The notes below the pieces were generated by a model, which ran no database searches, had not been told where the DNA came from, and worked only from the letters and a program-made list of their open reading frames with translations. Positions 1-52,029 of a stretch of 52,029 nt of DNA are shown piece by piece. Within the stretch, counting starts at the first letter, position 1, and the number at the start of each line of letters is the position of its first letter. The stretch lies in IMG/VR virus record IMGVR_UViG_3300028553_002163, positions 1 through 52,029 of that record; one strand, 5' to 3'. A program made the position numbers and the translations under genes. Source of the DNA: a virus.

Positions 1-56
1 CAAAACAAGCCTTACGCAGCAGGATTTCAAGAATCTCGCAGATGTCAACAAAACGG

Positions 57-62
57 TAAATA
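57..62 (+). promoter_or_regulatory. TAAATA late-promoter-like box
   Basis: TAAATA followed by CTGGCGATAAT and then the ATG at 74 (11 nt gap). The same TAAATACTGGC string recurs ahead of the start at 50844. It matches the core of the T4 late promoter (TATAAATA). There is no Shine-Dalgarno between box and ATG. This box supports position 74 as a real start even though the frame is open to the left edge. Confidence 0.5.
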
Positions 63-73
63 CTGGCGATAAT

Positions 74-2371
74 ATGTCAGAAGAACTTACAAGATTAACA
101 AAATTAGCAGGCATCGCAGTGGCAGAAGGATTGACAGGCACGGCCAAATCCTCATACGAAAGCCTGGACAAGACTAGATTGATAGTTAGGCATTCTCAGG
201 CAGTGGACGAGAACGTACCGGGATCCAGAAGCAGGCAGATCAACAGCCTCTACATAGAAAATGAGCAGGGCGAAAGATTCAAATATCCAATGAAACATCT
301 ATCAGGAGCCAGAGCGATGGCCCGACACGTGGCCAACGGCGGCGTGCCTCATGATGATTTTGGCAAGCACATCATAAAGATGAGTGAGCAGATAGCGCAG
401 CTGAACAGCTTCGCCAGATATGCCACCAATAAAGATCAATTGAACAATTCAGTGGGAGACATCATAGAGAAGAGCCGACTGAAATTAGAGAACATGAGGA
501 ACTACATCAAGAACATCAGCAAGCAAGGTCACTACATGAAGGCCAAAGAAAGTTTCCAACCCACCACCATAGCGGAACTGGATGACGAGACCAGAAACAG
601 CCTCAGAGAAAAATTCACGCTGAAACATCTTGATGACAAGGTGGAATCCGCCCTGCCGTTGATACACTCCATAATGAAAGAATACGATGACAGAGATGGG
701 GACATCTCAACACCACCAGTGGATCATTCAGCCATGGTGCAATCATTCCTGGCCAATCCAGAAAAAAAATTAGTGCTGAGGGCAGATCCAGCCGCGGACA
801 AGATGTTAAAGGTTACAAAATTCACCAACAAGAACACCATGTTGAGCTCAATACTGTCAGACATAGCATCAAGGATGCTAACGAGAAATGACGAGGAGGA
901 CAGGATAGCAAACTTCGCCAGCCAAGTGGCCGACGACATGGGCAACGAAGGTGCACCGTTCTTCAAGCCTGACGAGAATTACACAAAAAATAAAAAGATA
1001 GCAATACAGCTGGCCAAGAGATACATCGACGACTACAAGAAGATGCAACAGGATCCAGCATACGCCGACGAGGTGAGACAGGACCCCAGCAAGTTCATGC
1101 CCAAGAAAGACAGACAAGGTAAGGCCAAGGAGGATCTAGCACAACCATTTGAGAACTGGGCCAACAGGGTTGAAGCCAAGGTCAACGAGGGGATAAGCTC
1201 GCTGCCCGATGAGGACCATGCGGGGAAGAACTTCAACAAATTGAAAGATTTAATGAGCAAACATTTTCCAGTGGGCACGGAAGCGGTAAACGCGGTGTCA
1301 ACACTACAGGCATTGGGTTTCGAAGACGATGAATTATTTGACCAATTGGGGGATCTGGCGGACAAGGAAGGACCTGACGCCTGCGCAAGACAAACAGTGA
1401 GAGACTATGTGCTGAAGATGCTTGCGATGCCAGCTGCTAAGAATTATTACAGCCCAGAAGAGCACAGCGCACTGACCACTGCAGTGACAGCGAACGAGAA
1501 AGATTTCATGAAAGGCCAGAACAAGTCAGCTGATCATTTTGACACCGCAATGACCCAGACAGCAATGGATTCGATACAGGAAGTACCAGCGGTGCAGGAA
1601 GAACCAGTGGACAGCTCGGACATGCACATGGCAGGCATACTGCATGGAGAGAAGGAAGAAGTGCAAAAGATACTGGACCAGAATGCGGAATCATACAAGG
1701 AAGTGTTGGCCGGAGAAAATTTAATGACTTTTGGCAAACTATATCGTGAACTATTAAGCTATTACATGAGCAACGGCGAGATGCCTTATGGCACAGTCAA
1801 GGGCAATGATGGTGATCCGGAAGAGTGGATCTACGACAGGCTAGAGCAACTGGGACTGATGGAGATGGTGCAAAAAGAAGGCAGCATAGATGATGAGTAC
1901 AAATTTCGTGATTGGTTAAAAAAAACACATAATAAAGAGGTGGTTGATTTGAAACCACAAGAATACGCAATTATTTCAAAACAGTATAATGACGAAAAAG
2001 CCAAGCAAGGCGCCAAGACCGAGGGCAACGAGTTCGCACAGGCAGTGCAGAAGGCCAAGGCAGCTGGCATGAAGCCCGGCGACAAGTTCAAAGTGGCCGA
2101 CAAGGAATACACATTGAAGGACGCCATAGAACTGGCAGGCATGCAACTGGAAGATTTTGATTTTTCCGCAGAGAGCGTGGGCGGGGGACCAACCATCAGA
2201 CAAATGAGTGATCTCGAATTAGCCAACTTCCTAAACACATCAGTGGCAGAGGTCAAGAAAGACAGGGAAGCAGCAGAAGAGGCAGCCATGGAAATCAATC
2301 AAAAATACAGCGAAGATACCACGGTAAAAGAAGACGAATTAGCGGCCATCAAAAGATTATCCGGTATATAA
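74..2371 (+). CDS. Large conserved phage protein of unknown function
   Basis: A 765-residue, highly charged, mostly helical protein with no signal peptide or membrane segment. I recognise it only as resembling a hypothetical protein of T4-like marine phages (from memory, not searched). Features of note are an early segment rich in basic and aromatic residues (GERFKYPMKHLSGARAMARH, about residues 65-84) and a C-terminal MSDLELANFLNTSVAEVKK stretch that resembles a small helical nucleic-acid or protein-binding module. The frame stays open to the left edge of the window, so a start further left is possible. The TAAATA box at 57-62 argues for ATG 74. Late-type expression and size would fit a structural or assembly role, but this is inference. 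Confidence 0.75.
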   Translation: MSEELTRLTKLAGIAVAEGLTGTAKSSYESLDKTRLIVRHSQAVDENVPGSRSRQINSLYIENEQGERFKYPMKHLSGARAMARHVANGGVPHDDFGKHIIKMSEQIAQLNSFARYATNKDQLNNSVGDIIEKSRLKLENMRNYIKNISKQGHYMKAKESFQPTTIAELDDETRNSLREKFTLKHLDDKVESALPLIHSIMKEYDDRDGDISTPPVDHSAMVQSFLANPEKKLVLRADPAADKMLKVTKFTNKNTMLSSILSDIASRMLTRNDEEDRIANFASQVADDMGNEGAPFFKPDENYTKNKKIAIQLAKRYIDDYKKMQQDPAYADEVRQDPSKFMPKKDRQGKAKEDLAQPFENWANRVEAKVNEGISSLPDEDHAGKNFNKLKDLMSKHFPVGTEAVNAVSTLQALGFEDDELFDQLGDLADKEGPDACARQTVRDYVLKMLAMPAAKNYYSPEEHSALTTAVTANEKDFMKGQNKSADHFDTAMTQTAMDSIQEVPAVQEEPVDSSDMHMAGILHGEKEEVQKILDQNAESYKEVLAGENLMTFGKLYRELLSYYMSNGEMPYGTVKGNDGDPEEWIYDRLEQLGLMEMVQKEGSIDDEYKFRDWLKKTHNKEVVDLKPQEYAIISKQYNDEKAKQGAKTEGNEFAQAVQKAKAAGMKPGDKFKVADKEYTLKDAIELAGMQLEDFDFSAESVGGGPTIRQMSDLELANFLNTSVAEVKKDREAAEEAAMEINQKYSEDTTVKEDELAAIKRLSGI

Positions 2372-2386
2372 TACCAAATTTCATCA

Positions 2387-2415
2387 TAGACAACAGATAA
2401 ATAAGTGTGTATATT
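2387..2415 (+). promoter_or_regulatory. Sigma70-type promoter of gp32
   Basis: TAGACA (2387-2392), 17 nt spacer, TATATT (2410-2415). A TAAATA string (2398-2403) lies inside the spacer but is 79 nt from the start codon, so it is unlikely to act as a close late box here. The leader carries a perfect AGGAGG about 10 nt upstream of the gp32 ATG, the strongest Shine-Dalgarno noticed in the window. Confidence 0.5.
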
Positions 2416-2482
2416 ATTCTTTATGTCTGATATACATTAGGCAAACATAAAACAAACATAGGCACAATAGGAGGCTTACATT

Positions 2483-3451
2483 ATGGCAACACTAGCAGAA
2501 ATAAGAGCGAGATTAAAATCTCAAGAAGTGAATCGCTCCACTTCATCCACAGGCGGCGACAACGCCATCTACCCACACTGGAACATACAGGAAAACCAAG
2601 AAGCAGTAGTGCGTTTCTTGCCTGACAAGGATCCAAGCAACACCTTCTTCTGGACGGAGAGAGCAATGATCAAGTTGCCTTTCGCTGGAATCAAGGGGCA
2701 GGCGGATTCAAGACCAGTGCAGGTGCAGGTCCCATGCATGGAGATGTATGGTGAAACTTGTCCAGTTCTAACAGAGGTTAGACCCTGGTTCAAGGACAAG
2801 TCAATGGAAGACATGGGCAGGAAATATTGGAAGAAGAAGAGTTACATATTCCAAGGTTTCGTGCTGCAAAATCCCTTGGCAGATGACAAAGTATCTGAAA
2901 ATCCAATCAGGAGATTCATAATTGGTCCACAGATCTTCAACATAATCAGATCAGCATTGCTGGATCCAGAGATGGAAGAGCTGCCAACTGATTACGTGAG
3001 AGGCGTGGATTTCAGGATAACCAAGACATCCAAAGGCGGATATGCTGACTACTCAACTTCAAAATGGAGCAGAAGAGAAAGAGCTCTGGACGAAGCTGAG
3101 AGAGCAGCGATCGACAAGTTTGGCCTGTTCAACATGAATGATTTCAGACCCAAAAAGCCAACCGAAGCAGAGATCAAGATAATCAAAGAATTATTTGAGA
3201 AATCTGTTGAAGGTGAGGCTTATGATCTGGAAAAATATGGTCAGTACTTCAGACCAGCCGGAGTGTCAATCCAGTCAAATGGATCGGCCAACGGTTCCGC
3301 ATCAGTGGCGGCAGTCACTGGCGAGGAGATCTTTACCAAGGTAGAGCCAGTAAAAGTGGCTCCAGCCGCGGCGTCTCCCCAACCCAGCACTGACAGTGCC
3401 AAGAGAGCGGAAGACATCTTGAAACTGATAAGATCAAGACAAAGCAAATAA
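2483..3451 (+). CDS. 32: Single-stranded DNA-binding protein, T4 gp32-like
   Basis: 322 residues, close to T4 gp32 (301). It coats ssDNA at replication forks and recombination intermediates and works with UvsX, gp41/gp61 and the polymerase. The N-terminus is basic and Ser/Thr-rich (residues 1-25), followed by the OB-fold core with the conserved YGETCPV region (89-95) and a long KYWKKKSYIFQGFVLQNP segment. T4 gp32 binds Zn with a His and three Cys; here C85 and C93 are seen, but the position of the second Cys of CPVC is Leu (CPVL), so the canonical zinc site looks incomplete. The C-terminal tail is Ala/Pro/Ser-rich and ends basic rather than strongly acidic as in T4. Start chosen from the AGGAGG. 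It is followed by uvsX, a recombination gene order. Confidence 0.9.
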   Translation: MATLAEIRARLKSQEVNRSTSSTGGDNAIYPHWNIQENQEAVVRFLPDKDPSNTFFWTERAMIKLPFAGIKGQADSRPVQVQVPCMEMYGETCPVLTEVRPWFKDKSMEDMGRKYWKKKSYIFQGFVLQNPLADDKVSENPIRRFIIGPQIFNIIRSALLDPEMEELPTDYVRGVDFRITKTSKGGYADYSTSKWSRRERALDEAERAAIDKFGLFNMNDFRPKKPTEAEIKIIKELFEKSVEGEAYDLEKYGQYFRPAGVSIQSNGSANGSASVAAVTGEEIFTKVEPVKVAPAAASPQPSTDSAKRAEDILKLIRSRQSK

Positions 3452-3452
3452 T

Positions 3453-3506
3453 AACACTAATTTTTCCCTTTTGGCTCCAGAATTGACACTGGAGCCAATT
3501 AGTGTT
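3453..3506 (+). repeat. Nested inverted repeat in the gp32-uvsX gap
   Basis: The outer arms AACACTAATT (3453-3462) and AATTAGTGTT (3497-3506) are perfect complements. The inner arms GGCTCCAG (3473-3480) and CTGGAGCC (3489-3496) are also perfect, with an 8-nt loop and a 10-nt pyrimidine bulge on the 5' side only. No T-run follows the 3' arm, so it is not a classic terminator. It overlaps the promoter at 3483-3511 and could be an operator or an RNA structure protecting the gp32 message. Confidence 0.7.
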
Positions 3507-3511
3507 AATAT
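3483..3511 (+). promoter_or_regulatory. Sigma70-type promoter of uvsX
   Basis: TTGACA (3483-3488, perfect), 17-nt spacer, TAATAT (3506-3511). The -35 lies in the loop and the spacer runs through the 3' arms of the palindrome at 3453-3506, so formation of the structure or binding of a dimer there would interfere with RNA polymerase. Confidence 0.55.
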
Positions 3512-3532
3512 AAGAACATAGGAATTAAAAAA

Positions 3533-4606
3533 ATGACAAAAGTATTTGACGCAACAAAATTTAGGAAGAGCATCACAAAATCAATACAAGGCCTGGGTCT
3601 GGGATTCAATGATCCAACAGATTGGATCTCCACAGGCAACTACGCATTAAACTATTTGATATCTGGAGACTTCAACAAGGGCATTCCGCTGGGCAAGGTA
3701 TCAGTGCTGGCAGGAGAATCGGGTGCGGGTAAATCTTACATAGCATCAGGCAACATAATCAAGAATGCACAGGCACAGGGCATCTATGTCATACTGATCG
3801 ACACAGAGAATGCGCTGGACGAGGCATGGCTCAAGGCATTGGGCGTGGACACAGATGAGAAGAAATTATTAAAATTAAGTCTTTCCATGGTGGATGATGT
3901 GGCCAAGACCATATCAGAATTCATGAAAGGTTACAGAGAAGAAAACACAGATAATAAAGAAACTGCTCCTAAAATTTTGTTTGTAATAGATTCGTTGGGC
4001 ATGTTATTGACTCCAACAGATGTCAATCAGTTTGAAGCAGGAGAGATGAAAGGTGATTTGGGTAGGAAGCCCAAGGCTCTAACATCACTGGTTAGAAATT
4101 GTGTGAACATGTTTGGTTCGTGGAACGTGGGCATGGTATGCACCAATCACACCTATGCTTCGCAGGACATGTTTGACCCAGATGATAAAATTTCTGGAGG
4201 ACAGGGATTTATCTATGCATCATCTATCGTGATCGCTATGAAAAAATTAAAATTAAAAGAGGACGAAGCAGGCAATAAAATTACTGAAGTGAGAGGCATC
4301 AGAGCAGCATGCAAAGTCATGAAGACTAGATATGCCAAACCTTTTGAAAGCGTACAAGTCAAGATTCCATATGACACCGGCATGGATCCTTACTCTGGAT
4401 TGGTTGACTTGTTTGAAAAACAAGGAGTGATAGTTCAATCAGGCAACAGATTAAAATACATAGACAGCAAGGGCAAAGAGCATCTGGAATATAGGAAAGA
4501 TTGGGACGGGGATAAATTAACAATGATAATGAACGATTATCTAAACATAAAAAAGACAGAGATAAAACAAGAAGATGAAGTACAAATTAAGAAAGAAAAA
4601 AAATAA
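3533..4606 (+). CDS. uvsX: RecA-like recombinase UvsX
   Basis: 357 residues. An ATP-dependent strand-exchange protein for recombination-dependent replication and repair, partner of gp32 and UvsW. It has a RecA core with Walker A GESGAGKS (61-68), the catalytic-Glu segment IDTENALD (E92) and Walker B ILFVID (148-153), followed by a QFEAGEMKGDLGRKPKAL loop and a FIYASSIVIAMKKLKLKED segment. The C-terminus is Lys/Glu-rich, as in T4 UvsX (391 aa). It sits directly after gp32 behind its own promoter. Its last codons overlap a 37-aa microORF in another frame. Confidence 0.93.
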   Translation: MTKVFDATKFRKSITKSIQGLGLGFNDPTDWISTGNYALNYLISGDFNKGIPLGKVSVLAGESGAGKSYIASGNIIKNAQAQGIYVILIDTENALDEAWLKALGVDTDEKKLLKLSLSMVDDVAKTISEFMKGYREENTDNKETAPKILFVIDSLGMLLTPTDVNQFEAGEMKGDLGRKPKALTSLVRNCVNMFGSWNVGMVCTNHTYASQDMFDPDDKISGGQGFIYASSIVIAMKKLKLKEDEAGNKITEVRGIRAACKVMKTRYAKPFESVQVKIPYDTGMDPYSGLVDLFEKQGVIVQSGNRLKYIDSKGKEHLEYRKDWDGDKLTMIMNDYLNIKKTEIKQEDEVQIKKEKK

Positions 4607-4688
4607 AGAAATCACAGGCTATCACGGTTATTGGGATGGCAAAAAGAAAAAGAGAGTGTTTGAAACTCTCTGGCAGGAAAAAAAATAA
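4575..4688 (+). CDS. Small basic protein overlapping the uvsX end
   Basis: A 37-residue ORF starting inside the last codons of uvsX. Its TAA stop shares its final A with the ATG of the next gene (TAATG at 4686-4690). The product is very Lys-rich with a central GYHGYWDG motif. Evidence that it is real is the perfect fill of the gap between uvsX and the next gene and the coupled stop/start. No family recognised; a chance ORF in an A-rich stretch is possible. Confidence 0.4.
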   Translation: MKYKLRKKKNKEITGYHGYWDGKKKKRVFETLWQEKK

Positions 4689-4915
4689 TGCAAGAATTCA
4701 CACACGAGGAAATAGAGCAGATATGGAACTCCATAAATCACTATGTGCCAGATAGACAGAAAGTGGACTGTGCAGTAGACTTCATCAAGACGCTGGTAGA
4801 CATAGGCGTGCCGACAAAAATTATCAAGTCCGCGGGCGAGTATGATGAAAAGTTAGAAGAGGCGATAGAGAGCGTGTTCGAAGAGGAAAATGAAGAGGAA
4901 GATGAAGACCAATGA
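4688..4915 (+). CDS. Small acidic protein of unknown function
   Basis: 75 residues. The N-terminal half is predicted helical and the last 25 residues are nearly all Glu/Asp (FEEENEEEDEDQ end). No family recognised. The acidic tail could be a DNA mimic or a binding tail for a basic partner. Translation is likely coupled at both ends, since the start overlaps the preceding stop and its TGA overlaps the next ATG (ATGA at 4912-4915). Confidence 0.7.
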   Translation: MQEFTHEEIEQIWNSINHYVPDRQKVDCAVDFIKTLVDIGVPTKIIKSAGEYDEKLEEAIESVFEEENEEEDEDQ

Positions 4916-5370
4916 GCTGGTACACAAAGGTTAGCCAAGACATCGGCCTGATACCTGACTGCATAAAACATTTTGATCTGGAGTTTGAAGCGGCAAGGAA
5001 AGAAATATACATATTTGGCAATTTGGAAAAATCCGCAGCATCACTACCAGGAGTAGTGGAACAAAGATTCAATCAATTACAAGAGATAGAAGCTATATTA
5101 GAATATCTCAATATAGAAAATAGAAGATTGCGATCCAAGACATTTAAAAAATTCCTAGAAAATTACAACAGAGCATTGACATCTAGAGATGCCGACAAGT
5201 ATGTGGACGGAGAGTCAGATGTGGTGGACATGGAAAAAATAATAAATGAGTTTGCATTGTTGAGGAACAAATGGTTGGGCATAACCAAGGGGCTTGACCA
5301 AAAACAATGGCAGCTGACTAACATAGTTAAACTACGAGTGGCTGGTATGGAAGATGCCACAATCAGATAG
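4912..5370 (+). CDS. Helical protein of unknown function
   Basis: 152 residues, almost entirely helical, with a long amphipathic stretch (about 45-95) and a conserved-looking DADKYVDGESDVVDMEKI segment. Its place behind uvsX and its size (T4 UvsY is 137 aa) make a recombination mediator conceivable, but I see no diagnostic similarity, so this is only a suggestion. The ATG overlaps the preceding stop, and the following gene starts 17 nt before this one ends. Confidence 0.7.
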   Translation: MSWYTKVSQDIGLIPDCIKHFDLEFEAARKEIYIFGNLEKSAASLPGVVEQRFNQLQEIEAILEYLNIENRRLRSKTFKKFLENYNRALTSRDADKYVDGESDVVDMEKIINEFALLRNKWLGITKGLDQKQWQLTNIVKLRVAGMEDATIR

Positions 5371-5947
5371 GATAATACTCACAGACGTTGACGGAGTTCT
5401 GTTGGAATGGGAGGACCATTTCAGCAAATGGATGTTGTCAAAGGGATTTCCAAAATTACCCAACACCGAGCATGAATATGACATGAGCCTGAGATATGGC
5501 ATCCACAAGGACATGTCCAGCGAACTGATTAGAGAATTCAATCGCAGTGCGTGGATGGGCACGCAGCAACCAATGCCCGATGCCCAGACCTGGGTAAAGT
5601 TGTTACACGCTGAGGGATGGACATTCATACCCATAACATCACAGACATCAGACATACCAGCACAGGAGCTGCGCAAGAAAAGAATGGCAGAGCTGTTTGG
5701 GGACACTGTTTTCACAAATTATTTCATATTGGAAACTGGCGACCACAAAGATTCAGCACTGGCGGAATTCCATGGAACGGGTTTATGGTGGGTGGAAGAC
5801 AAGTGGACCAACGCCAAGAAAGGCCTGGAATATGGGCTGAGGCCATTGTTGTATGATCATGACTACAACCAGGGTTTACAGCATGAAAAAATCATAAGAG
5901 TAAATAATTGGCAACAAATACACAAGATTGTCAATGAGCAAAAATAA
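5354..5947 (+). CDS. HAD-family phosphatase, possible 5'(3')-nucleotidase
   Basis: 197 residues. HAD motif I is DVDGVL (D11 nucleophile, D13 acid), motif II is the PITSQ segment, and the EDKWTNA segment (about 155-161) serves as motif IV with acidic metal ligands. HAD enzymes of this size in phages are often deoxynucleotidases or polynucleotide 3'-phosphatases. Coupling to a P-loop kinase gene just downstream hints at a kinase/phosphatase pair, as split versions of T4 Pnkp-like enzymes exist, but the substrate cannot be read from the sequence. It overlaps the genes on both sides. Confidence 0.75.
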   Translation: MPQSDRIILTDVDGVLLEWEDHFSKWMLSKGFPKLPNTEHEYDMSLRYGIHKDMSSELIREFNRSAWMGTQQPMPDAQTWVKLLHAEGWTFIPITSQTSDIPAQELRKKRMAELFGDTVFTNYFILETGDHKDSALAEFHGTGLWWVEDKWTNAKKGLEYGLRPLLYDHDYNQGLQHEKIIRVNNWQQIHKIVNEQK

Positions 5948-6713
5948 AAAAATATTAGTGATGGGGCTGCCCGGTTCTGGCAAGAGCTATCTGGCCGACA
6001 AACTGGCCACAATATTGGGAGCAGAATGGCTGAACGCTGATAGAGTACGAGAATCAGCCAATGATTGGGATTTTTCACCAGAGGGCAGGACAAGGCAAGC
6101 GGAACGCATGAAACGCCTAGCACAAGAAGGATTAGACCGAGGCAAACACGTGATAGCGGACTTTGTTTGTCCAACTAACAAGACTAGACAAGACTTTGCT
6201 GCTGACTATACAGTTTGGGTGGATACCATAAAGGAAGGACGCTTCGAGGACACCAACAAGATGTTCGTTCCGCCTGAGGAATATGACTTCAGGGTGCCCA
6301 CGCAGAATGCTGAGCTGTGGTCTTTGAGGATAGCAGATGAGATACAAGAATATGTTTGGGATAATCGTAGACCAACGGTTCAGATGCTGGGCAGGTGGCA
6401 ACCATGGCACGAAGGACATCAGGCTCTGTTTGAAGAAATTGTAAAAAAAACCGGACAGGTAAACATACAAGTGCGAGATGTGCAAGGGGTTGGAGACAAT
6501 CCGTTTGATTTTGATACAGTTAAAAAGAACATAGAACAGGCATTACTGGCATTTAGGAATAGAATCAAGATCACATTGGTTCCAAACATAACTAATATTT
6601 GCTACGGCAGAGGAGTTGGTTACAAGATAGAAGAAATAGTTTTGCCAGACAATATACAAAAAATTTCAGCCACAGACATTAGGAAAAAGATGAGGGAGGA
6701 AGGAAAATTATGA
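5928..6713 (+). CDS. Fusion of P-loop kinase and HxGH nucleotidyltransferase
   Basis: 261 residues in two domains. Residues 1-145 form an adenylylsulfate-kinase-like P-loop domain (Walker A GLPGSGKS, 13-20; DFVCPTNKTR region). Residues 148-261 form a cytidylyl/adenylyltransferase-like domain with GRWQPWHEGH (HxGH at 161-164) and a C-terminal ISATDIRKKM motif typical of the nucleotidyltransferase ISSTxxR signature. The order is kinase first, opposite to NadR. A role in making an activated small molecule (sulfate-, pterin-, NAD- or glycan-related) is possible; its place next to the glycan island favours a surface-modification precursor. The start overlaps the HAD gene; an alternative ATG lies two codons inside. 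It ends ATGA-coupled to the next gene. Confidence 0.75.
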   Translation: MSMSKNKKILVMGLPGSGKSYLADKLATILGAEWLNADRVRESANDWDFSPEGRTRQAERMKRLAQEGLDRGKHVIADFVCPTNKTRQDFAADYTVWVDTIKEGRFEDTNKMFVPPEEYDFRVPTQNAELWSLRIADEIQEYVWDNRRPTVQMLGRWQPWHEGHQALFEEIVKKTGQVNIQVRDVQGVGDNPFDFDTVKKNIEQALLAFRNRIKITLVPNITNICYGRGVGYKIEEIVLPDNIQKISATDIRKKMREEGKL

Positions 6714-7384
6714 AAGTGTATGTGGGCTACGATCCCAGAGAAGATATCACATATCAGGTTTGCGAACACTCTATAAAACGCAGGAATCAAAATACAGAAG
6801 TGGTCCCGTTAAAAATGAAAAGCATGAGAGAAGCAGGGCTGTACACCAGAGAAATAGACAAGCTGGCCAGCACGGAATTCACATTCACGAGATTCTTCAT
6901 ACCCTATCTACAAAATTATCAGGGATGGGCTGTGTTCTGTGACTGTGATTTCGTTTGGCAGATAGACGCAGATGAATTGAAACAATACTGTGATGACAGC
7001 AAGGCAGTGGTGTGCGTGCAACATGACTACACGCCCGAGGAAGGGGTCAAGATGGATGGCCAAATGCAATTATTATATCCAAGAAAGAATTGGAGCAGCA
7101 TGGTTTTATGGAACTGCGCACATCCTAAGAATAAAATACTTACACCAGAATTGCTAAACAAGGAAACGGGAAAATTCCTGCACAGGTTTAGTTGGTTAGA
7201 GGATTCCGAAATTGGTTCTCTTCCTCATGAATATAATTGGTTAGTGGGCTGGTACAAGGAACCAAAAGATGGATCACCAAAAATTTTGCATTATACCGAG
7301 GGCGGTCCATGGTTTGAAAATTACAGGAACTGCGAATACAGTGACATCTGGAAGAAAGAATTGATAAATCTCTTTAGTTCATGA
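6710..7384 (+). CDS. GT-A glycosyltransferase
   Basis: 224 residues. N-terminal MKVYVGYDPRED with a FTFTRFFIP segment, then a CDCDF metal-binding DxD (D78, D80), and a C-terminal LHYTEGGPWF motif as in GT8-like nucleotide-sugar transferases (the His helps bind the metal and diphosphate). It probably transfers a sugar to a surface glycan or protein; donor and acceptor unknown. First gene of the glycan island, ATGA-coupled to the preceding kinase fusion and overlapping the next gene by 4 nt. Confidence 0.8.
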   Translation: MKVYVGYDPREDITYQVCEHSIKRRNQNTEVVPLKMKSMREAGLYTREIDKLASTEFTFTRFFIPYLQNYQGWAVFCDCDFVWQIDADELKQYCDDSKAVVCVQHDYTPEEGVKMDGQMQLLYPRKNWSSMVLWNCAHPKNKILTPELLNKETGKFLHRFSWLEDSEIGSLPHEYNWLVGWYKEPKDGSPKILHYTEGGPWFENYRNCEYSDIWKKELINLFSS

Positions 7385-7842
7385 GCGAAGACCGTTGGAC
7401 AATATCTAAAGCTGAACGCAATAGATCTCCTGTGCCCCACATGTACACCAAAACGCTGGTGCCCAGAGAGGTATATGATAGGCTCTACGAACAATGGGGC
7501 AACATACAACATGCCCACTGGCAGAAGTTCTGCAAAGAGATGGGCGTGCAGATTTATTTCCACAATGACTTCACGAAAATGCTCACGCCAAAAGAAGGCA
7601 ATACATATATCGGCTATTGGTTTTTCCAACAACGCACCGACAAAAGCAAGGGAGGCGAAATAGAGCTCACGGATGGGGTCAACAAGAAATTATTATCGTA
7701 TCTGGACAACACTGTTTTTATAATACAAACCAAAACACAATTTAAGGTGCTTGAAAGGAAACATCAATTGCCAGAGCGACTCTTTTGCGAGATGTATTTC
7801 GATAATGCAATTACAGGAAAATTTAACAAGTGGTTGTCTTAA
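7381..7842 (+). CDS. Unknown protein, possibly degenerate 2OG-oxygenase-like
   Basis: 153 residues. The segment IGYWFFQQRTDKSKGGEIEL (about 79-98) resembles the GGEL region of 2-oxoglutarate/Fe(II) dioxygenases, but I do not see the full HxD...H...R set, so an active oxygenase is not supported. ATGA-coupled to the upstream glycosyltransferase. Its TAA stop shares a TTAA palindrome with the convergent gene at 7839-8573. Confidence 0.65.
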   Translation: MSEDRWTISKAERNRSPVPHMYTKTLVPREVYDRLYEQWGNIQHAHWQKFCKEMGVQIYFHNDFTKMLTPKEGNTYIGYWFFQQRTDKSKGGEIELTDGVNKKLLSYLDNTVFIIQTKTQFKVLERKHQLPERLFCEMYFDNAITGKFNKWLS

Positions 7843-8573
7843 TTTTTTTTATAATTTGCTATAAAAATTTTTAATTTTTCCACATCAGCATCAACATGTC
7901 TGTCCTTGACCATGCTCCAGACATAATCATCTCTAACGTTGATGTTCAAATTTTGCCTCACCAATGTGGCTGTGTCGTCAAATATCTTTTTGGCTTGCAC
8001 CAGCGTTTTTGTCAGTAGCACACAACGCCCTAACTTCCTCGCCACGGTCTGCGTGTAGGTGTCCACATACCAGTGCCAAAAGAAGGGTGGTACAAAATAT
8101 CCTAGTGCCTTGATCCAATTCCGATGCAATGCGAAATGGGGACTGCCGGCCACATCACCCTCGGTAAGAGTGTAAGGTTCGTTGTTAGGCAATAAATCTT
8201 TGCCCTTGCCCTTGCCATTTCCATCAAAAGGAACCACCATGCATATCTTATCTGCGTGCTGGTCAAAGGCGCGGATTATATTTTTATCCCAGTCCTTGGT
8301 CATGAATTGTATGTCATCTCCGGCTAGAAACAATATGTCATGTTTGGCCTTTTGGGCCAATTGATTCCACGTGAGGCATGTGCTTTGGTTGGGCCCGATC
8401 TCATAATATTTTTTATCTATATGTTGTTTGTATTCTTTTAATTTTTCGTCATCATCATTTAGATACAGCATGATCTCAACATTGCTTGGCTTGCTTACCG
8501 TCCTGTTAATAGAGTCAATCATTCTTGCGGCGAGACCCGGACGTCCCCTGGAAGGACAACAGATAGAGATCAT
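7839..8573 (-). CDS. GT-A (family 2-like) glycosyltransferase
   Basis: 244 residues. N-terminal MISICCPSRGRP nucleotide-sugar-binding strand with SINRT, then FLAGDDIQF (D86, D87) as the metal-binding site, and a middle DVAGSPHFALHRNWIKALGYF segment. Cytosolic, no membrane segment. First-gene order on the minus strand: it is the last gene of an operon running from 11555 down. Start ATG overlaps the upstream methyltransferase stop (8570-8573). Confidence 0.8.
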   Translation of the reverse strand: MISICCPSRGRPGLAARMIDSINRTVSKPSNVEIMLYLNDDDEKLKEYKQHIDKKYYEIGPNQSTCLTWNQLAQKAKHDILFLAGDDIQFMTKDWDKNIIRAFDQHADKICMVVPFDGNGKGKGKDLLPNNEPYTLTEGDVAGSPHFALHRNWIKALGYFVPPFFWHWYVDTYTQTVARKLGRCVLLTKTLVQAKKIFDDTATLVRQNLNINVRDDYVWSMVKDRHVDADVEKLKIFIANYKKN

Positions 8574-9124
8574 TTCTTTATCTCCACGATCACATCGTCT
8601 TTGATATTCTTTATGTGCCTGAAATCAAAAATCTTCACATGCACGCCATGACTGCTTTCTAAATCCTTGAACGTTTGTGCAGAGTTATCAATATCACGTA
8701 TGTCTTCAATGATGTAGACCCCACCGGCCTTCAACTTTGTGTGCAGTAGATTAAAAGACTTGAGTTGATCGTTCAATCTGTGCGAGCCGTCATCGATGAT
8801 GATGTCAATGCTGTCAAAATTTTTCACTGTCTCTTCCTTGGTCGCATCTCCGATCACGTAGCGCATGTTGTTTCTGGTTGGGTGGTAGGGCACTGTTATT
8901 TTCTTATCCACACCTATTATGGTGCTGTGGTCGTTGAAATATTTTGCCCATAGTTCCAATGACCTACCTGCGTTCACTCCAATCTCCAACAACGTGATGT
9001 CTTGACCTCTATAATTGGACATGGTTTGTTCATAGTACATGTCAATATAGCTGTGGTGTGTGCCTTTATCGCTCAGTGTAATTTTGTTTAGTTCAGACAG
9101 GATCATATCAATCTGTCTTTCCAC
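8570..9124 (-). CDS. SAM-dependent methyltransferase
   Basis: 184 residues. Class I fold: LLEIGVNAGRSLELW (SAM-binding loop), IIGVDKK, a SIDIIIDDGSHRLNDQ motif as in macrocin-O-methyltransferase-like enzymes (TylF/MycE group), and GGVYIIEDI. The N-terminal SDKGTHHSY segment is also typical of that group. Probably methylates a sugar hydroxyl in the glycan made by the island. Overlaps the epimerase gene by 22 nt. Confidence 0.8.
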   Translation of the reverse strand: MERQIDMILSELNKITLSDKGTHHSYIDMYYEQTMSNYRGQDITLLEIGVNAGRSLELWAKYFNDHSTIIGVDKKITVPYHPTRNNMRYVIGDATKEETVKNFDSIDIIIDDGSHRLNDQLKSFNLLHTKLKAGGVYIIEDIRDIDNSAQTFKDLESSHGVHVKIFDFRHIKNIKDDVIVEIKK

Positions 9125-10104
9125 GTCTTGGGCGTTTTGTCGCTGATTATTTCCAATGGGAGATGATATTTAAACTTCCGCGTTCCCCTCTGTCGTATGT
9201 AATCCGCTGTCTTGGTCACGGCAGTTTTCAAGTTGGTAGTGGTGCTGTAGTTCAATAACCTGCGGGCCTTGTCCGCGGAGCAAGTGGCCAACTTGACTTC
9301 CTTGGGACGGTCTTCATAGTGTATGGGATCAAGATTGCACCCTGTCTCGTTGGCACACAGCTCTGCCAATTGATTTATTGTGACAAATTCCTCGTCGGGA
9401 CCGATATTGATTATTTCTCCCTTGACATTCTCGTTGAACGCCAGCTCATTTAGGCAATACAGGCAATCGTCAATGTAACTGAAACACCTCTTCTGTTCAC
9501 CATCTCCATAGATAACAGGAGCCTTGCCCTGCAGCATCCTGTTCAACATGATGCTCATGACGTTGCGGAATGGGTCATCGTACTTCTGCCTAGGACCAAC
9601 TATGTTGTGTGGCACCGCAATGTTCCATTCTACCCCATGCGTGTCACACAGGTTCTTGATCACTCGCTCGCCGGCCTCCTTGGCGATGCCATATGGATCT
9701 TGTGGATTTGGCTGATATTCCTCTCGGAAAGGAACCTGGTTGGTTCCATATCTTGCCATGGAACTGCAGTAGACAAATCTTTTAACTTTGTTTTTAATCG
9801 CTGCCGTGACTGTGGACACCGACGCTTCAAATATGTTTTGTGTCACTAGCAATGGGCTGAAAACGCTCAGCCCTTCGTATGCTGTGGCGGCGCAGTGATA
9901 CACTATGTCGCTGCCGCGCATGGCTTCTGTGATCTTGTCAAGGTCCTTGCAATCTATCTGATGGAATTCCACACCTTCCGGTATATTGTCACTGTATCCG
10001 CCTATCATGTTGTCATTGCCGGCCACAGTATGGCCATTGGATATCATTAGGTCTGCCAGGTGCGAACCTAAAAATCCAGCAACGCCTGTGATAAAAATTT
10101 TCAT
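9103..10104 (-). CDS. NAD-dependent nucleotide-sugar epimerase/dehydratase
   Basis: 333 residues, full length for the extended SDR family (GalE/WbpP type). Rossmann motif GVAGFLG (7-13), Asp-rich substrate region, a CSSMARYG segment and the catalytic YGIAK Tyr-Lys pair, then a NIVGPRQKY motif and a C-terminal substrate-binding domain with a NIGPDEEFV stretch. It likely interconverts or dehydrates a UDP- or GDP-sugar for the neighbouring glycosyltransferases. Same minus-strand operon as 8570-9124. Confidence 0.85.
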   Translation of the reverse strand: MKIFITGVAGFLGSHLADLMISNGHTVAGNDNMIGGYSDNIPEGVEFHQIDCKDLDKITEAMRGSDIVYHCAATAYEGLSVFSPLLVTQNIFEASVSTVTAAIKNKVKRFVYCSSMARYGTNQVPFREEYQPNPQDPYGIAKEAGERVIKNLCDTHGVEWNIAVPHNIVGPRQKYDDPFRNVMSIMLNRMLQGKAPVIYGDGEQKRCFSYIDDCLYCLNELAFNENVKGEIINIGPDEEFVTINQLAELCANETGCNLDPIHYEDRPKEVKLATCSADKARRLLNYSTTTNLKTAVTKTADYIRQRGTRKFKYHLPLEIISDKTPKTWKDRLI

Positions 10105-10110
10105 GATATA

Positions 10111-10746
10111 CTAATTATTCCTTGAAAAGACCTTGTCCGGCCATTTGTCTATAAGTGTGGTAAAGCCATGCTGTCCAAGATATTTTTCTATTTCAACATT
10201 GCTGGAGTCATATTTTTTTGAATTGTTGTTCAACTCAATCATTAAAAATTTACAATTCTTAAGCGTGTCTTTTGCTCCGCGAAGCACATTCATTTCAAAT
10301 CCCTCAACATCTATCTTGATCAGGTCAACGTCCTCAAATTTGAAAGAATCAACGGTCTTCATCAATATATTTCCAGATGAAATAATTCTTCTGGCTTGCG
10401 TAAAATCATCATCGGTCAATGACACCTTGGTTTCCGTATCGCCCATGGCATAATCTATTAGTTCTATGTTGTCAAACTTAATCATGTTTTTCAAAAGACA
10501 TGCAAAGTGAGTCCTATCTGGTTCGATGGCATAAATTTTTTTGCAATAGGGCACCATCTCTGCGCTCCATGTACCGCACCATGCTCCTATGTCCAATACT
10601 GTATTGAATTTTTGATTGCTAGAATGGCACCATTTGAGAAATTCTTTCAGGCACTTGTTTTGAGTGAAGGGTTCCCCTTTACGCCATTGCTGTATGTGTA
10701 TGTCGTTGCTGGGCACCCAAAACCCATTTACTATTTCTATATTCAT
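10111..10746 (-). CDS. FkbM-family methyltransferase
   Basis: 211 residues. FkbM signature: VLDIGAWCGTWS SAM loop, YAIEPDRTHFACL, and the VDLIKIDVEGFEMNVLRGA motif that defines the family. It likely O-methylates a sugar. A second FkbM gene at 13514-14191 begins with the same NGFWVP/QGWWMP-like opening, so the two are paralogues of different base composition. The stop of the upstream gene overlaps the start here by 4 nt. Confidence 0.85.
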   Translation of the reverse strand: MNIEIVNGFWVPSNDIHIQQWRKGEPFTQNKCLKEFLKWCHSSNQKFNTVLDIGAWCGTWSAEMVPYCKKIYAIEPDRTHFACLLKNMIKFDNIELIDYAMGDTETKVSLTDDDFTQARRIISSGNILMKTVDSFKFEDVDLIKIDVEGFEMNVLRGAKDTLKNCKFLMIELNNNSKKYDSSNVEIEKYLGQHGFTTLIDKWPDKVFSRNN

Positions 10747-11555
10747 AACATCCTAATTTCTTTCAACACGCTAATTGCAGTGCCATCTGCATATTCTCGC
10801 GGAGTAAACTGCTGATATGCCAATGAATATAACCACATTGTGGGATCTACGTATAATGGATCTTCTATTTCGGATAGTCTAGCAGATGATATGCTCCAAG
10901 CAAAACTTTTTGGATCACTGAACACAGGCACTCCTTGTAATGTTGCCTCCACGGCACTAATGCTGCAACTGGTCACGCATGCCCATGCATTCTGTAAATC
11001 TTGCTCCAACGGTACGTCGGCCACGGCAGGACCAGATGTGCCAAACTTTCTGGGTTTTTCTCTTATCTTGATGGGCCGATCTGTATATTTTTTTATTTCG
11101 TTGACTGTGTCATTTAGCCAATTAGTTTTTTTGAGATATGTGTGTATGCCCGTGCTGCTGGGACAAATAAGAATATGTTCGCCTTGATTCTTATCTCTGG
11201 TTTTAATTTTTAAATTAAATTTGTCAAATCTATCCGATGGGCAATCTCTCCAGTATCTGGCATGTATTTGATTCTTGCAAATTCTCCAATAATGATTGTC
11301 TTCTTTCAAATTGTCATTATCAAATCTTCCAAAATATGGAGTGTCTGTGTACCAATATTCCGACTTTTGGTTTTCTAATTGATGTACGAGATTGATGTTG
11401 TTGTTTACTAAACCCCAGAACATGGCGGGTGCATCTGCACTGTTTTCTGTATTGTTCTTGATGATGACTTCAGAGGGCCAAGTTTGCTTGACACCATTGA
11501 ACACTTCCCAACACTTGCTTTTGGTATTTCCTAGAGGTGCGTATATGGTTAACAT
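10743..11555 (-). CDS. Capsule-type (KpsC/KpsS-like) glycan protein, copy 1
   Basis: 270 residues, one of four paralogues in the window (with 12689-13504, 14188-15174 and 17792-18664). Shared pattern: YW.DTPYFGR-type segment followed by a W-rich stretch, an ILICPSS strand, a DRPIKIREKPR segment, an AWACVTSCSISAVEATLQGVPVF motif and a C-terminal LAYQQFTPREYADG block. The S/N-x-x-x-E-A-x-x-x-G-(V/I)-P arrangement is the donor-binding signature of GT-B capsule proteins of the KpsC/KpsS type. Donor sugar unknown. Divergent from the GT61 gene at 11591. Confidence 0.7.
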   Translation of the reverse strand: MLTIYAPLGNTKSKCWEVFNGVKQTWPSEVIIKNNTENSADAPAMFWGLVNNNINLVHQLENQKSEYWYTDTPYFGRFDNDNLKEDNHYWRICKNQIHARYWRDCPSDRFDKFNLKIKTRDKNQGEHILICPSSTGIHTYLKKTNWLNDTVNEIKKYTDRPIKIREKPRKFGTSGPAVADVPLEQDLQNAWACVTSCSISAVEATLQGVPVFSDPKSFAWSISSARLSEIEDPLYVDPTMWLYSLAYQQFTPREYADGTAISVLKEIRML

Positions 11556-11577
11556 CTATATAAGTTTATAGTATAAT
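11549..11577 (+). promoter_or_regulatory. Sigma70-type promoter of the GT61 operon
   Basis: TTAACA (11549-11554), 17-nt spacer, perfect TATAAT (11572-11577). The expected start of transcription is only about 7 nt before the ATG at 11591. The -35 overlaps the start codon of the divergent gene ending at 11555. Confidence 0.55.
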
Positions 11578-11590
11578 TATAGAAAATACA

Positions 11591-12667
11591 ATGATAGTAA
11601 AAAACATATCGGCCATACAGTACTTCCAGGAAAGGTTTGACATCATAGATACTCCATATCAGTACACCGTGGACTATCATCCTGCTGCTCCCAAGAAAAC
11701 TTTTACCACCAATCCCACGTTCGTGGCCGAATTCCACGACTGCTTTGCGCATGCACTGCCGCTTGTCATCACTAATGAAAATCATATGATCACTTCGCAT
11801 CTCTGGCCGTTGCTGCACAACACAAAATACAAACCACAAAAGACACATGACTTGTGGAGCAAGTGGAACGATAACATGGAAATCACGCTGCCACCTGCAC
11901 ACAAACAATTTTCAGAGCCATACAAGTATGTTTGGTTGCCCATCGATAAACACAGCGCCAACAATGCATGGCATATCTGGATCGACGTGATATCTAAGTT
12001 TAGGCTGATAGAAAAAAAGTTCAGCCACAAATACACAGACTTCATATATGTGCTCAGTGGCCCCAGCGAATACTTTGATCGGGTGGCGCGAGAACTCTTT
12101 CCAGAACTGAGATATTATGTGATGCCAAAAAACACAACATGGAAGTTTGGTCATCTCTTGGCCCCGTCCATGAGCAATCATGAAGATGGGATCACCGTGC
12201 CCGACATGATAAAATGGTTGCGTCACAAATTTGGCGTGGTGTGCAACGCCCGCAGGAAGATCTTCATCAGCAGGGATGATGCGCCCGCGAGGAGATTGAT
12301 CAATGCCGAACAGGTGTTCATGGCTTTGCAAGGCTGGGAGACCGTGACATTGACGGGCATGGGAATAAAGCAACAGATAGAACTATTCTCGGAAGCGAGC
12401 CACGTGGTGTCAACCCATGGAGCGGGATTGGCCAACCTATTATGGTGCGCACCGGGCACAAAAGTGATTGAGATAAGCCAGACGGAGATGCTGGACAAGA
12501 AAGTATATCCTGTAATCAGCCATCATTTGGGTTTGATCCACAGGGTCATACTGGGCGAGAAAGTAGAAATAAAGGGTGACAAGGCCAAGGGAGTAAAAAG
12601 GAAAAAAGATTTCAATGATATCTCTATACAGACTCCGGCATTGTTTGAATTAATCAACGGCCTCTAA
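11591..12667 (+). CDS. Glycosyltransferase family 61 (DUF563)
   Basis: 358 residues, usual length for GT61. The second half carries the family pattern KIFISRDDAPARR, then a GWETVTLTGMGIKQQIELFSEA-type stretch, VSTHGAGLANLLWCAPGTKVIEI. It transfers a sugar (xylose or GlcNAc in characterised relatives) to a glycan or protein. The N-terminal half has an AWHIWIDVISKFRL segment. It opens a plus-strand operon running to about 19.4 kb. Confidence 0.88.
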   Translation: MIVKNISAIQYFQERFDIIDTPYQYTVDYHPAAPKKTFTTNPTFVAEFHDCFAHALPLVITNENHMITSHLWPLLHNTKYKPQKTHDLWSKWNDNMEITLPPAHKQFSEPYKYVWLPIDKHSANNAWHIWIDVISKFRLIEKKFSHKYTDFIYVLSGPSEYFDRVARELFPELRYYVMPKNTTWKFGHLLAPSMSNHEDGITVPDMIKWLRHKFGVVCNARRKIFISRDDAPARRLINAEQVFMALQGWETVTLTGMGIKQQIELFSEASHVVSTHGAGLANLLWCAPGTKVIEISQTEMLDKKVYPVISHHLGLIHRVILGEKVEIKGDKAKGVKRKKDFNDISIQTPALFELINGL

Positions 12668-12688
12668 AAAGTCAATAATTAATAACAA

Positions 12689-13504
12689 ATGATATATCTT
12701 ACCAAAACAGATAGGCCTGCCACAGAAAAATACATCTCATGGTCACAGCAGGGATTACCAGGCTCACGCATACTATCGTGGGATCAGGTCATACAGCAAA
12801 GAGATGCCGAAAAGGTTGTGCTGTTTGGAATTTTGAGAGGTACCAACGTGGTCTACAATTGGGCATTAAAAAATAATATAAATTTCTATTTCATGGATCG
12901 GCCCTATTGGGGAGAGAGCAGGGGTGATCCATATCTGGTGAGGATCACCAAAAACAAACACACAAAAGATTTCATGGAGCCCAGGCCCGATGATAGATTT
13001 AAAAAATATTTCCCATTCAAGATAGAAGCATGGAAGAAGGGTGGCAGCAAGATTGTTGTGTGCCCTCCCACGCACAGCATGTCGGTCATGTTTGAGCAGG
13101 AACATTGGCTATCAAAAACTCTAGAGACTCTGCGGGCAAACACAGATAGGGAAATAGTTGTGAGAAACAAAGGATATAATCCAGACAGCAAGATAGATGA
13201 GCAAGGTCGACTGATGCCCGGACCAAATGACACCGAAGACACTGCCACGCCCATAGATTGGGATGACACACACGCCATCGTGGCGTTCAACAGCAACATA
13301 ACGATAGAAGCCACAGCGAGAGGCGTGCCTGTGTACACAGATGCCATGAACTCGTGTGCCCCCATCGCAGAAACAGACTTCGCCAAAATCGAGACACCCA
13401 GATACATGGACCGAGAACCGTTGTATCATTCCTTGGCTTATGGACAATTTTCAAAACAAGAAATGCAAAACGGGTGGGCATGGGAGATATTAGATGAAAG
13501 TTGA
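12689..13504 (+). CDS. Capsule-type (KpsC/KpsS-like) glycan protein, copy 2
   Basis: 271 residues, paralogue of 10743-11555. YFMDRPYWGESRGDPYLVRI parallels the DTPYFGR segment; then KIVVCPPTHS, a DREIVVRNKG segment, AIVAFNSNITIEATARGVPVYTD and LAYGQFSKQEMQNG. No GT-A DxD. Its last codons lie in the left copy of a 26-bp direct repeat (13485-13510), which also holds a truncated copy of the start of the 14188 gene. Confidence 0.7.
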   Translation: MIYLTKTDRPATEKYISWSQQGLPGSRILSWDQVIQQRDAEKVVLFGILRGTNVVYNWALKNNINFYFMDRPYWGESRGDPYLVRITKNKHTKDFMEPRPDDRFKKYFPFKIEAWKKGGSKIVVCPPTHSMSVMFEQEHWLSKTLETLRANTDREIVVRNKGYNPDSKIDEQGRLMPGPNDTEDTATPIDWDDTHAIVAFNSNITIEATARGVPVYTDAMNSCAPIAETDFAKIETPRYMDREPLYHSLAYGQFSKQEMQNGWAWEILDES

Positions 13505-13510
13505 AATATT
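13485..13510. repeat. 26-bp direct repeat, left copy
   Basis: Identical over 26 bp to 14179-14204; begins AGATATTAGATGAAAGTT. It contains ATGAAAGTTGAAATATT, the beginning of the 14188 gene. Here it runs into AAGATGA, giving the dead peptide MKVEILR followed by a stop. Confidence 0.9.
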
Positions 13511-13513
13511 AAG

Positions 13514-14191
13514 ATGACAGCATTAAAGTTTGATCAAGGTTGGTGGATGCCTGTGGCAGATATCACTATGCCTGTAGATATCAGCCAAGGAGAATATCAA
13601 CAGAAACAGCGAGATAATTTCTTGAATTACATCTATGAACAAACAGGGTATTTAGGAGCAGCAGTGGACATAGGAGCTCACATAGGATTATGGAGTCGAA
13701 AACTTATGCTATCATACCATATAGTTTATGCTTTTGAACCTATAACAGAGTTGGCAGAATGTTATCGGAAAAATTCACAACAAAGCAATTACGAATTAAG
13801 AGAAATTGCACTAGGTGATAAGAAAGGAGAACTGACCATAATGTACGAGTCTGAACGCAGTCAAAATACTTATATTGGCAGCACAGGTAATATGACAGTA
13901 CCAGTAGAAAGTTTAGATGATCAATGCATTTCAAAAATAGGATTAATCAAAATAGATGTAGAAGGGTGGGAGATGCCGGTACTGCAAGGTGGCAAGAGAA
14001 CTATTCAAAAGGATCAACCTTGGATTATCATAGAACAGAAGCAAGGTGCACAAGCCAGAGTGGGCCGACACAAGCAAGATATCACAAGATTATTAGAGAG
14101 TTGGGGATATCGCAGAGAAATGAAAATAGCTAATGATGTGCTTTACAGATATGCAGGCATTGAAAAATTACATTTGGAAGATATTAGATGA
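13514..14191 (+). CDS. FkbM-family methyltransferase, repeat-flanked
   Basis: 225 residues. AVDIGAHIGLWSRKL SAM loop, VYAFEPITELAECY, and GLIKIDVEGWEMPVLQGG family motif, then IIIEQKQ. Probable sugar O-methyltransferase. Base composition differs from neighbours: the 60 nt at 13681-13740 are 33% GC by hand count against 53% at 13021-13080. The gene is bracketed by a perfect 26-bp direct repeat, and its own stop codon (AGA TGA) is supplied by the right copy. This looks like a recently inserted cassette placed exactly at the junction of two KpsC-like paralogues. Confidence 0.85.
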   Translation: MTALKFDQGWWMPVADITMPVDISQGEYQQKQRDNFLNYIYEQTGYLGAAVDIGAHIGLWSRKLMLSYHIVYAFEPITELAECYRKNSQQSNYELREIALGDKKGELTIMYESERSQNTYIGSTGNMTVPVESLDDQCISKIGLIKIDVEGWEMPVLQGGKRTIQKDQPWIIIEQKQGAQARVGRHKQDITRLLESWGYRREMKIANDVLYRYAGIEKLHLEDIR

Positions 14192-14204
14192 AAGTTGAAA
14201 TATT
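14179..14204. repeat. 26-bp direct repeat, right copy
   Basis: Identical to 13485-13510 over 26 bp, with mismatches immediately outside on both sides. It provides the stop of the FkbM gene and the ATG of the next gene (14188). Confidence 0.9.
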
Positions 14205-15174
14205 TAGAAGAACTGTCAAAGACAGGCGTAGAGGGGCCAGCTGGGATCTACTGCAACACATGGCCGAGGGCGTGAGAGCATCTGGAGATGAGCCTGTTAT
14301 TGTAAATGAAAAAATGGACGGTCCTACAATGAACGGAGAAATGGAACCCACTGCTCCGATAGGTTGCATGTTTGGGTATGGGGGCACCAATCAGCGGCAT
14401 CACACCAAGGGACGGAGATTGGACCTAGTGGAGAGGGCGAAGGCAAAAGGTATCTATATTATTACATTTGATGGTGGACTATTAAGCAGTTTTGGAAATA
14501 CAGTGGATCATCCTCAACATCATTGGCGAGTATCTCTTTATTCTCCCATGAACAATGGCAATTTCTTGTCGGACAACTCTCCCCCGGATCGCTGGGAAAT
14601 GATGAAAGGTTTATGGAATATTAAGAATGATCCTTGGAGGAAGTCCAACACAGAAGATCCGATATTATTTGTCCTACAACCCAAGGACAACTGGAGCATG
14701 AATGAATTAGATCCGATTGATTGGTTTAATAATGTTTATAAAATACTACGACCCCTCACCGATAGAAAATTTTTAGTTCGCCCACACCCTAACCACCTGG
14801 CCGTGATGGAAGATAGGAAAAAAGAATTCCCGTCAGACGTTCAACTTATCATTGGGGATAAGAAATTTTGGTCTGGGGATGAAAAGAAATATTACAGATA
14901 TAACTTCCAAGAGGCAATCACCAATTGCCATGCAGTGGTCACCCATAATTCAACAGCCAGCACAGACAGTTGCGTGAGAGGCATACCCACTTTCTGCACA
15001 TCGGATCTGGCTATATGTTGGCCAGTCTCCAATACCAATCTGACAAAGATTGAATCTCCACAACTGCCCGATAGAACACAGTGGTTATATGATCTTGGTT
15101 ATAAAATGTGGACCACAGAGGAAATAAAAAATGGAACGGTGTTCCGCAGATTCAAACAAAAATTAGGATTATAA
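14188..15174 (+). CDS. Capsule-type (KpsC/KpsS-like) glycan protein, copy 3
   Basis: 328 residues, the longest of the four paralogues. Opening MKVEIFRRTVKDRRRGASW, a GCMFGYGGTNQRHH segment, ILFVLQPKDNWSM strand, DRKFLVRPHPNHLAVM (the RPHP motif typical of capsule KpsC/S and polysialic-type proteins), AVVTHNSTASTDSCVRGIPTF and LGYKMWTTEEIKNG. Its first 17 nt are duplicated in the left repeat at 13485-13510. Confidence 0.72.
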   Translation: MKVEIFRRTVKDRRRGASWDLLQHMAEGVRASGDEPVIVNEKMDGPTMNGEMEPTAPIGCMFGYGGTNQRHHTKGRRLDLVERAKAKGIYIITFDGGLLSSFGNTVDHPQHHWRVSLYSPMNNGNFLSDNSPPDRWEMMKGLWNIKNDPWRKSNTEDPILFVLQPKDNWSMNELDPIDWFNNVYKILRPLTDRKFLVRPHPNHLAVMEDRKKEFPSDVQLIIGDKKFWSGDEKKYYRYNFQEAITNCHAVVTHNSTASTDSCVRGIPTFCTSDLAICWPVSNTNLTKIESPQLPDRTQWLYDLGYKMWTTEEIKNGTVFRRFKQKLGL

Positions 15175-15175
15175 T

Positions 15176-16897
15176 ATGTGCGGCATATATGGAATCACAA
15201 AAAGAGATAGGGAGTTTGTGGAGAAGTACATCAAGATATGTGAACACAGGGGACCTGATGGCAAGGATATTTGGAATGATGACAACATCACGCTTGGACA
15301 CAATCTTCTCAGCATAACAGATCAGCCTGGGTCGTCCCAGCAGCCATGGCGTAGCGAGCGAGGCAACATATTGATCTACAACGGAGAGATCTTTAATTAT
15401 TTTGATTTGTTAAAAAAATACATAGACTTCAAACCTGAAACAACCTGCGACACGGAACTGTTGGCGTGGGGATTAGACCAACATGGAGAGAAGTTTGTTG
15501 AACAGATGGACAGCATGCATGCTTTTGCCTTTTACAATCCACAGACAAAACAATTGATATTGAGCAGGGACCATGCCGGCATCAAACCATTATACTATGC
15601 ACAGACCGCCGAAGGGTTAATATTTGGTTCTGAGATCAAGGGCATGTTGGATCGCGTGCCAAACTCACGCAAGATTGATCAGCTGGCCATCAGTTGCATG
15701 AGCCTGACAGGCATCAACGCCACCAGGAACACGTTCTTCACCAACATCAAACAACTTATGCCGGGAGAAACGATGGTGTATGATTGCGCTGACCAGAGGA
15801 TAAAGACATCTGCCAGGATCTATATAAAGCCAAACGCCAATAAATCTTTTGATCCCACGGAGTTTAGAAGCAAGGTCAGAGACACAGTACAGATGTCGAG
15901 CATAGGCAGGCGCAAGGTAGGCGTGTTCCTCAGCGGGGGACTAGACAGCAGCGTGGTGGCTTATGAGATGATGAAGATACATGGATCCGTAAACACATTC
16001 ACCAACCGCATGGAACCAAATGTTGTCACAGACGAGGATTACAACAGTGATGCCAACTGTGCAAAAATATTGGCCCAAAGAGAAAAATTCAATCACACTG
16101 AAGTAATAATCACCCCGGGGGACGTGATCACCTCATGGAATGACAGCATCTACTACATGGAGCAACCAGTCTACAACCCCAGCATGAGCATGTACTATCA
16201 TACCAATCGCAGATTGCATGAGTCGGGCATCGTGATAACCATGGCGGGCGACATGGGAGATGAGATATTGGGAGGATATCCCAAGTATTGGAAGATGCGC
16301 AATGACCGACTTGATTCTTGGGCCGCGGTAGTGGACAAGTGGCTGCAGAGAATAAAGAGGCCTTTGGTGTTGGGAGTGCCAACACTGCCAGCAAATGTAT
16401 TGAGGGAAGAATTAATAAAATTATATCCCGATACTCTATGGAATCCTGCAGATCCTGTGGCATCTTATATGGCACTGGATTGCGTGGCACAAGCACCAAA
16501 TGAATTTTTCTCCAGGAACGACAAGTATGGCATGGCATTTGGTATGGAAGGTAGATTTCCTTTAACCACCAAAATGTTTATGCAATACTGTCTAGACATA
16601 CCAACGAGTTATAAAATAGGAAAAAATAAACACGAGACCAAGCTATTGACCAAGATAGCCTACAAAGGACTACTGCCAGACGCAATAATTAATAAACAAA
16701 AGACAGGGTGGACTGTGCCAATTGGACAGTGGCTGGCCCAGGGCACAAACAAAGAATTAAATAATTTTTATTTGTACAGCATGGGAGAAAAATCAATACT
16801 AGACAAGGTGTCAGTAAGCCAAAAGGCCGGCAAGGCACTGGTGCCGGGCTGGGTGATGAAAGATTGGATCAAGAGGTACGAGATGTATGAAAATTAA
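15176..16897 (+). CDS. asnB: Asparagine synthetase, glutamine-hydrolysing
   Basis: 573 residues. Class II glutamine amidotransferase domain with catalytic Cys2 (MCGIYG), HRGPDG (24-29), LIYNGEIFN and CDTEL. This is followed by the ATP-pyrophosphatase domain with SGGLDSS (253-259) and GDMGDEILGGYPKYW. Both active sites appear intact. In a glycan island such enzymes often amidate a sugar acid or build amino-linked glycans and do not make free asparagine, so the substrate is open. The following gene starts 11 nt before its stop. Confidence 0.88.
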   Translation: MCGIYGITKRDREFVEKYIKICEHRGPDGKDIWNDDNITLGHNLLSITDQPGSSQQPWRSERGNILIYNGEIFNYFDLLKKYIDFKPETTCDTELLAWGLDQHGEKFVEQMDSMHAFAFYNPQTKQLILSRDHAGIKPLYYAQTAEGLIFGSEIKGMLDRVPNSRKIDQLAISCMSLTGINATRNTFFTNIKQLMPGETMVYDCADQRIKTSARIYIKPNANKSFDPTEFRSKVRDTVQMSSIGRRKVGVFLSGGLDSSVVAYEMMKIHGSVNTFTNRMEPNVVTDEDYNSDANCAKILAQREKFNHTEVIITPGDVITSWNDSIYYMEQPVYNPSMSMYYHTNRRLHESGIVITMAGDMGDEILGGYPKYWKMRNDRLDSWAAVVDKWLQRIKRPLVLGVPTLPANVLREELIKLYPDTLWNPADPVASYMALDCVAQAPNEFFSRNDKYGMAFGMEGRFPLTTKMFMQYCLDIPTSYKIGKNKHETKLLTKIAYKGLLPDAIINKQKTGWTVPIGQWLAQGTNKELNNFYLYSMGEKSILDKVSVSQKAGKALVPGWVMKDWIKRYEMYEN

Positions 16898-17795
16898 AGT
16901 TATAACTTCCTACAAGCCGGGAACATGGGATTTGTATTCTGGAAAGGGTATCAGGAGCATAGCTGAGCAATGGCCCGCTGAAGTGGACCTGGTTGTCTAT
17001 CTGGAGGAGCCTAGACCCAATTACGAAAATGATAGGATCACATGGGTGGATCTCAACGCTGCTGAACCAGAACTTTTAAAATTTAAAAATAAACATAAAA
17101 ACGACCCCGTGGCGTGTGGAGAGCTGCAACAAATTGATGGAGGGGTCAGGCGACCGGCAAGACTGCAACAGCAGGGAGGCCTGGACAAGAACAAGGGCTC
17201 TTTCCTCTGGGACGCTGTGAGATTCAGCAACAAAGTTTTCTGCGTGATAAACGCTGTGCGTAATTCTCCCGGTTATGATTATGTGCTGTGGGTGGACGCG
17301 GACACGTTCACTTTTAGGCCAGTGCCTCTAAATTTTCTTGAGTCGCTGCTGCCAACGGAAACTATGCTGACTTTCTTAGGCAGGGAGAGATATGCTTTAC
17401 AGGATGGAGGCAAGTATCCCGAGTGTGGCTTCGTTGGATATAATCTGCATCACCCCAACATCAGAGAATTTATAACTGAATGGGAAAAATTATACATCAC
17501 AGACGAGGTATTCCAGCTGTTGGAATGGCATGACAGTTTCATATTTTGGCATCTCGCTAGGAAGTTCCAAAACAAATATCAAATACAGGTCAATGACATT
17601 GGCTATGGAAAGAATGTCAAGGGACACCATGTGTTCATCAACAGCGAACTTGGCCTGTACATGGACCACATGAAAGGCAAGAGGAAAAAATTAGGCAGCA
17701 GTGCCAAGGCGGATCTGCGGCCTCCCATGAAAGACGCTCCAGCAAATGTGTGGGACATAGATTATTGGAAGAAAGCACCAACTAACCTAAAATGA
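16887..17795 (+). CDS. GT-A glycosyltransferase
   Basis: 302 residues. VLWVDADTF carries the DxD (D137, D139). The GFVGYNLHHPNIREF segment and LEWHDSFIFWHLARK motif (acceptor side) follow, and the C-terminus is LRPPMKDAPANVWDIDYW. No membrane segment. The extended insert near 70-110 (Gln/Gly/Arg-rich) is unusual. Overlaps asnB at its start and is ATGA-coupled to the next gene. Confidence 0.75.
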   Translation: MKIKVITSYKPGTWDLYSGKGIRSIAEQWPAEVDLVVYLEEPRPNYENDRITWVDLNAAEPELLKFKNKHKNDPVACGELQQIDGGVRRPARLQQQGGLDKNKGSFLWDAVRFSNKVFCVINAVRNSPGYDYVLWVDADTFTFRPVPLNFLESLLPTETMLTFLGRERYALQDGGKYPECGFVGYNLHHPNIREFITEWEKLYITDEVFQLLEWHDSFIFWHLARKFQNKYQIQVNDIGYGKNVKGHHVFINSELGLYMDHMKGKRKKLGSSAKADLRPPMKDAPANVWDIDYWKKAPTNLK

Positions 17796-18664
17796 AAATA
17801 GCAGTGTTCCCTCAAAATGGCAGCAGCAACAGCAGACCTGTGTTCGAGGCCTTTATACAGCATCTGCAGTCAAGGGGAGAAAAAATATCCATCAATCGAG
17901 ACGAGGACTGCGACGTCGCAGTGATCTGGTCAGTGCTGTGGTCTGGCAGGATGGCATCCAACAGAAAGATATGGGACAGTTTCAGGCAAAGGAACCGACC
18001 TGTCGTGGTGATAGAGGTTGGTGGACTTAAAAGGAACAGCACATGGAAGATAGGCATCAACGGCATCAACAGAGACGCAGATTTCGCCAATGATAATTTT
18101 GATGACCAGAGATGGCCCAAATTCAACATACAATTCAAGCCATGGAGGAAGTCCGGAGACCATATAATAATATTAGGACAACACGACGCCAGCCACCAAT
18201 GGATCAATAAACCAGACATGGCCGAATGGATAGAGCAACAGATTACAGAGATTCGTAGGCACACAGAACGTCCCATACTTGTTAGGCCGCATCCTCGAAG
18301 CACATTCCAGATCAATGAGAAAAAATTTACAAATGTCACCGTGGGCCATCCTCATAGAGACAGAGACACATATGATGACACCGATTTCAAAAAGATACTT
18401 GTGTCCGCCTGGGCCGTGGTAAATTATTCATCCAATCCCGCCATAGAGTCAGTGATCAATGGCGTGCCCGTGTTTGTCAGCGAGTCTAGCTTGTGCTATG
18501 ACGTTGGCAATCACTCTCTACAGTACATAGAGCAGCCATTAATGCCTCAGCGTGAACAATGGGCAAATAAATTAGCTTATACCGAATGGACAGTGCAGGA
18601 GATCAGAGAAGGATTGCCATGGAGCCGGATCAGAGCTAGGCTAGAGGAAAAATATTTAAAATGA
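17792..18664 (+). CDS. Capsule-type (KpsC/KpsS-like) glycan protein, copy 4
   Basis: 290 residues. VIWSVLWSGRM, VVVIEVGGLKR, HIIILGQHDASHQW, then RPILVRPHPRSTF (RPHP motif), AWAVVNYSSNPAIESVINGVPVFV and LAYTEWTVQEIREG. It matches the other three paralogues block by block. RPHP is kept here and in copy 3, whereas copies 1 and 2 have other residues there. ATGA-coupled on both sides. Confidence 0.72.
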   Translation: MKIAVFPQNGSSNSRPVFEAFIQHLQSRGEKISINRDEDCDVAVIWSVLWSGRMASNRKIWDSFRQRNRPVVVIEVGGLKRNSTWKIGINGINRDADFANDNFDDQRWPKFNIQFKPWRKSGDHIIILGQHDASHQWINKPDMAEWIEQQITEIRRHTERPILVRPHPRSTFQINEKKFTNVTVGHPHRDRDTYDDTDFKKILVSAWAVVNYSSNPAIESVINGVPVFVSESSLCYDVGNHSLQYIEQPLMPQREQWANKLAYTEWTVQEIREGLPWSRIRARLEEKYLK

Positions 18665-19398
18665 AGATAATAAGTTCAAACGAAAACATACAACCAATAG
18701 AATGGGAACCCTATGTGGGAGAGACCATCATCACAAAAATTACTATAAAGGGCGGCAAGAAGACACAGCAAAATGGTTTCTATGAAGACCGGGTCAAGGC
18801 AGTGCCCAGGGGCAACGCATACATCATAGGCAATGGACCCTCTAGGAAAGGATTTAATTTAAATCTTTTGAAATCATCTGGGCAAACATATGGCTGCAAT
18901 GCCCTGCACCGAGACTTTACTCCAGATTATCTTTTTATGGTTGATTCTAAGATAACCAAGGGTATAGTTGATGCTGAAGTTTATAAAAGATGTATATGTT
19001 ATGCTCCCTCGTTGGAAGTCAATAGATATCCAGGTAAACTACATCTCATACCAAAAAATCCTTACTGGGTGTCAGGGAAGCAGGCCATGTGGACTGCCTG
19101 CGTGCATGGACACAGAGATGTATATCTGATAGGTTTTGATTTCCAGGAATATGGCAAAGGTAATCTAAACAACATTTATCAAGGCACCGAGTTCTATGGA
19201 CCTAGAGAAAGCGCCAATGTATTTGACGGGTGGTTGAGGCAGTTTCGTATTCTGATCAAGCAAAGACCCTACTGCAAATTCACGATCGTGCATGACAGTC
19301 CAACTGTGCCCATGCATCATCTACAGACAGGCACGGATCTAAAAAATACATTCCTGATGACTTACAAAGAGTTTACTGAGAAAGTCCTAGGCCGATAA
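18661..19398 (+). CDS. MptE-like / DUF115-type protein
   Basis: 245 residues. Central AYIIGNGPSRKGFNLNLL followed by TYGCNALHRDFTPDYLFMVD, as in the DUF115 / 6-hydroxymethylpterin diphosphokinase MptE-like superfamily, which also contains Maf-type glycosyltransferases of flagellin. A second block, KQAMWTACVHGHRDVYLIGFDF, is the matching C-terminal half of the Rossmann-like domain. In this context transfer of a nonulosonic-type sugar is more likely than pterin chemistry, but that is inference. Its 3' end overlaps the convergent protease gene by 26 nt. Confidence 0.68.
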   Translation: MKIISSNENIQPIEWEPYVGETIITKITIKGGKKTQQNGFYEDRVKAVPRGNAYIIGNGPSRKGFNLNLLKSSGQTYGCNALHRDFTPDYLFMVDSKITKGIVDAEVYKRCICYAPSLEVNRYPGKLHLIPKNPYWVSGKQAMWTACVHGHRDVYLIGFDFQEYGKGNLNNIYQGTEFYGPRESANVFDGWLRQFRILIKQRPYCKFTIVHDSPTVPMHHLQTGTDLKNTFLMTYKEFTEKVLGR

Positions 19399-19777
19399 AT
19401 TTAAACCTTGGCCTGAAACTATAAAAAGTGCTGTTGTGGTTGCCGGTGTCCTTCTTCAGGGCAAACTGATAGAGGTGTATCATTTCATGCGCCAGTGTTT
19501 CAATGAAATCTCTTTTGTTGTGATATTTCTTCAACATCTCTAACTCAAATCTTTTGGGATTCTTGTCTGGATACGCACACACCTGCCCCATGGCCCTCTT
19601 CAACCATTTCTTGATGGTGATCTTGTGAAAATTTGGCAGCTCATTGTTGAACACTGCTTTGTTGATATAACGGAACCACAGGTCTATGGCACGCCTGCTG
19701 GTAATATATGGCCCTTTGTGATTAAGGGTTTCTTCCACTATTTTACGCCTCAATTTTAGTGCTTTTTTCCTTCTCAT
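19373..19777 (-). CDS. SprT-like zinc metalloprotease
   Basis: 134 residues. HEMIH (97-101) gives the HExxH zinc site, with a third ligand likely H114 in the TGNHNSTF segment; the N-terminus is strongly basic. SprT/Spartan-type proteases act on DNA-bound proteins. In a phage it might clear protein-DNA crosslinks or process a phage protein. It lies alone on the minus strand between the glycan and replication blocks. Confidence 0.78.
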   Translation of the reverse strand: MRRKKALKLRRKIVEETLNHKGPYITSRRAIDLWFRYINKAVFNNELPNFHKITIKKWLKRAMGQVCAYPDKNPKRFELEMLKKYHNKRDFIETLAHEMIHLYQFALKKDTGNHNSTFYSFRPRFKFIGLGLSQ

Positions 19778-19793
19778 AAAATTGCCAACTTAA

Positions 19794-19821
19794 TTGACTT
19801 TCTTGTCTTGTGTGCTATACT
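19794..19821 (+). promoter_or_regulatory. Sigma70-type promoter of the uvsW operon
   Basis: TTGACT (19794-19799), 16-nt spacer, TATACT (19816-19821). An upstream GTG in the same frame at 19810 falls inside the promoter, so the ATG at 19837 is the better start for the next gene. Confidence 0.6.
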
Positions 19822-19836
19822 GTAATTATCCAAAAA

Positions 19837-21174
19837 ATGACAGATATTAACCAACCCCGAACCCTGGAATCATTAGAATACGCCATGCGTATTTTAACCT
19901 ATAATACAGGTCCTGCAAACCAACCCCCTAGGTCCGGAGCACATGACAAAGATTTCAAAATCATACAGAGTCTAGCCGATGCCCCTTATGCATGGACTGA
20001 GAAACAGGGCAAACTGGCCATGATGTTCCTCAAGAGATACCAGACCTTGCTGGACAAGTTTGGCTACAACACCGATGAGCTGATCAATAATCCCAGATAC
20101 GATCAACCATTCAGGACCATAAGTTTTGAAAAAAGTGTCGACGTGTTCTCCGCCGAAGACGGCAGAGAAGTTCTGGAGATGAGGTTTCCTTATAATGAAA
20201 AAATAATACAGTTGGTGAGATGCCTTAAGAAAAAGACCCAGGACCTGGTGCCCATGCTGTATGATGGAGAGACAAAAAAGTGGACCATGAACTACACAGA
20301 CACTGTGGCATACTACATATCATTGATAGCTGTGAGATATGATTTTAAAATTCTCAACAATAAAATTTTACTAGACTATGAGGAAATAGCCAAACACAAG
20401 AAAACTTACCTACCCTTGATCGCGGATGTGTATAAAGATTCGATCAGGTTGATCAATGCGCCAACATCACTTGCAGAATATTGGCAGGAGCATTGTCAAT
20501 CACTGTCAGCTCTGCAGCAAAGAGATCAACTGAAACAATTTTCTATTTCACATTTGAGAAATAATTCTTCACCCGCATCCACCCTAGCGGAAAAGATCGC
20601 CTACGCCATGCAAACTGATCTGTTCGTGGACAGGAAGGTTCATGACAAAAAGACCTTGCTGCAGGCCATTGTAGAATTGGGAGACCTGCCCGCACTCTGC
20701 CCATTCAGCGGCGAGCTAACAATCAAAGATGAGATAACATCAGCATATGAATGGTTGCAGGAATTTGAGGCAGCCGGCATAACCAAAGACAGCATCGCCT
20801 TTGGTTTTGAATTCAACCCGCCATTGTCTATAGATCCCAATCCCGAGGTGGAGCAGTATCCATCTCCCAACTTTGTCTATGGGGAGGACACTCCCATGGA
20901 AGAGCGTGAGAGAATATATGAACAATGGAAAACACTGCATGCATTAAGCGTCAGCAACAGAAAGATCTCTCCACATACCAAAATCATATTTGTGAGAAAC
21001 AAAATACCAAGGACATTGTTGCGGTCTGGAATACGACCCAAGGTAGCATTCATGTTGCAGGACACTCCCATGTGGGCCATGAGCACCAACACACTGGACA
21101 GGCTGGTTGAAAGTTTGCCAAAAAGATTGTATTATATGAGTCAGAAACCATCTGACAAGATACTATCCATATGA
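19837..21174 (+). CDS. Helicase-partner protein of unknown function
   Basis: 445 residues from ATG 19837. One segment, RFPYNEKIIQLVRCLKKK followed by ETKKWTMNYTDTV, resembles the HARP-type substrate-recognition domain found next to SF2 helicases (a strand, a helix and a W-bearing strand). The C-terminal RPKVAFMLQDTPMWAMS region resembles a degenerate RecA-like strand pair. It is ATGA-coupled to uvsW, so a fork-remodelling partner is a reasonable guess; not demonstrated. Confidence 0.7.
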   Translation: MTDINQPRTLESLEYAMRILTYNTGPANQPPRSGAHDKDFKIIQSLADAPYAWTEKQGKLAMMFLKRYQTLLDKFGYNTDELINNPRYDQPFRTISFEKSVDVFSAEDGREVLEMRFPYNEKIIQLVRCLKKKTQDLVPMLYDGETKKWTMNYTDTVAYYISLIAVRYDFKILNNKILLDYEEIAKHKKTYLPLIADVYKDSIRLINAPTSLAEYWQEHCQSLSALQQRDQLKQFSISHLRNNSSPASTLAEKIAYAMQTDLFVDRKVHDKKTLLQAIVELGDLPALCPFSGELTIKDEITSAYEWLQEFEAAGITKDSIAFGFEFNPPLSIDPNPEVEQYPSPNFVYGEDTPMEERERIYEQWKTLHALSVSNRKISPHTKIIFVRNKIPRTLLRSGIRPKVAFMLQDTPMWAMSTNTLDRLVESLPKRLYYMSQKPSDKILSI

Positions 21175-22640
21175 GCTCATGCAAACTGGTAATCAAAGAC
21201 GAAGTCAACGTCAAATTTGAAAATCTTTCTCTAGATCATAGGAAGCATCTCAGCAACAAATTCAAGTTTGAGATACCCTATGCCCGACACTTGCCGGCAG
21301 TGAAGCTGGGAAGATGGGATGGCAAGGTCAGTTTCTTTGGTCTGGGTGGCAACACCTACCTCGCCCTGGTTGGAGAAATATTGCCCATCCTGGAAGATGC
21401 TGGAGTGTATGTGGAACTGGAAGATCAAAGGACCCCGCACAACTTTGAGTTCAAACTGATAGATCAAGATTATCTATCCACGATCAAGTGGCCAAAAAAT
21501 CATCCTTGTGCTGGACAGCCCATAGTGTTGAGAGACTATCAGGTGCAGACCATAAACAAATTTTTAGAAAATCCACAGTGCATACAGGAGATAGCCACGG
21601 GGGCAGGAAAGACCATAATCACAGCAGCTCTGTGCAAACTGGTGGAGAATTATGGACGTACTCTCACTATCGTGCCCAATAAGAGTTTGGTCACACAGAC
21701 CGAAGATGATTTCCTGGCATGTAATTTAGATGTGGGGGTGTACTACGGTGATAGAAAAGAACTAGGCAGACACAATACCATCGCCACCTGGCAGTCATTG
21801 AACGTATTGGAAAAGAAAAGCAGGGACGATGAGACCACTGCTTTCCTCGAGGCCATAGACAACATCAACACAGTGATAGTGGACGAGGTGCACATGGCCA
21901 AAGCGGACGTGTTGAAAAGAATGCTGACAGGACCATTCTCCAAGTGCGGCATACGTTGGGGACTCACAGGCACAGTGCCCAAGGCCGACTATGAGTTCTT
22001 TGGATTGAAATGCAGCATAGGTGAAGTGACCAACAGGATAGCGGCTAAAGAATTACAGGACAAGGGCGTGCTGGCACAATGCAACGTTAATGTTTTACAG
22101 ACCCAGGACCATCCAGAATTTAAAAACTATCAGGAAGAATTGAAATGGCTGACCACGGACGAGACTCGCATGTCTTGGATTGCAAAAACCATCACAGATA
22201 TAGCGACGACAGGGAACACGATGATACTAGTGGACCGAATATCCGCTGGAGAATTGTTGGAGGAAAAGATACCCGACAGCGTGTTCATATCAGGTTCCAC
22301 GAAGAACATCGAGAGAAAGGAACATTATGACGAAGTTTCTATAGCGCAACACAAGGTGATCATAGCCACCTATGGCGTGGCATCCGTGGGCATAAACATA
22401 CCCAGGATCTTCAACCTGGTATTGATTGAGCCGGGCAAGAGCTTCGTGCGTGTGATACAGAGCATAGGTCGGGGCATCAGGAAGGCGGAGGACAAGGATC
22501 ACGTCAACATCTGGGATATCACATCCAGCTGCAAGTTCGCCAAGCGGCATCTGGGCCAGAGGAAAAAGTTTTACAAAGAGGCCAATTACCCGTATAATAT
22601 AGAAAAGATAGATTATGAAAATCCTTACGTTAGAAAATAA
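21171..22640 (+). CDS. uvsW: DNA/RNA helicase UvsW (SF2)
   Basis: 489 residues (T4 UvsW 503). RDYQ (121-124), Walker A ATGAGKT (142-148), DEVH box (238-241), LTGTVP motif III, and motif VI QSIGRGIRK (430-438). The N-terminal 100 residues form the double-stranded-DNA-binding domain. It unwinds D-loops, R-loops and Holliday junctions and helps switch from origin- to recombination-dependent replication with UvsX and gp32. The next gene starts inside its last 26 nt. Confidence 0.93.
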   Translation: MSSCKLVIKDEVNVKFENLSLDHRKHLSNKFKFEIPYARHLPAVKLGRWDGKVSFFGLGGNTYLALVGEILPILEDAGVYVELEDQRTPHNFEFKLIDQDYLSTIKWPKNHPCAGQPIVLRDYQVQTINKFLENPQCIQEIATGAGKTIITAALCKLVENYGRTLTIVPNKSLVTQTEDDFLACNLDVGVYYGDRKELGRHNTIATWQSLNVLEKKSRDDETTAFLEAIDNINTVIVDEVHMAKADVLKRMLTGPFSKCGIRWGLTGTVPKADYEFFGLKCSIGEVTNRIAAKELQDKGVLAQCNVNVLQTQDHPEFKNYQEELKWLTTDETRMSWIAKTITDIATTGNTMILVDRISAGELLEEKIPDSVFISGSTKNIERKEHYDEVSIAQHKVIIATYGVASVGINIPRIFNLVLIEPGKSFVRVIQSIGRGIRKAEDKDHVNIWDITSSCKFAKRHLGQRKKFYKEANYPYNIEKIDYENPYVRK

Positions 22641-23118
22641 GACCTACATACTGGAAAAAATACCCGAGTACGTGGATGACAAGCTGAGATTTGCTGTGCT
22701 GGACAACTCAAATCCGGCCGATCCCGACTACTACTTCATACCGCTTATATTCCTTGAGTCATTCAACGCACCAGCGGCGGTGCTGCAGATTGGCAAGTAC
22801 AAGATCAAGATGCCACTTGATTGGAAAATGATCATAGGAGATCCCGAACAGGGAGAATTGCATGTGCTGCCACTGACCAGCTTGAACGATCGGGGCTTCA
22901 ACGCATTTATGTTCAATCCCATATCAGACTCAAAGCCCACGTTCGCAGAGGTGGACATCGTGGACATATACCAGGAAGTGAAGTGGTATTTCCCAAAAAT
23001 AAAGTCAGGGCAGATACTTGCGGTGCCTCTCACAGACAATGACAATCCTCCATGCGCATATTTCGTAAAGGACATATCAAGGCAGTCGGAGTTCCTGGAA
23101 TATGGAGCGGTATGGTAA
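22615..23118 (+). CDS. Conserved phage protein of unknown function
   Basis: 167 residues, beta-rich. Distinctive blocks are YFIPLIFLESF, MPLDWKMIIGDPEQGELHVLPLTSLNDR, MFNPIS and a C-terminal KWYFPKIKSGQILAVPLTDNDNPPCAYFVKD. I believe similar proteins sit in the replication region of other T4-like marine phages but can name no function. Overlaps uvsW upstream and the next gene by 7 nt (ATGGTAA). Confidence 0.72.
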   Translation: MKILTLENKTYILEKIPEYVDDKLRFAVLDNSNPADPDYYFIPLIFLESFNAPAAVLQIGKYKIKMPLDWKMIIGDPEQGELHVLPLTSLNDRGFNAFMFNPISDSKPTFAEVDIVDIYQEVKWYFPKIKSGQILAVPLTDNDNPPCAYFVKDISRQSEFLEYGAVW

Positions 23119-23354
23119 AAATAAAAAACAATGTGGTTCGAATGGAAGCACCTGTTATCTTGGTCCCCGACGATCACGACCGAGAGATACCTGTGTTAAT
23201 GAATCGACATTACATTGAATGGATTATGAAACATGCTAAAAAAAAGAAATTAAGCGTACAAGGTTATCAGTTAAAAGGCAAGAACATAGAAATAACTTTT
23301 AAAAATCCCAAGCATGCATCGGTGTTTGCTTTGACATGGAGAGAAGATGAGTGA
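23112..23354 (+). CDS. Small protein of unknown function
   Basis: 80 residues from the ATG at 23112, which shares ATGGTAA with the stop of the previous gene. An upstream in-frame start at 23052 would overlap that gene by 67 nt and is less likely. A basic KHAKKKKLSVQGYQLKGK centre suggests nucleic-acid contact. No family recognised. Overlaps the next gene by 8 nt. Confidence 0.65.
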   Translation: MVKIKNNVVRMEAPVILVPDDHDREIPVLMNRHYIEWIMKHAKKKKLSVQGYQLKGKNIEITFKNPKHASVFALTWREDE

Positions 23355-23790
23355 AAAGAAATTTTTTGAATTAAGAAACAGCATGAAGGCCATAGACTTC
23401 CGCAACAAGGATTATTATGACCGAGTGGACGATCAGGAGAGGGCACTATACAGCCCTTACATGACCATGAGATATGCATCGGCAGTATCGGGAGAAAGGT
23501 TCTATCAGGAGCACTATGTGGAGATGATAAATGAGTTCGTCAACAAGCATCTGTTCACGCTGAGTGGCAAGCATAAAAAACTTTGCTGGCAACTAACCTC
23601 CATGTGCGGCGGATTGAAACAACAGTTCCATCCTTATATCAAACCCATGAAAAAAACGCCCAACAAGTCTTTGCAAAAATTAATGGACATATACCCCAAT
23701 ACCAAGATGTCCGATCTTGAGACGTTGGACAGGATCATAACCGACAGCGAGTTGGAACAACTACTGGAAGACCATGGAAAGCAATCTTAA
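23347..23790 (+). CDS. Possible clamp-loader small subunit (gp62-like)
   Basis: 147 residues, all helical. The order of blocks (YYDRV...LYSPYMTMRYASAVSGERFYQ, then EFVNKHLFTLSGKHKKLCWQL, and a C-terminal MSDLETLDRIITDSELEQLLEDHG) resembles the short gp62 clamp-loader proteins of marine T4-like phages in layout. The similarity is weak and gp44 and gp45 are not in this window, so the identification is tentative. It lies in the replication operon. Confidence 0.55.
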   Translation: MSEKKFFELRNSMKAIDFRNKDYYDRVDDQERALYSPYMTMRYASAVSGERFYQEHYVEMINEFVNKHLFTLSGKHKKLCWQLTSMCGGLKQQFHPYIKPMKKTPNKSLQKLMDIYPNTKMSDLETLDRIITDSELEQLLEDHGKQS

Positions 23791-24460
23791 CACCTGCACG
23801 TTCTGTGGCAAGAGTTTCACCAAGGAAAGAACTCTGCAGGTACATGTTTGCGAGCCCAAGCGAAGGCATCTGCAAAAAAATGAGAAGTGGGTGCAGAGCG
23901 CTTTCATGGTGTTCCAACAATTTTATCAAGTGCATCAAAACAATTCCAAGACCAAAACCTACGAGGATTTCTGCAAGAGCGCATACTACAATGCATTTGT
24001 TAAATTTGGTCGTTATATCATGAACGTGAATCCACTCTATCCAGAAAAGTACATCGACTATGTGATACGTTCCAGAATCAAGTTGGATCATTGGGCGAGG
24101 GATGATCTCTACGAGGCTTACCTTATAGACACTCTCAAGACGGAACCAGTGGAAGCGGCTCTCACAAGATCCATACAGACCATGATGGACTGGGCGGAAG
24201 AACAGAACGTTCAGTGGGCGGACTATTTTCGTTTGGTTAATACTCCGCGATCGGTGCAACACATACAAACTGGCAAATTATCTCCGTGGTTAGTGCTTGG
24301 TTGTTCAGCTGGCAAAAAAATGTTAAAATCATTTTCAGATGAGCAACTGCAAATGGTACAAAGATTTATCAATCCGGAGTTTTGGTCCAATAGGTTCAAG
24401 ACCAACATGGCAGATGCTCTGTTTGTACAGGAGACAGCACGTGAGGCCAAGATTGAGTAA
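23774..24460 (+). CDS. Zinc-finger protein of unknown function
   Basis: 228 residues. One N-terminal classical-looking finger: C8-x2-C11, then H24 with C26 or H32 as fourth ligand, in the FCGKSFTKERTLQVHVC context. The rest is helical with several Trp and Arg (KLDHWARDDLYEAYL and MDWAEEQNVQWADYF). Probably binds nucleic acid. It overlaps the gp62-like gene by 17 nt and belongs to the same operon. Confidence 0.72.
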   Translation: MESNLNTCTFCGKSFTKERTLQVHVCEPKRRHLQKNEKWVQSAFMVFQQFYQVHQNNSKTKTYEDFCKSAYYNAFVKFGRYIMNVNPLYPEKYIDYVIRSRIKLDHWARDDLYEAYLIDTLKTEPVEAALTRSIQTMMDWAEEQNVQWADYFRLVNTPRSVQHIQTGKLSPWLVLGCSAGKKMLKSFSDEQLQMVQRFINPEFWSNRFKTNMADALFVQETAREAKIE

Positions 24461-24470
24461 TAAAATTAAA

Positions 24471-24677
24471 ATGGAAGAAGGCATAGACGTGGCCGATGGA
24501 GACTGCATCATAGTGATCAAGCAAAATGGATCTATTGGCGAAGTGATCCTGCCAGAAGTTAATAATCCTGCACAGGAGAGCAAGGGTTATAAACTGACGT
24601 TGGATGTATTGGAATTCATTGATCGAGAAAAAGGTGCATTGATAAGATCGGAAACTAATAGAAAGAAATACAACTAA
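24471..24677 (+). CDS. Small protein of unknown function
   Basis: 68 residues from ATG 24471, the first Met after the upstream stop; an in-frame extension to 24339 would run through the zinc-finger gene. The sequence GDCIIVIKQNGSIGEVILPEVN looks like a beta-hairpin domain, followed by TLDVLEFIDREKG. Its stop overlaps the ATG of the DnaE-like gene (TAATG), so translation is coupled. Confidence 0.65.
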   Translation: MEEGIDVADGDCIIVIKQNGSIGEVILPEVNNPAQESKGYKLTLDVLEFIDREKGALIRSETNRKKYN

Positions 24678-25243
24678 TGCCTGATGTAGATATAGATTTT
24701 GCAAATAGAGAACAAGCATTGAAGTTATTCAAACATATGCCTGCTGCCATCATCAAGGACGATGATGTGGAGAAACACAAAACTGGTGTGTACTTTCAGG
24801 AAGTGCCTGTGGATCCTATTAATAATTCTTGTAGTCTTGATTATAAGAAAGCAGAAGAGCGTGGATATTTTAAAATAGATTTATTAAATGTGAATCTCTA
24901 CGAGGGCATCGAGACCGAGCAACAGTTGGTTGAGTTGATGCTGGAAGAACCAGATTGGAACTTGCTGAAAGATAAAACTGTCGTGGATCAACTGTTCCAT
25001 ATCAATGGACATTTTGACATAGTATCTAAACTGGAACCAAAGAACATTGAACAATTGGCAGCGGTTTTGGCAATTATAAGACCGGCCAAAAGAAATCTCA
25101 TGTACAAGTATTGGACAGAAATATTAAAAGAAGTCTGGTTAAGACCAAAGGACGACAGTTATTTTTTTAAAAAATCACATGCCGTGGCATACGCACAGGC
25201 AGTCGTGGTGCAGATGAACTTGATTAAAAGGAAAAAAAATTAA
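24677..25243 (+). CDS. Mini DnaE-like protein (C-family polymerase palm remnant)
   Basis: 188 residues. Five DnaE signatures occur in the right order: PDVDIDF at the very N-terminus (2-8, equivalent to the E. coli D401/D403 pair), FKIDLL (65-70, D68 equivalent to D555), VDQLFHINGHFDIVSKLEP (DTTGVFQLES region), LAIIRPAKRN (ALYRPGP region) and KKSHAVAYAQAVVVQMNLI (KSHAAAYA helix). PHP, fingers insert and C-terminal domains are absent, and so is the G-S-x-G-S motif upstream of the catalytic Asp pair. It may be a non-catalytic accessory or a regulator of the larger DnaE-like protein at 29642. I recall similar proteins as hypotheticals of marine T4-like phages. Confidence 0.75.
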   Translation: MPDVDIDFANREQALKLFKHMPAAIIKDDDVEKHKTGVYFQEVPVDPINNSCSLDYKKAEERGYFKIDLLNVNLYEGIETEQQLVELMLEEPDWNLLKDKTVVDQLFHINGHFDIVSKLEPKNIEQLAAVLAIIRPAKRNLMYKYWTEILKEVWLRPKDDSYFFKKSHAVAYAQAVVVQMNLIKRKKN

Positions 25244-25614
25244 GCAGGCCTGCGCATCAATTGTATTGTCCTGCGCTTGATCCTCTTTTTGGATATGTCG
25301 TCCAATCTAACCACAGGGCCATGCACTATCTTTATGTCCTTGCTGGATAGAGTAACTATAACAGGTCTAAAATATGTAAAATCTTTTTTGAGGAAGATGT
25401 TGATGGGTATTTTCCTGTTTGATTCCCACCACCAAGTTTCGCCCAGTTTCAAAAACTTCATTTTGTCCGCGGGCAACATGATCCTGCCGTAGTCATAGAA
25501 GCTAGTGACTTGGTTGTCTTGATTTTGCACGATCCCAACATATTCAAGATCGCCCTTGCGTATAAGCGACAAGAAAGGGAACTTGGTCTTTAAAGTTTCA
25601 AAAATTTCATTCAT
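25240..25614 (-). CDS. Conserved phage protein of unknown function
   Basis: 124 residues from the Met at 25614; an in-frame upstream start at 25653 would overlap the divergent gene. Distinctive LGETWWWESNRKIPINIFLKKDF block and a basic C-terminus (KKRIKRRTIQLMRR). Likely beta-rich. I recall the WWWESNR pattern in other marine T4-like phages without function. Stops share TTAA (25240-25243) with the mini-DnaE gene. Confidence 0.68.
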   Translation of the reverse strand: MNEIFETLKTKFPFLSLIRKGDLEYVGIVQNQDNQVTSFYDYGRIMLPADKMKFLKLGETWWWESNRKIPINIFLKKDFTYFRPVIVTLSSKDIKIVHGPVVRLDDISKKRIKRRTIQLMRRPA

Positions 25615-25625
25615 AGTGTATTCAA

Positions 25626-25631
25626 TAAATA
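25626..25631 (+). promoter_or_regulatory. TAAATA late-promoter-like box
   Basis: TAAATA with a 16-nt gap to the ATG at 25648, in front of the clearest virion-type gene of the window. It sits in the short divergent gap and is part of an imperfect palindrome (GTATT-CAATA-AATAC). Confidence 0.6.
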
Positions 25632-25647
25632 CAGTGAGCAATGAACT

Positions 25648-26448
25648 ATGCAAACTGTATCAAGGTATTTACTAAACAACCTGGTAATTGTTGGAATTAC
25701 TGGTTATCACGGAAGGAATCCTGTTGTGTACGATAGGCGAATAAAGCTGTATAAAGGTGTATCTAATCCTCTCTCTTTCACATTTAAGAACGAGGACCAG
25801 AAAGCACAGGACATAACTGCCAAAACATTTGAGTTCAACCTCATTGATTCTGAAACTAAGCAATCAGTTGTCACCAGGAATTTAACCATACTAGACGATG
25901 GGTCTACTATTACTAAAAAAGGTACAGCCAGCATCACAGTCACAGAGGGTGATCTTTTAACATTAGATGCAAAATTCTACAACTATGCCATCAGAGAAGT
26001 GGCAGCAGACAACACCAGGACAGTGACATTTGCTGATTCGTTCTACAATGCCGCGGGCACCATAGAAGTGTTGGATGGCGCATATCCAGACTTCCTGGAC
26101 AGCACCGAGGTAAACAATTTCACCAGCACCACAGGACCCCTGGACAATACCAGCGGAGCCATAGACGCCAACCCAGGCATCAACAACAACGTGGCCTTGC
26201 ACACCATCGCAGTGTACACAAAATCTTTTTCGGGATCGCTGAGAATACAGGGCACGATGGTTTCAACTCCCGCAGACACGGACTATTTTAACATCACTGC
26301 CACAGGAGAATCATCTCCGATCGCATTCTCGTCCTCGACCGCGGTCAGCTATTACAACTTCACTGGAGTTTACGAAAATGTGCGATTCAGTTGGAGCAAT
26401 GACAGTGGTAATACCGGACGAATTGACAAAATCCTCTATAGACGTTAA
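25648..26448 (+). CDS. Phage virion-type protein (beta-rich, adhesin/baseplate-like)
   Basis: 266 residues. The N-terminal 130 residues, with YDRRIKLYKGVSNPLSFTFKNEDQKAQDIT and FEFNLIDSETK, look like the BppU-type N-terminal domain of baseplate/receptor-binding proteins. The C-terminal half is Thr/Ser/Asn-rich beta-sandwich (FSGSLRIQGTMVSTPADTDYF, FTGVYENVRFSWSND), as in virion decoration domains. It stands alone within the replication block, behind a TAAATA box, consistent with late expression. Confidence 0.72.
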   Translation: MQTVSRYLLNNLVIVGITGYHGRNPVVYDRRIKLYKGVSNPLSFTFKNEDQKAQDITAKTFEFNLIDSETKQSVVTRNLTILDDGSTITKKGTASITVTEGDLLTLDAKFYNYAIREVAADNTRTVTFADSFYNAAGTIEVLDGAYPDFLDSTEVNNFTSTTGPLDNTSGAIDANPGINNNVALHTIAVYTKSFSGSLRIQGTMVSTPADTDYFNITATGESSPIAFSSSTAVSYYNFTGVYENVRFSWSNDSGNTGRIDKILYRR

Positions 26449-26457
26449 ACTGTAAGA

Positions 26458-27474
26458 ATGAATCTGATTCAGTCTACAATTCTGACATCGCTGCCGGCTG
26501 GCAGGAAAAAGACGCCATCGGGTTGGATGAGCTTCAACGCTCCCTGCTGCGTGTACAATGGAGAGTCACAGGACAAGAGGAAACGTGGTGGTGTGATGAC
26601 ATCCGCTGATGGCACCTTGAGCTATCACTGTTTCAACTGTGGTTACACCGCGAGTTATGTGATCGGTCGCAAGCTCACTGTCAAAATGAAAACACTGATG
26701 GGATGGTTGGGCATAGCGGATGACACTATTAAGAGACTGGCCATAGAGGCCATGCGCCATGAAGAAGCAGATGTGAAGTATGAGAAGAAAAAATTCATAA
26801 CTTTCCAGAAGAAGGAACTGCCCAAGAACAGTTTCAAATTGGAACATTGGTTGGAGAAATATGTGGCAAAGGATCTAACAGATCCGCAATATGAGAAGAT
26901 AGATCAGCTATTAAATTATTTAAAGAAGAGGGGCATAGAGCCGGAGTGGTATGATTTTTTCTACTCGCCCGATCAGACAGCGGACTTCCATCGCAGGGTG
27001 ATCGTGCCTTTTTATTGGCATGGAGATGTGGTAGGATACACGGGAAGATTATTTGACACCCGCAACAAGGAGATAAAATACTACACGGAGACGCAGCCGG
27101 GCTATGTGTTCAACATGGACGCACAGGACTGGCAGAGGAAGTTCGTGTTGGTAATGGAAGGACCGTTTGATGCCATCACGTTGGGCGGAGTGGCCATACT
27201 GGGTTCAGAGATCAACGACACACAGAGAGAACTGATACAAGGATTAAATAGGCAGGTGATCGTGGTACCGGACAAGGATCAACCAGGAATGAAGCTGATA
27301 GATCAGGCCAAGGAGTTTGGATGGAGCGTGGCATTTCCACAGTGGCACGAATCGGTTGTGGATGTGGCGGAAGCTGTGTTAAAATATGGTAGATTGTTCA
27401 CACTGCAATCAATACTTAAATCTACAGAGTCCACTGCACTCAAGATAGATCTGAGGAGGAAGATATATGGCTGA
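26458..27474 (+). CDS. 61: DNA primase, T4 gp61-like
   Basis: 338 residues (T4 gp61 342). N-terminal zinc-binding region with C30/C31 and H57-C58-x2-C61 in the SYHCFNCGY motif, followed by a helical linker and a Toprim domain with EGPFDAI (E234, D238) and PDKDQPG (D272, D274). It makes RNA primers on the lagging strand as part of the primosome with gp41. The next gene starts 8 nt before this one ends, so the two subunits are probably made in fixed ratio. Confidence 0.9.
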   Translation: MNLIQSTILTSLPAGRKKTPSGWMSFNAPCCVYNGESQDKRKRGGVMTSADGTLSYHCFNCGYTASYVIGRKLTVKMKTLMGWLGIADDTIKRLAIEAMRHEEADVKYEKKKFITFQKKELPKNSFKLEHWLEKYVAKDLTDPQYEKIDQLLNYLKKRGIEPEWYDFFYSPDQTADFHRRVIVPFYWHGDVVGYTGRLFDTRNKEIKYYTETQPGYVFNMDAQDWQRKFVLVMEGPFDAITLGGVAILGSEINDTQRELIQGLNRQVIVVPDKDQPGMKLIDQAKEFGWSVAFPQWHESVVDVAEAVLKYGRLFTLQSILKSTESTALKIDLRRKIYG

Positions 27475-28909
27475 TTACACATTTGACGTACAAAAGTTAT
27501 ATTTGGAAATGATGCTGGCCGATGCTGAGTCGTTCGCACGGGCACAGAACATCTTTGACAGCAACAACTTTGACCGAAAATTAATTCCTGTCGCCAAGTT
27601 CATCAAGGACTATGCGGAGCAATATAAGGTCTTGCCCGAGGTGGAGCAGGTCAACGCCAAACATGACGTCAAATTAAAAGCGGCAAAGGATCTGGATCCT
27701 TCGCACTTCACATGGTTGTTGGATGAGTTTGAAACATTCTCCAGGCACAAGGCGCTGGAGCGTGCAATATTAGAATCCGCCGACATTTTAGAAAAGGGAG
27801 AAGGACAATATGCGTCCGTGGAGGACAAGATCAAGGCAGCGGTCAACATTGGATTGACCCGAGATATAGGAACGGATTACTTTGACGATCCCAGAGGTAG
27901 ATTGGAGAGATTGAAAAATTCCAATGGACAGGTCAGCACGGGCTGGGCCAACATAGACAAGAAATTGTTTGGCGGATTCAATCGCGGAGAGCTGAACATA
28001 TTTGCGGGTGGCTCCGGAGCGGGCAAATCTTTATTTCTACAGAATCTGGCAGTGAATTGGGCCAGCGCAGGATTGAACTGCTGCTACATCACGTTTGAAT
28101 TGAGCGAGATGTTGGTGGCCATGAGATTGGATGCCATGATCACAAACATACCCACGAGAAAGATATTCCCAGAGATCGACAACGTTGAGATGAAGCTCAA
28201 AATGATAGCCAAGAAAGCAGGTGGTTTGCAGATCAAGTATCTGCCATCCGGCAGCACAGTGTTGGACATCAAGACATACATAAAAGAATTAGAGCTCAAA
28301 AACAAGAAGAAGATAGATTGCATATTGATCGATTATCTGGATCTCATGATGCCAAAGAGCAAAAAAGTATCACCGGCGGATCTATTCATAAAAGACAAAT
28401 ATGTTTCAGAAGAATTAAGAAACCTGGCAGTGGAGTCCAAGATGCTGATGGTCACGGCGTCTCAGCTGAACAGGGCCTCCGTTGAAGAAATTGAGTTTGA
28501 TCATAGCCACATAGCGGGTGGATTGAGCAAGGTGCAGACTGCGGACAACGTGTTTGGTATATTCACCAGCAGGGCAATGAAAGAGCGTGGAAGATATCAA
28601 CTGCAGTTCATGAAGACCAGGAGCAGCAGTGGGGTGGGGCAGAAGGTGGATCTAGAATTTGATGTGGACACTCTGAGGATAAGAGACCTTGCGGAGGATC
28701 CCGAATATCAACAATTCAAAAAACAAACATCCACTATCTATGACAATCTCAAACAGAGAAGCAAGATATCCACAGATGGCACTGCCACAGATGCCAGGAG
28801 TGAGCCAGATCCAACCAAGGGAGACGAGGTGGGCAAGGTCAGAGCGACTGTGGAAGGCAGCAAATTAAGGCATCTCTTGAACGAACTGCATTCCGATGAA
28901 GAACAGTAA
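27467..28909 (+). CDS. 41: Replicative helicase, DnaB-type (T4 gp41-like)
   Basis: 480 residues (T4 gp41 475). N-terminal helical domain (1-130), then a RecA core with Walker A GGSGAGKS (181-188), CYITFELSEMLVAMRLDAM, DCILIDYLDLM (Walker B) and VTASQLNRAS sensor. Hexameric 5'-3' helicase that partners the upstream primase. The C-terminal tail of 60 residues is low-complexity and charged. Overlaps nth. Confidence 0.93.
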   Translation: MADYTFDVQKLYLEMMLADAESFARAQNIFDSNNFDRKLIPVAKFIKDYAEQYKVLPEVEQVNAKHDVKLKAAKDLDPSHFTWLLDEFETFSRHKALERAILESADILEKGEGQYASVEDKIKAAVNIGLTRDIGTDYFDDPRGRLERLKNSNGQVSTGWANIDKKLFGGFNRGELNIFAGGSGAGKSLFLQNLAVNWASAGLNCCYITFELSEMLVAMRLDAMITNIPTRKIFPEIDNVEMKLKMIAKKAGGLQIKYLPSGSTVLDIKTYIKELELKNKKKIDCILIDYLDLMMPKSKKVSPADLFIKDKYVSEELRNLAVESKMLMVTASQLNRASVEEIEFDHSHIAGGLSKVQTADNVFGIFTSRAMKERGRYQLQFMKTRSSSGVGQKVDLEFDVDTLRIRDLAEDPEYQQFKKQTSTIYDNLKQRSKISTDGTATDARSEPDPTKGDEVGKVRATVEGSKLRHLLNELHSDEEQ

Positions 28910-29597
28910 TGATATAGCATACATTTACGAAAAGTTAAGTCAACACTACCCTCGATATTCCAATCAGAAACCCAAAGCCAAAATATATTCCCGAGCCTAC
29001 ACCAGCCTCATAGGAGTGATGTTGAGTGCTCAGTCACAGGACGCAAGAACAGCAGTGGCCTGCAGACAACTGTTCGCACTGGCCAACACTCCCGAGGAAA
29101 TGATCCAACTCACACAAGCAGACATCATAGAAGCCATCAGACCAGCCGGATTGTTCAATGCCAAAAGCAAGAACATACTAGCCACCAGCCGCATGCTGTT
29201 GGAAAAATTCAATGGTAAAGTGCCACAGACTCAGGAAGAATTGATGACACTGCCTGGAGTGGGACGCAAGAGTTCCGACATCATCATGCGTTTCGTGTGG
29301 GGTCAACCACACATAGCAGTGGACACTCATGTGTTTAGACTGATGTGGCGATTGGGTTGGGTGGACAATCTAGATGAGGGCAAGGCATCCATCACAGTGA
29401 ATGCCACAACTCCTGAACAATACAAGTACGGAGCACACATGTGGTTGATCACACATGCCAAATTGGTTTGCAAGTCTAGGAATCCTGCCTGTGAATCTTG
29501 CGTGATCAAGGCAGCTTGTGATCGCAGAGATGTGGACATTCCCAAGAACAAGTTGAGAGCACATCAAAAAATTTCCTCCCATACACTGCCCAGATAA
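28896..29597 (+). CDS. nth: Endonuclease III (DNA glycosylase/AP lyase)
   Basis: 233 residues (E. coli Nth 211). Helix-hairpin-helix LPGVGRKSS with catalytic Lys125, catalytic Asp143 in VDTHVFR, and a 4Fe-4S loop C192-x6-C199-x2-C202-x5-C208. It removes oxidised pyrimidines and cuts at AP sites. All active-site and cluster residues are present, so it should be functional provided iron-sulfur clusters are available. It lies in the replication operon, starting 14 nt before the helicase gene ends. Confidence 0.92.
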   Translation: MKNSNDIAYIYEKLSQHYPRYSNQKPKAKIYSRAYTSLIGVMLSAQSQDARTAVACRQLFALANTPEEMIQLTQADIIEAIRPAGLFNAKSKNILATSRMLLEKFNGKVPQTQEELMTLPGVGRKSSDIIMRFVWGQPHIAVDTHVFRLMWRLGWVDNLDEGKASITVNATTPEQYKYGAHMWLITHAKLVCKSRNPACESCVIKAACDRRDVDIPKNKLRAHQKISSHTLPR

Positions 29598-29641
29598 TTA
29601 ATATTGCTCAAGGCAATAATAGGCAAGAGAGAACACAGGCA

Positions 29642-31333
29642 ATGAAGGACCAGGAACTGAACGACATAACCAGGCTGTACGAAAGATTTACCAGGCAGTG
29701 CCCGGACTCGGAACAATACACACAGCGTCTGGCAGAAGAAATCAATATCATACTCAAATTACGTTTCGTAGACTATTTCATACAAATATGCGACATCATG
29801 GCTCTGACCCGAGACATAACTCACATGACCAGGGGCTCCGCTGGTTCATCGCTGGTGTGTTATCTACTGGGCATAACCGACGTGGATCCTATAGAATGGA
29901 ACATACCCATCGCACGTTTCCTCAATCCCAACAGGGATGACCTGCCGGACGTGGACATAGACTTCCCCCATCACAAGCAGGGAGAGGTCATGCAGAGGAT
30001 ATTTGATCGCTGGCCGGGAAGATCAGCCAGGATATCTAATTATGTCTTGTACAGAGACAAGAGCGCCAGGAGAGAAGCGGCCAAGCGACTGGGCATACGT
30101 GGCAACCTACCACGCAACTTCAAATATGAATCGCTGGGCATCGACACCAAAGAGGCCTCACGGATAGAAAAGAAATTACTAGGCAAAAAGAGATGCATAT
30201 CCAAACACTGCGGTGGCATATTGATGTTCAACAGGGCGTTGCCCAAGAGCCTGTTCACAGCGGAGAATCAGATCCTGCTGGACAAGAATGAAGTGGAGGA
30301 CTTGGAGCATCTCAAGGTGGACATATTGGCGAACCGAGGACTCAGCCAGCTGCTGGAGATAGATCCACATACCAAATTGACCGACTATCCCGAACATGAT
30401 CAAGCCACCGCGGATCTGTTGTGCAGGGGCGATGTGCTGGGAGTGACCCAGGCAGAGTCACCAGCGATGAGGAGATTGTTCAGGGCAATAAAACCCACCA
30501 GCAGGAAGGACTGCGTGTTCGCCACAGCTCTGATAAGACCGGTGGCCATATCGGGCAGGAAGAAAGCTACCATGTTCCATGACTGGAGCCAGGAGCGCAT
30601 GGAGGACACCATAGTGTACGAGGACGACGCCATAGACAGGATAGCGGAAGTCTTGGACATAGACAAATACGAGGCCGACATGTACAGGCGTGCATTCGCC
30701 AAGAAGAATGAAGAGAAGATTTTGGAGTTCACCACGAGATTGGGCAACCATCCACGCAAGTCCGAGATAGTGGCCATGCTGCAGAGTCTGTCGGGATTTG
30801 GATTGTGCCGTGCACATGCAGTGAATCTGGGCAGATTGATCTGGGCATTGGCCTATCAAAAGGCTCACAACAACAAAAAGTTCTGGGAGGCCTGCATGAA
30901 GCACTGCCAGGGATCATATCGTCGCTGGGTCTACAAGTTGGAATCCAAGAGAGCGGGACTGGATGTGATTACTCCATCATGCTCAGATCAATGGGACACC
31001 CCGCAGTTCCAATATAGGAAATACGGCTGGTGGTCAGGCAAGAAATTTCTCGATGGGCTGTACGTGAAAGAATTGTACATGGATCGTGTGGAGTTCGCAG
31101 GTCTGGTAGCCAATGGCAGGATATTCCGTGGAGACAAAGGTCAGTACATCACGTTCGTCACGCTGGGAGTGGGCAATGGGCAGTATATAGACGTCACCAT
31201 AAAGCGTGCCGTGTCGCTGCATGACCAGGACGTGATCTGGGGACAGGGCACTGTGAGGCATGCCAACAATTCCGACTACATCGAATGCTATGATGCCAAG
31301 TCATTTGTACTGGAGAGTTTTACCAAGAGCTGA
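29642..31333 (+). CDS. PHP-less DnaE-type (C-family) DNA polymerase
   Basis: 563 residues against about 1160 for E. coli DnaE. Palm motifs are complete: RGSAGSSLV (64-72), PDVDIDF (102-108, catalytic D103/D105), HCGGILMF, LKVDIL (D227), GVTQAESPAMRRLFRAIKP, RRAFAKKNEEK and LCRAHAVNLGRLIWALAYQKAHN. A C-terminal OB-like stretch carries GRIFRGDKGQYITFVTLGVG. The PHP domain and the beta-binding and tau-binding parts are missing. With all three catalytic Asp present it could polymerise DNA. No family-B gp43 is in the window, so it might be the replicative or a repair polymerase. It follows nth after a 44-nt gap. Confidence 0.85.
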   Translation: MKDQELNDITRLYERFTRQCPDSEQYTQRLAEEINIILKLRFVDYFIQICDIMALTRDITHMTRGSAGSSLVCYLLGITDVDPIEWNIPIARFLNPNRDDLPDVDIDFPHHKQGEVMQRIFDRWPGRSARISNYVLYRDKSARREAAKRLGIRGNLPRNFKYESLGIDTKEASRIEKKLLGKKRCISKHCGGILMFNRALPKSLFTAENQILLDKNEVEDLEHLKVDILANRGLSQLLEIDPHTKLTDYPEHDQATADLLCRGDVLGVTQAESPAMRRLFRAIKPTSRKDCVFATALIRPVAISGRKKATMFHDWSQERMEDTIVYEDDAIDRIAEVLDIDKYEADMYRRAFAKKNEEKILEFTTRLGNHPRKSEIVAMLQSLSGFGLCRAHAVNLGRLIWALAYQKAHNNKKFWEACMKHCQGSYRRWVYKLESKRAGLDVITPSCSDQWDTPQFQYRKYGWWSGKKFLDGLYVKELYMDRVEFAGLVANGRIFRGDKGQYITFVTLGVGNGQYIDVTIKRAVSLHDQDVIWGQGTVRHANNSDYIECYDAKSFVLESFTKS

Positions 31334-31347
31334 TGTTTTTGGACGCC

Positions 31348-31368
31348 TTGCGTCAGCGCAATTTTTTT
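31348..31368 (+). terminator. Intrinsic terminator after the polymerase gene
   Basis: Stem TTGCG / CGCAA with loop TCAG followed directly by seven T residues (31362-31368). A wider pairing TTTTGGA ... TCCAAAA encloses it, starting just after the stop codon at 31333. It closes the long replication operon ahead of the promoter at 31415. Confidence 0.6.
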
Positions 31369-31414
31369 CCAAAAAGCGACAGCGTAAGTTAGCGTACAAA
31401 GAGTTTGACCCCAG

Positions 31415-31443
31415 TTGTCCTTCGCCCAGTGTTGTTGTATAAT
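31415..31443 (+). promoter_or_regulatory. Sigma70-type promoter
   Basis: TTGTCC (31415-31420), 17-nt spacer, perfect TATAAT (31438-31443). Leader of about 47 nt to the ATG at 31497, with an AGGAG-like Shine-Dalgarno (CAGGAGATGACCC) before it. Drives the small basic protein and the first radical-SAM gene. Confidence 0.6.
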
Positions 31444-31496
31444 AAAATTTCAAAAGATAATTACAATATCGATGATCACACAGCAGGAGATGACCC

Positions 31497-31697
31497 ATGG
31501 GCATACACTACACATACAAGTCACAGAGCGGCGAGCGAAACCTGCGGAAGCAACAGAAACAGGACCAGCTGCGTAGTCGCAGCGACCAGAGAAAGCAATC
31601 ACGAGAACAGGCGGAACCACCCAGCAACGTTTACGTGGTGCCAGCGAATGAAGTGGTCACCCTGGATCACCTCACCAACCCGGATCTCAAGAAGTGA
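31497..31697 (+). CDS. Small basic protein upstream of a radical-SAM gene
   Basis: 66 residues. Residues 1-42 are rich in Arg, Lys, Gln and Ser; 43-66 (VYVVPANEVVTLDHL) look like a short folded or binding tail. Stop and next start overlap (GTGA). Its place directly before a radical-SAM gene invites the thought of a modified-peptide precursor, but it has no Cys and no leader/core pattern, so I do not claim it. Confidence 0.6.
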   Translation: MGIHYTYKSQSGERNLRKQQKQDQLRSRSDQRKQSREQAEPPSNVYVVPANEVVTLDHLTNPDLKK

Positions 31698-32695
31698 TTG
31701 ACACGAGATTATTCGATTGGTACAAAATAAACACTCGCAAGGATCTAGGCATCACAAACATATGTCCCAAGCCATTTGACACTGTGCTGATCGATCAGAA
31801 AGGCAGTTGTTTCATCTGCGAGTGTACAGCATGGTTGCCACAATCTGTGGGCAACCTACACAAAAATAGTTTGGAAGAAATATTCCATTCTGACATGGCC
31901 TATCATCTTCGTGATTCCATTGATGATGGATCTTATCGTTATTGCAATGAGAAACAGTGTACTTGGATTATCAAAGGTGATGTGCGTAACTATGCGGAGA
32001 ATGATCCCAAGATAAAAACCATACGACTGGCCATTGATGATTCTTGCAATCTCAGTTGCCCCAGTTGTCGGAAGTCAATAGTGTTCCACCAGCGAGGCAA
32101 GATGTTGAGCATGCGGTTAGAATTGGCCGATAGGGTGAATGAGTATCTTGCAAAACACAACAATATCACTGTGCATATAGGATCAGATGGGGATCCTTTT
32201 GCAAGCCTGGTATATCGATATTTCATGCGCACAGTGCCGGACAACAACACGCTGAGATTCAATCTACAGACCAATGGGTTATTGATAAAAAAAATGTTTG
32301 GGCGATTGGACAAGATATTAACAAGGATCGATGTGTTGAACATCAGCATCGATGGTGCCTCCAAGGAAACCTATGAATTGTTGCGCAGGGGTGGACAATT
32401 TGAGAAACTATTAGAAAATTTAGAATTTATAAAAGATTATCACGAGCAGTTCCGTATAAGATTTCATATGGTTGTGCAGAAGAGCAACTGGCATGAGATG
32501 AACAAGATGTTGGAGCTGGCAGACAGATTCAATGCACACGAAGTGATATTCAATAGGATAACTGACTGGGGCACCTACGATAATTTTAGTGAGCAACAGG
32601 CGCCGGAAAAAGATCCAGCGTTCCAAAAAGAACTTGATATGGTTCGACAGAATAAAAAAAGCGTTATTTGGGAACTGTTGGGCCGGAGGTTTTAA
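31694..32695 (+). CDS. Radical-SAM protein with N-terminal SPASM-like region
   Basis: 333 residues, GTG start overlapping the preceding TGA. Cluster motif C118-NLS-C122-PS-C125. Ahead of it is an auxiliary-cluster-like region: CFICEC (39-44), GNLHKNSLEEIFHSD, and C84/C89. In typical SPASM proteins this block follows the TIM barrel; here it comes first. Downstream barrel segments FNLQTNGLLI and VLNISIDGASKETYELLRRGG are the usual beta-strand motifs. Substrate unknown. Its stop shares TTAA (32692-32695) with the next, convergent gene. Confidence 0.8.
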   Translation: MIDTRLFDWYKINTRKDLGITNICPKPFDTVLIDQKGSCFICECTAWLPQSVGNLHKNSLEEIFHSDMAYHLRDSIDDGSYRYCNEKQCTWIIKGDVRNYAENDPKIKTIRLAIDDSCNLSCPSCRKSIVFHQRGKMLSMRLELADRVNEYLAKHNNITVHIGSDGDPFASLVYRYFMRTVPDNNTLRFNLQTNGLLIKKMFGRLDKILTRIDVLNISIDGASKETYELLRRGGQFEKLLENLEFIKDYHEQFRIRFHMVVQKSNWHEMNKMLELADRFNAHEVIFNRITDWGTYDNFSEQQAPEKDPAFQKELDMVRQNKKSVIWELLGRRF

Positions 32696-33789
32696 AAGTT
32701 TTCCATTCCCTGCTCGTTTAGATAGGTGCCCATTATCTCTCGGAGCGTATTTTTATCTCTAGACTTAGGAGCACATAATCCACAGGAACAACGAGTGGAT
32801 TGACATTGTATCACAGGAAACTCTCCCTTTGCCAACATAGCGTCTACTCCATTGATGTATTCATCCATGTTATCCATGGTGGCCAACGGTCCTAGTGTAC
32901 CTGCTATGGTATTGTGACAATCTCTGTTGGAATAAAATTCTCTGGTCATGGAATTGGCAGTGAGGAAGAACCAGCTCACGCTGCAGTACCATCCTTTAAA
33001 ATTTACTTCCTGGGGGAAATAATTATGTTTTTCTTTGATGTTCCTGTCAAAGCACAACGACCTCCCACCACAGCAGGCTCGGCCAGCGCCAGAAAGTCTT
33101 TGTAGTTTTTCTTCCTTGATGTCAATGTTGTAGAACGTTTTGAGATAGGCCACCTGTTCCTGGTTGTAAAAATATGGACCCTCCAATATCTTGGGGCGGA
33201 ATATTATATTCTCTTCGCGGCACCATTCTATGAAATCCACGCAGTCCTGCCAATAATCCTCTTGGTTGTGCATCAACACCACCATGTCATATTTTACACG
33301 ATTATCTCTCATGTAGATTAAATTATTTTTTACATTCTGTTTTAACTTGTCTGGTCCTTCTGAATGATAGCTGACCGTGATGCCCTCGATGTTGTCACAG
33401 ACATATTTCCACTTCTCTGGGGGACTGGTGGCGTTGGTGGTCAATCTTCTATTGAGATGCCAGCGGTCTCGGTAGGGTTTGTATAATTCTGATGATTGGG
33501 TTAGAATACGTTCCATCTCAGGATGATATAGAACCTCTCCGCCCAACAGATTCATTATGGCGGTCTTGGATTTTTCTTTTTTATATTTAGAAATCACATC
33601 CACGTAGCGATACATCTGAGCCAACATCTTGACACAGTCATCCACGGGAGGATGTGGTATTTTGTTATTGTGTCCCCAATCCGTGGAACAATAAGAACAG
33701 TCGTAGTTACATTTCAATGTAACTTTCCAGTCCAACAGTATGCTCATGGTCTGTGCTGGTAGATAGGCGGGCTCTATGGTCTGTATCAT
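32692..33789 (-). CDS. Radical-SAM protein with C-terminal Cys cluster
   Basis: 365 residues. C27-NYD-C31-SY-C34 motif at the N-terminus, LLGGEVLYHPEM glycine-rich SAM motif, TTNATSPPEKWKYV and VSYHSEGPDKL strands. The C-terminal third is Cys-rich (RACCGGRSLC, WYCSV, CQSTRCSCGLC), consistent with auxiliary Fe-S clusters in the usual order. It is behind its own TAAATA box (33799-33804). Confidence 0.82.
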   Translation of the reverse strand: MIQTIEPAYLPAQTMSILLDWKVTLKCNYDCSYCSTDWGHNNKIPHPPVDDCVKMLAQMYRYVDVISKYKKEKSKTAIMNLLGGEVLYHPEMERILTQSSELYKPYRDRWHLNRRLTTNATSPPEKWKYVCDNIEGITVSYHSEGPDKLKQNVKNNLIYMRDNRVKYDMVVLMHNQEDYWQDCVDFIEWCREENIIFRPKILEGPYFYNQEQVAYLKTFYNIDIKEEKLQRLSGAGRACCGGRSLCFDRNIKEKHNYFPQEVNFKGWYCSVSWFFLTANSMTREFYSNRDCHNTIAGTLGPLATMDNMDEYINGVDAMLAKGEFPVIQCQSTRCSCGLCAPKSRDKNTLREIMGTYLNEQGMENF

Positions 33790-33798
33790 GATTGAAAA

Positions 33799-33804
33799 TA
33801 TTTA
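33799..33804 (-). promoter_or_regulatory. TAAATA late-promoter-like box
   Basis: On the minus strand, TAAATA with a 9-nt gap to the ATG of the radical-SAM gene (33789). It lies in a 47-nt divergent gap that holds a second, plus-strand box at 33824. Confidence 0.55.
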
Positions 33805-33823
33805 TTGGCTACATTTTTGTCTG

Positions 33824-33829
33824 TAAATA
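33824..33829 (+). promoter_or_regulatory. TAAATA late-promoter-like box
   Basis: TAAATA followed by ACTGATA and ATG at 33837 (7-nt gap), no Shine-Dalgarno. Divergent partner of the box at 33799. Confidence 0.5.
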
Positions 33830-33836
33830 ACTGATA

Positions 33837-34400
33837 ATGAAAATCGCTATCACAGGCCACACAGGTGGCATTGGAAAATCCTTTGCACAATCGCTTGCCA
33901 CCAGGGGACACCACATAGTTGGAATCAGCCGCAGTGCGGGAGAAAATATACGAAGGACCGAACACACTGCCTCACTCATAGAGCCATGTGATCTGTTTAT
34001 CAACAACGCCCAGAGCATGTTTGCACAGACGGAGCTGTTGTATGAGGTTTGGAGAAGATGGCAAGGACAAAAGAAATATATTTGGAACATCAGCACAGCG
34101 ATGACACAATCTCCTATACACTCTGCACCGGACGGGCTGGATGATATTGCTATGAGTTTATACAGGATACAGAAATTATCATTAGAAGAGGCATCTAAAC
34201 AGTTGGGACATAAGAACGTTTGGCCCAGCATATCCGTGATACGTCCCGGAGGAGTGGCCACACAAAAAGAATGGGACAACACAAACAAACAAGATGTTGA
34301 CGAGTGGACTAAGTCTGTGATTAATATTTTTACTGCTCATCCCAATACCCACATACCCGACATATCCATAACATATAGAAAAACAAAATTAGAGCTGTAA
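33837..34400 (+). CDS. Short-chain dehydrogenase/reductase
   Basis: 187 residues. Rossmann motif GHTGGIGKS (7-15), NNAQ (56-59) and a C-terminal SVIRPGGVAT block. The usual YxxxK is seen as YRIQK in the SLYRIQKLSLEEA stretch, with a preceding Ser in NISTAMTQS. Shorter than classical SDRs (about 250) because the middle is trimmed. Likely oxidises or reduces a sugar- or peptide-linked hydroxyl in the pathway of the neighbouring radical-SAM genes. The next gene starts at its stop codon. Confidence 0.75.
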   Translation: MKIAITGHTGGIGKSFAQSLATRGHHIVGISRSAGENIRRTEHTASLIEPCDLFINNAQSMFAQTELLYEVWRRWQGQKKYIWNISTAMTQSPIHSAPDGLDDIAMSLYRIQKLSLEEASKQLGHKNVWPSISVIRPGGVATQKEWDNTNKQDVDEWTKSVINIFTAHPNTHIPDISITYRKTKLEL

Positions 34401-35542
34401 TGGACGCTAAGAATTATATAAAAAACAAGAGCTTCTGTCCTTTGCCGTGGACCGGCTTTATTGTGCATCAAAACGGAGATGTGAGAAATTGCGTGTTGAG
34501 CAAAAGCAAAATAGGCAATCTCAAAGATAATTCTATACAAGAAATAGTCAGTGGAGAAAAGAATAAAGAAATTAAAAGGCAGATGTTATCTGACGCCAAG
34601 CCCAGCAACTGCGAGGGCTGCTACAGATTGGAAGAGAATAAAAATAGTTTTGACATCGTGAGCCAACGGATATACTATCTCAAAGAATTAAAAACTGTAG
34701 ATCCTATCATCTATGATTCCGTGGACAATTTCGACCTACATACCGTTGATCTTAGATGGTCCAATCAATGCAACCAGGCCTGCGTGTATTGTGGTCCCCA
34801 CAACAGCAGCATGTGGGCGAAAGAGATCGGCGGTGAGGATCTCATGGATCAGGAGAAGAAACAGCGGCTGAAGGATTACGTGTTCGCCAATGTGAAACAA
34901 CTAAAAAATGTTTACCTGGCAGGTGGAGAACCGCTGTTGATGAACGAGAACCAGGAATTCTTGGAACTGTTGCTGAAACATAATCCCGGTGTGATCCTTA
35001 GGGTGAACACAAACCTGTCAGCGCTGGAGACCAAGGTGGGAAAGATGATACAGACATTCAAGAACGTGCATTGGATAGTCAGTGTCGAGTCCATGGGCGC
35101 AGCATATGATTACATCCGATACGGGGGCTCGTGGAGTAAATTCTGTGACAACCTCTCTGAGTTGAGAAGAAACAAGGGGCATAAGATCTCCTTCAACATG
35201 TTGTACTTTGTTTTGAATTACATTAAATTATTTGACTGCGTTGACTATTTGAGAGCGCAGGGATTCCATGAGAACTCTTTTGTCATTGGGCCATTGTATG
35301 GTCCCGAATACCTGAACATATTAAATCTTCCCGCGCCAAAGATATCCCAGGCCAAGAAGATGCTGGAGCAAAGGATAGAAAGCAAGCCCGGATATTTCCT
35401 ACAGGACAGCTACGTAAATCTTTTGAAGTATCTGGACTCACCCTATGAAAAAAATATGCAGGGCACCTTTGATGGATTGGCCAGGTTGGACGTGCGGAGG
35501 AAACTGGAGAGCAGGAAGATATTTGGAGAGGTATATGATTAA
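34400..35542 (+). CDS. Twitch/SPASM-type radical-SAM protein
   Basis: 380 residues. N-terminal auxiliary region first: SFCPLPWTGFIVHQNGDVRNC (C13, C31), GNLKDNSIQEI, C71-EG-C74. Then the radical-SAM motif C124-NQA-C128-VY-C131, LAGGEPLLM and VNTNLSALETK, VSVESMGAAYDYIRYG. This N-terminal placement is the layout of the twitch-domain radical-SAM family. Substrate unknown. The sulfotransferase gene starts 8 nt before its stop. Confidence 0.83.
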   Translation: MDAKNYIKNKSFCPLPWTGFIVHQNGDVRNCVLSKSKIGNLKDNSIQEIVSGEKNKEIKRQMLSDAKPSNCEGCYRLEENKNSFDIVSQRIYYLKELKTVDPIIYDSVDNFDLHTVDLRWSNQCNQACVYCGPHNSSMWAKEIGGEDLMDQEKKQRLKDYVFANVKQLKNVYLAGGEPLLMNENQEFLELLLKHNPGVILRVNTNLSALETKVGKMIQTFKNVHWIVSVESMGAAYDYIRYGGSWSKFCDNLSELRRNKGHKISFNMLYFVLNYIKLFDCVDYLRAQGFHENSFVIGPLYGPEYLNILNLPAPKISQAKKMLEQRIESKPGYFLQDSYVNLLKYLDSPYEKNMQGTFDGLARLDVRRKLESRKIFGEVYD

Positions 35543-36113
35543 GGTATTAGAATTATTGCCTGGCAAGTTTGTTTTTCCAATATTCAAGAACGGCCTGTCC
35601 AGCATCGAGGCCTTTGCAAAGGAAAAAAATATCAAGTGGCTGATAAATGAGCAACTGGAAAAGCTGCCCATGATCACATTATTTCTACGAGAACCACATG
35701 AACGATTTGTCTCGGGGGTGCATAGTTTCATAGAGTTTGAAAAAAGGAAGAACAAGGACATAGACTATGAGACGATGTTGCACTGCATAGAGAACCACAG
35801 CGTGGTCAACGAGCACTTCATGCCGCAATTTTTCTTTATCAGAAACCTGATGAAATATTACACAGGGATGATCGAGCTGCGGGGAGTCAGTGAGCTCAGG
35901 GAGTGGATACCCAACAGGAACAAGCCGGCCATTCCAGAAATCACAGAGGCACAGAGGCAGAGGATCAATAAAATAAAATACGCCGACAATCTCCATGATG
36001 CTTTGCTTTTTGAGAGGCACATGTACAAGATAGCGGACATGTACTACGTGAGCAAGAAAGTCAACATCAGGTCGCTTATAGCGGAGATAGAATATGCACT
36101 GCCCCAGGCTTGA
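35535..36113 (+). CDS. Sulfotransferase-like protein
   Basis: 192 residues from ATG 35535 (an in-frame upstream start at 35445 lies inside the previous gene). FPIFKNGLSSI (14-24) matches the 5'-phosphosulfate-binding loop and FLREPHERFVSGVHSF (50-65) matches the 3'-phosphate-binding motif of PAPS-dependent sulfotransferases. Compact for the family. It probably sulfates a glycan or a modified peptide. The next radical-SAM gene overlaps its end by 20 nt. Confidence 0.75.
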   Translation: MIKVLELLPGKFVFPIFKNGLSSIEAFAKEKNIKWLINEQLEKLPMITLFLREPHERFVSGVHSFIEFEKRKNKDIDYETMLHCIENHSVVNEHFMPQFFFIRNLMKYYTGMIELRGVSELREWIPNRNKPAIPEITEAQRQRINKIKYADNLHDALLFERHMYKIADMYYVSKKVNIRSLIAEIEYALPQA

Positions 36114-37122
36114 TCATTTCGCCAGGATAAATCACAATGGCAAGATAGGCAAGTGTGGCCACATGACCGGAGCCAAAGAATTTGATTCATTTGAGTCCAT
36201 GCAACAGAGCAGTTGGTTGACTGGCATAAAAGAAAAAATGAAGGATGGCCAATGGCCTGCCGAATGTGTGCGTTGTCGAATGACCGAGGACGCCACCAAC
36301 ACCAGCATACGATTGGACATGATAGAGCGAGATAGGATACTGAGGGCAGTGGACAAGGACTATCTGATAGTGGGCGGGGTGCTGGACAACATTTGCAACA
36401 GCGCCTGCCAGTCCTGCCACAGTGGGCTCAGCACCAAGATAGGCAGCCTGTCTTCCAAGGACTACCAGCTGGTCAACAACTACGATACGTTTTTCAAGTT
36501 CCCCCAGGAGAGGATACGTGAGGTGGACGTCAATGGTGGGGAGCCCGCGGCCAGTCCCAACTATAAAAAATTATTGAGGAACCTACCGGAGTCTGTGAAA
36601 ATTGTCAGGATCAACACCAACTGCTCGAGGATGATCGGCGAGATAAAAGACCTATTACGCAAGGACATCAAGGTCATAGTGACAATCAGTTTTGATGGAG
36701 TGGGCGATACACATGACTACGTGAGGTGGCCAATACTGTGGAAAGATTTTAAAAGCAATGTCGGCAAGTACATCTCCATGAGAGACCAATATGAAAATCT
36801 GAGGTTAAACTTTTGGACCACGGTGAGCTGCCTCAACGCCGCGGACCTGGACAACATAATCGAATTTGCATCTACAAATAAGATCGACCACTCCTATGGT
36901 TTCTGCATCAGACCAGACGTGTTGGACATCAGGCATGAGAACAAACTAACCCTCAGGGCCAGAGAAAAATTTTCCAAAACAGATAATAAATTATTGCTTG
37001 CTGTGGGCAACAAGTGTTGCACGTTCAAGAAAAACAACGATGAGCAATTAAAGAAATTTATTCTGTCGCAGGATGCCTTGAGGCATATTGATTATCAAAA
37101 TTATCTCAACGAAGTTTTGTAG
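36094..37122 (+). CDS. Twitch/SPASM-type radical-SAM protein
   Basis: 342 residues. N-terminal Cys region (C3, C21, and C58-VR-C61) precedes the radical-SAM motif C101-NSA-C105-QS-C108. VNGGEPAAS, RINTNCSRM and TISFDGVGDTHDYVRWP are the barrel motifs; a late CC pair lies in NKCCTFKKN. Same layout as 34400-35542. Overlaps the convergent SGNH gene by 17 nt at the stop codons. Confidence 0.83.
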   Translation: MHCPRLDHFARINHNGKIGKCGHMTGAKEFDSFESMQQSSWLTGIKEKMKDGQWPAECVRCRMTEDATNTSIRLDMIERDRILRAVDKDYLIVGGVLDNICNSACQSCHSGLSTKIGSLSSKDYQLVNNYDTFFKFPQERIREVDVNGGEPAASPNYKKLLRNLPESVKIVRINTNCSRMIGEIKDLLRKDIKVIVTISFDGVGDTHDYVRWPILWKDFKSNVGKYISMRDQYENLRLNFWTTVSCLNAADLDNIIEFASTNKIDHSYGFCIRPDVLDIRHENKLTLRAREKFSKTDNKLLLAVGNKCCTFKKNNDEQLKKFILSQDALRHIDYQNYLNEVL

Positions 37123-37813
37123 AGAACCTCTGTAGGAACAACCTTGCGAACACGTCATGATGTTCCTGTCCGTAGTGTACGCCATCAGAGGCCAGGCTGG
37201 GCTTGGTATGCAATTCTCTTTTTGTGTGCTTGTCCCACTCGGGCCAGCAGTTGCTGATGGTATATGATTTCAACACAGCGAGATCCTCTCCCATGTGTGC
37301 GTCATATGACTCCTGGGCAAAACAGTGAAATGTTTTGGCTCCCAACCTTTCAGCAAATTTTTCTAAAAAAAATACATTCTTGAGGAAGTTGTTCCTGTCT
37401 GTATTGTCGCTCTCAGTTTTGAGGAATGGGCTGTCACTGGTGAGGCTCTGTGCGAAATCTTCCAATCTTTCCCTGCGGCTCCATACGGGCCAGCACGCAA
37501 TAATCAATTTGGGGAACAATAACTTTTCCGTGCCATACAATATCCTGATCATCTGATCAGCGCTGGCGCCGGGACGTGCAAGGTTCCACCACCTCAATAT
37601 CTTATTTGATTTTTTAGAGACTTGGTGTATCCACATCTGTTCTTCTTCCAATCCTTCACCAAAGGTGTGCGAGCACCCCAACACCACGACATTCTTTCCA
37701 CCATCGGGCAGTGGACGGAATTCAGCACAACGATAGCCATAGGAATTAGTTTTATATTTTGAAATCAAATCAAATTTGGGCAGGTCGTCGTCAGCGTAAA
37801 ATCCTTGTTTCAT
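37106..37813 (-). CDS. SGNH/GDSL-type hydrolase or acyltransferase
   Basis: 235 residues. VVVLGCSHTFGEGL carries the block I Ser (GxSH in place of GDS), NLARPGASADQM the block II Gly, and SDGVHYGQEHH the DxxH of block V. Members remove or add acetyl groups on glycans. It has no signal peptide, so it acts in the cytoplasm. Its own TAAATA box (37819-37824) lies 5 nt upstream of the ATG. Confidence 0.75.
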   Translation of the reverse strand: MKQGFYADDDLPKFDLISKYKTNSYGYRCAEFRPLPDGGKNVVVLGCSHTFGEGLEEEQMWIHQVSKKSNKILRWWNLARPGASADQMIRILYGTEKLLFPKLIIACWPVWSRRERLEDFAQSLTSDSPFLKTESDNTDRNNFLKNVFFLEKFAERLGAKTFHCFAQESYDAHMGEDLAVLKSYTISNCWPEWDKHTKRELHTKPSLASDGVHYGQEHHDVFARLFLQRFSTKLR

Positions 37814-37818
37814 AATAA

Positions 37819-37824
37819 TATTTA
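37819..37824 (-). promoter_or_regulatory. TAAATA late-promoter-like box
   Basis: Minus-strand TAAATA, 5 nt before the ATG at 37813, in the 15-nt gap between this gene and the CCA end of tRNA-Ala. Confidence 0.5.
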
Positions 37825-37828
37825 ATGT

Positions 37829-37904
37829 TGGTGGAGGCGATCAGGATCGAACTGACTACCTCTTGACTGCCAGCCAAGCGCTCTACCAAGTGAGCTACGC
37901 CCCC
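37829..37904 (-). tRNA. tRNA-Ala (anticodon GGC)
   Basis: 76 nt including an encoded CCA. Acceptor GGGGGCG/CGCCTCC (one G-T), D-arm GCTC...GAGC, anticodon stem CTTGG/TCAAG with loop CTGGCAG (GGC at 34-36), T-arm GTCAG-TTCGATC-CTGAT. A normal cloverleaf. Reads GCC/GCU codons. Confidence 0.95.
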
Positions 37905-37914
37905 ATATGTATTT

Positions 37915-37990
37915 TGGTGCCCCTAGCCGGAATTGCACTGACGACCTCCACCTTACCATGGTGTTGCTCTACTCACTGAGCTATAGGGGC
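37915..37990 (-). tRNA. tRNA-Thr (anticodon GGT), unusual T-arm
   Basis: 76 nt including CCA. Acceptor GCCCCTA/TAGGGGC perfect, D-arm GCTC...GAGC, anticodon loop ATGGTAA (GGT). Anomalies: an A-G mismatch at the top of the anticodon stem (27-43), an A-C mismatch in the T-stem (GTCAG/CCGGC) and a T-loop TGCAATT in place of the usual TTCRANT, so the T54-psi55 pair is changed to T-G. It may still fold. 10 nt from tRNA-Ala, same strand. Confidence 0.88.
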
Positions 37991-38033
37991 ATGTACATGT
38001 ATTATAACAGGAATTAATTATTTGCCAATAGAT

Positions 38034-38660
38034 TTAAAAGAATTGATAAAACAATTGGAGATCAATGCCCAGGCCATGCTCTACCAGTTCTTTGATTCCA
38101 GAATATAGGAAATACACAGCCAGCGCCGAGAACAACCACCTGCTGTAGAAGAATATCTGTCGTACTGGCAATTTCTTGATCTGGTAGTTCGCAACCTTAA
38201 CAGCTATTACCAAAACCACCAAACCCACCAAAATGCCCAAACCAATCAAACCCGCATTGGGATAGTCAGCATAGATGCCTGTGAGGAAAAGAACCACTTC
38301 CACACCTTCTCTGAAAATGATAAAGAATGCTGTGATGCCCAGTGCCCATGCGCTGTGTTTAGGAAGGTCTTTAACATGCTGCGCAGCACCATGGCAGAAC
38401 CAGGCCACCCAGGCCAATATAACACCCGTTATAATGGCGATTAAAGCTTCAAAGCGCTCTAAATTTGCATGATCTCCCAGCCAAGCAGCAGTTGCACTGC
38501 CCAATAAAATTGTGGCTGCAAATGCGGCTGCAGAGCTGATCCATATGCTTTTTTGTTGCTGTGAATTACCATTGGTAGAGGCCAGGGCCAGGACCATGAT
38601 CAACCATACCTCAAACCCTTCTCTGAATATAACAAATGCTGAACTTAACAGTGGTGTCAT
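38034..38660 (-). CDS. FTR1-family iron permease
   Basis: 208 residues, shorter than typical FTR1/EfeU (about 270-280). Two REGxE motifs, RE-GFE (13-17) and RE-GVE (117-121), are the iron-binding signatures of the family. Several hydrophobic segments place it in the inner membrane. It would import ferric/ferrous iron; no EfeO/EfeB partner is in the window. It has its own sigma70-type promoter (38688-38716), suggesting early expression. Downstream are only the two tRNA genes. Confidence 0.85.
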   Translation of the reverse strand: MTPLLSSAFVIFREGFEVWLIMVLALASTNGNSQQQKSIWISSAAAFAATILLGSATAAWLGDHANLERFEALIAIITGVILAWVAWFCHGAAQHVKDLPKHSAWALGITAFFIIFREGVEVVLFLTGIYADYPNAGLIGLGILVGLVVLVIAVKVANYQIKKLPVRQIFFYSRWLFSALAVYFLYSGIKELVEHGLGIDLQLFYQFF

Positions 38661-38687
38661 TGTGCCTTATTAATTTTTGTCATACTT

Positions 38688-38716
38688 ATTCTATGTTATT
38701 TTGCAGGTTGCGTCAA
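38688..38716 (-). promoter_or_regulatory. Sigma70-type promoter of the FTR1 gene
   Basis: On the minus strand TTGACG (38711-38716), 17-nt spacer, TAGAAT (38688-38693). Its -35 overlaps the -35 of the divergent promoter at 38708-38735, so only one polymerase can bind at a time. AAGG lies 6-9 nt before the FTR1 ATG. Confidence 0.55.
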
Positions 38717-38735
38717 TTGGTTTTTGTGTTATAAT
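38708..38735 (+). promoter_or_regulatory. Sigma70-type promoter of the lipoprotein gene
   Basis: TTGCGT (38708-38713), 16-nt spacer, perfect TATAAT (38730-38735). Overlaps the -35 of the FTR1 promoter on the other strand. A TAAATA box follows at 38742. Confidence 0.55.
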
Positions 38736-38741
38736 ATAGAT

Positions 38742-38747
38742 TAAATA
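38742..38747 (+). promoter_or_regulatory. TAAATA late-promoter-like box
   Basis: TAAATA, CCAT, ATG at 38752 (4-nt gap). Directly downstream of a sigma70 promoter, so this gene may be read both early and late. Confidence 0.45.
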
Positions 38748-38751
38748 CCAT

Positions 38752-38889
38752 ATGAAAAAAACACTGACAATATTGTGTCTGTTCTTCGTGATTGGCTGTG
38801 CCACCGCTGAAACAAACACGCAGGAAAAAACCAGCCCCATGGACCGCGTGGGCCAGGTCCTGGAAAAAATTACCTTACCTAAGTTTTAA
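38752..38889 (+). CDS. Small lipoprotein
   Basis: 45 residues. Lys-rich n-region, hydrophobic core (LTILCLFFVIGC) and a lipobox V-I-G-C with the lipidated Cys at 16, leaving a 30-residue polar mature peptide (ATAETNTQEK and on). Expected in the inner or outer membrane. Such small phage lipoproteins are often superinfection-exclusion or lysis-spanin components; the sequence alone does not decide. Its stop shares TTAA (38886-38889) with the convergent gene. Confidence 0.75.
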   Translation: MKKTLTILCLFFVIGCATAETNTQEKTSPMDRVGQVLEKITLPKF

Positions 38890-39104
38890 TCTTTGCTGTT
38901 CCACTTGTCCAGCATGCCCTGCAGCGAGCTGCCATGCAACTCTTGTGGGTCCTGCTCCACGCCTCGCTTCAGACCATAGCCTGAGCTGCCGTTGCTGCGG
39001 TGATGCACCTTGCTGTCAAATGTGTCCTTGCCTTGGTGGTGATTGCCGTTGCTGTTGCCGTTAAACTTTTTTTTGTGTTTGAATTTTTTTCTTTTGTTGA
39101 ACAT
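38886..39104 (-). CDS. Small basic Asn/His/Lys-rich protein
   Basis: 72 residues. Lys/Phe/Asn-rich start (MFNKRKKFKHKKKF), then GNSNGNHHQGKDTFDSK and a C-terminal SLQGMLDKW helix. The opening and the FDS segment resemble DUF4167-type RNA-associated proteins. It has its own promoter with a perfect TTGACA (39118-39145), a purine-rich GAGAGAGAG Shine-Dalgarno region and a TTAA-shared stop, which together support it over the shadow frames. Confidence 0.6.
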   Translation of the reverse strand: MFNKRKKFKHKKKFNGNSNGNHHQGKDTFDSKVHHRSNGSSGYGLKRGVEQDPQELHGSSLQGMLDKWNSKD

Positions 39105-39117
39105 TTCTCTCTCTCTA

Positions 39118-39145
39118 ATTGTAACACAGGTTGTGACTCTGTCAA
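39118..39145 (-). promoter_or_regulatory. Sigma70-type promoter of the small basic protein
   Basis: Minus strand TTGACA (39140-39145, perfect), 16-nt spacer, TACAAT (39118-39123). It overlaps the divergent promoter at 39131-39159, the second overlapping divergent pair in this region. Confidence 0.55.
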
Positions 39146-39159
39146 AGTCATGTTATACT
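39131..39159 (+). promoter_or_regulatory. Sigma70-type promoter of the DUF59 gene
   Basis: TTGTGA (39131-39136), 17-nt spacer, TATACT (39154-39159). The expected transcription start falls at or beside the ATG at 39165, so the message would be leaderless or nearly so. Confidence 0.5.
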
Positions 39160-39164
39160 CTAGT

Positions 39165-39533
39165 ATGAATGATATTACCAAAGATGTCAGCCAAACCTTG
39201 GCCGATGTTGTGGATCATGAAGCTACTCGATTGTTGTACATTCAAAAAATTGTGGAACGATTGAGGACTGTGTTTGATCCTGAACTGCCCATCAATATTT
39301 ACGATCTTGGGCTGATATATGACATCAAAGTGACGGATCAGTCCGAGTGCCATGTGCTGCACACCCTGACCTCTGCATTCTGCCCCGCTGCCGACATCAT
39401 ACCCGTGGACATACAAAATGCTGTGCAGAGCGTGGAGGGCATTGCCAAATGCCATGTGCGCATCACCATGTTCCCCCAGTGGAGCCCGCAGAGTCTGGAT
39501 CCTGAAATACGACAGCTGATACTGGGTTGGTAA
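39165..39533 (+). CDS. MIP18/DUF59-family Fe-S assembly protein (SufT-like)
   Basis: 122 residues from ATG 39165; in-frame upstream starts (39150, 39000) lie within or before the promoter. DPELPINIYDLGLIYDIKV and HTLTSAFCPAADIIPVDIQNAV are the family blocks (the conserved Cys of the PGCP-type motif is here FCPA), followed by RITMFPQWSPQSL. Members help mature Fe-S proteins. In this window possible clients are the radical-SAM enzymes and endonuclease III. Confidence 0.8.
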   Translation: MNDITKDVSQTLADVVDHEATRLLYIQKIVERLRTVFDPELPINIYDLGLIYDIKVTDQSECHVLHTLTSAFCPAADIIPVDIQNAVQSVEGIAKCHVRITMFPQWSPQSLDPEIRQLILGW

Positions 39534-39538
39534 GCCCA

Positions 39539-39544
39539 TAAATA
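39539..39544 (+). promoter_or_regulatory. TAAATA late-promoter-like box
   Basis: CCCATAAATATTT, 24 nt before the ATG at 39569. Here the leader is long enough to include a Shine-Dalgarno (AGGAGA), unlike the other boxes. Confidence 0.5.
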
Positions 39545-39568
39545 TTTCTACAACAACAGGAGAACACA

Positions 39569-39682
39569 ATGCTTACCATAGCGTTCATTCTAGGTTTCGC
39601 CGCAGGTTGGTTTGTCAACGAGAAAGTTGAGAACTTTGGCGAGAAGATCAATCCATTAAATTGGTTCAAGAAGAAAAAATAA
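39569..39682 (+). CDS. Small membrane protein
   Basis: 37 residues. N-terminal hydrophobic helix (LTIAFILGFAAGWFV) followed by a polar, Lys-ending tail (NWFKKKK). AGGAGA lies 8 nt upstream and a TAAATA box before that. Too short for routine gene callers. Function unknown; a single-pass inner-membrane anchor is likely. Confidence 0.6.
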   Translation: MLTIAFILGFAAGWFVNEKVENFGEKINPLNWFKKKK

Positions 39683-39689
39683 ACACCTC

Positions 39690-39722
39690 ATGCCTTTGGG
39701 GGCCTAGGTCCCCAACGGGCAT
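39690..39722. terminator. Hairpin between convergent genes
   Basis: ATGCC ... GGCAT outer arms and TTGGGG ... CCCCAA inner arms with a CCTAGG-containing loop. No long T-run on either side, so a bidirectional terminator or a processing site; it lies between the stop of the microprotein at 39682 and the stop of the minus-strand gene at 39738. Confidence 0.5.
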
Positions 39723-39737
39723 ATCCAAATAAAAATT

Positions 39738-39959
39738 TTATCTAAACAGCAGTACAACTGCCAACAAGATCGTCAGTGCCACTGCCATGATCTTGATCTG
39801 GGATCTCTCTATTGCCGTATACATCTCGGCCTTCAGAGCCCTGTGATCATCAAGGAACTGTTGGGGGGCCGCCATGTATGGATTGAAATAATTATTGGGC
39901 AGAGATAAGCTGTCTATTTCTTTTATAATTTCTTCTTGATTGCTTGGCAGTGCTGCCAT
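39738..39959 (-). CDS. Small membrane-anchored protein
   Basis: 73 residues. A polar N-terminal part (residues 1-50, EEIIKEIDSLSLPNNYF) and one C-terminal transmembrane helix (IKIMAVALTILLAVVLLF) ending in Arg. Tail-anchored topology. Follows the 37-aa gene at 39963 with only 3 nt between, so likely one transcript. No family recognised. Confidence 0.65.
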   Translation of the reverse strand: MAALPSNQEEIIKEIDSLSLPNNYFNPYMAAPQQFLDDHRALKAEMYTAIERSQIKIMAVALTILLAVVLLFR

Positions 39960-39962
39960 TGT

Positions 39963-40076
39963 TTAACGTATGTTAATTTTGTTATTTGCTAGCTTTTTTT
40001 GCCCTAACTTGTAACCAAGTGCGAACGCTATCGCTATGAAAGCTGCGACCAATAATGTGTGCCAAAAGTAAAACAT
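39963..40076 (-). CDS. Small membrane protein
   Basis: 37 residues. One hydrophobic segment (HTLLVAAFIAIAFALGYKLG) and a basic tail. TAAATA box with a 5-nt gap to the ATG. Fills the gap between the porin and the 73-aa gene. Function unknown. Confidence 0.55.
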   Translation of the reverse strand: MFYFWHTLLVAAFIAIAFALGYKLGQKKLANNKINIR

Positions 40077-40081
40077 AAAAG

Positions 40082-40087
40082 TATTTA
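40082..40087 (-). promoter_or_regulatory. TAAATA late-promoter-like box
   Basis: GATAAATACTTTTATG on the minus strand; 5-nt gap to the start at 40076. Lies just below the stop of the porin gene (40099). Confidence 0.55.
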
Positions 40088-40098
40088 TCTACAAAATA

Positions 40099-41160
40099 TT
40101 AAAACTTGTAACGAATGGTTGCCAACAACTGTGGATTATAGTCCTTGTATAAACCTGTGTTGACGGATGTCTGCTCTTTGTCATGATAATAGAGTCCGAC
40201 TTCCAATCCAGCTCTCTTGTCTGGTCTTTTGTGTTTATCGTCTTCGGTGTGCAGGTTGTAAACCAACCCCCAATAGTTGCCGGTGAATCCTAGGTCGTCA
40301 TTTTCCGTTCTGTGAACAGTGCCATAGATGCGATCATTGAAACTGTACAGCAATCCATAGTCATATCTGTTCTTGTCAGCGAACCCAGTGTCCATGTCAT
40401 CCCAAACTTCTGCCCCCCATATTAAGGGAATGTTCCAACGATACAAACTGCCACCCAATGACCAACCTTTTTGTGTTCGTTCATTAAAACTAGAAACACT
40501 TGTTGAACTTTTTGGATTTTTGATTTGCATGTAAGATAAATCAGCATAACCAAACAGTCCCACTGTTGCACTGGTGTATAACGCATCTCTCTCGTTGTCC
40601 CAACCCACGACCAACCCCACAGGCAAGTCTTGTCTTAATCTATATGAATCAAAATCAAATTGATCGTCCCAATTGAAACCACCAATGGCCAGCACTGCCT
40701 TTTCTCTGTGATCTAATCTTGAATTGGTCTGTGTGATGATTAGTGGTGCGCCTATCTTGGCAGTTTTTGCGAAGCCCAAACGCTGAGCGTCGGTCTCACC
40801 CAGGTAGAGCCTGTAGTAGTCATTGCCCACTCCCATTTGTTTCTCCTGCACGGTGTTGTTCAGTGTTGTGTCCAATGAGTAATAGGTGTCATACAGCATG
40901 GAGGCTCCGGTCCAATTGACATAGGCATTATTAAATTTGTGATTGATTCCCACTTGCAGCTCCGCTCTAGAATCAACTCCGCTGTCGTAGGTGCGATCAT
41001 CATAGTAGGCCTCTACTTCGCCCGTGATGAACACGCCCTTGGGTATGGAAAGTTTATTGGTTTCCAGGTTGGCTATTCTCTGCTCCAGTTGCTTGATCTT
41101 GTCTGCGTCAGCAAACGCCGCTGAGGTCCATAACAATAATAGCAATAATATTTTTTTCAT
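40099..41160 (-). CDS. Outer-membrane porin
   Basis: 353 residues from the Met at 41160 (a longer in-frame start at 41196 overlaps the bilin reductase gene). Signal peptide KKILLLLLLWTSAAFA with cleavage after AFA, then a short coiled coil (ADKIKQLEQRIANLETN) and a beta-barrel of alternating strands (for example FITGEVEAYYDDRTYD, YDYGLLYSFNDRIYGTVHR) ending TIRYKF, the canonical C-terminal Phe for outer-membrane insertion. A complete, apparently functional porin on a phage genome is unusual. It follows the bilin reductase by 7 nt, so the two are probably cotranscribed. Confidence 0.85.
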   Translation of the reverse strand: MKKILLLLLLWTSAAFADADKIKQLEQRIANLETNKLSIPKGVFITGEVEAYYDDRTYDSGVDSRAELQVGINHKFNNAYVNWTGASMLYDTYYSLDTTLNNTVQEKQMGVGNDYYRLYLGETDAQRLGFAKTAKIGAPLIITQTNSRLDHREKAVLAIGGFNWDDQFDFDSYRLRQDLPVGLVVGWDNERDALYTSATVGLFGYADLSYMQIKNPKSSTSVSSFNERTQKGWSLGGSLYRWNIPLIWGAEVWDDMDTGFADKNRYDYGLLYSFNDRIYGTVHRTENDDLGFTGNYWGLVYNLHTEDDKHKRPDKRAGLEVGLYYHDKEQTSVNTGLYKDYNPQLLATIRYKF

Positions 41161-41167
41161 TACTGTA

Positions 41168-41845
41168 TTATACTTTAGGGAACAGGTTCTCCGCAACGAA
41201 TATTTTCACAAGATCTTCTGGTAATCCCAGGCTCAGCATCACCCGCGGCGTGTGCGGATTCTTCATCTGATGCTCGCAGTAGTAGTTCTGTGCTGAGATC
41301 ACATCCTCACGTGAGGAATCATTTTTGTAATCACCTATGTGCTGCAGGTAATGATTTAGATTATTTTCAGCCATGTTGCATACCTGTGTCAGTTCCTGCT
41401 CTTCCTGTATGTTGCCCGCGGCTATCATGCCGCCGCTGAAAATGGCCTTGGCCCAGTCCGGCAGCTCCCTGGCCTTGCTGGGTTGGTAAGACTTGGCGCT
41501 GTCAACGAACCACTGGGTCAACGCATGCTGTTTGTTGAGAAGAGGCGAGAAGTCATGGAACGCCCCCGTGACCTTGTTCTTGCCGGCTATCACGTCAAAG
41601 CCATAAATGGGGCCACCGTTGGTCAGTTCTGGGAACAGGCACACGTGCATCATCCACAGGCCCTTGGTATCACGAGCATCCACCACGTCTATGTGTGCCC
41701 TCCTGACATTGTCGTTGCGCCAGGTCCTGTTGATCCATCCAGTGTTGTTGAACTTGTGCATGCCGTCCTCCTGGTATTCCACGCAGTGCTGGTCCAACAA
41801 CGCCACGATGTTATCTTTGCACTGTATAAGTTTTTCCCAGATCAT
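41168..41845 (-). CDS. Ferredoxin-dependent bilin reductase (PcyA/PcyX type)
   Basis: 225 residues from ATG 41845 (a TTG at 41890 would add 15). Family blocks match PcyA: RRAHIDVVDA (H51, D53), LWMMHVCLFPEL (H67, the counterpart of PcyA His88), GPIYGFDVIAGKNKVTGAFHDFSP (D84, counterpart of Asp105), RELPDWAKAIFS, and YYCEHQMKNPHTPRVMLSLG. PcyA Glu76 appears as Asp. These enzymes reduce biliverdin to phycobilins using ferredoxin; PcyX-type enzymes from marine viral sequences yield phycoerythrobilin. No ferredoxin gene is in the window. Heme oxygenase, its usual partner, lies at 43199-43789. Promoter not clear. Confidence 0.9.
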   Translation of the reverse strand: MIWEKLIQCKDNIVALLDQHCVEYQEDGMHKFNNTGWINRTWRNDNVRRAHIDVVDARDTKGLWMMHVCLFPELTNGGPIYGFDVIAGKNKVTGAFHDFSPLLNKQHALTQWFVDSAKSYQPSKARELPDWAKAIFSGGMIAAGNIQEEQELTQVCNMAENNLNHYLQHIGDYKNDSSREDVISAQNYYCEHQMKNPHTPRVMLSLGLPEDLVKIFVAENLFPKV

Positions 41846-41924
41846 ATTTGAAATACTTATAGCCAAGAAATTTTGTTGGCAAATATCCAAAAATTAAATA
41901 GTTCATATCTATATATTTTAAAAA

Positions 41925-43190
41925 ATGGTAAAAAATAAAAACATTGTGAGAGTGTCTCTCGCAAGCGGATTTGGCACGCTGTTTGAGTGGTATGATTTTT
42001 TGATCTATGCCGTGGCCACAGGATTGGTTTTCAAACATCTATTCTTCCCCGCTACCGATCCCGCCATTGCAATATTGCTGTCCATGTTGACATTTGGTGT
42101 TGGCTATGTAGTGCGGCCGCTGGGCGGTTTGATATTTGGTTATTTTGGAGATAGGGTCGGCCGCAAATCCATGCTGCTGTGGACTCTGGTGATCATGGGC
42201 CTCAGCACGTTTGCCATTGGCTTGCTGCCCACATATCAACAAGTGGGCCTCTGGGCGCCGGCCATGTTAGTTGCCTTGCGCATCATACAGGGGCTGAGCT
42301 TTGGAGGAGAATGGGCCGGGGGAAGCATCATGATCCTGGAGCATGCTCCAGACAAGCACAGGGGTCTCTATGCCAGCTTGGTGCAGATGGGCTACCCAAT
42401 TGGATTCTTGTTGGCGTCTGGAGTTTTCTTGCTTACTATCAATCTATCCGGCGATCAATTCCTGGAATGGGCATGGCGGGTGCCTTTCCTACTTTCTATT
42501 GTGTTGGTCATTGTTGGTTTGGTGATTAGATCACGCATCTCGGAAACCCCTGTGTTCAAAAAACTGCAAGAACAAAGAAAATTATTGAAGGTTCCCTTCA
42601 TGCATGTGTTCAAGCATGAGAAGAGAGCGTTGTTCCTGGGCATTGGCATCAAGACATCAGAGATAGCTTGGGGCTATCTGCCCGCGGTATTCTTTCCGCT
42701 CTGGGCTGTGAACAATTTGGGAGTGGCGAGGGCCGACGTGATGAACTACATATTCATGGCCATGTTCATATCTATCGTGGCCATACCCGCCGCGGCATAT
42801 CTTTCCGATCGCATAGGCAGGAGGAAGATTTTCCTCTACACTGCTGCCATAATGACTGTTTTGGCCATGCCCATATGGTCCACCATGCAGGCGGGACAGT
42901 TCGAACTGCCGTTAGTTGTTGGGTTGGTTGCCGGTGCAGTGATGTTGGCGCCACTGGCTGCTATATTGCCAGAATCTTTTTCAGCTGCAAGTCGTTATAC
43001 TGGGGCAAGCCTGGCCAATCAGATCGCCGCGGCACTGGGAGGTGGTGTGGTGCCTGCCCTGGCCAGTTGGGTAGCAATATCCTCAGGCAGTCTTGTGGGA
43101 GTGGGCATACTGATGGCCGTGTTGAGTCTAAACACTGCGGTGTGTGCTTGGTTAAGCAAAGAAACTTACAATAAGTCGTTGCTCAAATAA
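41925..43190 (+). CDS. MFS transporter, metabolite:H+ symporter (MHS) family
   Basis: 421 residues, about 12 transmembrane segments. MHS signatures: GTLFEWYDFLIYA (residues 17-29), FFPATDP, GYVVRPLGGLIFGYFGDRVGRK (loop 2-3) and FGGEWAGG. Relatives carry alpha-ketoglutarate, citrate, proline/betaine or shikimate. Inner membrane. It sits alone on the plus strand between the bilin reductase and heme oxygenase genes on the other strand; a role in that pathway is possible but not shown. A TAAATA string occurs 24 nt upstream (41895-41900). It ends 8 nt from the convergent heme oxygenase. Confidence 0.88.
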   Translation: MVKNKNIVRVSLASGFGTLFEWYDFLIYAVATGLVFKHLFFPATDPAIAILLSMLTFGVGYVVRPLGGLIFGYFGDRVGRKSMLLWTLVIMGLSTFAIGLLPTYQQVGLWAPAMLVALRIIQGLSFGGEWAGGSIMILEHAPDKHRGLYASLVQMGYPIGFLLASGVFLLTINLSGDQFLEWAWRVPFLLSIVLVIVGLVIRSRISETPVFKKLQEQRKLLKVPFMHVFKHEKRALFLGIGIKTSEIAWGYLPAVFFPLWAVNNLGVARADVMNYIFMAMFISIVAIPAAAYLSDRIGRRKIFLYTAAIMTVLAMPIWSTMQAGQFELPLVVGLVAGAVMLAPLAAILPESFSAASRYTGASLANQIAAALGGGVVPALASWVAISSGSLVGVGILMAVLSLNTAVCAWLSKETYNKSLLK

Positions 43191-43198
43191 TTCATATT

Positions 43199-43789
43199 TT
43201 AAACTTCATGCGGTTGCCGATATTGACTCTGGTTAAGCTCTTCCATCTCAATAAATAATTTTATAGCATACTCGAAACACTTTTTTGCTTCCTCAACAAC
43301 GTTTTCCGGAGCAGACTTTGTATAATCATTTATTGTTTCTCTGATGGATAATATTAATTGCTTGGCATTATCAAATTCCAAATATGTGTTGGGTCCGGGT
43401 GTTTTTGACTTTATAATTTGACCCCCGTACAGGTCTCCCAGATACCTCACATACACGTGGGCATACAATCTGGCTGGATCATTTTGAATAGTGCCAATGT
43501 GCGAAACATATTCAAGCGTGCTTGGTACCACTTCCGGCTGAGGCGTGATGCGCACCCAGAGATCCTGGCAATCGTGCCTGAGCTTGTGCTCTCTGGCTAT
43601 GCCGGGCAGAGAATCCAACAGTCCTCGCCGCTGGCAAGTTTTCTCCAGCGCACCATAACAATGTGCCAGGTTGTACAAATAGGTCGCATACAGACGCGGA
43701 TGTATTTTGCCCGACATCATTGTGGAGACGAACTCTTGCTGTTCGGCTCTGCGATGCTGCTCCATGGTTGCTTGCCTGATGTCTGTCAT
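43199..43789 (-). CDS. ho1: Heme oxygenase (HO-1 type)
   Basis: 196 residues from ATG 43789, which overlaps the preceding stop (ATGA); longer in-frame starts run through that gene. Heme-ligand His12 in the QHRRAEQ segment, and the distal-helix motif RYLGDLYGGQII (GDLYGGQ at 118-124), are diagnostic for biliverdin-forming heme oxygenase. It converts heme to biliverdin IXalpha, CO and Fe2+ with reductant from ferredoxin. It is the last gene of a minus-strand operon that begins with the radical-SAM gene at 45577 behind a TAAATA box, which suggests late expression. Confidence 0.92.
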   Translation of the reverse strand: MTDIRQATMEQHRRAEQQEFVSTMMSGKIHPRLYATYLYNLAHCYGALEKTCQRRGLLDSLPGIAREHKLRHDCQDLWVRITPQPEVVPSTLEYVSHIGTIQNDPARLYAHVYVRYLGDLYGGQIIKSKTPGPNTYLEFDNAKQLILSIRETINDYTKSAPENVVEEAKKCFEYAIKLFIEMEELNQSQYRQPHEV

Positions 43790-44256
43790 ATGTTCTTCTC
43801 GTATATCCATCCCATGCCTTGGGTCTCTGTTTGGAAGATCCACTGATACACAGGCCAGGTGAACTCCAGGTACCACTCACCGTTGAATCCCATATAATTT
43901 GACTTCATTATTGGCTGCGCTGTGATGTTATTTTCTTTGGCATATTGGTAGTAGCCCTTGGTGTATATTGGCCTATATTGACTTTGCAACATGAAACTGG
44001 AATAACGAAATCCCTCAATCCCTATGCTTTTAATTATCACGGCCTTGTCTTTGTCGCCCACTGTGTCTCTATCTGTCTTGTTCAATAGGAACACACTGAT
44101 GCGATTGTTATCTGCGGCGGGCAGCAGCCATTCAAAAGTTTTATGTTCTCCCATGTGGCCTTCGTGCAATACCTGTTCGTTGAACTGGATCTTGACCACT
44201 GGTTGTTCTGCCCAATATATTGGTTGGATGTCCAGAGCTAATTTGACGTCACGCAT
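43786..44256 (-). CDS. Conserved phage protein, possible carbohydrate-binding fold
   Basis: 156 residues, beta-rich. Distinct blocks LPAADNNRISVFLLNKTDRDT, DKAVIIKSIGIEGFRYSSFM, YRPIYTKGYYQYAKEN, and SNYMGFNGEWYLEFTWPVYQWIFQ with ETQGMGWIYEKNI at the end. Resembles small beta-sandwich virion or glycan-binding proteins of marine phages; similar in kind (not in sequence detail) to 49293-49682. It overlaps the genes on both sides, so its expression is tied to heme oxygenase and the radical-SAM protein. Confidence 0.68.
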   Translation of the reverse strand: MRDVKLALDIQPIYWAEQPVVKIQFNEQVLHEGHMGEHKTFEWLLPAADNNRISVFLLNKTDRDTVGDKDKAVIIKSIGIEGFRYSSFMLQSQYRPIYTKGYYQYAKENNITAQPIMKSNYMGFNGEWYLEFTWPVYQWIFQTETQGMGWIYEKNI

Positions 44257-45577
44257 TTACGTGTCCTTGGTATCCATATGCAGACAGGAATTCGTAGAGC
44301 TCTGAGGAATAATTTTTTATGTTTATTTTTTTCAATTTGTCCCATTGGTCCAGCTTATCTGCGCAGGTTTTTCTCAATTGTTCTGCATCCACTGGCGCAG
44401 ATACTTTTGCTAGCCCAATAATAGATTCACATTCGTTTCTCATGCTGATATCTATTTTGTGTGGATCTTTTTGATTGTTAAATTCTTTATTTTCTGTTTT
44501 GGGCAGTGTGTGGAGTACTGCAGATACTTCTTTTATTACTTTTTGTTTAAGATTGTCTGGCAATAGTTTGGCCTGTTGCCACAACGGATTGACCAGCATG
44601 CTGTTATCAATTGGTATGCCCAGCTCGTAGCACCACTTGATTAGGCTTGCATAGGTTGGTAGACTCAATATGCTTGGCACAGTTCTTATGGCTAGAGCCA
44701 TGTTGTCTGGTCGCAGTTTTTTTAATTTTTCTATGTTGGACATTATATTTTTTATTCTGCCTGCCTGTCTGATATAATCGCCCACCGGTTCCACGCTCTC
44801 TATGCTGATGCCTATCTCAGTCCTTTTAAATTTTGCCAATCTATCAAAGTATTTTGTATAATCCACACTGCCATTGATTGTGAAACTAAAATTAATATTC
44901 TTTGCCATGTCTTTCTCCACTAGATAATTTAGAAGAAAATCAAATTTAGGTATGAATGCAACTTCTCCCCCTATGATGTGCATCACTCGAATGCTGTCTG
45001 GGTGCCTCTCGAGATAATCCATGAAGTTTGCCCACCCCTGTGGATCGTCAGACCAATGGTCAAAATTGTTGTTTGTATCTATCCATCCAAGCTCTTTCCA
45101 TTCTCTCTGTAATGGTGTGCTGAAGTACGGATTACACATCCTGCATGAAAAATTACATCGGTCTCCTAGATTGACGTGTAGGCTGTGTACCGTGGTCTCG
45201 GTAAGTCCTTGGTTGTCCTCGCTGTATTGGAAACGCGGCAGATTTGGACTCTGCTGATAGCTCCTCTCGAAAGAATCAAGAAACACCAAGGACTTCATGT
45301 TTTCTTTCCTGCGCGGGCTCTCATAGCCCACCTCGTCCTTGAGTTGGCATGCCCTGCACATGGGGTCGGGTATCTCGCCCAGCTTGATCATCCTGGCCTG
45401 GCGCATGCGGGGACTGTTCCAATACTCTTCTATGGACATCTTCTTGATGTTCCACACTTGTCCCAGCGGGGTGCCAAGTATCTTGTCGTTCTGGCAGCCA
45501 CAGAGATCGAAACTGCCATCATTGTTGATGTTCAACTCAAACCAAGGAATGTTACAGAATATTTTGCTGTTAGGCAT
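44249..45577 (-). CDS. Twitch/SPASM-type radical-SAM protein
   Basis: 442 residues. N-terminal auxiliary Cys region: FCNIPW, LCGC (26-28), C74-RA-C77. Radical-SAM motif C141-NFS-C145-RM-C148, then IIGGEVAFIPKF and TINGSVDYTKYF, ISIESVEPVGDYIRQAG. The fifth radical-SAM gene of the window and the first gene of the heme oxygenase operon. Behind a TAAATA box 7 nt upstream of its ATG. Confidence 0.85.
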   Translation of the reverse strand: MPNSKIFCNIPWFELNINNDGSFDLCGCQNDKILGTPLGQVWNIKKMSIEEYWNSPRMRQARMIKLGEIPDPMCRACQLKDEVGYESPRRKENMKSLVFLDSFERSYQQSPNLPRFQYSEDNQGLTETTVHSLHVNLGDRCNFSCRMCNPYFSTPLQREWKELGWIDTNNNFDHWSDDPQGWANFMDYLERHPDSIRVMHIIGGEVAFIPKFDFLLNYLVEKDMAKNINFSFTINGSVDYTKYFDRLAKFKRTEIGISIESVEPVGDYIRQAGRIKNIMSNIEKLKKLRPDNMALAIRTVPSILSLPTYASLIKWCYELGIPIDNSMLVNPLWQQAKLLPDNLKQKVIKEVSAVLHTLPKTENKEFNNQKDPHKIDISMRNECESIIGLAKVSAPVDAEQLRKTCADKLDQWDKLKKINIKNYSSELYEFLSAYGYQGHVNA

Positions 45578-45583
45578 TTATGC

Positions 45584-46180
45584 CTATTTATTGTCCACTT
45601 CTCTGCTGGTGACAACTTTGTCGGCCAGTCCATATGCCACTGCCTGCTCTGCTGTCATGAAGTTGTCTCGCTCCATGTCCGCTTGCAATTTTTCTAGTGG
45701 CTGTCCTGTGTGTTTTTGATAAACTTGTGTCAGCTCGGCTTTCCAGCGCAACAGCTCGTTGGCCTGGATCTGAACATCTGTGGCCTGGCCCGATGCTCCG
45801 CCCAAGGGTTGATGTATCATGTGTCGAGCGTGTGGCAGTATCAGTCTCTTGCCTTTGGTCCCTGCCGAGGCCAACAATGATCCCATGGAACAGGCTTGCC
45901 CCATGACAATGGTCTGTATGTCACATTGGATATATTGCATGGTGTCGTATATGGCCATGCCGGCTGTGACCAATCCGCCTGGTGAATTGATGTAGATGGT
46001 TATGTCTCTTTCTGGTGCTTGTGATTCACAAAATAATAATTGAGCTACGATAACAGATGCCGAATGCTCCTCGATGGGGCCTTCCAGCACAATGATTCTG
46101 TCCTTCAGCAGTCGGCTGAATATGTCGTAGCTGCGCTCGCCTTTGGATGTTTGTTCGATCACTACTGGTATGAGTGGCAT
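45584..46180 (-). CDS. clpP: ClpP-type serine protease
   Basis: 198 residues, full length for ClpP (E. coli 207 with propeptide). Catalytic triad Ser98 (QACSMGSLL), His123 (MIHQPLGG) and Asp172 (MERDNFM). Subunit of a tetradecameric chamber that works with a host ClpA/X-type ATPase; no ATPase gene in the window. Known as an auxiliary gene of marine phages. Its own sigma70-type promoter suggests earlier expression than the radical-SAM gene just below. Confidence 0.92.
45585..45590 (-). promoter_or_regulatory. TAAATA late-promoter-like box
   Basis: Minus strand CAATAAATAGGCATAAATG; 7-nt gap to the ATG at 45577. The box overlaps the last codons of clpP. It would drive the radical-SAM, virion-like and heme oxygenase genes. 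Confidence 0.55.
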
Positions 46181-46189
46181 ATCTGAATT

Positions 46190-46218
46190 ATTTTAACACG
46201 ATAATAAGAGATTGTCAA
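46190..46218 (-). promoter_or_regulatory. Sigma70-type promoter of clpP
   Basis: Minus strand TTGACA (46213-46218, perfect), 17-nt spacer, TAAAAT (46190-46195). The only intergenic space between clpP and the ATP-PPase gene. Confidence 0.65.
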
Positions 46219-46228
46219 TTATGTGGGA

Positions 46229-47464
46229 TTACCAATCTTTTTCAAATTTTGCGAAATGATATAGGATATTTTTCTTAACTCCTTCATCAAACAAATATAA
46301 AGGTTGTAATGTGTCTGTAAGCGCAAAAAACGTCATTGGGTTTTTATTTGCGTGGACCAAGTGATCTTTCTGCCTTAGCTTTTGCATCTCTCCAGACGCT
46401 AATTTTTGTTTGTAAAAAAGATACCACTCGTTTTTATCAAATTCATAGATGTATTTTTTTGCGCACCACTTGAGCGATGCTTGTGCTAGATTGACATCAA
46501 CATTTATTTTTTCGCCATTGTTGTTGTTGACCATGCTCCATTTTTGATAATCCTGGGTGTTGTACCAGTCAAACAGATTGGTATCTATGTAATCAAAGCC
46601 GTGTTTAAAATTATCATGCGTATACGTCCTCATTGCTATGTTAAGGTATCTCAAATTAAACAAAGACCACCATGCCACATCATATAGGCTATTCACAGGC
46701 ACATCACTGGTCAATATATTTTTTTGTAGCTTATGCCAATACGTTTCTCCCCACCTGCTTATGAATAGATCTTTGAAAACAGTGTAATGCACACTGGGAT
46801 CATGTGCCATGGGCCAGTGCTTGATAATATTTTGTTTTGAGGCTGTGGATAAGTCCTTGATGTAGTAAAAAAAATTATTATGCAGGTCCAGCCACCCCTT
46901 GGATCCACACAATGAATCTCCGGACATGGAAGATATAATGATATAGCCCATGTTTACAACATCCTCGGTCAAATATTTTGTGCTGTCAATCGTGACGAAC
47001 TTTTCATGGATATACTTTTTATAAAATTTAGGATTTTCTATTATTGACGCAGTGTTGCAATAAAAAGAAACATTTTCCAATTCTTTTTTGGATAGATTTA
47101 TTAACAAGGCCGTGGTGATTAATAAGCTATCGATGCCTCCGGAATAGAGCACACAAAATTTTATATTTTTTTCCTGTATTAATTTTTTTACCTCGTTGGC
47201 CCGTTCATTGGTTATTTGTGTCCAATTTTTTTTGAAGGTGTGATCGTACGCTGGCATTTTAAATCTATCCAAAATCTTTAACTTCCAGGGCAAGGACCAA
47301 GCTCCCATATTCCTGCCCACCGCGGTAAAGACATCTGTTTTTGCCATATCGATCAGCCACTGACCGGCAGGGCTCGCAGATTCTCTTACGTCGTGCCAAA
47401 ACGATTGGGTCTGTCTGTTGACGTTTATGCTGAAATGATGCAGGTCGGTTTTAATATCAAGCAT
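46229..47464 (-). CDS. N-type ATP-pyrophosphatase (asparagine-synthetase-like, no glutaminase domain)
   Basis: 411 residues. LYSGGIDSLLITTALL (SGGxDS at 108-113) is the PP-loop for AMP formation. The 100 residues before it are not a glutamine amidotransferase domain (no N-terminal Cys). The following ISSMSGDSLCGSKGWLD segment is in the position of the acceptor-acid site. It likely activates a carboxylate or carbonyl for amide or thio-transfer. Overlaps the stop of the next upstream gene by 8 nt; the two form one operon. Confidence 0.72.
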   Translation of the reverse strand: MLDIKTDLHHFSINVNRQTQSFWHDVRESASPAGQWLIDMAKTDVFTAVGRNMGAWSLPWKLKILDRFKMPAYDHTFKKNWTQITNERANEVKKLIQEKNIKFCVLYSGGIDSLLITTALLINLSKKELENVSFYCNTASIIENPKFYKKYIHEKFVTIDSTKYLTEDVVNMGYIIISSMSGDSLCGSKGWLDLHNNFFYYIKDLSTASKQNIIKHWPMAHDPSVHYTVFKDLFISRWGETYWHKLQKNILTSDVPVNSLYDVAWWSLFNLRYLNIAMRTYTHDNFKHGFDYIDTNLFDWYNTQDYQKWSMVNNNNGEKINVDVNLAQASLKWCAKKYIYEFDKNEWYLFYKQKLASGEMQKLRQKDHLVHANKNPMTFFALTDTLQPLYLFDEGVKKNILYHFAKFEKDW

Positions 47465-48200
47465 TGTTGAAGACCTTTTGAATGTCTTTGGGCATCTCGG
47501 TACCTATGATACTATAAAATTCAATACAATTTTTTTTAAATTCATTTTGCCACTTCTCGGGGTAAAAAACTCTTTCATTAAGATTTTTGCTTATAAGTTG
47601 ATACCAAAAAACGTTGACTTGGTCCTGGGCTTCTGTAATATTTTCTGCATATGTTAAAATATTCATCATGTGCGTGGTGAGGGTGGGCTCTAGGGGTTTA
47701 TTGTAAAGGAATGAATTGTATTCGTTGTGTTCTTGCTCGATGTGTATCTGCTGGTAGATCATTGACGTCAACATTATGGCATGCATGCAGCAGTTGACAT
47801 ATTTTGCATAGTCTTGTGTTTCTAACAATTTATTTTTCCTATCTTCATGGCGGAACTCCGCGGGCAGGTCAACTTTTTGTATTTTGGTACTTCCGTCGGT
47901 CCTAAGATATGCTGCTGTTGGACTTTGCCTCAATCCATCCCCGCTGGTTTCAACTTGAAATTTGTGGTGTTGGAAAGTAAATTTAAAACAATTGTCGTTG
48001 GTCATTTTGGGAAATCTATTGTGTTCTTGCAATATGAATAACACTGTGTTTATTTTTGATGACAACACCTGCGCTGTTTTATACAGTGCAAATATATTAT
48101 GGTCGTCTACTAGAAGGAATCTCCGTATCGATGGACTGTATAAACCATAATAAACCCTTGATCCATTTCCGGGATAATAAGTTGACAATACCTTTTCCAT
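47457..48200 (-). CDS. Unknown protein paired with the ATP-pyrophosphatase
   Basis: 247 residues, no recognised family. The N-terminal half is beta-rich (VYYGLYSPSIRRFLLVDDHNIF, VLFILQEHNRF); the C-terminal half is helical with conserved-looking His and Tyr (YVNCCMHAIMLTSMIYQQIHIEQEHNEYNSFL). Translation coupled to 46229-47464, so a scaffold or substrate-binding partner is likely. TAAATA box 6 nt upstream. Confidence 0.68.
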   Translation of the reverse strand: MEKVLSTYYPGNGSRVYYGLYSPSIRRFLLVDDHNIFALYKTAQVLSSKINTVLFILQEHNRFPKMTNDNCFKFTFQHHKFQVETSGDGLRQSPTAAYLRTDGSTKIQKVDLPAEFRHEDRKNKLLETQDYAKYVNCCMHAIMLTSMIYQQIHIEQEHNEYNSFLYNKPLEPTLTTHMMNILTYAENITEAQDQVNVFWYQLISKNLNERVFYPEKWQNEFKKNCIEFYSIIGTEMPKDIQKVFNNA

Positions 48201-48206
48201 GCCAAC

Positions 48207-48212
48207 TATTTA
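48207..48212 (-). promoter_or_regulatory. TAAATA late-promoter-like box
   Basis: Minus strand TGTAAATAGTTGGCATG; 6-nt gap to the ATG at 48200, no Shine-Dalgarno. Confidence 0.55.
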
Positions 48213-48238
48213 CATCATGCTAACAAATGGAAAAAATA

Positions 48239-48628
48239 TTATCTATCCGGGCTCCACCAGGTGTACTGCTCGCCGTGATGCTTCGTGAGCCTGTCCAGCT
48301 GCCGGCGGTGCTCGCGCTCCCTGCGCACCTTGTCTCGCATGATCTTCTGCCAGTCCTCTCGCATTATGAGATCGTCCCTGCAGACCTGCATCTTGACCAG
48401 CATGAGATGTTTCTGCGTGGGGTAGGTCCATATCTCGCCGCGGTGCCAGTTGCTGAGGTGCACCCATCCACGATACTGGCAGTGCGTGCCTGCGAGGTCC
48501 TGCCATTGCTTGGGTGCGCCGAACTGCGGCTGGTGCAGGTAGTGATATATGAACAGCCGCTGGCGTCGGCGGAACCATAGGTCGGGCTGTGTGATCATCC
48601 TGCTCTGGGAATATCTATTGTGCCTCAT
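48239..48628 (-). CDS. Small basic protein of unknown function
   Basis: 129 residues, rich in Arg, His, Trp and Gln (RRRQRLFIYHYLHQ, REREHRRQLDRLTKHH). Other frames are also open here because of high GC. This frame is preferred because of a TAAATA box 7 nt before its ATG and the gap-filling position. No family recognised. Confidence 0.5.
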   Translation of the reverse strand: MRHNRYSQSRMITQPDLWFRRRQRLFIYHYLHQPQFGAPKQWQDLAGTHCQYRGWVHLSNWHRGEIWTYPTQKHLMLVKMQVCRDDLIMREDWQKIMRDKVRREREHRRQLDRLTKHHGEQYTWWSPDR

Positions 48629-48635
48629 GCTGGAT

Positions 48636-48641
48636 TATTTA
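48636..48641 (-). promoter_or_regulatory. TAAATA late-promoter-like box
   Basis: Minus strand CAGTAAATAATCCAGCATG; 7-nt gap to the ATG at 48628. Confidence 0.5.
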
Positions 48642-48687
48642 CTGCTCACGCCATGCAGTAAAGCACCCAGTTATATGGGTGGTGTCG

Positions 48688-48978
48688 TCACTGCATCAAG
48701 AGACGGAACATGCCCACGGAGTCTATCGTGGTCAGCAGCAGGTAGTTGGCCAGCATGCCAAAGCTGCGGCGGTTCCAGGCCGCCCAGGCATACATGCCAC
48801 AGCCCGAGATCCATATGGGGTACAGTATCAGCCAGGGTGGGTTTGGCACCGTGGCGCTCATGGTGATGGAACAGCCGATGCTGAAGCACCAGGCCAACAA
48901 CTCCACGCAGAATCTTAGGGGATAGCTGCGGTAGTCGCGATGGATCCATTCCAGTGTGGGGCGAAATATTCTAAACAT
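48688..48978 (-). CDS. Small multi-spanning membrane protein
   Basis: 96 residues. Basic N-terminus (FRIFRPTLEWIHRDYRSY) then about three hydrophobic segments (CVELLAWCFSIGC, WLILYPIWISGCGMYAWAAW, MLANYLLLTTIDSVGMF). Reminiscent of small membrane proteins common in marine phages, whose function is not known to me. Inner membrane expected. Confidence 0.68.
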   Translation of the reverse strand: MFRIFRPTLEWIHRDYRSYPLRFCVELLAWCFSIGCSITMSATVPNPPWLILYPIWISGCGMYAWAAWNRRSFGMLANYLLLTTIDSVGMFRLLMQ

Positions 48979-48994
48979 GATGTGATCAGTTACT

Positions 48995-49020
48995 CACAGG
49001 GCAGACGGATCCGCCCTGTG
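48995..49020. repeat. Hairpin with CACAGGGC/GCCCTGTG arms
   Basis: Perfect 8-bp stem (48995-49002 with 49013-49020), 10-nt loop that includes GGATCC. It lies just past the stop of the minus-strand gene at 49032, but lacks a T-run. The 3' arm and loop end (GATCCGCCCTGTG) recur at 51980-51992. Confidence 0.65.
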
Positions 49021-49031
49021 AATGTTGTGTG

Positions 49032-49190
49032 TTACTTCTTGGCTGGTGCAGCCGGTGTTACCGGTGCTGTCACTGCTGGCTTGGCCGCTGGCGCTGTGGC
49101 TTTTGGCTTCAGCGTGTAGTAGCCCACCAACGCAACCAATACCACCACTACTGCGATGGCAATGTTTCTATATGAAAACAAATTGTTCAT
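49032..49190 (-). CDS. Small membrane protein with Ala/Pro tail
   Basis: 52 residues from ATG 49190 (a longer in-frame start at 49265 has no support). One transmembrane helix (NIAIAVVVVLVALVGYYTL) and a periplasmic or cytosolic low-complexity tail of Ala, Pro, Lys, Thr (KATAPAAKPAVTAPV). Function unknown; the layout resembles TonB/TolA-like linkers in miniature, without any domain to support that. Confidence 0.6.
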   Translation of the reverse strand: MNNLFSYRNIAIAVVVVLVALVGYYTLKPKATAPAAKPAVTAPVTPAAPAKK

Positions 49191-49278
49191 TTGTGTTCTC
49201 CGTTGTTGATGGGTGTATTGTAGCACAACGCTGCAGTGTGTCAACCTTTGGTAATTGCCTGCCACGGCCGGAGTGTTT

Positions 49279-49284
49279 TAAATA
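49279..49284 (+). promoter_or_regulatory. TAAATA late-promoter-like box
   Basis: TTTTAAATAACACACATATG; 8-nt gap to ATG 49293, no Shine-Dalgarno. Defines the start of the gene better than the open frame upstream. Confidence 0.5.
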
Positions 49285-49292
49285 ACACACAT

Positions 49293-49682
49293 ATGCATGT
49301 GCTGACCCTGAGACCCATCAAGACCCTGACCACGGACAGCCACAGCCTGTGGCACTACCACTGCCACTGGATCCCGGCCCAGCTCACGGGCATGGAGCTG
49401 GAGGTCGTGGCGCAGCGTTCCGGACCCGTGCAGGACCACCAGATACGCCTGCAGCTGGATGGCGAGGCCGTGGGGGAGAATCGAGCAGGGCAGGGTGGAC
49501 CCTGTTATGGTGGCCCCAATGACCTATGGGGCACACAGATCACCTTCCAGGAGATCAACAGGATGAGCGTGCTGACGCAGTATCTGTGCGGCACAGAGCC
49601 CCGGGGGCGGATAGTGGTGGAGGATGTGATATTGAAGTTGCACTACAGGCCCTGGCCGCTGGTGCAGCCGGGCTCGATGTGA
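49293..49682 (+). CDS. Small beta-rich protein, possibly virion- or glycan-related
   Basis: 129 residues from ATG 49293. Beta-rich with HYHCHWIPAQLTGMELEVV, a QDHQIRLQLDGEAVGEN segment, and GRIVVEDVILKLHYRPWPLVQPG at the end, the profile of a small beta-sandwich. Similar in kind to 43786-44256. Stops 4 nt from the convergent csp gene. Confidence 0.62.
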   Translation: MHVLTLRPIKTLTTDSHSLWHYHCHWIPAQLTGMELEVVAQRSGPVQDHQIRLQLDGEAVGENRAGQGGPCYGGPNDLWGTQITFQEINRMSVLTQYLCGTEPRGRIVVEDVILKLHYRPWPLVQPGSM

Positions 49683-49686
49683 TGAT

Positions 49687-49893
49687 CTACTGGACGGATA
49701 GGTTGACTGCTGCTGGACCCTTGTCTGTGGATTCCAGGTCAAACATCACTGCATCACCCTCGTTGAGAGTGTCCATGCCTGCTGCCTGAACCGCTGTTAT
49801 GTGTACGAACACGTCCTTGTCTTCTGTTGCTATGAATCCAAACCCTTTTTGGGCGTTGAACCATTTTACTGTTCCTTGTGTCATTGTTGTCAT
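49687..49893 (-). CDS. csp: Cold-shock-domain protein
   Basis: 68 residues, standard CspA size. [15 protein letters not shown] (RNP1 at 16-21) and VFVHI (RNP2 at 28-32). An RNA/ssDNA-binding chaperone; in a phage it may favour translation or antitermination during infection. Behind its own promoter with a leader of about 130 nt, longer than almost any other in the window, which recalls the regulated leaders of host csp genes. Alternative internal start at MTQGTVKW. Confidence 0.92.
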
Positions 49894-50028
49894 TGTCTTT
49901 CTTTTTTGTTGTTGTTATTATTAGGTACTGTAATTCTAGTGGGGAAAATTAGCCTGGTGCACTGAATGTGCCCATGTGTCGTTGTCTCTACTTGCTTTAC
50001 CTTACTTTGTTCTTGTTTACTTATGACT

Positions 50029-50057
50029 ATTGTAGCACGCCCTTGCAGATGGGTCAA
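50029..50057 (-). promoter_or_regulatory. Sigma70-type promoter of csp
   Basis: Minus strand TTGACC (50052-50057), 17-nt spacer, TACAAT (50029-50034). Transcription would start near 50022, giving a leader of about 130 nt of A-rich, partly repetitive sequence (AACAACAAC runs) before the ATG at 49893. No gene in 49894-50066. Confidence 0.6.
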
Positions 50058-50066
50058 CCTGATTGC

Positions 50067-50624
50067 CTACCGCAGGCTCTGCCACAGCGCCTGGTCAGGG
50101 CCATAGTGCTGCTGTATGTAGGTGCGCTGCTGCGCAGTGATGCCGGTGTGCAGGCTGATGCTTTGGTTTATGGCCGCCCCGGTGACTCGGCCGCCCATCC
50201 ACGCCACGCAGGCCTCGATCTCGTCCTCGAAGCGGAAGAACACAGTGCGGGCCGTGGCCCTGTGCCCCTGCGAGCTCCAGGCCGTGTCGCCATGATCCTG
50301 GGTGGGATGGTCCCTGTGCCAGTCCACGAAGCTGTGCCAGTTGCTCATGATTGACCGCTCGCACACCAGGCCGCCCGGTCCCAGCACGATGCGCTCCCGA
50401 TACTGCGGCAGCTGCAGCCAATGCTGCCACAGGCTGATGAATCTCTCCACGGGATCTCTGATGATCATGCTCCACTCATAGTGCGGGTACAGGGTGTTGG
50501 TGGGCTGGTGTCGGGGGAACATGGCCTCGTAGCCGTCAACATGATCACACTGCGATCGCAGGAACGAACCAGCGCAGCGGGCGTTGTGTATGTGGCCTTT
50601 CATCAGCGAGTGCACCATGAACAT
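50067..50624 (-). CDS. Sulfotransferase-like protein
   Basis: 185 residues. MIIRDPVERFISLWQHW (about 53-69) is the 3'-phosphate-binding motif; the N-terminal 5'-loop is not clearly seen (KGHIHNARCAGS may be its remnant). C-terminal FFRFEDEIEACVAWMGG matches the family's Glu/Asp-bearing helix. Shorter than full-length relatives. Distant paralogue of 35535-36113. Confidence 0.65.
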   Translation of the reverse strand: MFMVHSLMKGHIHNARCAGSFLRSQCDHVDGYEAMFPRHQPTNTLYPHYEWSMIIRDPVERFISLWQHWLQLPQYRERIVLGPGGLVCERSIMSNWHSFVDWHRDHPTQDHGDTAWSSQGHRATARTVFFRFEDEIEACVAWMGGRVTGAAINQSISLHTGITAQQRTYIQQHYGPDQALWQSLR

Positions 50625-50660
50625 GTGTGTTAATTATGCCCGCCGTGGCTAATTATGTGC

Positions 50661-50819
50661 ATGGAAGATCAGGACACACAGGTCTACTGCGAGGGCTGGG
50701 ATCGCTATCAGGAGGAACCCACGCACCCGGGCGTGTACTACACATTAAAACAGCGGGCAGATGGCACCCGCACAGCAGTGTGCTACTACTGCGGCCGCAA
50801 GTGGCTCACGGCGGACTGA
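50661..50819 (+). CDS. Small protein with zinc-ribbon-like end
   Basis: 52 residues from ATG 50661 (54 from the in-frame ATG at 50655). A C-terminal CYYCGRKW pair of Cys with a single Cys near the start. No family recognised. Overlapped by longer open frames in this GC-rich stretch, which have less natural composition. Confidence 0.45.
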   Translation: MEDQDTQVYCEGWDRYQEEPTHPGVYYTLKQRADGTRTAVCYYCGRKWLTAD

Positions 50820-50829
50820 CGCCCAGCAT

Positions 50830-50835
50830 TAAATA
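50830..50835 (+). promoter_or_regulatory. TAAATA late-promoter-like box
   Basis: CATTAAATACTGGCAACATG; 8-nt gap to ATG 50844. Shares TAAATACTGGC with the box at 57-62. Confidence 0.55.
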
Positions 50836-50843
50836 CTGGCAAC

Positions 50844-51320
50844 ATGGACGAGCGAGACTACTACATAGAGCAGCACCGCCTGGAGCATGCCCGCAACAGC
50901 ACGTTCTCGGGCAAGAGCCTGGTGCCACACATACCAGCGATAGATCGGCTGCTGCAGCAACATGCCTGTGACACCATACTGGACTACGGCTGTGGCAAAG
51001 CTCAGTGTTGGCCCGCACAATGGCAGGGCAGAATCACAGGTTATGATCCCGCGTACGAACCCTATAGCGTGCGACCCGTGGGCAGGTATGACATGGTGAT
51101 CTGCACCGACGTCATGGAACATGTGCCTGTGTCTGCTGTGGATTGGGTGATCCAAGACATATTTGACCACAGCGGCAAGTGGGTGTATCTCAGCATCTGC
51201 ACCCGTGCTTCTGGCAAGACCCTGCCCGATGGCAGCAACAAGCATGTGACCATAAGACCCAGCAGTTGGTGGGATCTGAGATTGGCGGCACATGATCGCT
51301 GCACCGTGGTATACAGCTAG
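50844..51320 (+). CDS. SAM-dependent methyltransferase
   Basis: 158 residues, a short class I fold. ILDYGCGKA (SAM loop, about 45-53), GRITGYDPAYEPY, YDMVICTDVMEHVP (motif for class I), then WVYLSICTRASGKTLPDGSNKHV. The C-terminus is truncated relative to family members of 200-250 residues. Substrate unknown. Last plus-strand gene before the repeat region. Confidence 0.75.
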   Translation: MDERDYYIEQHRLEHARNSTFSGKSLVPHIPAIDRLLQQHACDTILDYGCGKAQCWPAQWQGRITGYDPAYEPYSVRPVGRYDMVICTDVMEHVPVSAVDWVIQDIFDHSGKWVYLSICTRASGKTLPDGSNKHVTIRPSSWWDLRLAAHDRCTVVYS

Positions 51321-51335
51321 CAAAAAAACACAGCA

Positions 51336-51370
51336 GCAAATTTTTTAAATCTGAGAAACACTGGGGTGTG
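51336..51370. repeat. 35-bp direct repeat, left copy
   Basis: GCAAATTTT ... TGAGAAACACTGGGGTGTG. Matches 51674-51708 at 31 of 35 positions; the last 19 bp are identical. Confidence 0.8.
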
Positions 51371-51385
51371 TATCTGCCCTGGAGT

Positions 51386-51595
51386 CTACTTGCAATCGCA
51401 GTGTTCGAACCAGGCACCCAGATGTGCAAATCCCATGGCCAGCCACATGAAAAACATCCCTGTAAAATGTGATTGATCATGGCCGTGCCCATGATGATTG
51501 TGATGACAGATTGCTTCTGAACAATTCAAGTAATAAGTGACTGCTGCTGCTGCAAAAAATACCGGTGTCCAAATCTTGTTATAATGTTTGATCAT
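51386..51595 (-). CDS. His-rich two-helix membrane protein
   Basis: 69 residues from ATG 51595 (74 from 51610). Two hydrophobic segments (TPVFFAAAAVTYYL and GMFFMWLAMGFAHLGAWF) joined by a loop with CHHNHHGHGHDQSH, about seven His with Cys, and a C-terminal HCDC. A metal-binding membrane peptide is plausible. Direct repeats flank the gene (51336-51370 and 51674-51708). Confidence 0.55.
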   Translation of the reverse strand: MIKHYNKIWTPVFFAAAAVTYYLNCSEAICHHNHHGHGHDQSHFTGMFFMWLAMGFAHLGAWFEHCDCK

Positions 51596-51673
51596 TTTAC
51601 CAATGTGCATGCTGTACTTATACAGTTGGCTGTGTGTGTGACCCTATACAGCAGTGGGTGTGTTGGCAGCTGT

Positions 51674-51708
51674 GCAAATTTTCCAAAAATGAGAAACACT
51701 GGGGTGTG
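51674..51708. repeat. 35-bp direct repeat, right copy
   Basis: Partner of 51336-51370. Lies in the non-coding stretch right of the His-rich gene. Confidence 0.8.
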
Positions 51709-51970
51709 GTCACTTTTGGCGTGTATACAGAATCGGGGCACTGCTGGGTAAAGGTAGTTGCTGCGTTTTTTTTAATATGGGGGTATTTTAGCATCCACCA
51801 GGTGATTTTTACACCATGGGGCTTACAAAATACAAAAAATGCTTTTTATAAAAAAATGCTATGCGACCAGGCCTCCGATCGAATCAATTCAGAAACGATT
51901 ACCAACCCGGAGACCGGAGCCACTCGTCACTCGTAATCTTCCTCAACAGAACGGACCCGTTGTCACGGCC

Positions 51971-51990
51971 CAGGGTGGAGATCCGCCCTG
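51971..51990. repeat. Hairpin CAGGGTGG/CCGCCCTG
   Basis: 8-bp stem with one G-T pair and a 4-nt loop AGAT. It shares GATCCGCCCTGTG with the hairpin at 48995-49020. No T-run. Confidence 0.55.
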
Positions 51991-52029
51991 TGCACCACTC
52001 TGGATTGCGTAGGGGGTCGACCACCCTGC

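Follow-up and report, generated by a model that had tools for sequence, protein, structure and literature searches.

Viral gene pairs that encode a haem oxygenase (HO) and a ferredoxin-dependent bilin reductase (FDBR) are already known, among them the marine viral ho1-pcyX pair (5OWG) and the pair of the cultured Pelagibacter phage Mosig (EXVC030M), both of which have an HO adjacent to an FDBR of the PcyX clade. The first-pass annotation of the DNA analysed here had described such pairs from uncultured oceanic viruses. The pair is indeed a known viral one, but this limit does not hold, since Mosig has been cultured and an HO and FDBR have been characterised from a freshwater phage (PMC11480375). 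That phage, CB_2, carries a valaS-hemO-pcyA/X cassette outside the cyanophages, and its FDBR makes phycocyanobilin (PCB) and is without Asp55, the PcyX-specific catalytic residue (PMC11480375). Cyanophage PcyA and PebS belong to the same superfamily and serve bilin synthesis in infected cells. HO and FDBR of close relatives have been characterised biochemically (PMC11480375 and works cited there), and the product of an FDBR is not reliably predictable from sequence (PMC13193486).

The window, i.e. the whole stretch of DNA analysed, is a 52,029-base linear virus record and probably a fragment of a larger phage genome. We consider it likely that its HO and FDBR belong to a phage auxiliary metabolic module leading from haem via biliverdin to phycoerythrobilin (PEB), organised as an HO-PcyX operon, often with a porin, and later split by insertion of an MHS-type symporter. 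New relative to the described systems are the non-pelagiphage backbone, the recurrent porin, the MHS-split junction, the mosaic module, and Asp and Glu variants of the FDBR in sister phages. The literature searched, to which the original PcyX papers did not belong, made no mention of the porin's recurrence, of a junction split by an MHS gene or of this backbone. The features of the locus are as follows.

38034-38660, minus strand: FTR1/EfeU-type iron permease (PF03239, E 2e-13), a gene of the phage lineage outside the cassette
39150-39533, plus strand: SufT/PaaD-like Fe-S assembly protein flanking the cassette (PF01883, E 3e-16; TIGR02945, E 2.5e-29, below cut-off)
40099-41160, minus strand: predicted phage-specific 16-stranded general porin (AlphaFold2 model and Foldseek), with a predicted N-terminal signal and helix
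41168-41845, minus strand: FDBR of the PcyX clade, 225 aa (PF05996, E 5.3e-17, above cut-off)
41851-41861, minus strand: TATAAGTATTT box, a weak candidate for a late-type promoter, 5-15 nt upstream of the FDBR ATG and also found in phage L116
41925-43190, plus strand: MHS-type symporter of the major facilitator superfamily (MFS) in the HO/FDBR junction (Pfam PF00083 and PF07690 above cut-off, and NCBIfam)
43199-43789, minus strand: HO, 196 aa (PF01126, E 1.2e-21), with proximal His12 and GDLYGG
43786-44256, minus strand: gene for a 156-aa protein with no family match, overlapping HO by 4 nt
44249-45577, minus strand: twitch-domain radical-SAM protein upstream of HO (NF033640, E 6e-70, above cut-off)

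Family matches and coordinates place HO, FDBR, porin and symporter where the first-pass annotation had them, with HO and FDBR on one strand and the symporter on the other, and all frames are intact. The 7-nt gap between FDBR and porin was likewise borne out, the porin ATG at 41160 lying 7 nt past the FDBR stop. HO begins (ATGA) within the stop codon of the gene for the 156-aa protein, and that gene shares 8 nt with the radical-SAM gene. In the proposed link of HO to a radical-SAM gene and a virion-like gene, the label virion-like lacks support, as the gene at 43786-44256 matched no family in Pfam, PHROGs or NCBIfam.

HO combines membership of the HO fold family with the proximal His and the distal GDxxGG motif of biliverdin-producing haem oxygenases. 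It matches solved HO structures at E 5e-18, and His12 and G118/D119/G122/G123 are kept in its phage relatives; identity to the HO of Mosig is 46%. The best solved relative of the FDBR is PcyX (5owg; E 1e-103, 144 of 224 residues or 64% identical, versus E 2e-14 for PcyA), and the protein is 66.5% identical to its Mosig counterpart. In a maximum-likelihood tree built without PebA, PebB, PebS, HY2 and the bacterial AX-clade PcyA, it joined PcyX 5OWG and the proteins of Mosig and of viral contigs, away from the PcyA of cyanobacteria and cyanophages, which supports the PcyX side of its earlier reading as a PcyA/PcyX-type reductase. Cyanophage PcyA, in contrast, forms a separate clade, is about 24-28% identical to the window FDBR and has Glu at the Asp53 site; this comparison covered PcyA sequences, and PebS was set beside the window FDBR by superfamily and role only.

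Asp53, His67 and Asp84 of the window FDBR correspond to Asp55, His69 and Asp86 of PcyX, so that the protein shares the catalytic residues of the marine viral enzymes and, unlike the CB_2 reductase, has the PcyX-specific Asp. The His67/Asp84 pair, to which the first-pass annotation had pointed, is invariant across 120 phage relatives. The intact HO, the PcyX-clade FDBR, the family matches and the residues thus support a biliverdin-to-phycobilin pathway. In this pathway HO would open haem to biliverdin, CO and Fe2+, and PcyX would reduce biliverdin in four electrons, by way of 15,16-dihydrobiliverdin, the predicted product being PEB and not PCB. The electrons would presumably come from a host ferredoxin or from one encoded on the missing part of the phage genome; none was found in the window, and a ferredoxin is present in Mosig and one other contig.

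The FDBRs of the sister phages L116 and L117 have Glu, the PcyA state, at the Asp53 site, whose residue is linked to whether PCB or PEB is made, while 118 of the 120 phage FDBRs in the set have Asp. If this residue predicts the product, the sister phages would differ in their bilin, which is a prediction only. Glu is also found at this site in more distant HO-FDBR pairs (L180, L182, L184 and L188). These divergent phage pairs, on IMG/VR contigs of up to 139 kb (L180-L188), belong to other apparent backbones, and their FDBRs are 31-36% identical to that of L117, which served as query.

HO lies directly upstream of FDBR in 65 of the 68 viral loci with room for an HO, and in most viral relatives the two ORFs overlap by 14-35 nt. 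These and the other layout counts refer to the nearest relatives of the window proteins, near-copies included, and are not unbiased frequencies. The best explanation, and as a whole a probable one, is that an overlapping HO-PcyX operon, followed in many phages by the phage-specific general porin, is the ancestral layout. The window differs from Mosig and ho1-pcyX in that its HO and FDBR are parted by the MHS gene. Among the three phages with the cassette at this site, whose gene order is otherwise the same, the window and L116 have the MHS gene between HO and FDBR on the opposite strand; in L117 this gene is absent and HO and FDBR overlap by 35 nt. Because the sister phage L117 is without it, the MHS gene is most simply read as a derived insertion. 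Another gene occupies the HO/FDBR junction in L003, L004, L010 and L047, showing that the junction takes cargo repeatedly; in L004 and L047 this gene scores above cut-off with 2OG-Fe(II) oxygenase models, and in L003 the match is only weak.

The symporter belongs to the MFS by its PF00083 and PF07690 matches, and its match to the MHS model TIGR00883 (E 4e-116, 388 bits) falls below the curated cut-off of 443. As to its substrate, the shikimate and ProP models matched far below cut-off only. As the MHS gene would have entered the HO/PcyX junction later, PcyX and the porin probably need a promoter of their own. A TATAAGTA box precedes FDBR in the window and in L116, which fits such a promoter. 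As a late promoter the box was set aside: it is kept in L116, but its core 8-mer occurs at chance level across the window. In a general scan for promoters and terminators, promoter-like sites were no commoner than in shuffled sequences.

The AlphaFold2 model of the porin, of moderate confidence (pLDDT 70), has the 16 strands of a general outer-membrane beta-barrel. By Foldseek its best PDB matches are OmpF/OmpU-type porins, and it also resembles the Rhodobacter porin (TM 0.53-0.71 in the top matches). Unlike general bacterial porins, to which it is about 12% identical, the protein had no match in Pfam, PHROGs or NCBIfam at an E cut-off of 0.01, and its family is found almost only on viral contigs, where the viral collection gave 133 confirmed stretches; the genome collection added one 3.3-kb MAG contig. 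The model thus points to a porin by fold that stands outside any described family.

The first-pass annotation had treated the link between reductase and porin as peculiar to this genome. This is not so, as the same link recurs in dozens of phages: in 33 of 73 close viral loci the porin comes immediately after FDBR and, when searched from the porin side, FDBR lies directly upstream in 46 of 76 porin loci. No porin is found beside the Mosig pair.

Judged by its genes, the source virus is a large uncultivated myovirus of a lineage separate from the pelagiphages. The window codes for gp32-like, RecA/UvsX-like, DnaB-like helicase and DNA polymerase III alpha proteins. Its DnaB is 92% identical to that of the contigs behind L116 and L117 and has no match in Mosig, which argues for a distinct tailed-phage lineage. 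Among named phages the nearest DnaB is that of the jumbo Pseudomonas phage PA5oct (50%). The window accordingly does not share the replication backbone of the Mosig-like pelagimyophages. A second record under a different contig name (L002) holds the same genes at 100% protein identity, which makes an assembly accident less likely, although both records may share one source. In this lineage the cassette would occupy an accessory site between conserved lineage genes, and cassette-free relatives keep the flanking genes intact.

The module itself is mosaic. The window HO clusters with those of L116 and L117 (support 100) and so follows the phage lineage, while the window porin nests at 85-88% identity among porins of pelagiphage-type loci, so called because their neck proteins and terminase share about 55-92% identity with those of Mosig. 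A porin clade of the window, L116 and L117 was rejected (AU p 0.0006, quick tree), and the porin has thus been exchanged with pelagiphage-type viruses. A joint swap of FDBR and porin was considered and dropped, as the swap is seen for the porin only. It seems rather unlikely that HO-PcyX, with or without the porin, is a mobile unit across unrelated phage families in which the Glu/Asp difference has the sisters making PCB and the window phage PEB; if true, bilin identity would matter in a host without phycobilisomes. With this locus the phage bilin pathway extends to a second myovirus lineage, unrelated to the first, and is linked to a porin family of phages that had not been described. The sister phages supply natural Asp and Glu variants of the FDBR, and together with the cultured relative Mosig this opens to direct testing the question of why bilins are made by phages whose hosts are apparently not photosynthetic.

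Both iron release and photoreceptor pigment, which the first-pass annotation had named, are possible purposes. We tentatively favour release of iron from haem, with biliverdin cleared as a reduced bilin and the porin acting separately on outer-membrane permeability. Whether the porin is functionally independent of the bilin genes, serving outer-membrane permeability or superinfection exclusion and merely sharing a cargo slot, is evenly balanced. The conflict between porin and HO trees indicates that the slot content has been swapped, and 25 of the 31 contigs with a porin not beside FDBR show no FDBR in the available sequence, several of these porins lying near ribonucleotide reductase genes. 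However, most of the 25 are short fragments, the other six contigs have an FDBR elsewhere, and the 46 porin loci with FDBR directly upstream belong to phages of two unrelated backbones.

It is also conceivable, if somewhat doubtful, that the reduced bilin is itself what selection favours, serving a phytochrome, BBAG globin or other sensor of the host as chromophore or ligand, with iron incidental. HO and FDBR are nearly always paired with overlapping ORFs, His67 and Asp84 are kept in all FDBRs compared even where the Asp53 site is Glu, and the Glu of the sisters at this product-linked site would be of consequence only if the bilin itself counts. Some phages carry AlaS along with the pair (PMC11480375). 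In our set it is present in 3 of 45 FDBR contigs, one copy being truncated, a finding more in line with production of bilin or haem than with a net gain of iron; unlike the CB_2 cassette, the window has no AlaS. On the other hand, the family searches, which covered part of the window ORFs, turned up no biliprotein or phytochrome gene, and the PEB predicted here is not among the usual chromophores of phytochromes. The tight pairing and the AlaS genes suggest that, whatever the use, what selection keeps is haem run through to reduced bilin, be it for iron release or otherwise.

An iron-acquisition island of HO, FTR1 permease, SufT and radical-SAM enzymes acting together is improbable: the genes lie within about 8 kb and iron supply has been discussed for the HO-FDBR cassette (PMC11480375), but FTR1 persists in related phages (L165-L167, L171) without HO, FDBR, porin or SufT at the site, and the FTR1 of the window family was not detected near HO-FDBR in pelagiphage-type loci, so that proximity is explained by position and FTR1 was rejected as a cassette member.

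In Mosig (L088; MT647606.1), a gene at 8357-9127 is annotated as a putative ferrochelatase. It has no Pfam match and a PF00762 search of the genome found none; the annotation looks unsupported, and the gene was dropped as a sign of haem synthesis. Two approaches to the host gave little: one genome scan for bacterial relatives of the porin yielded the single 3.3-kb MAG contig, and plasmid-borne relatives of the MHS symporter (best about 44%) were spread over many taxa.

Five radical-SAM-like genes lie around the cassette (31694-37122 and 44249-45577), two confirmed by Pfam/SPASM matches and the others by reading, and their homologues recur in related phages. Two tRNA genes, Ala-GGC and Thr-GGT (37829-37990), adjoin the FTR1 gene. 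Between 48200 and 51500 the G+C content rises from about 0.44 to 0.52-0.56 over ORFs that by eye are sulfotransferase-like and methyltransferase-like. A run of glycosyltransferase-, epimerase-, methyltransferase- and asparagine-synthetase-like genes at 6710-19398, in which the family check covered asparagine synthetase alone, suggests phage-encoded surface or glycan modification.
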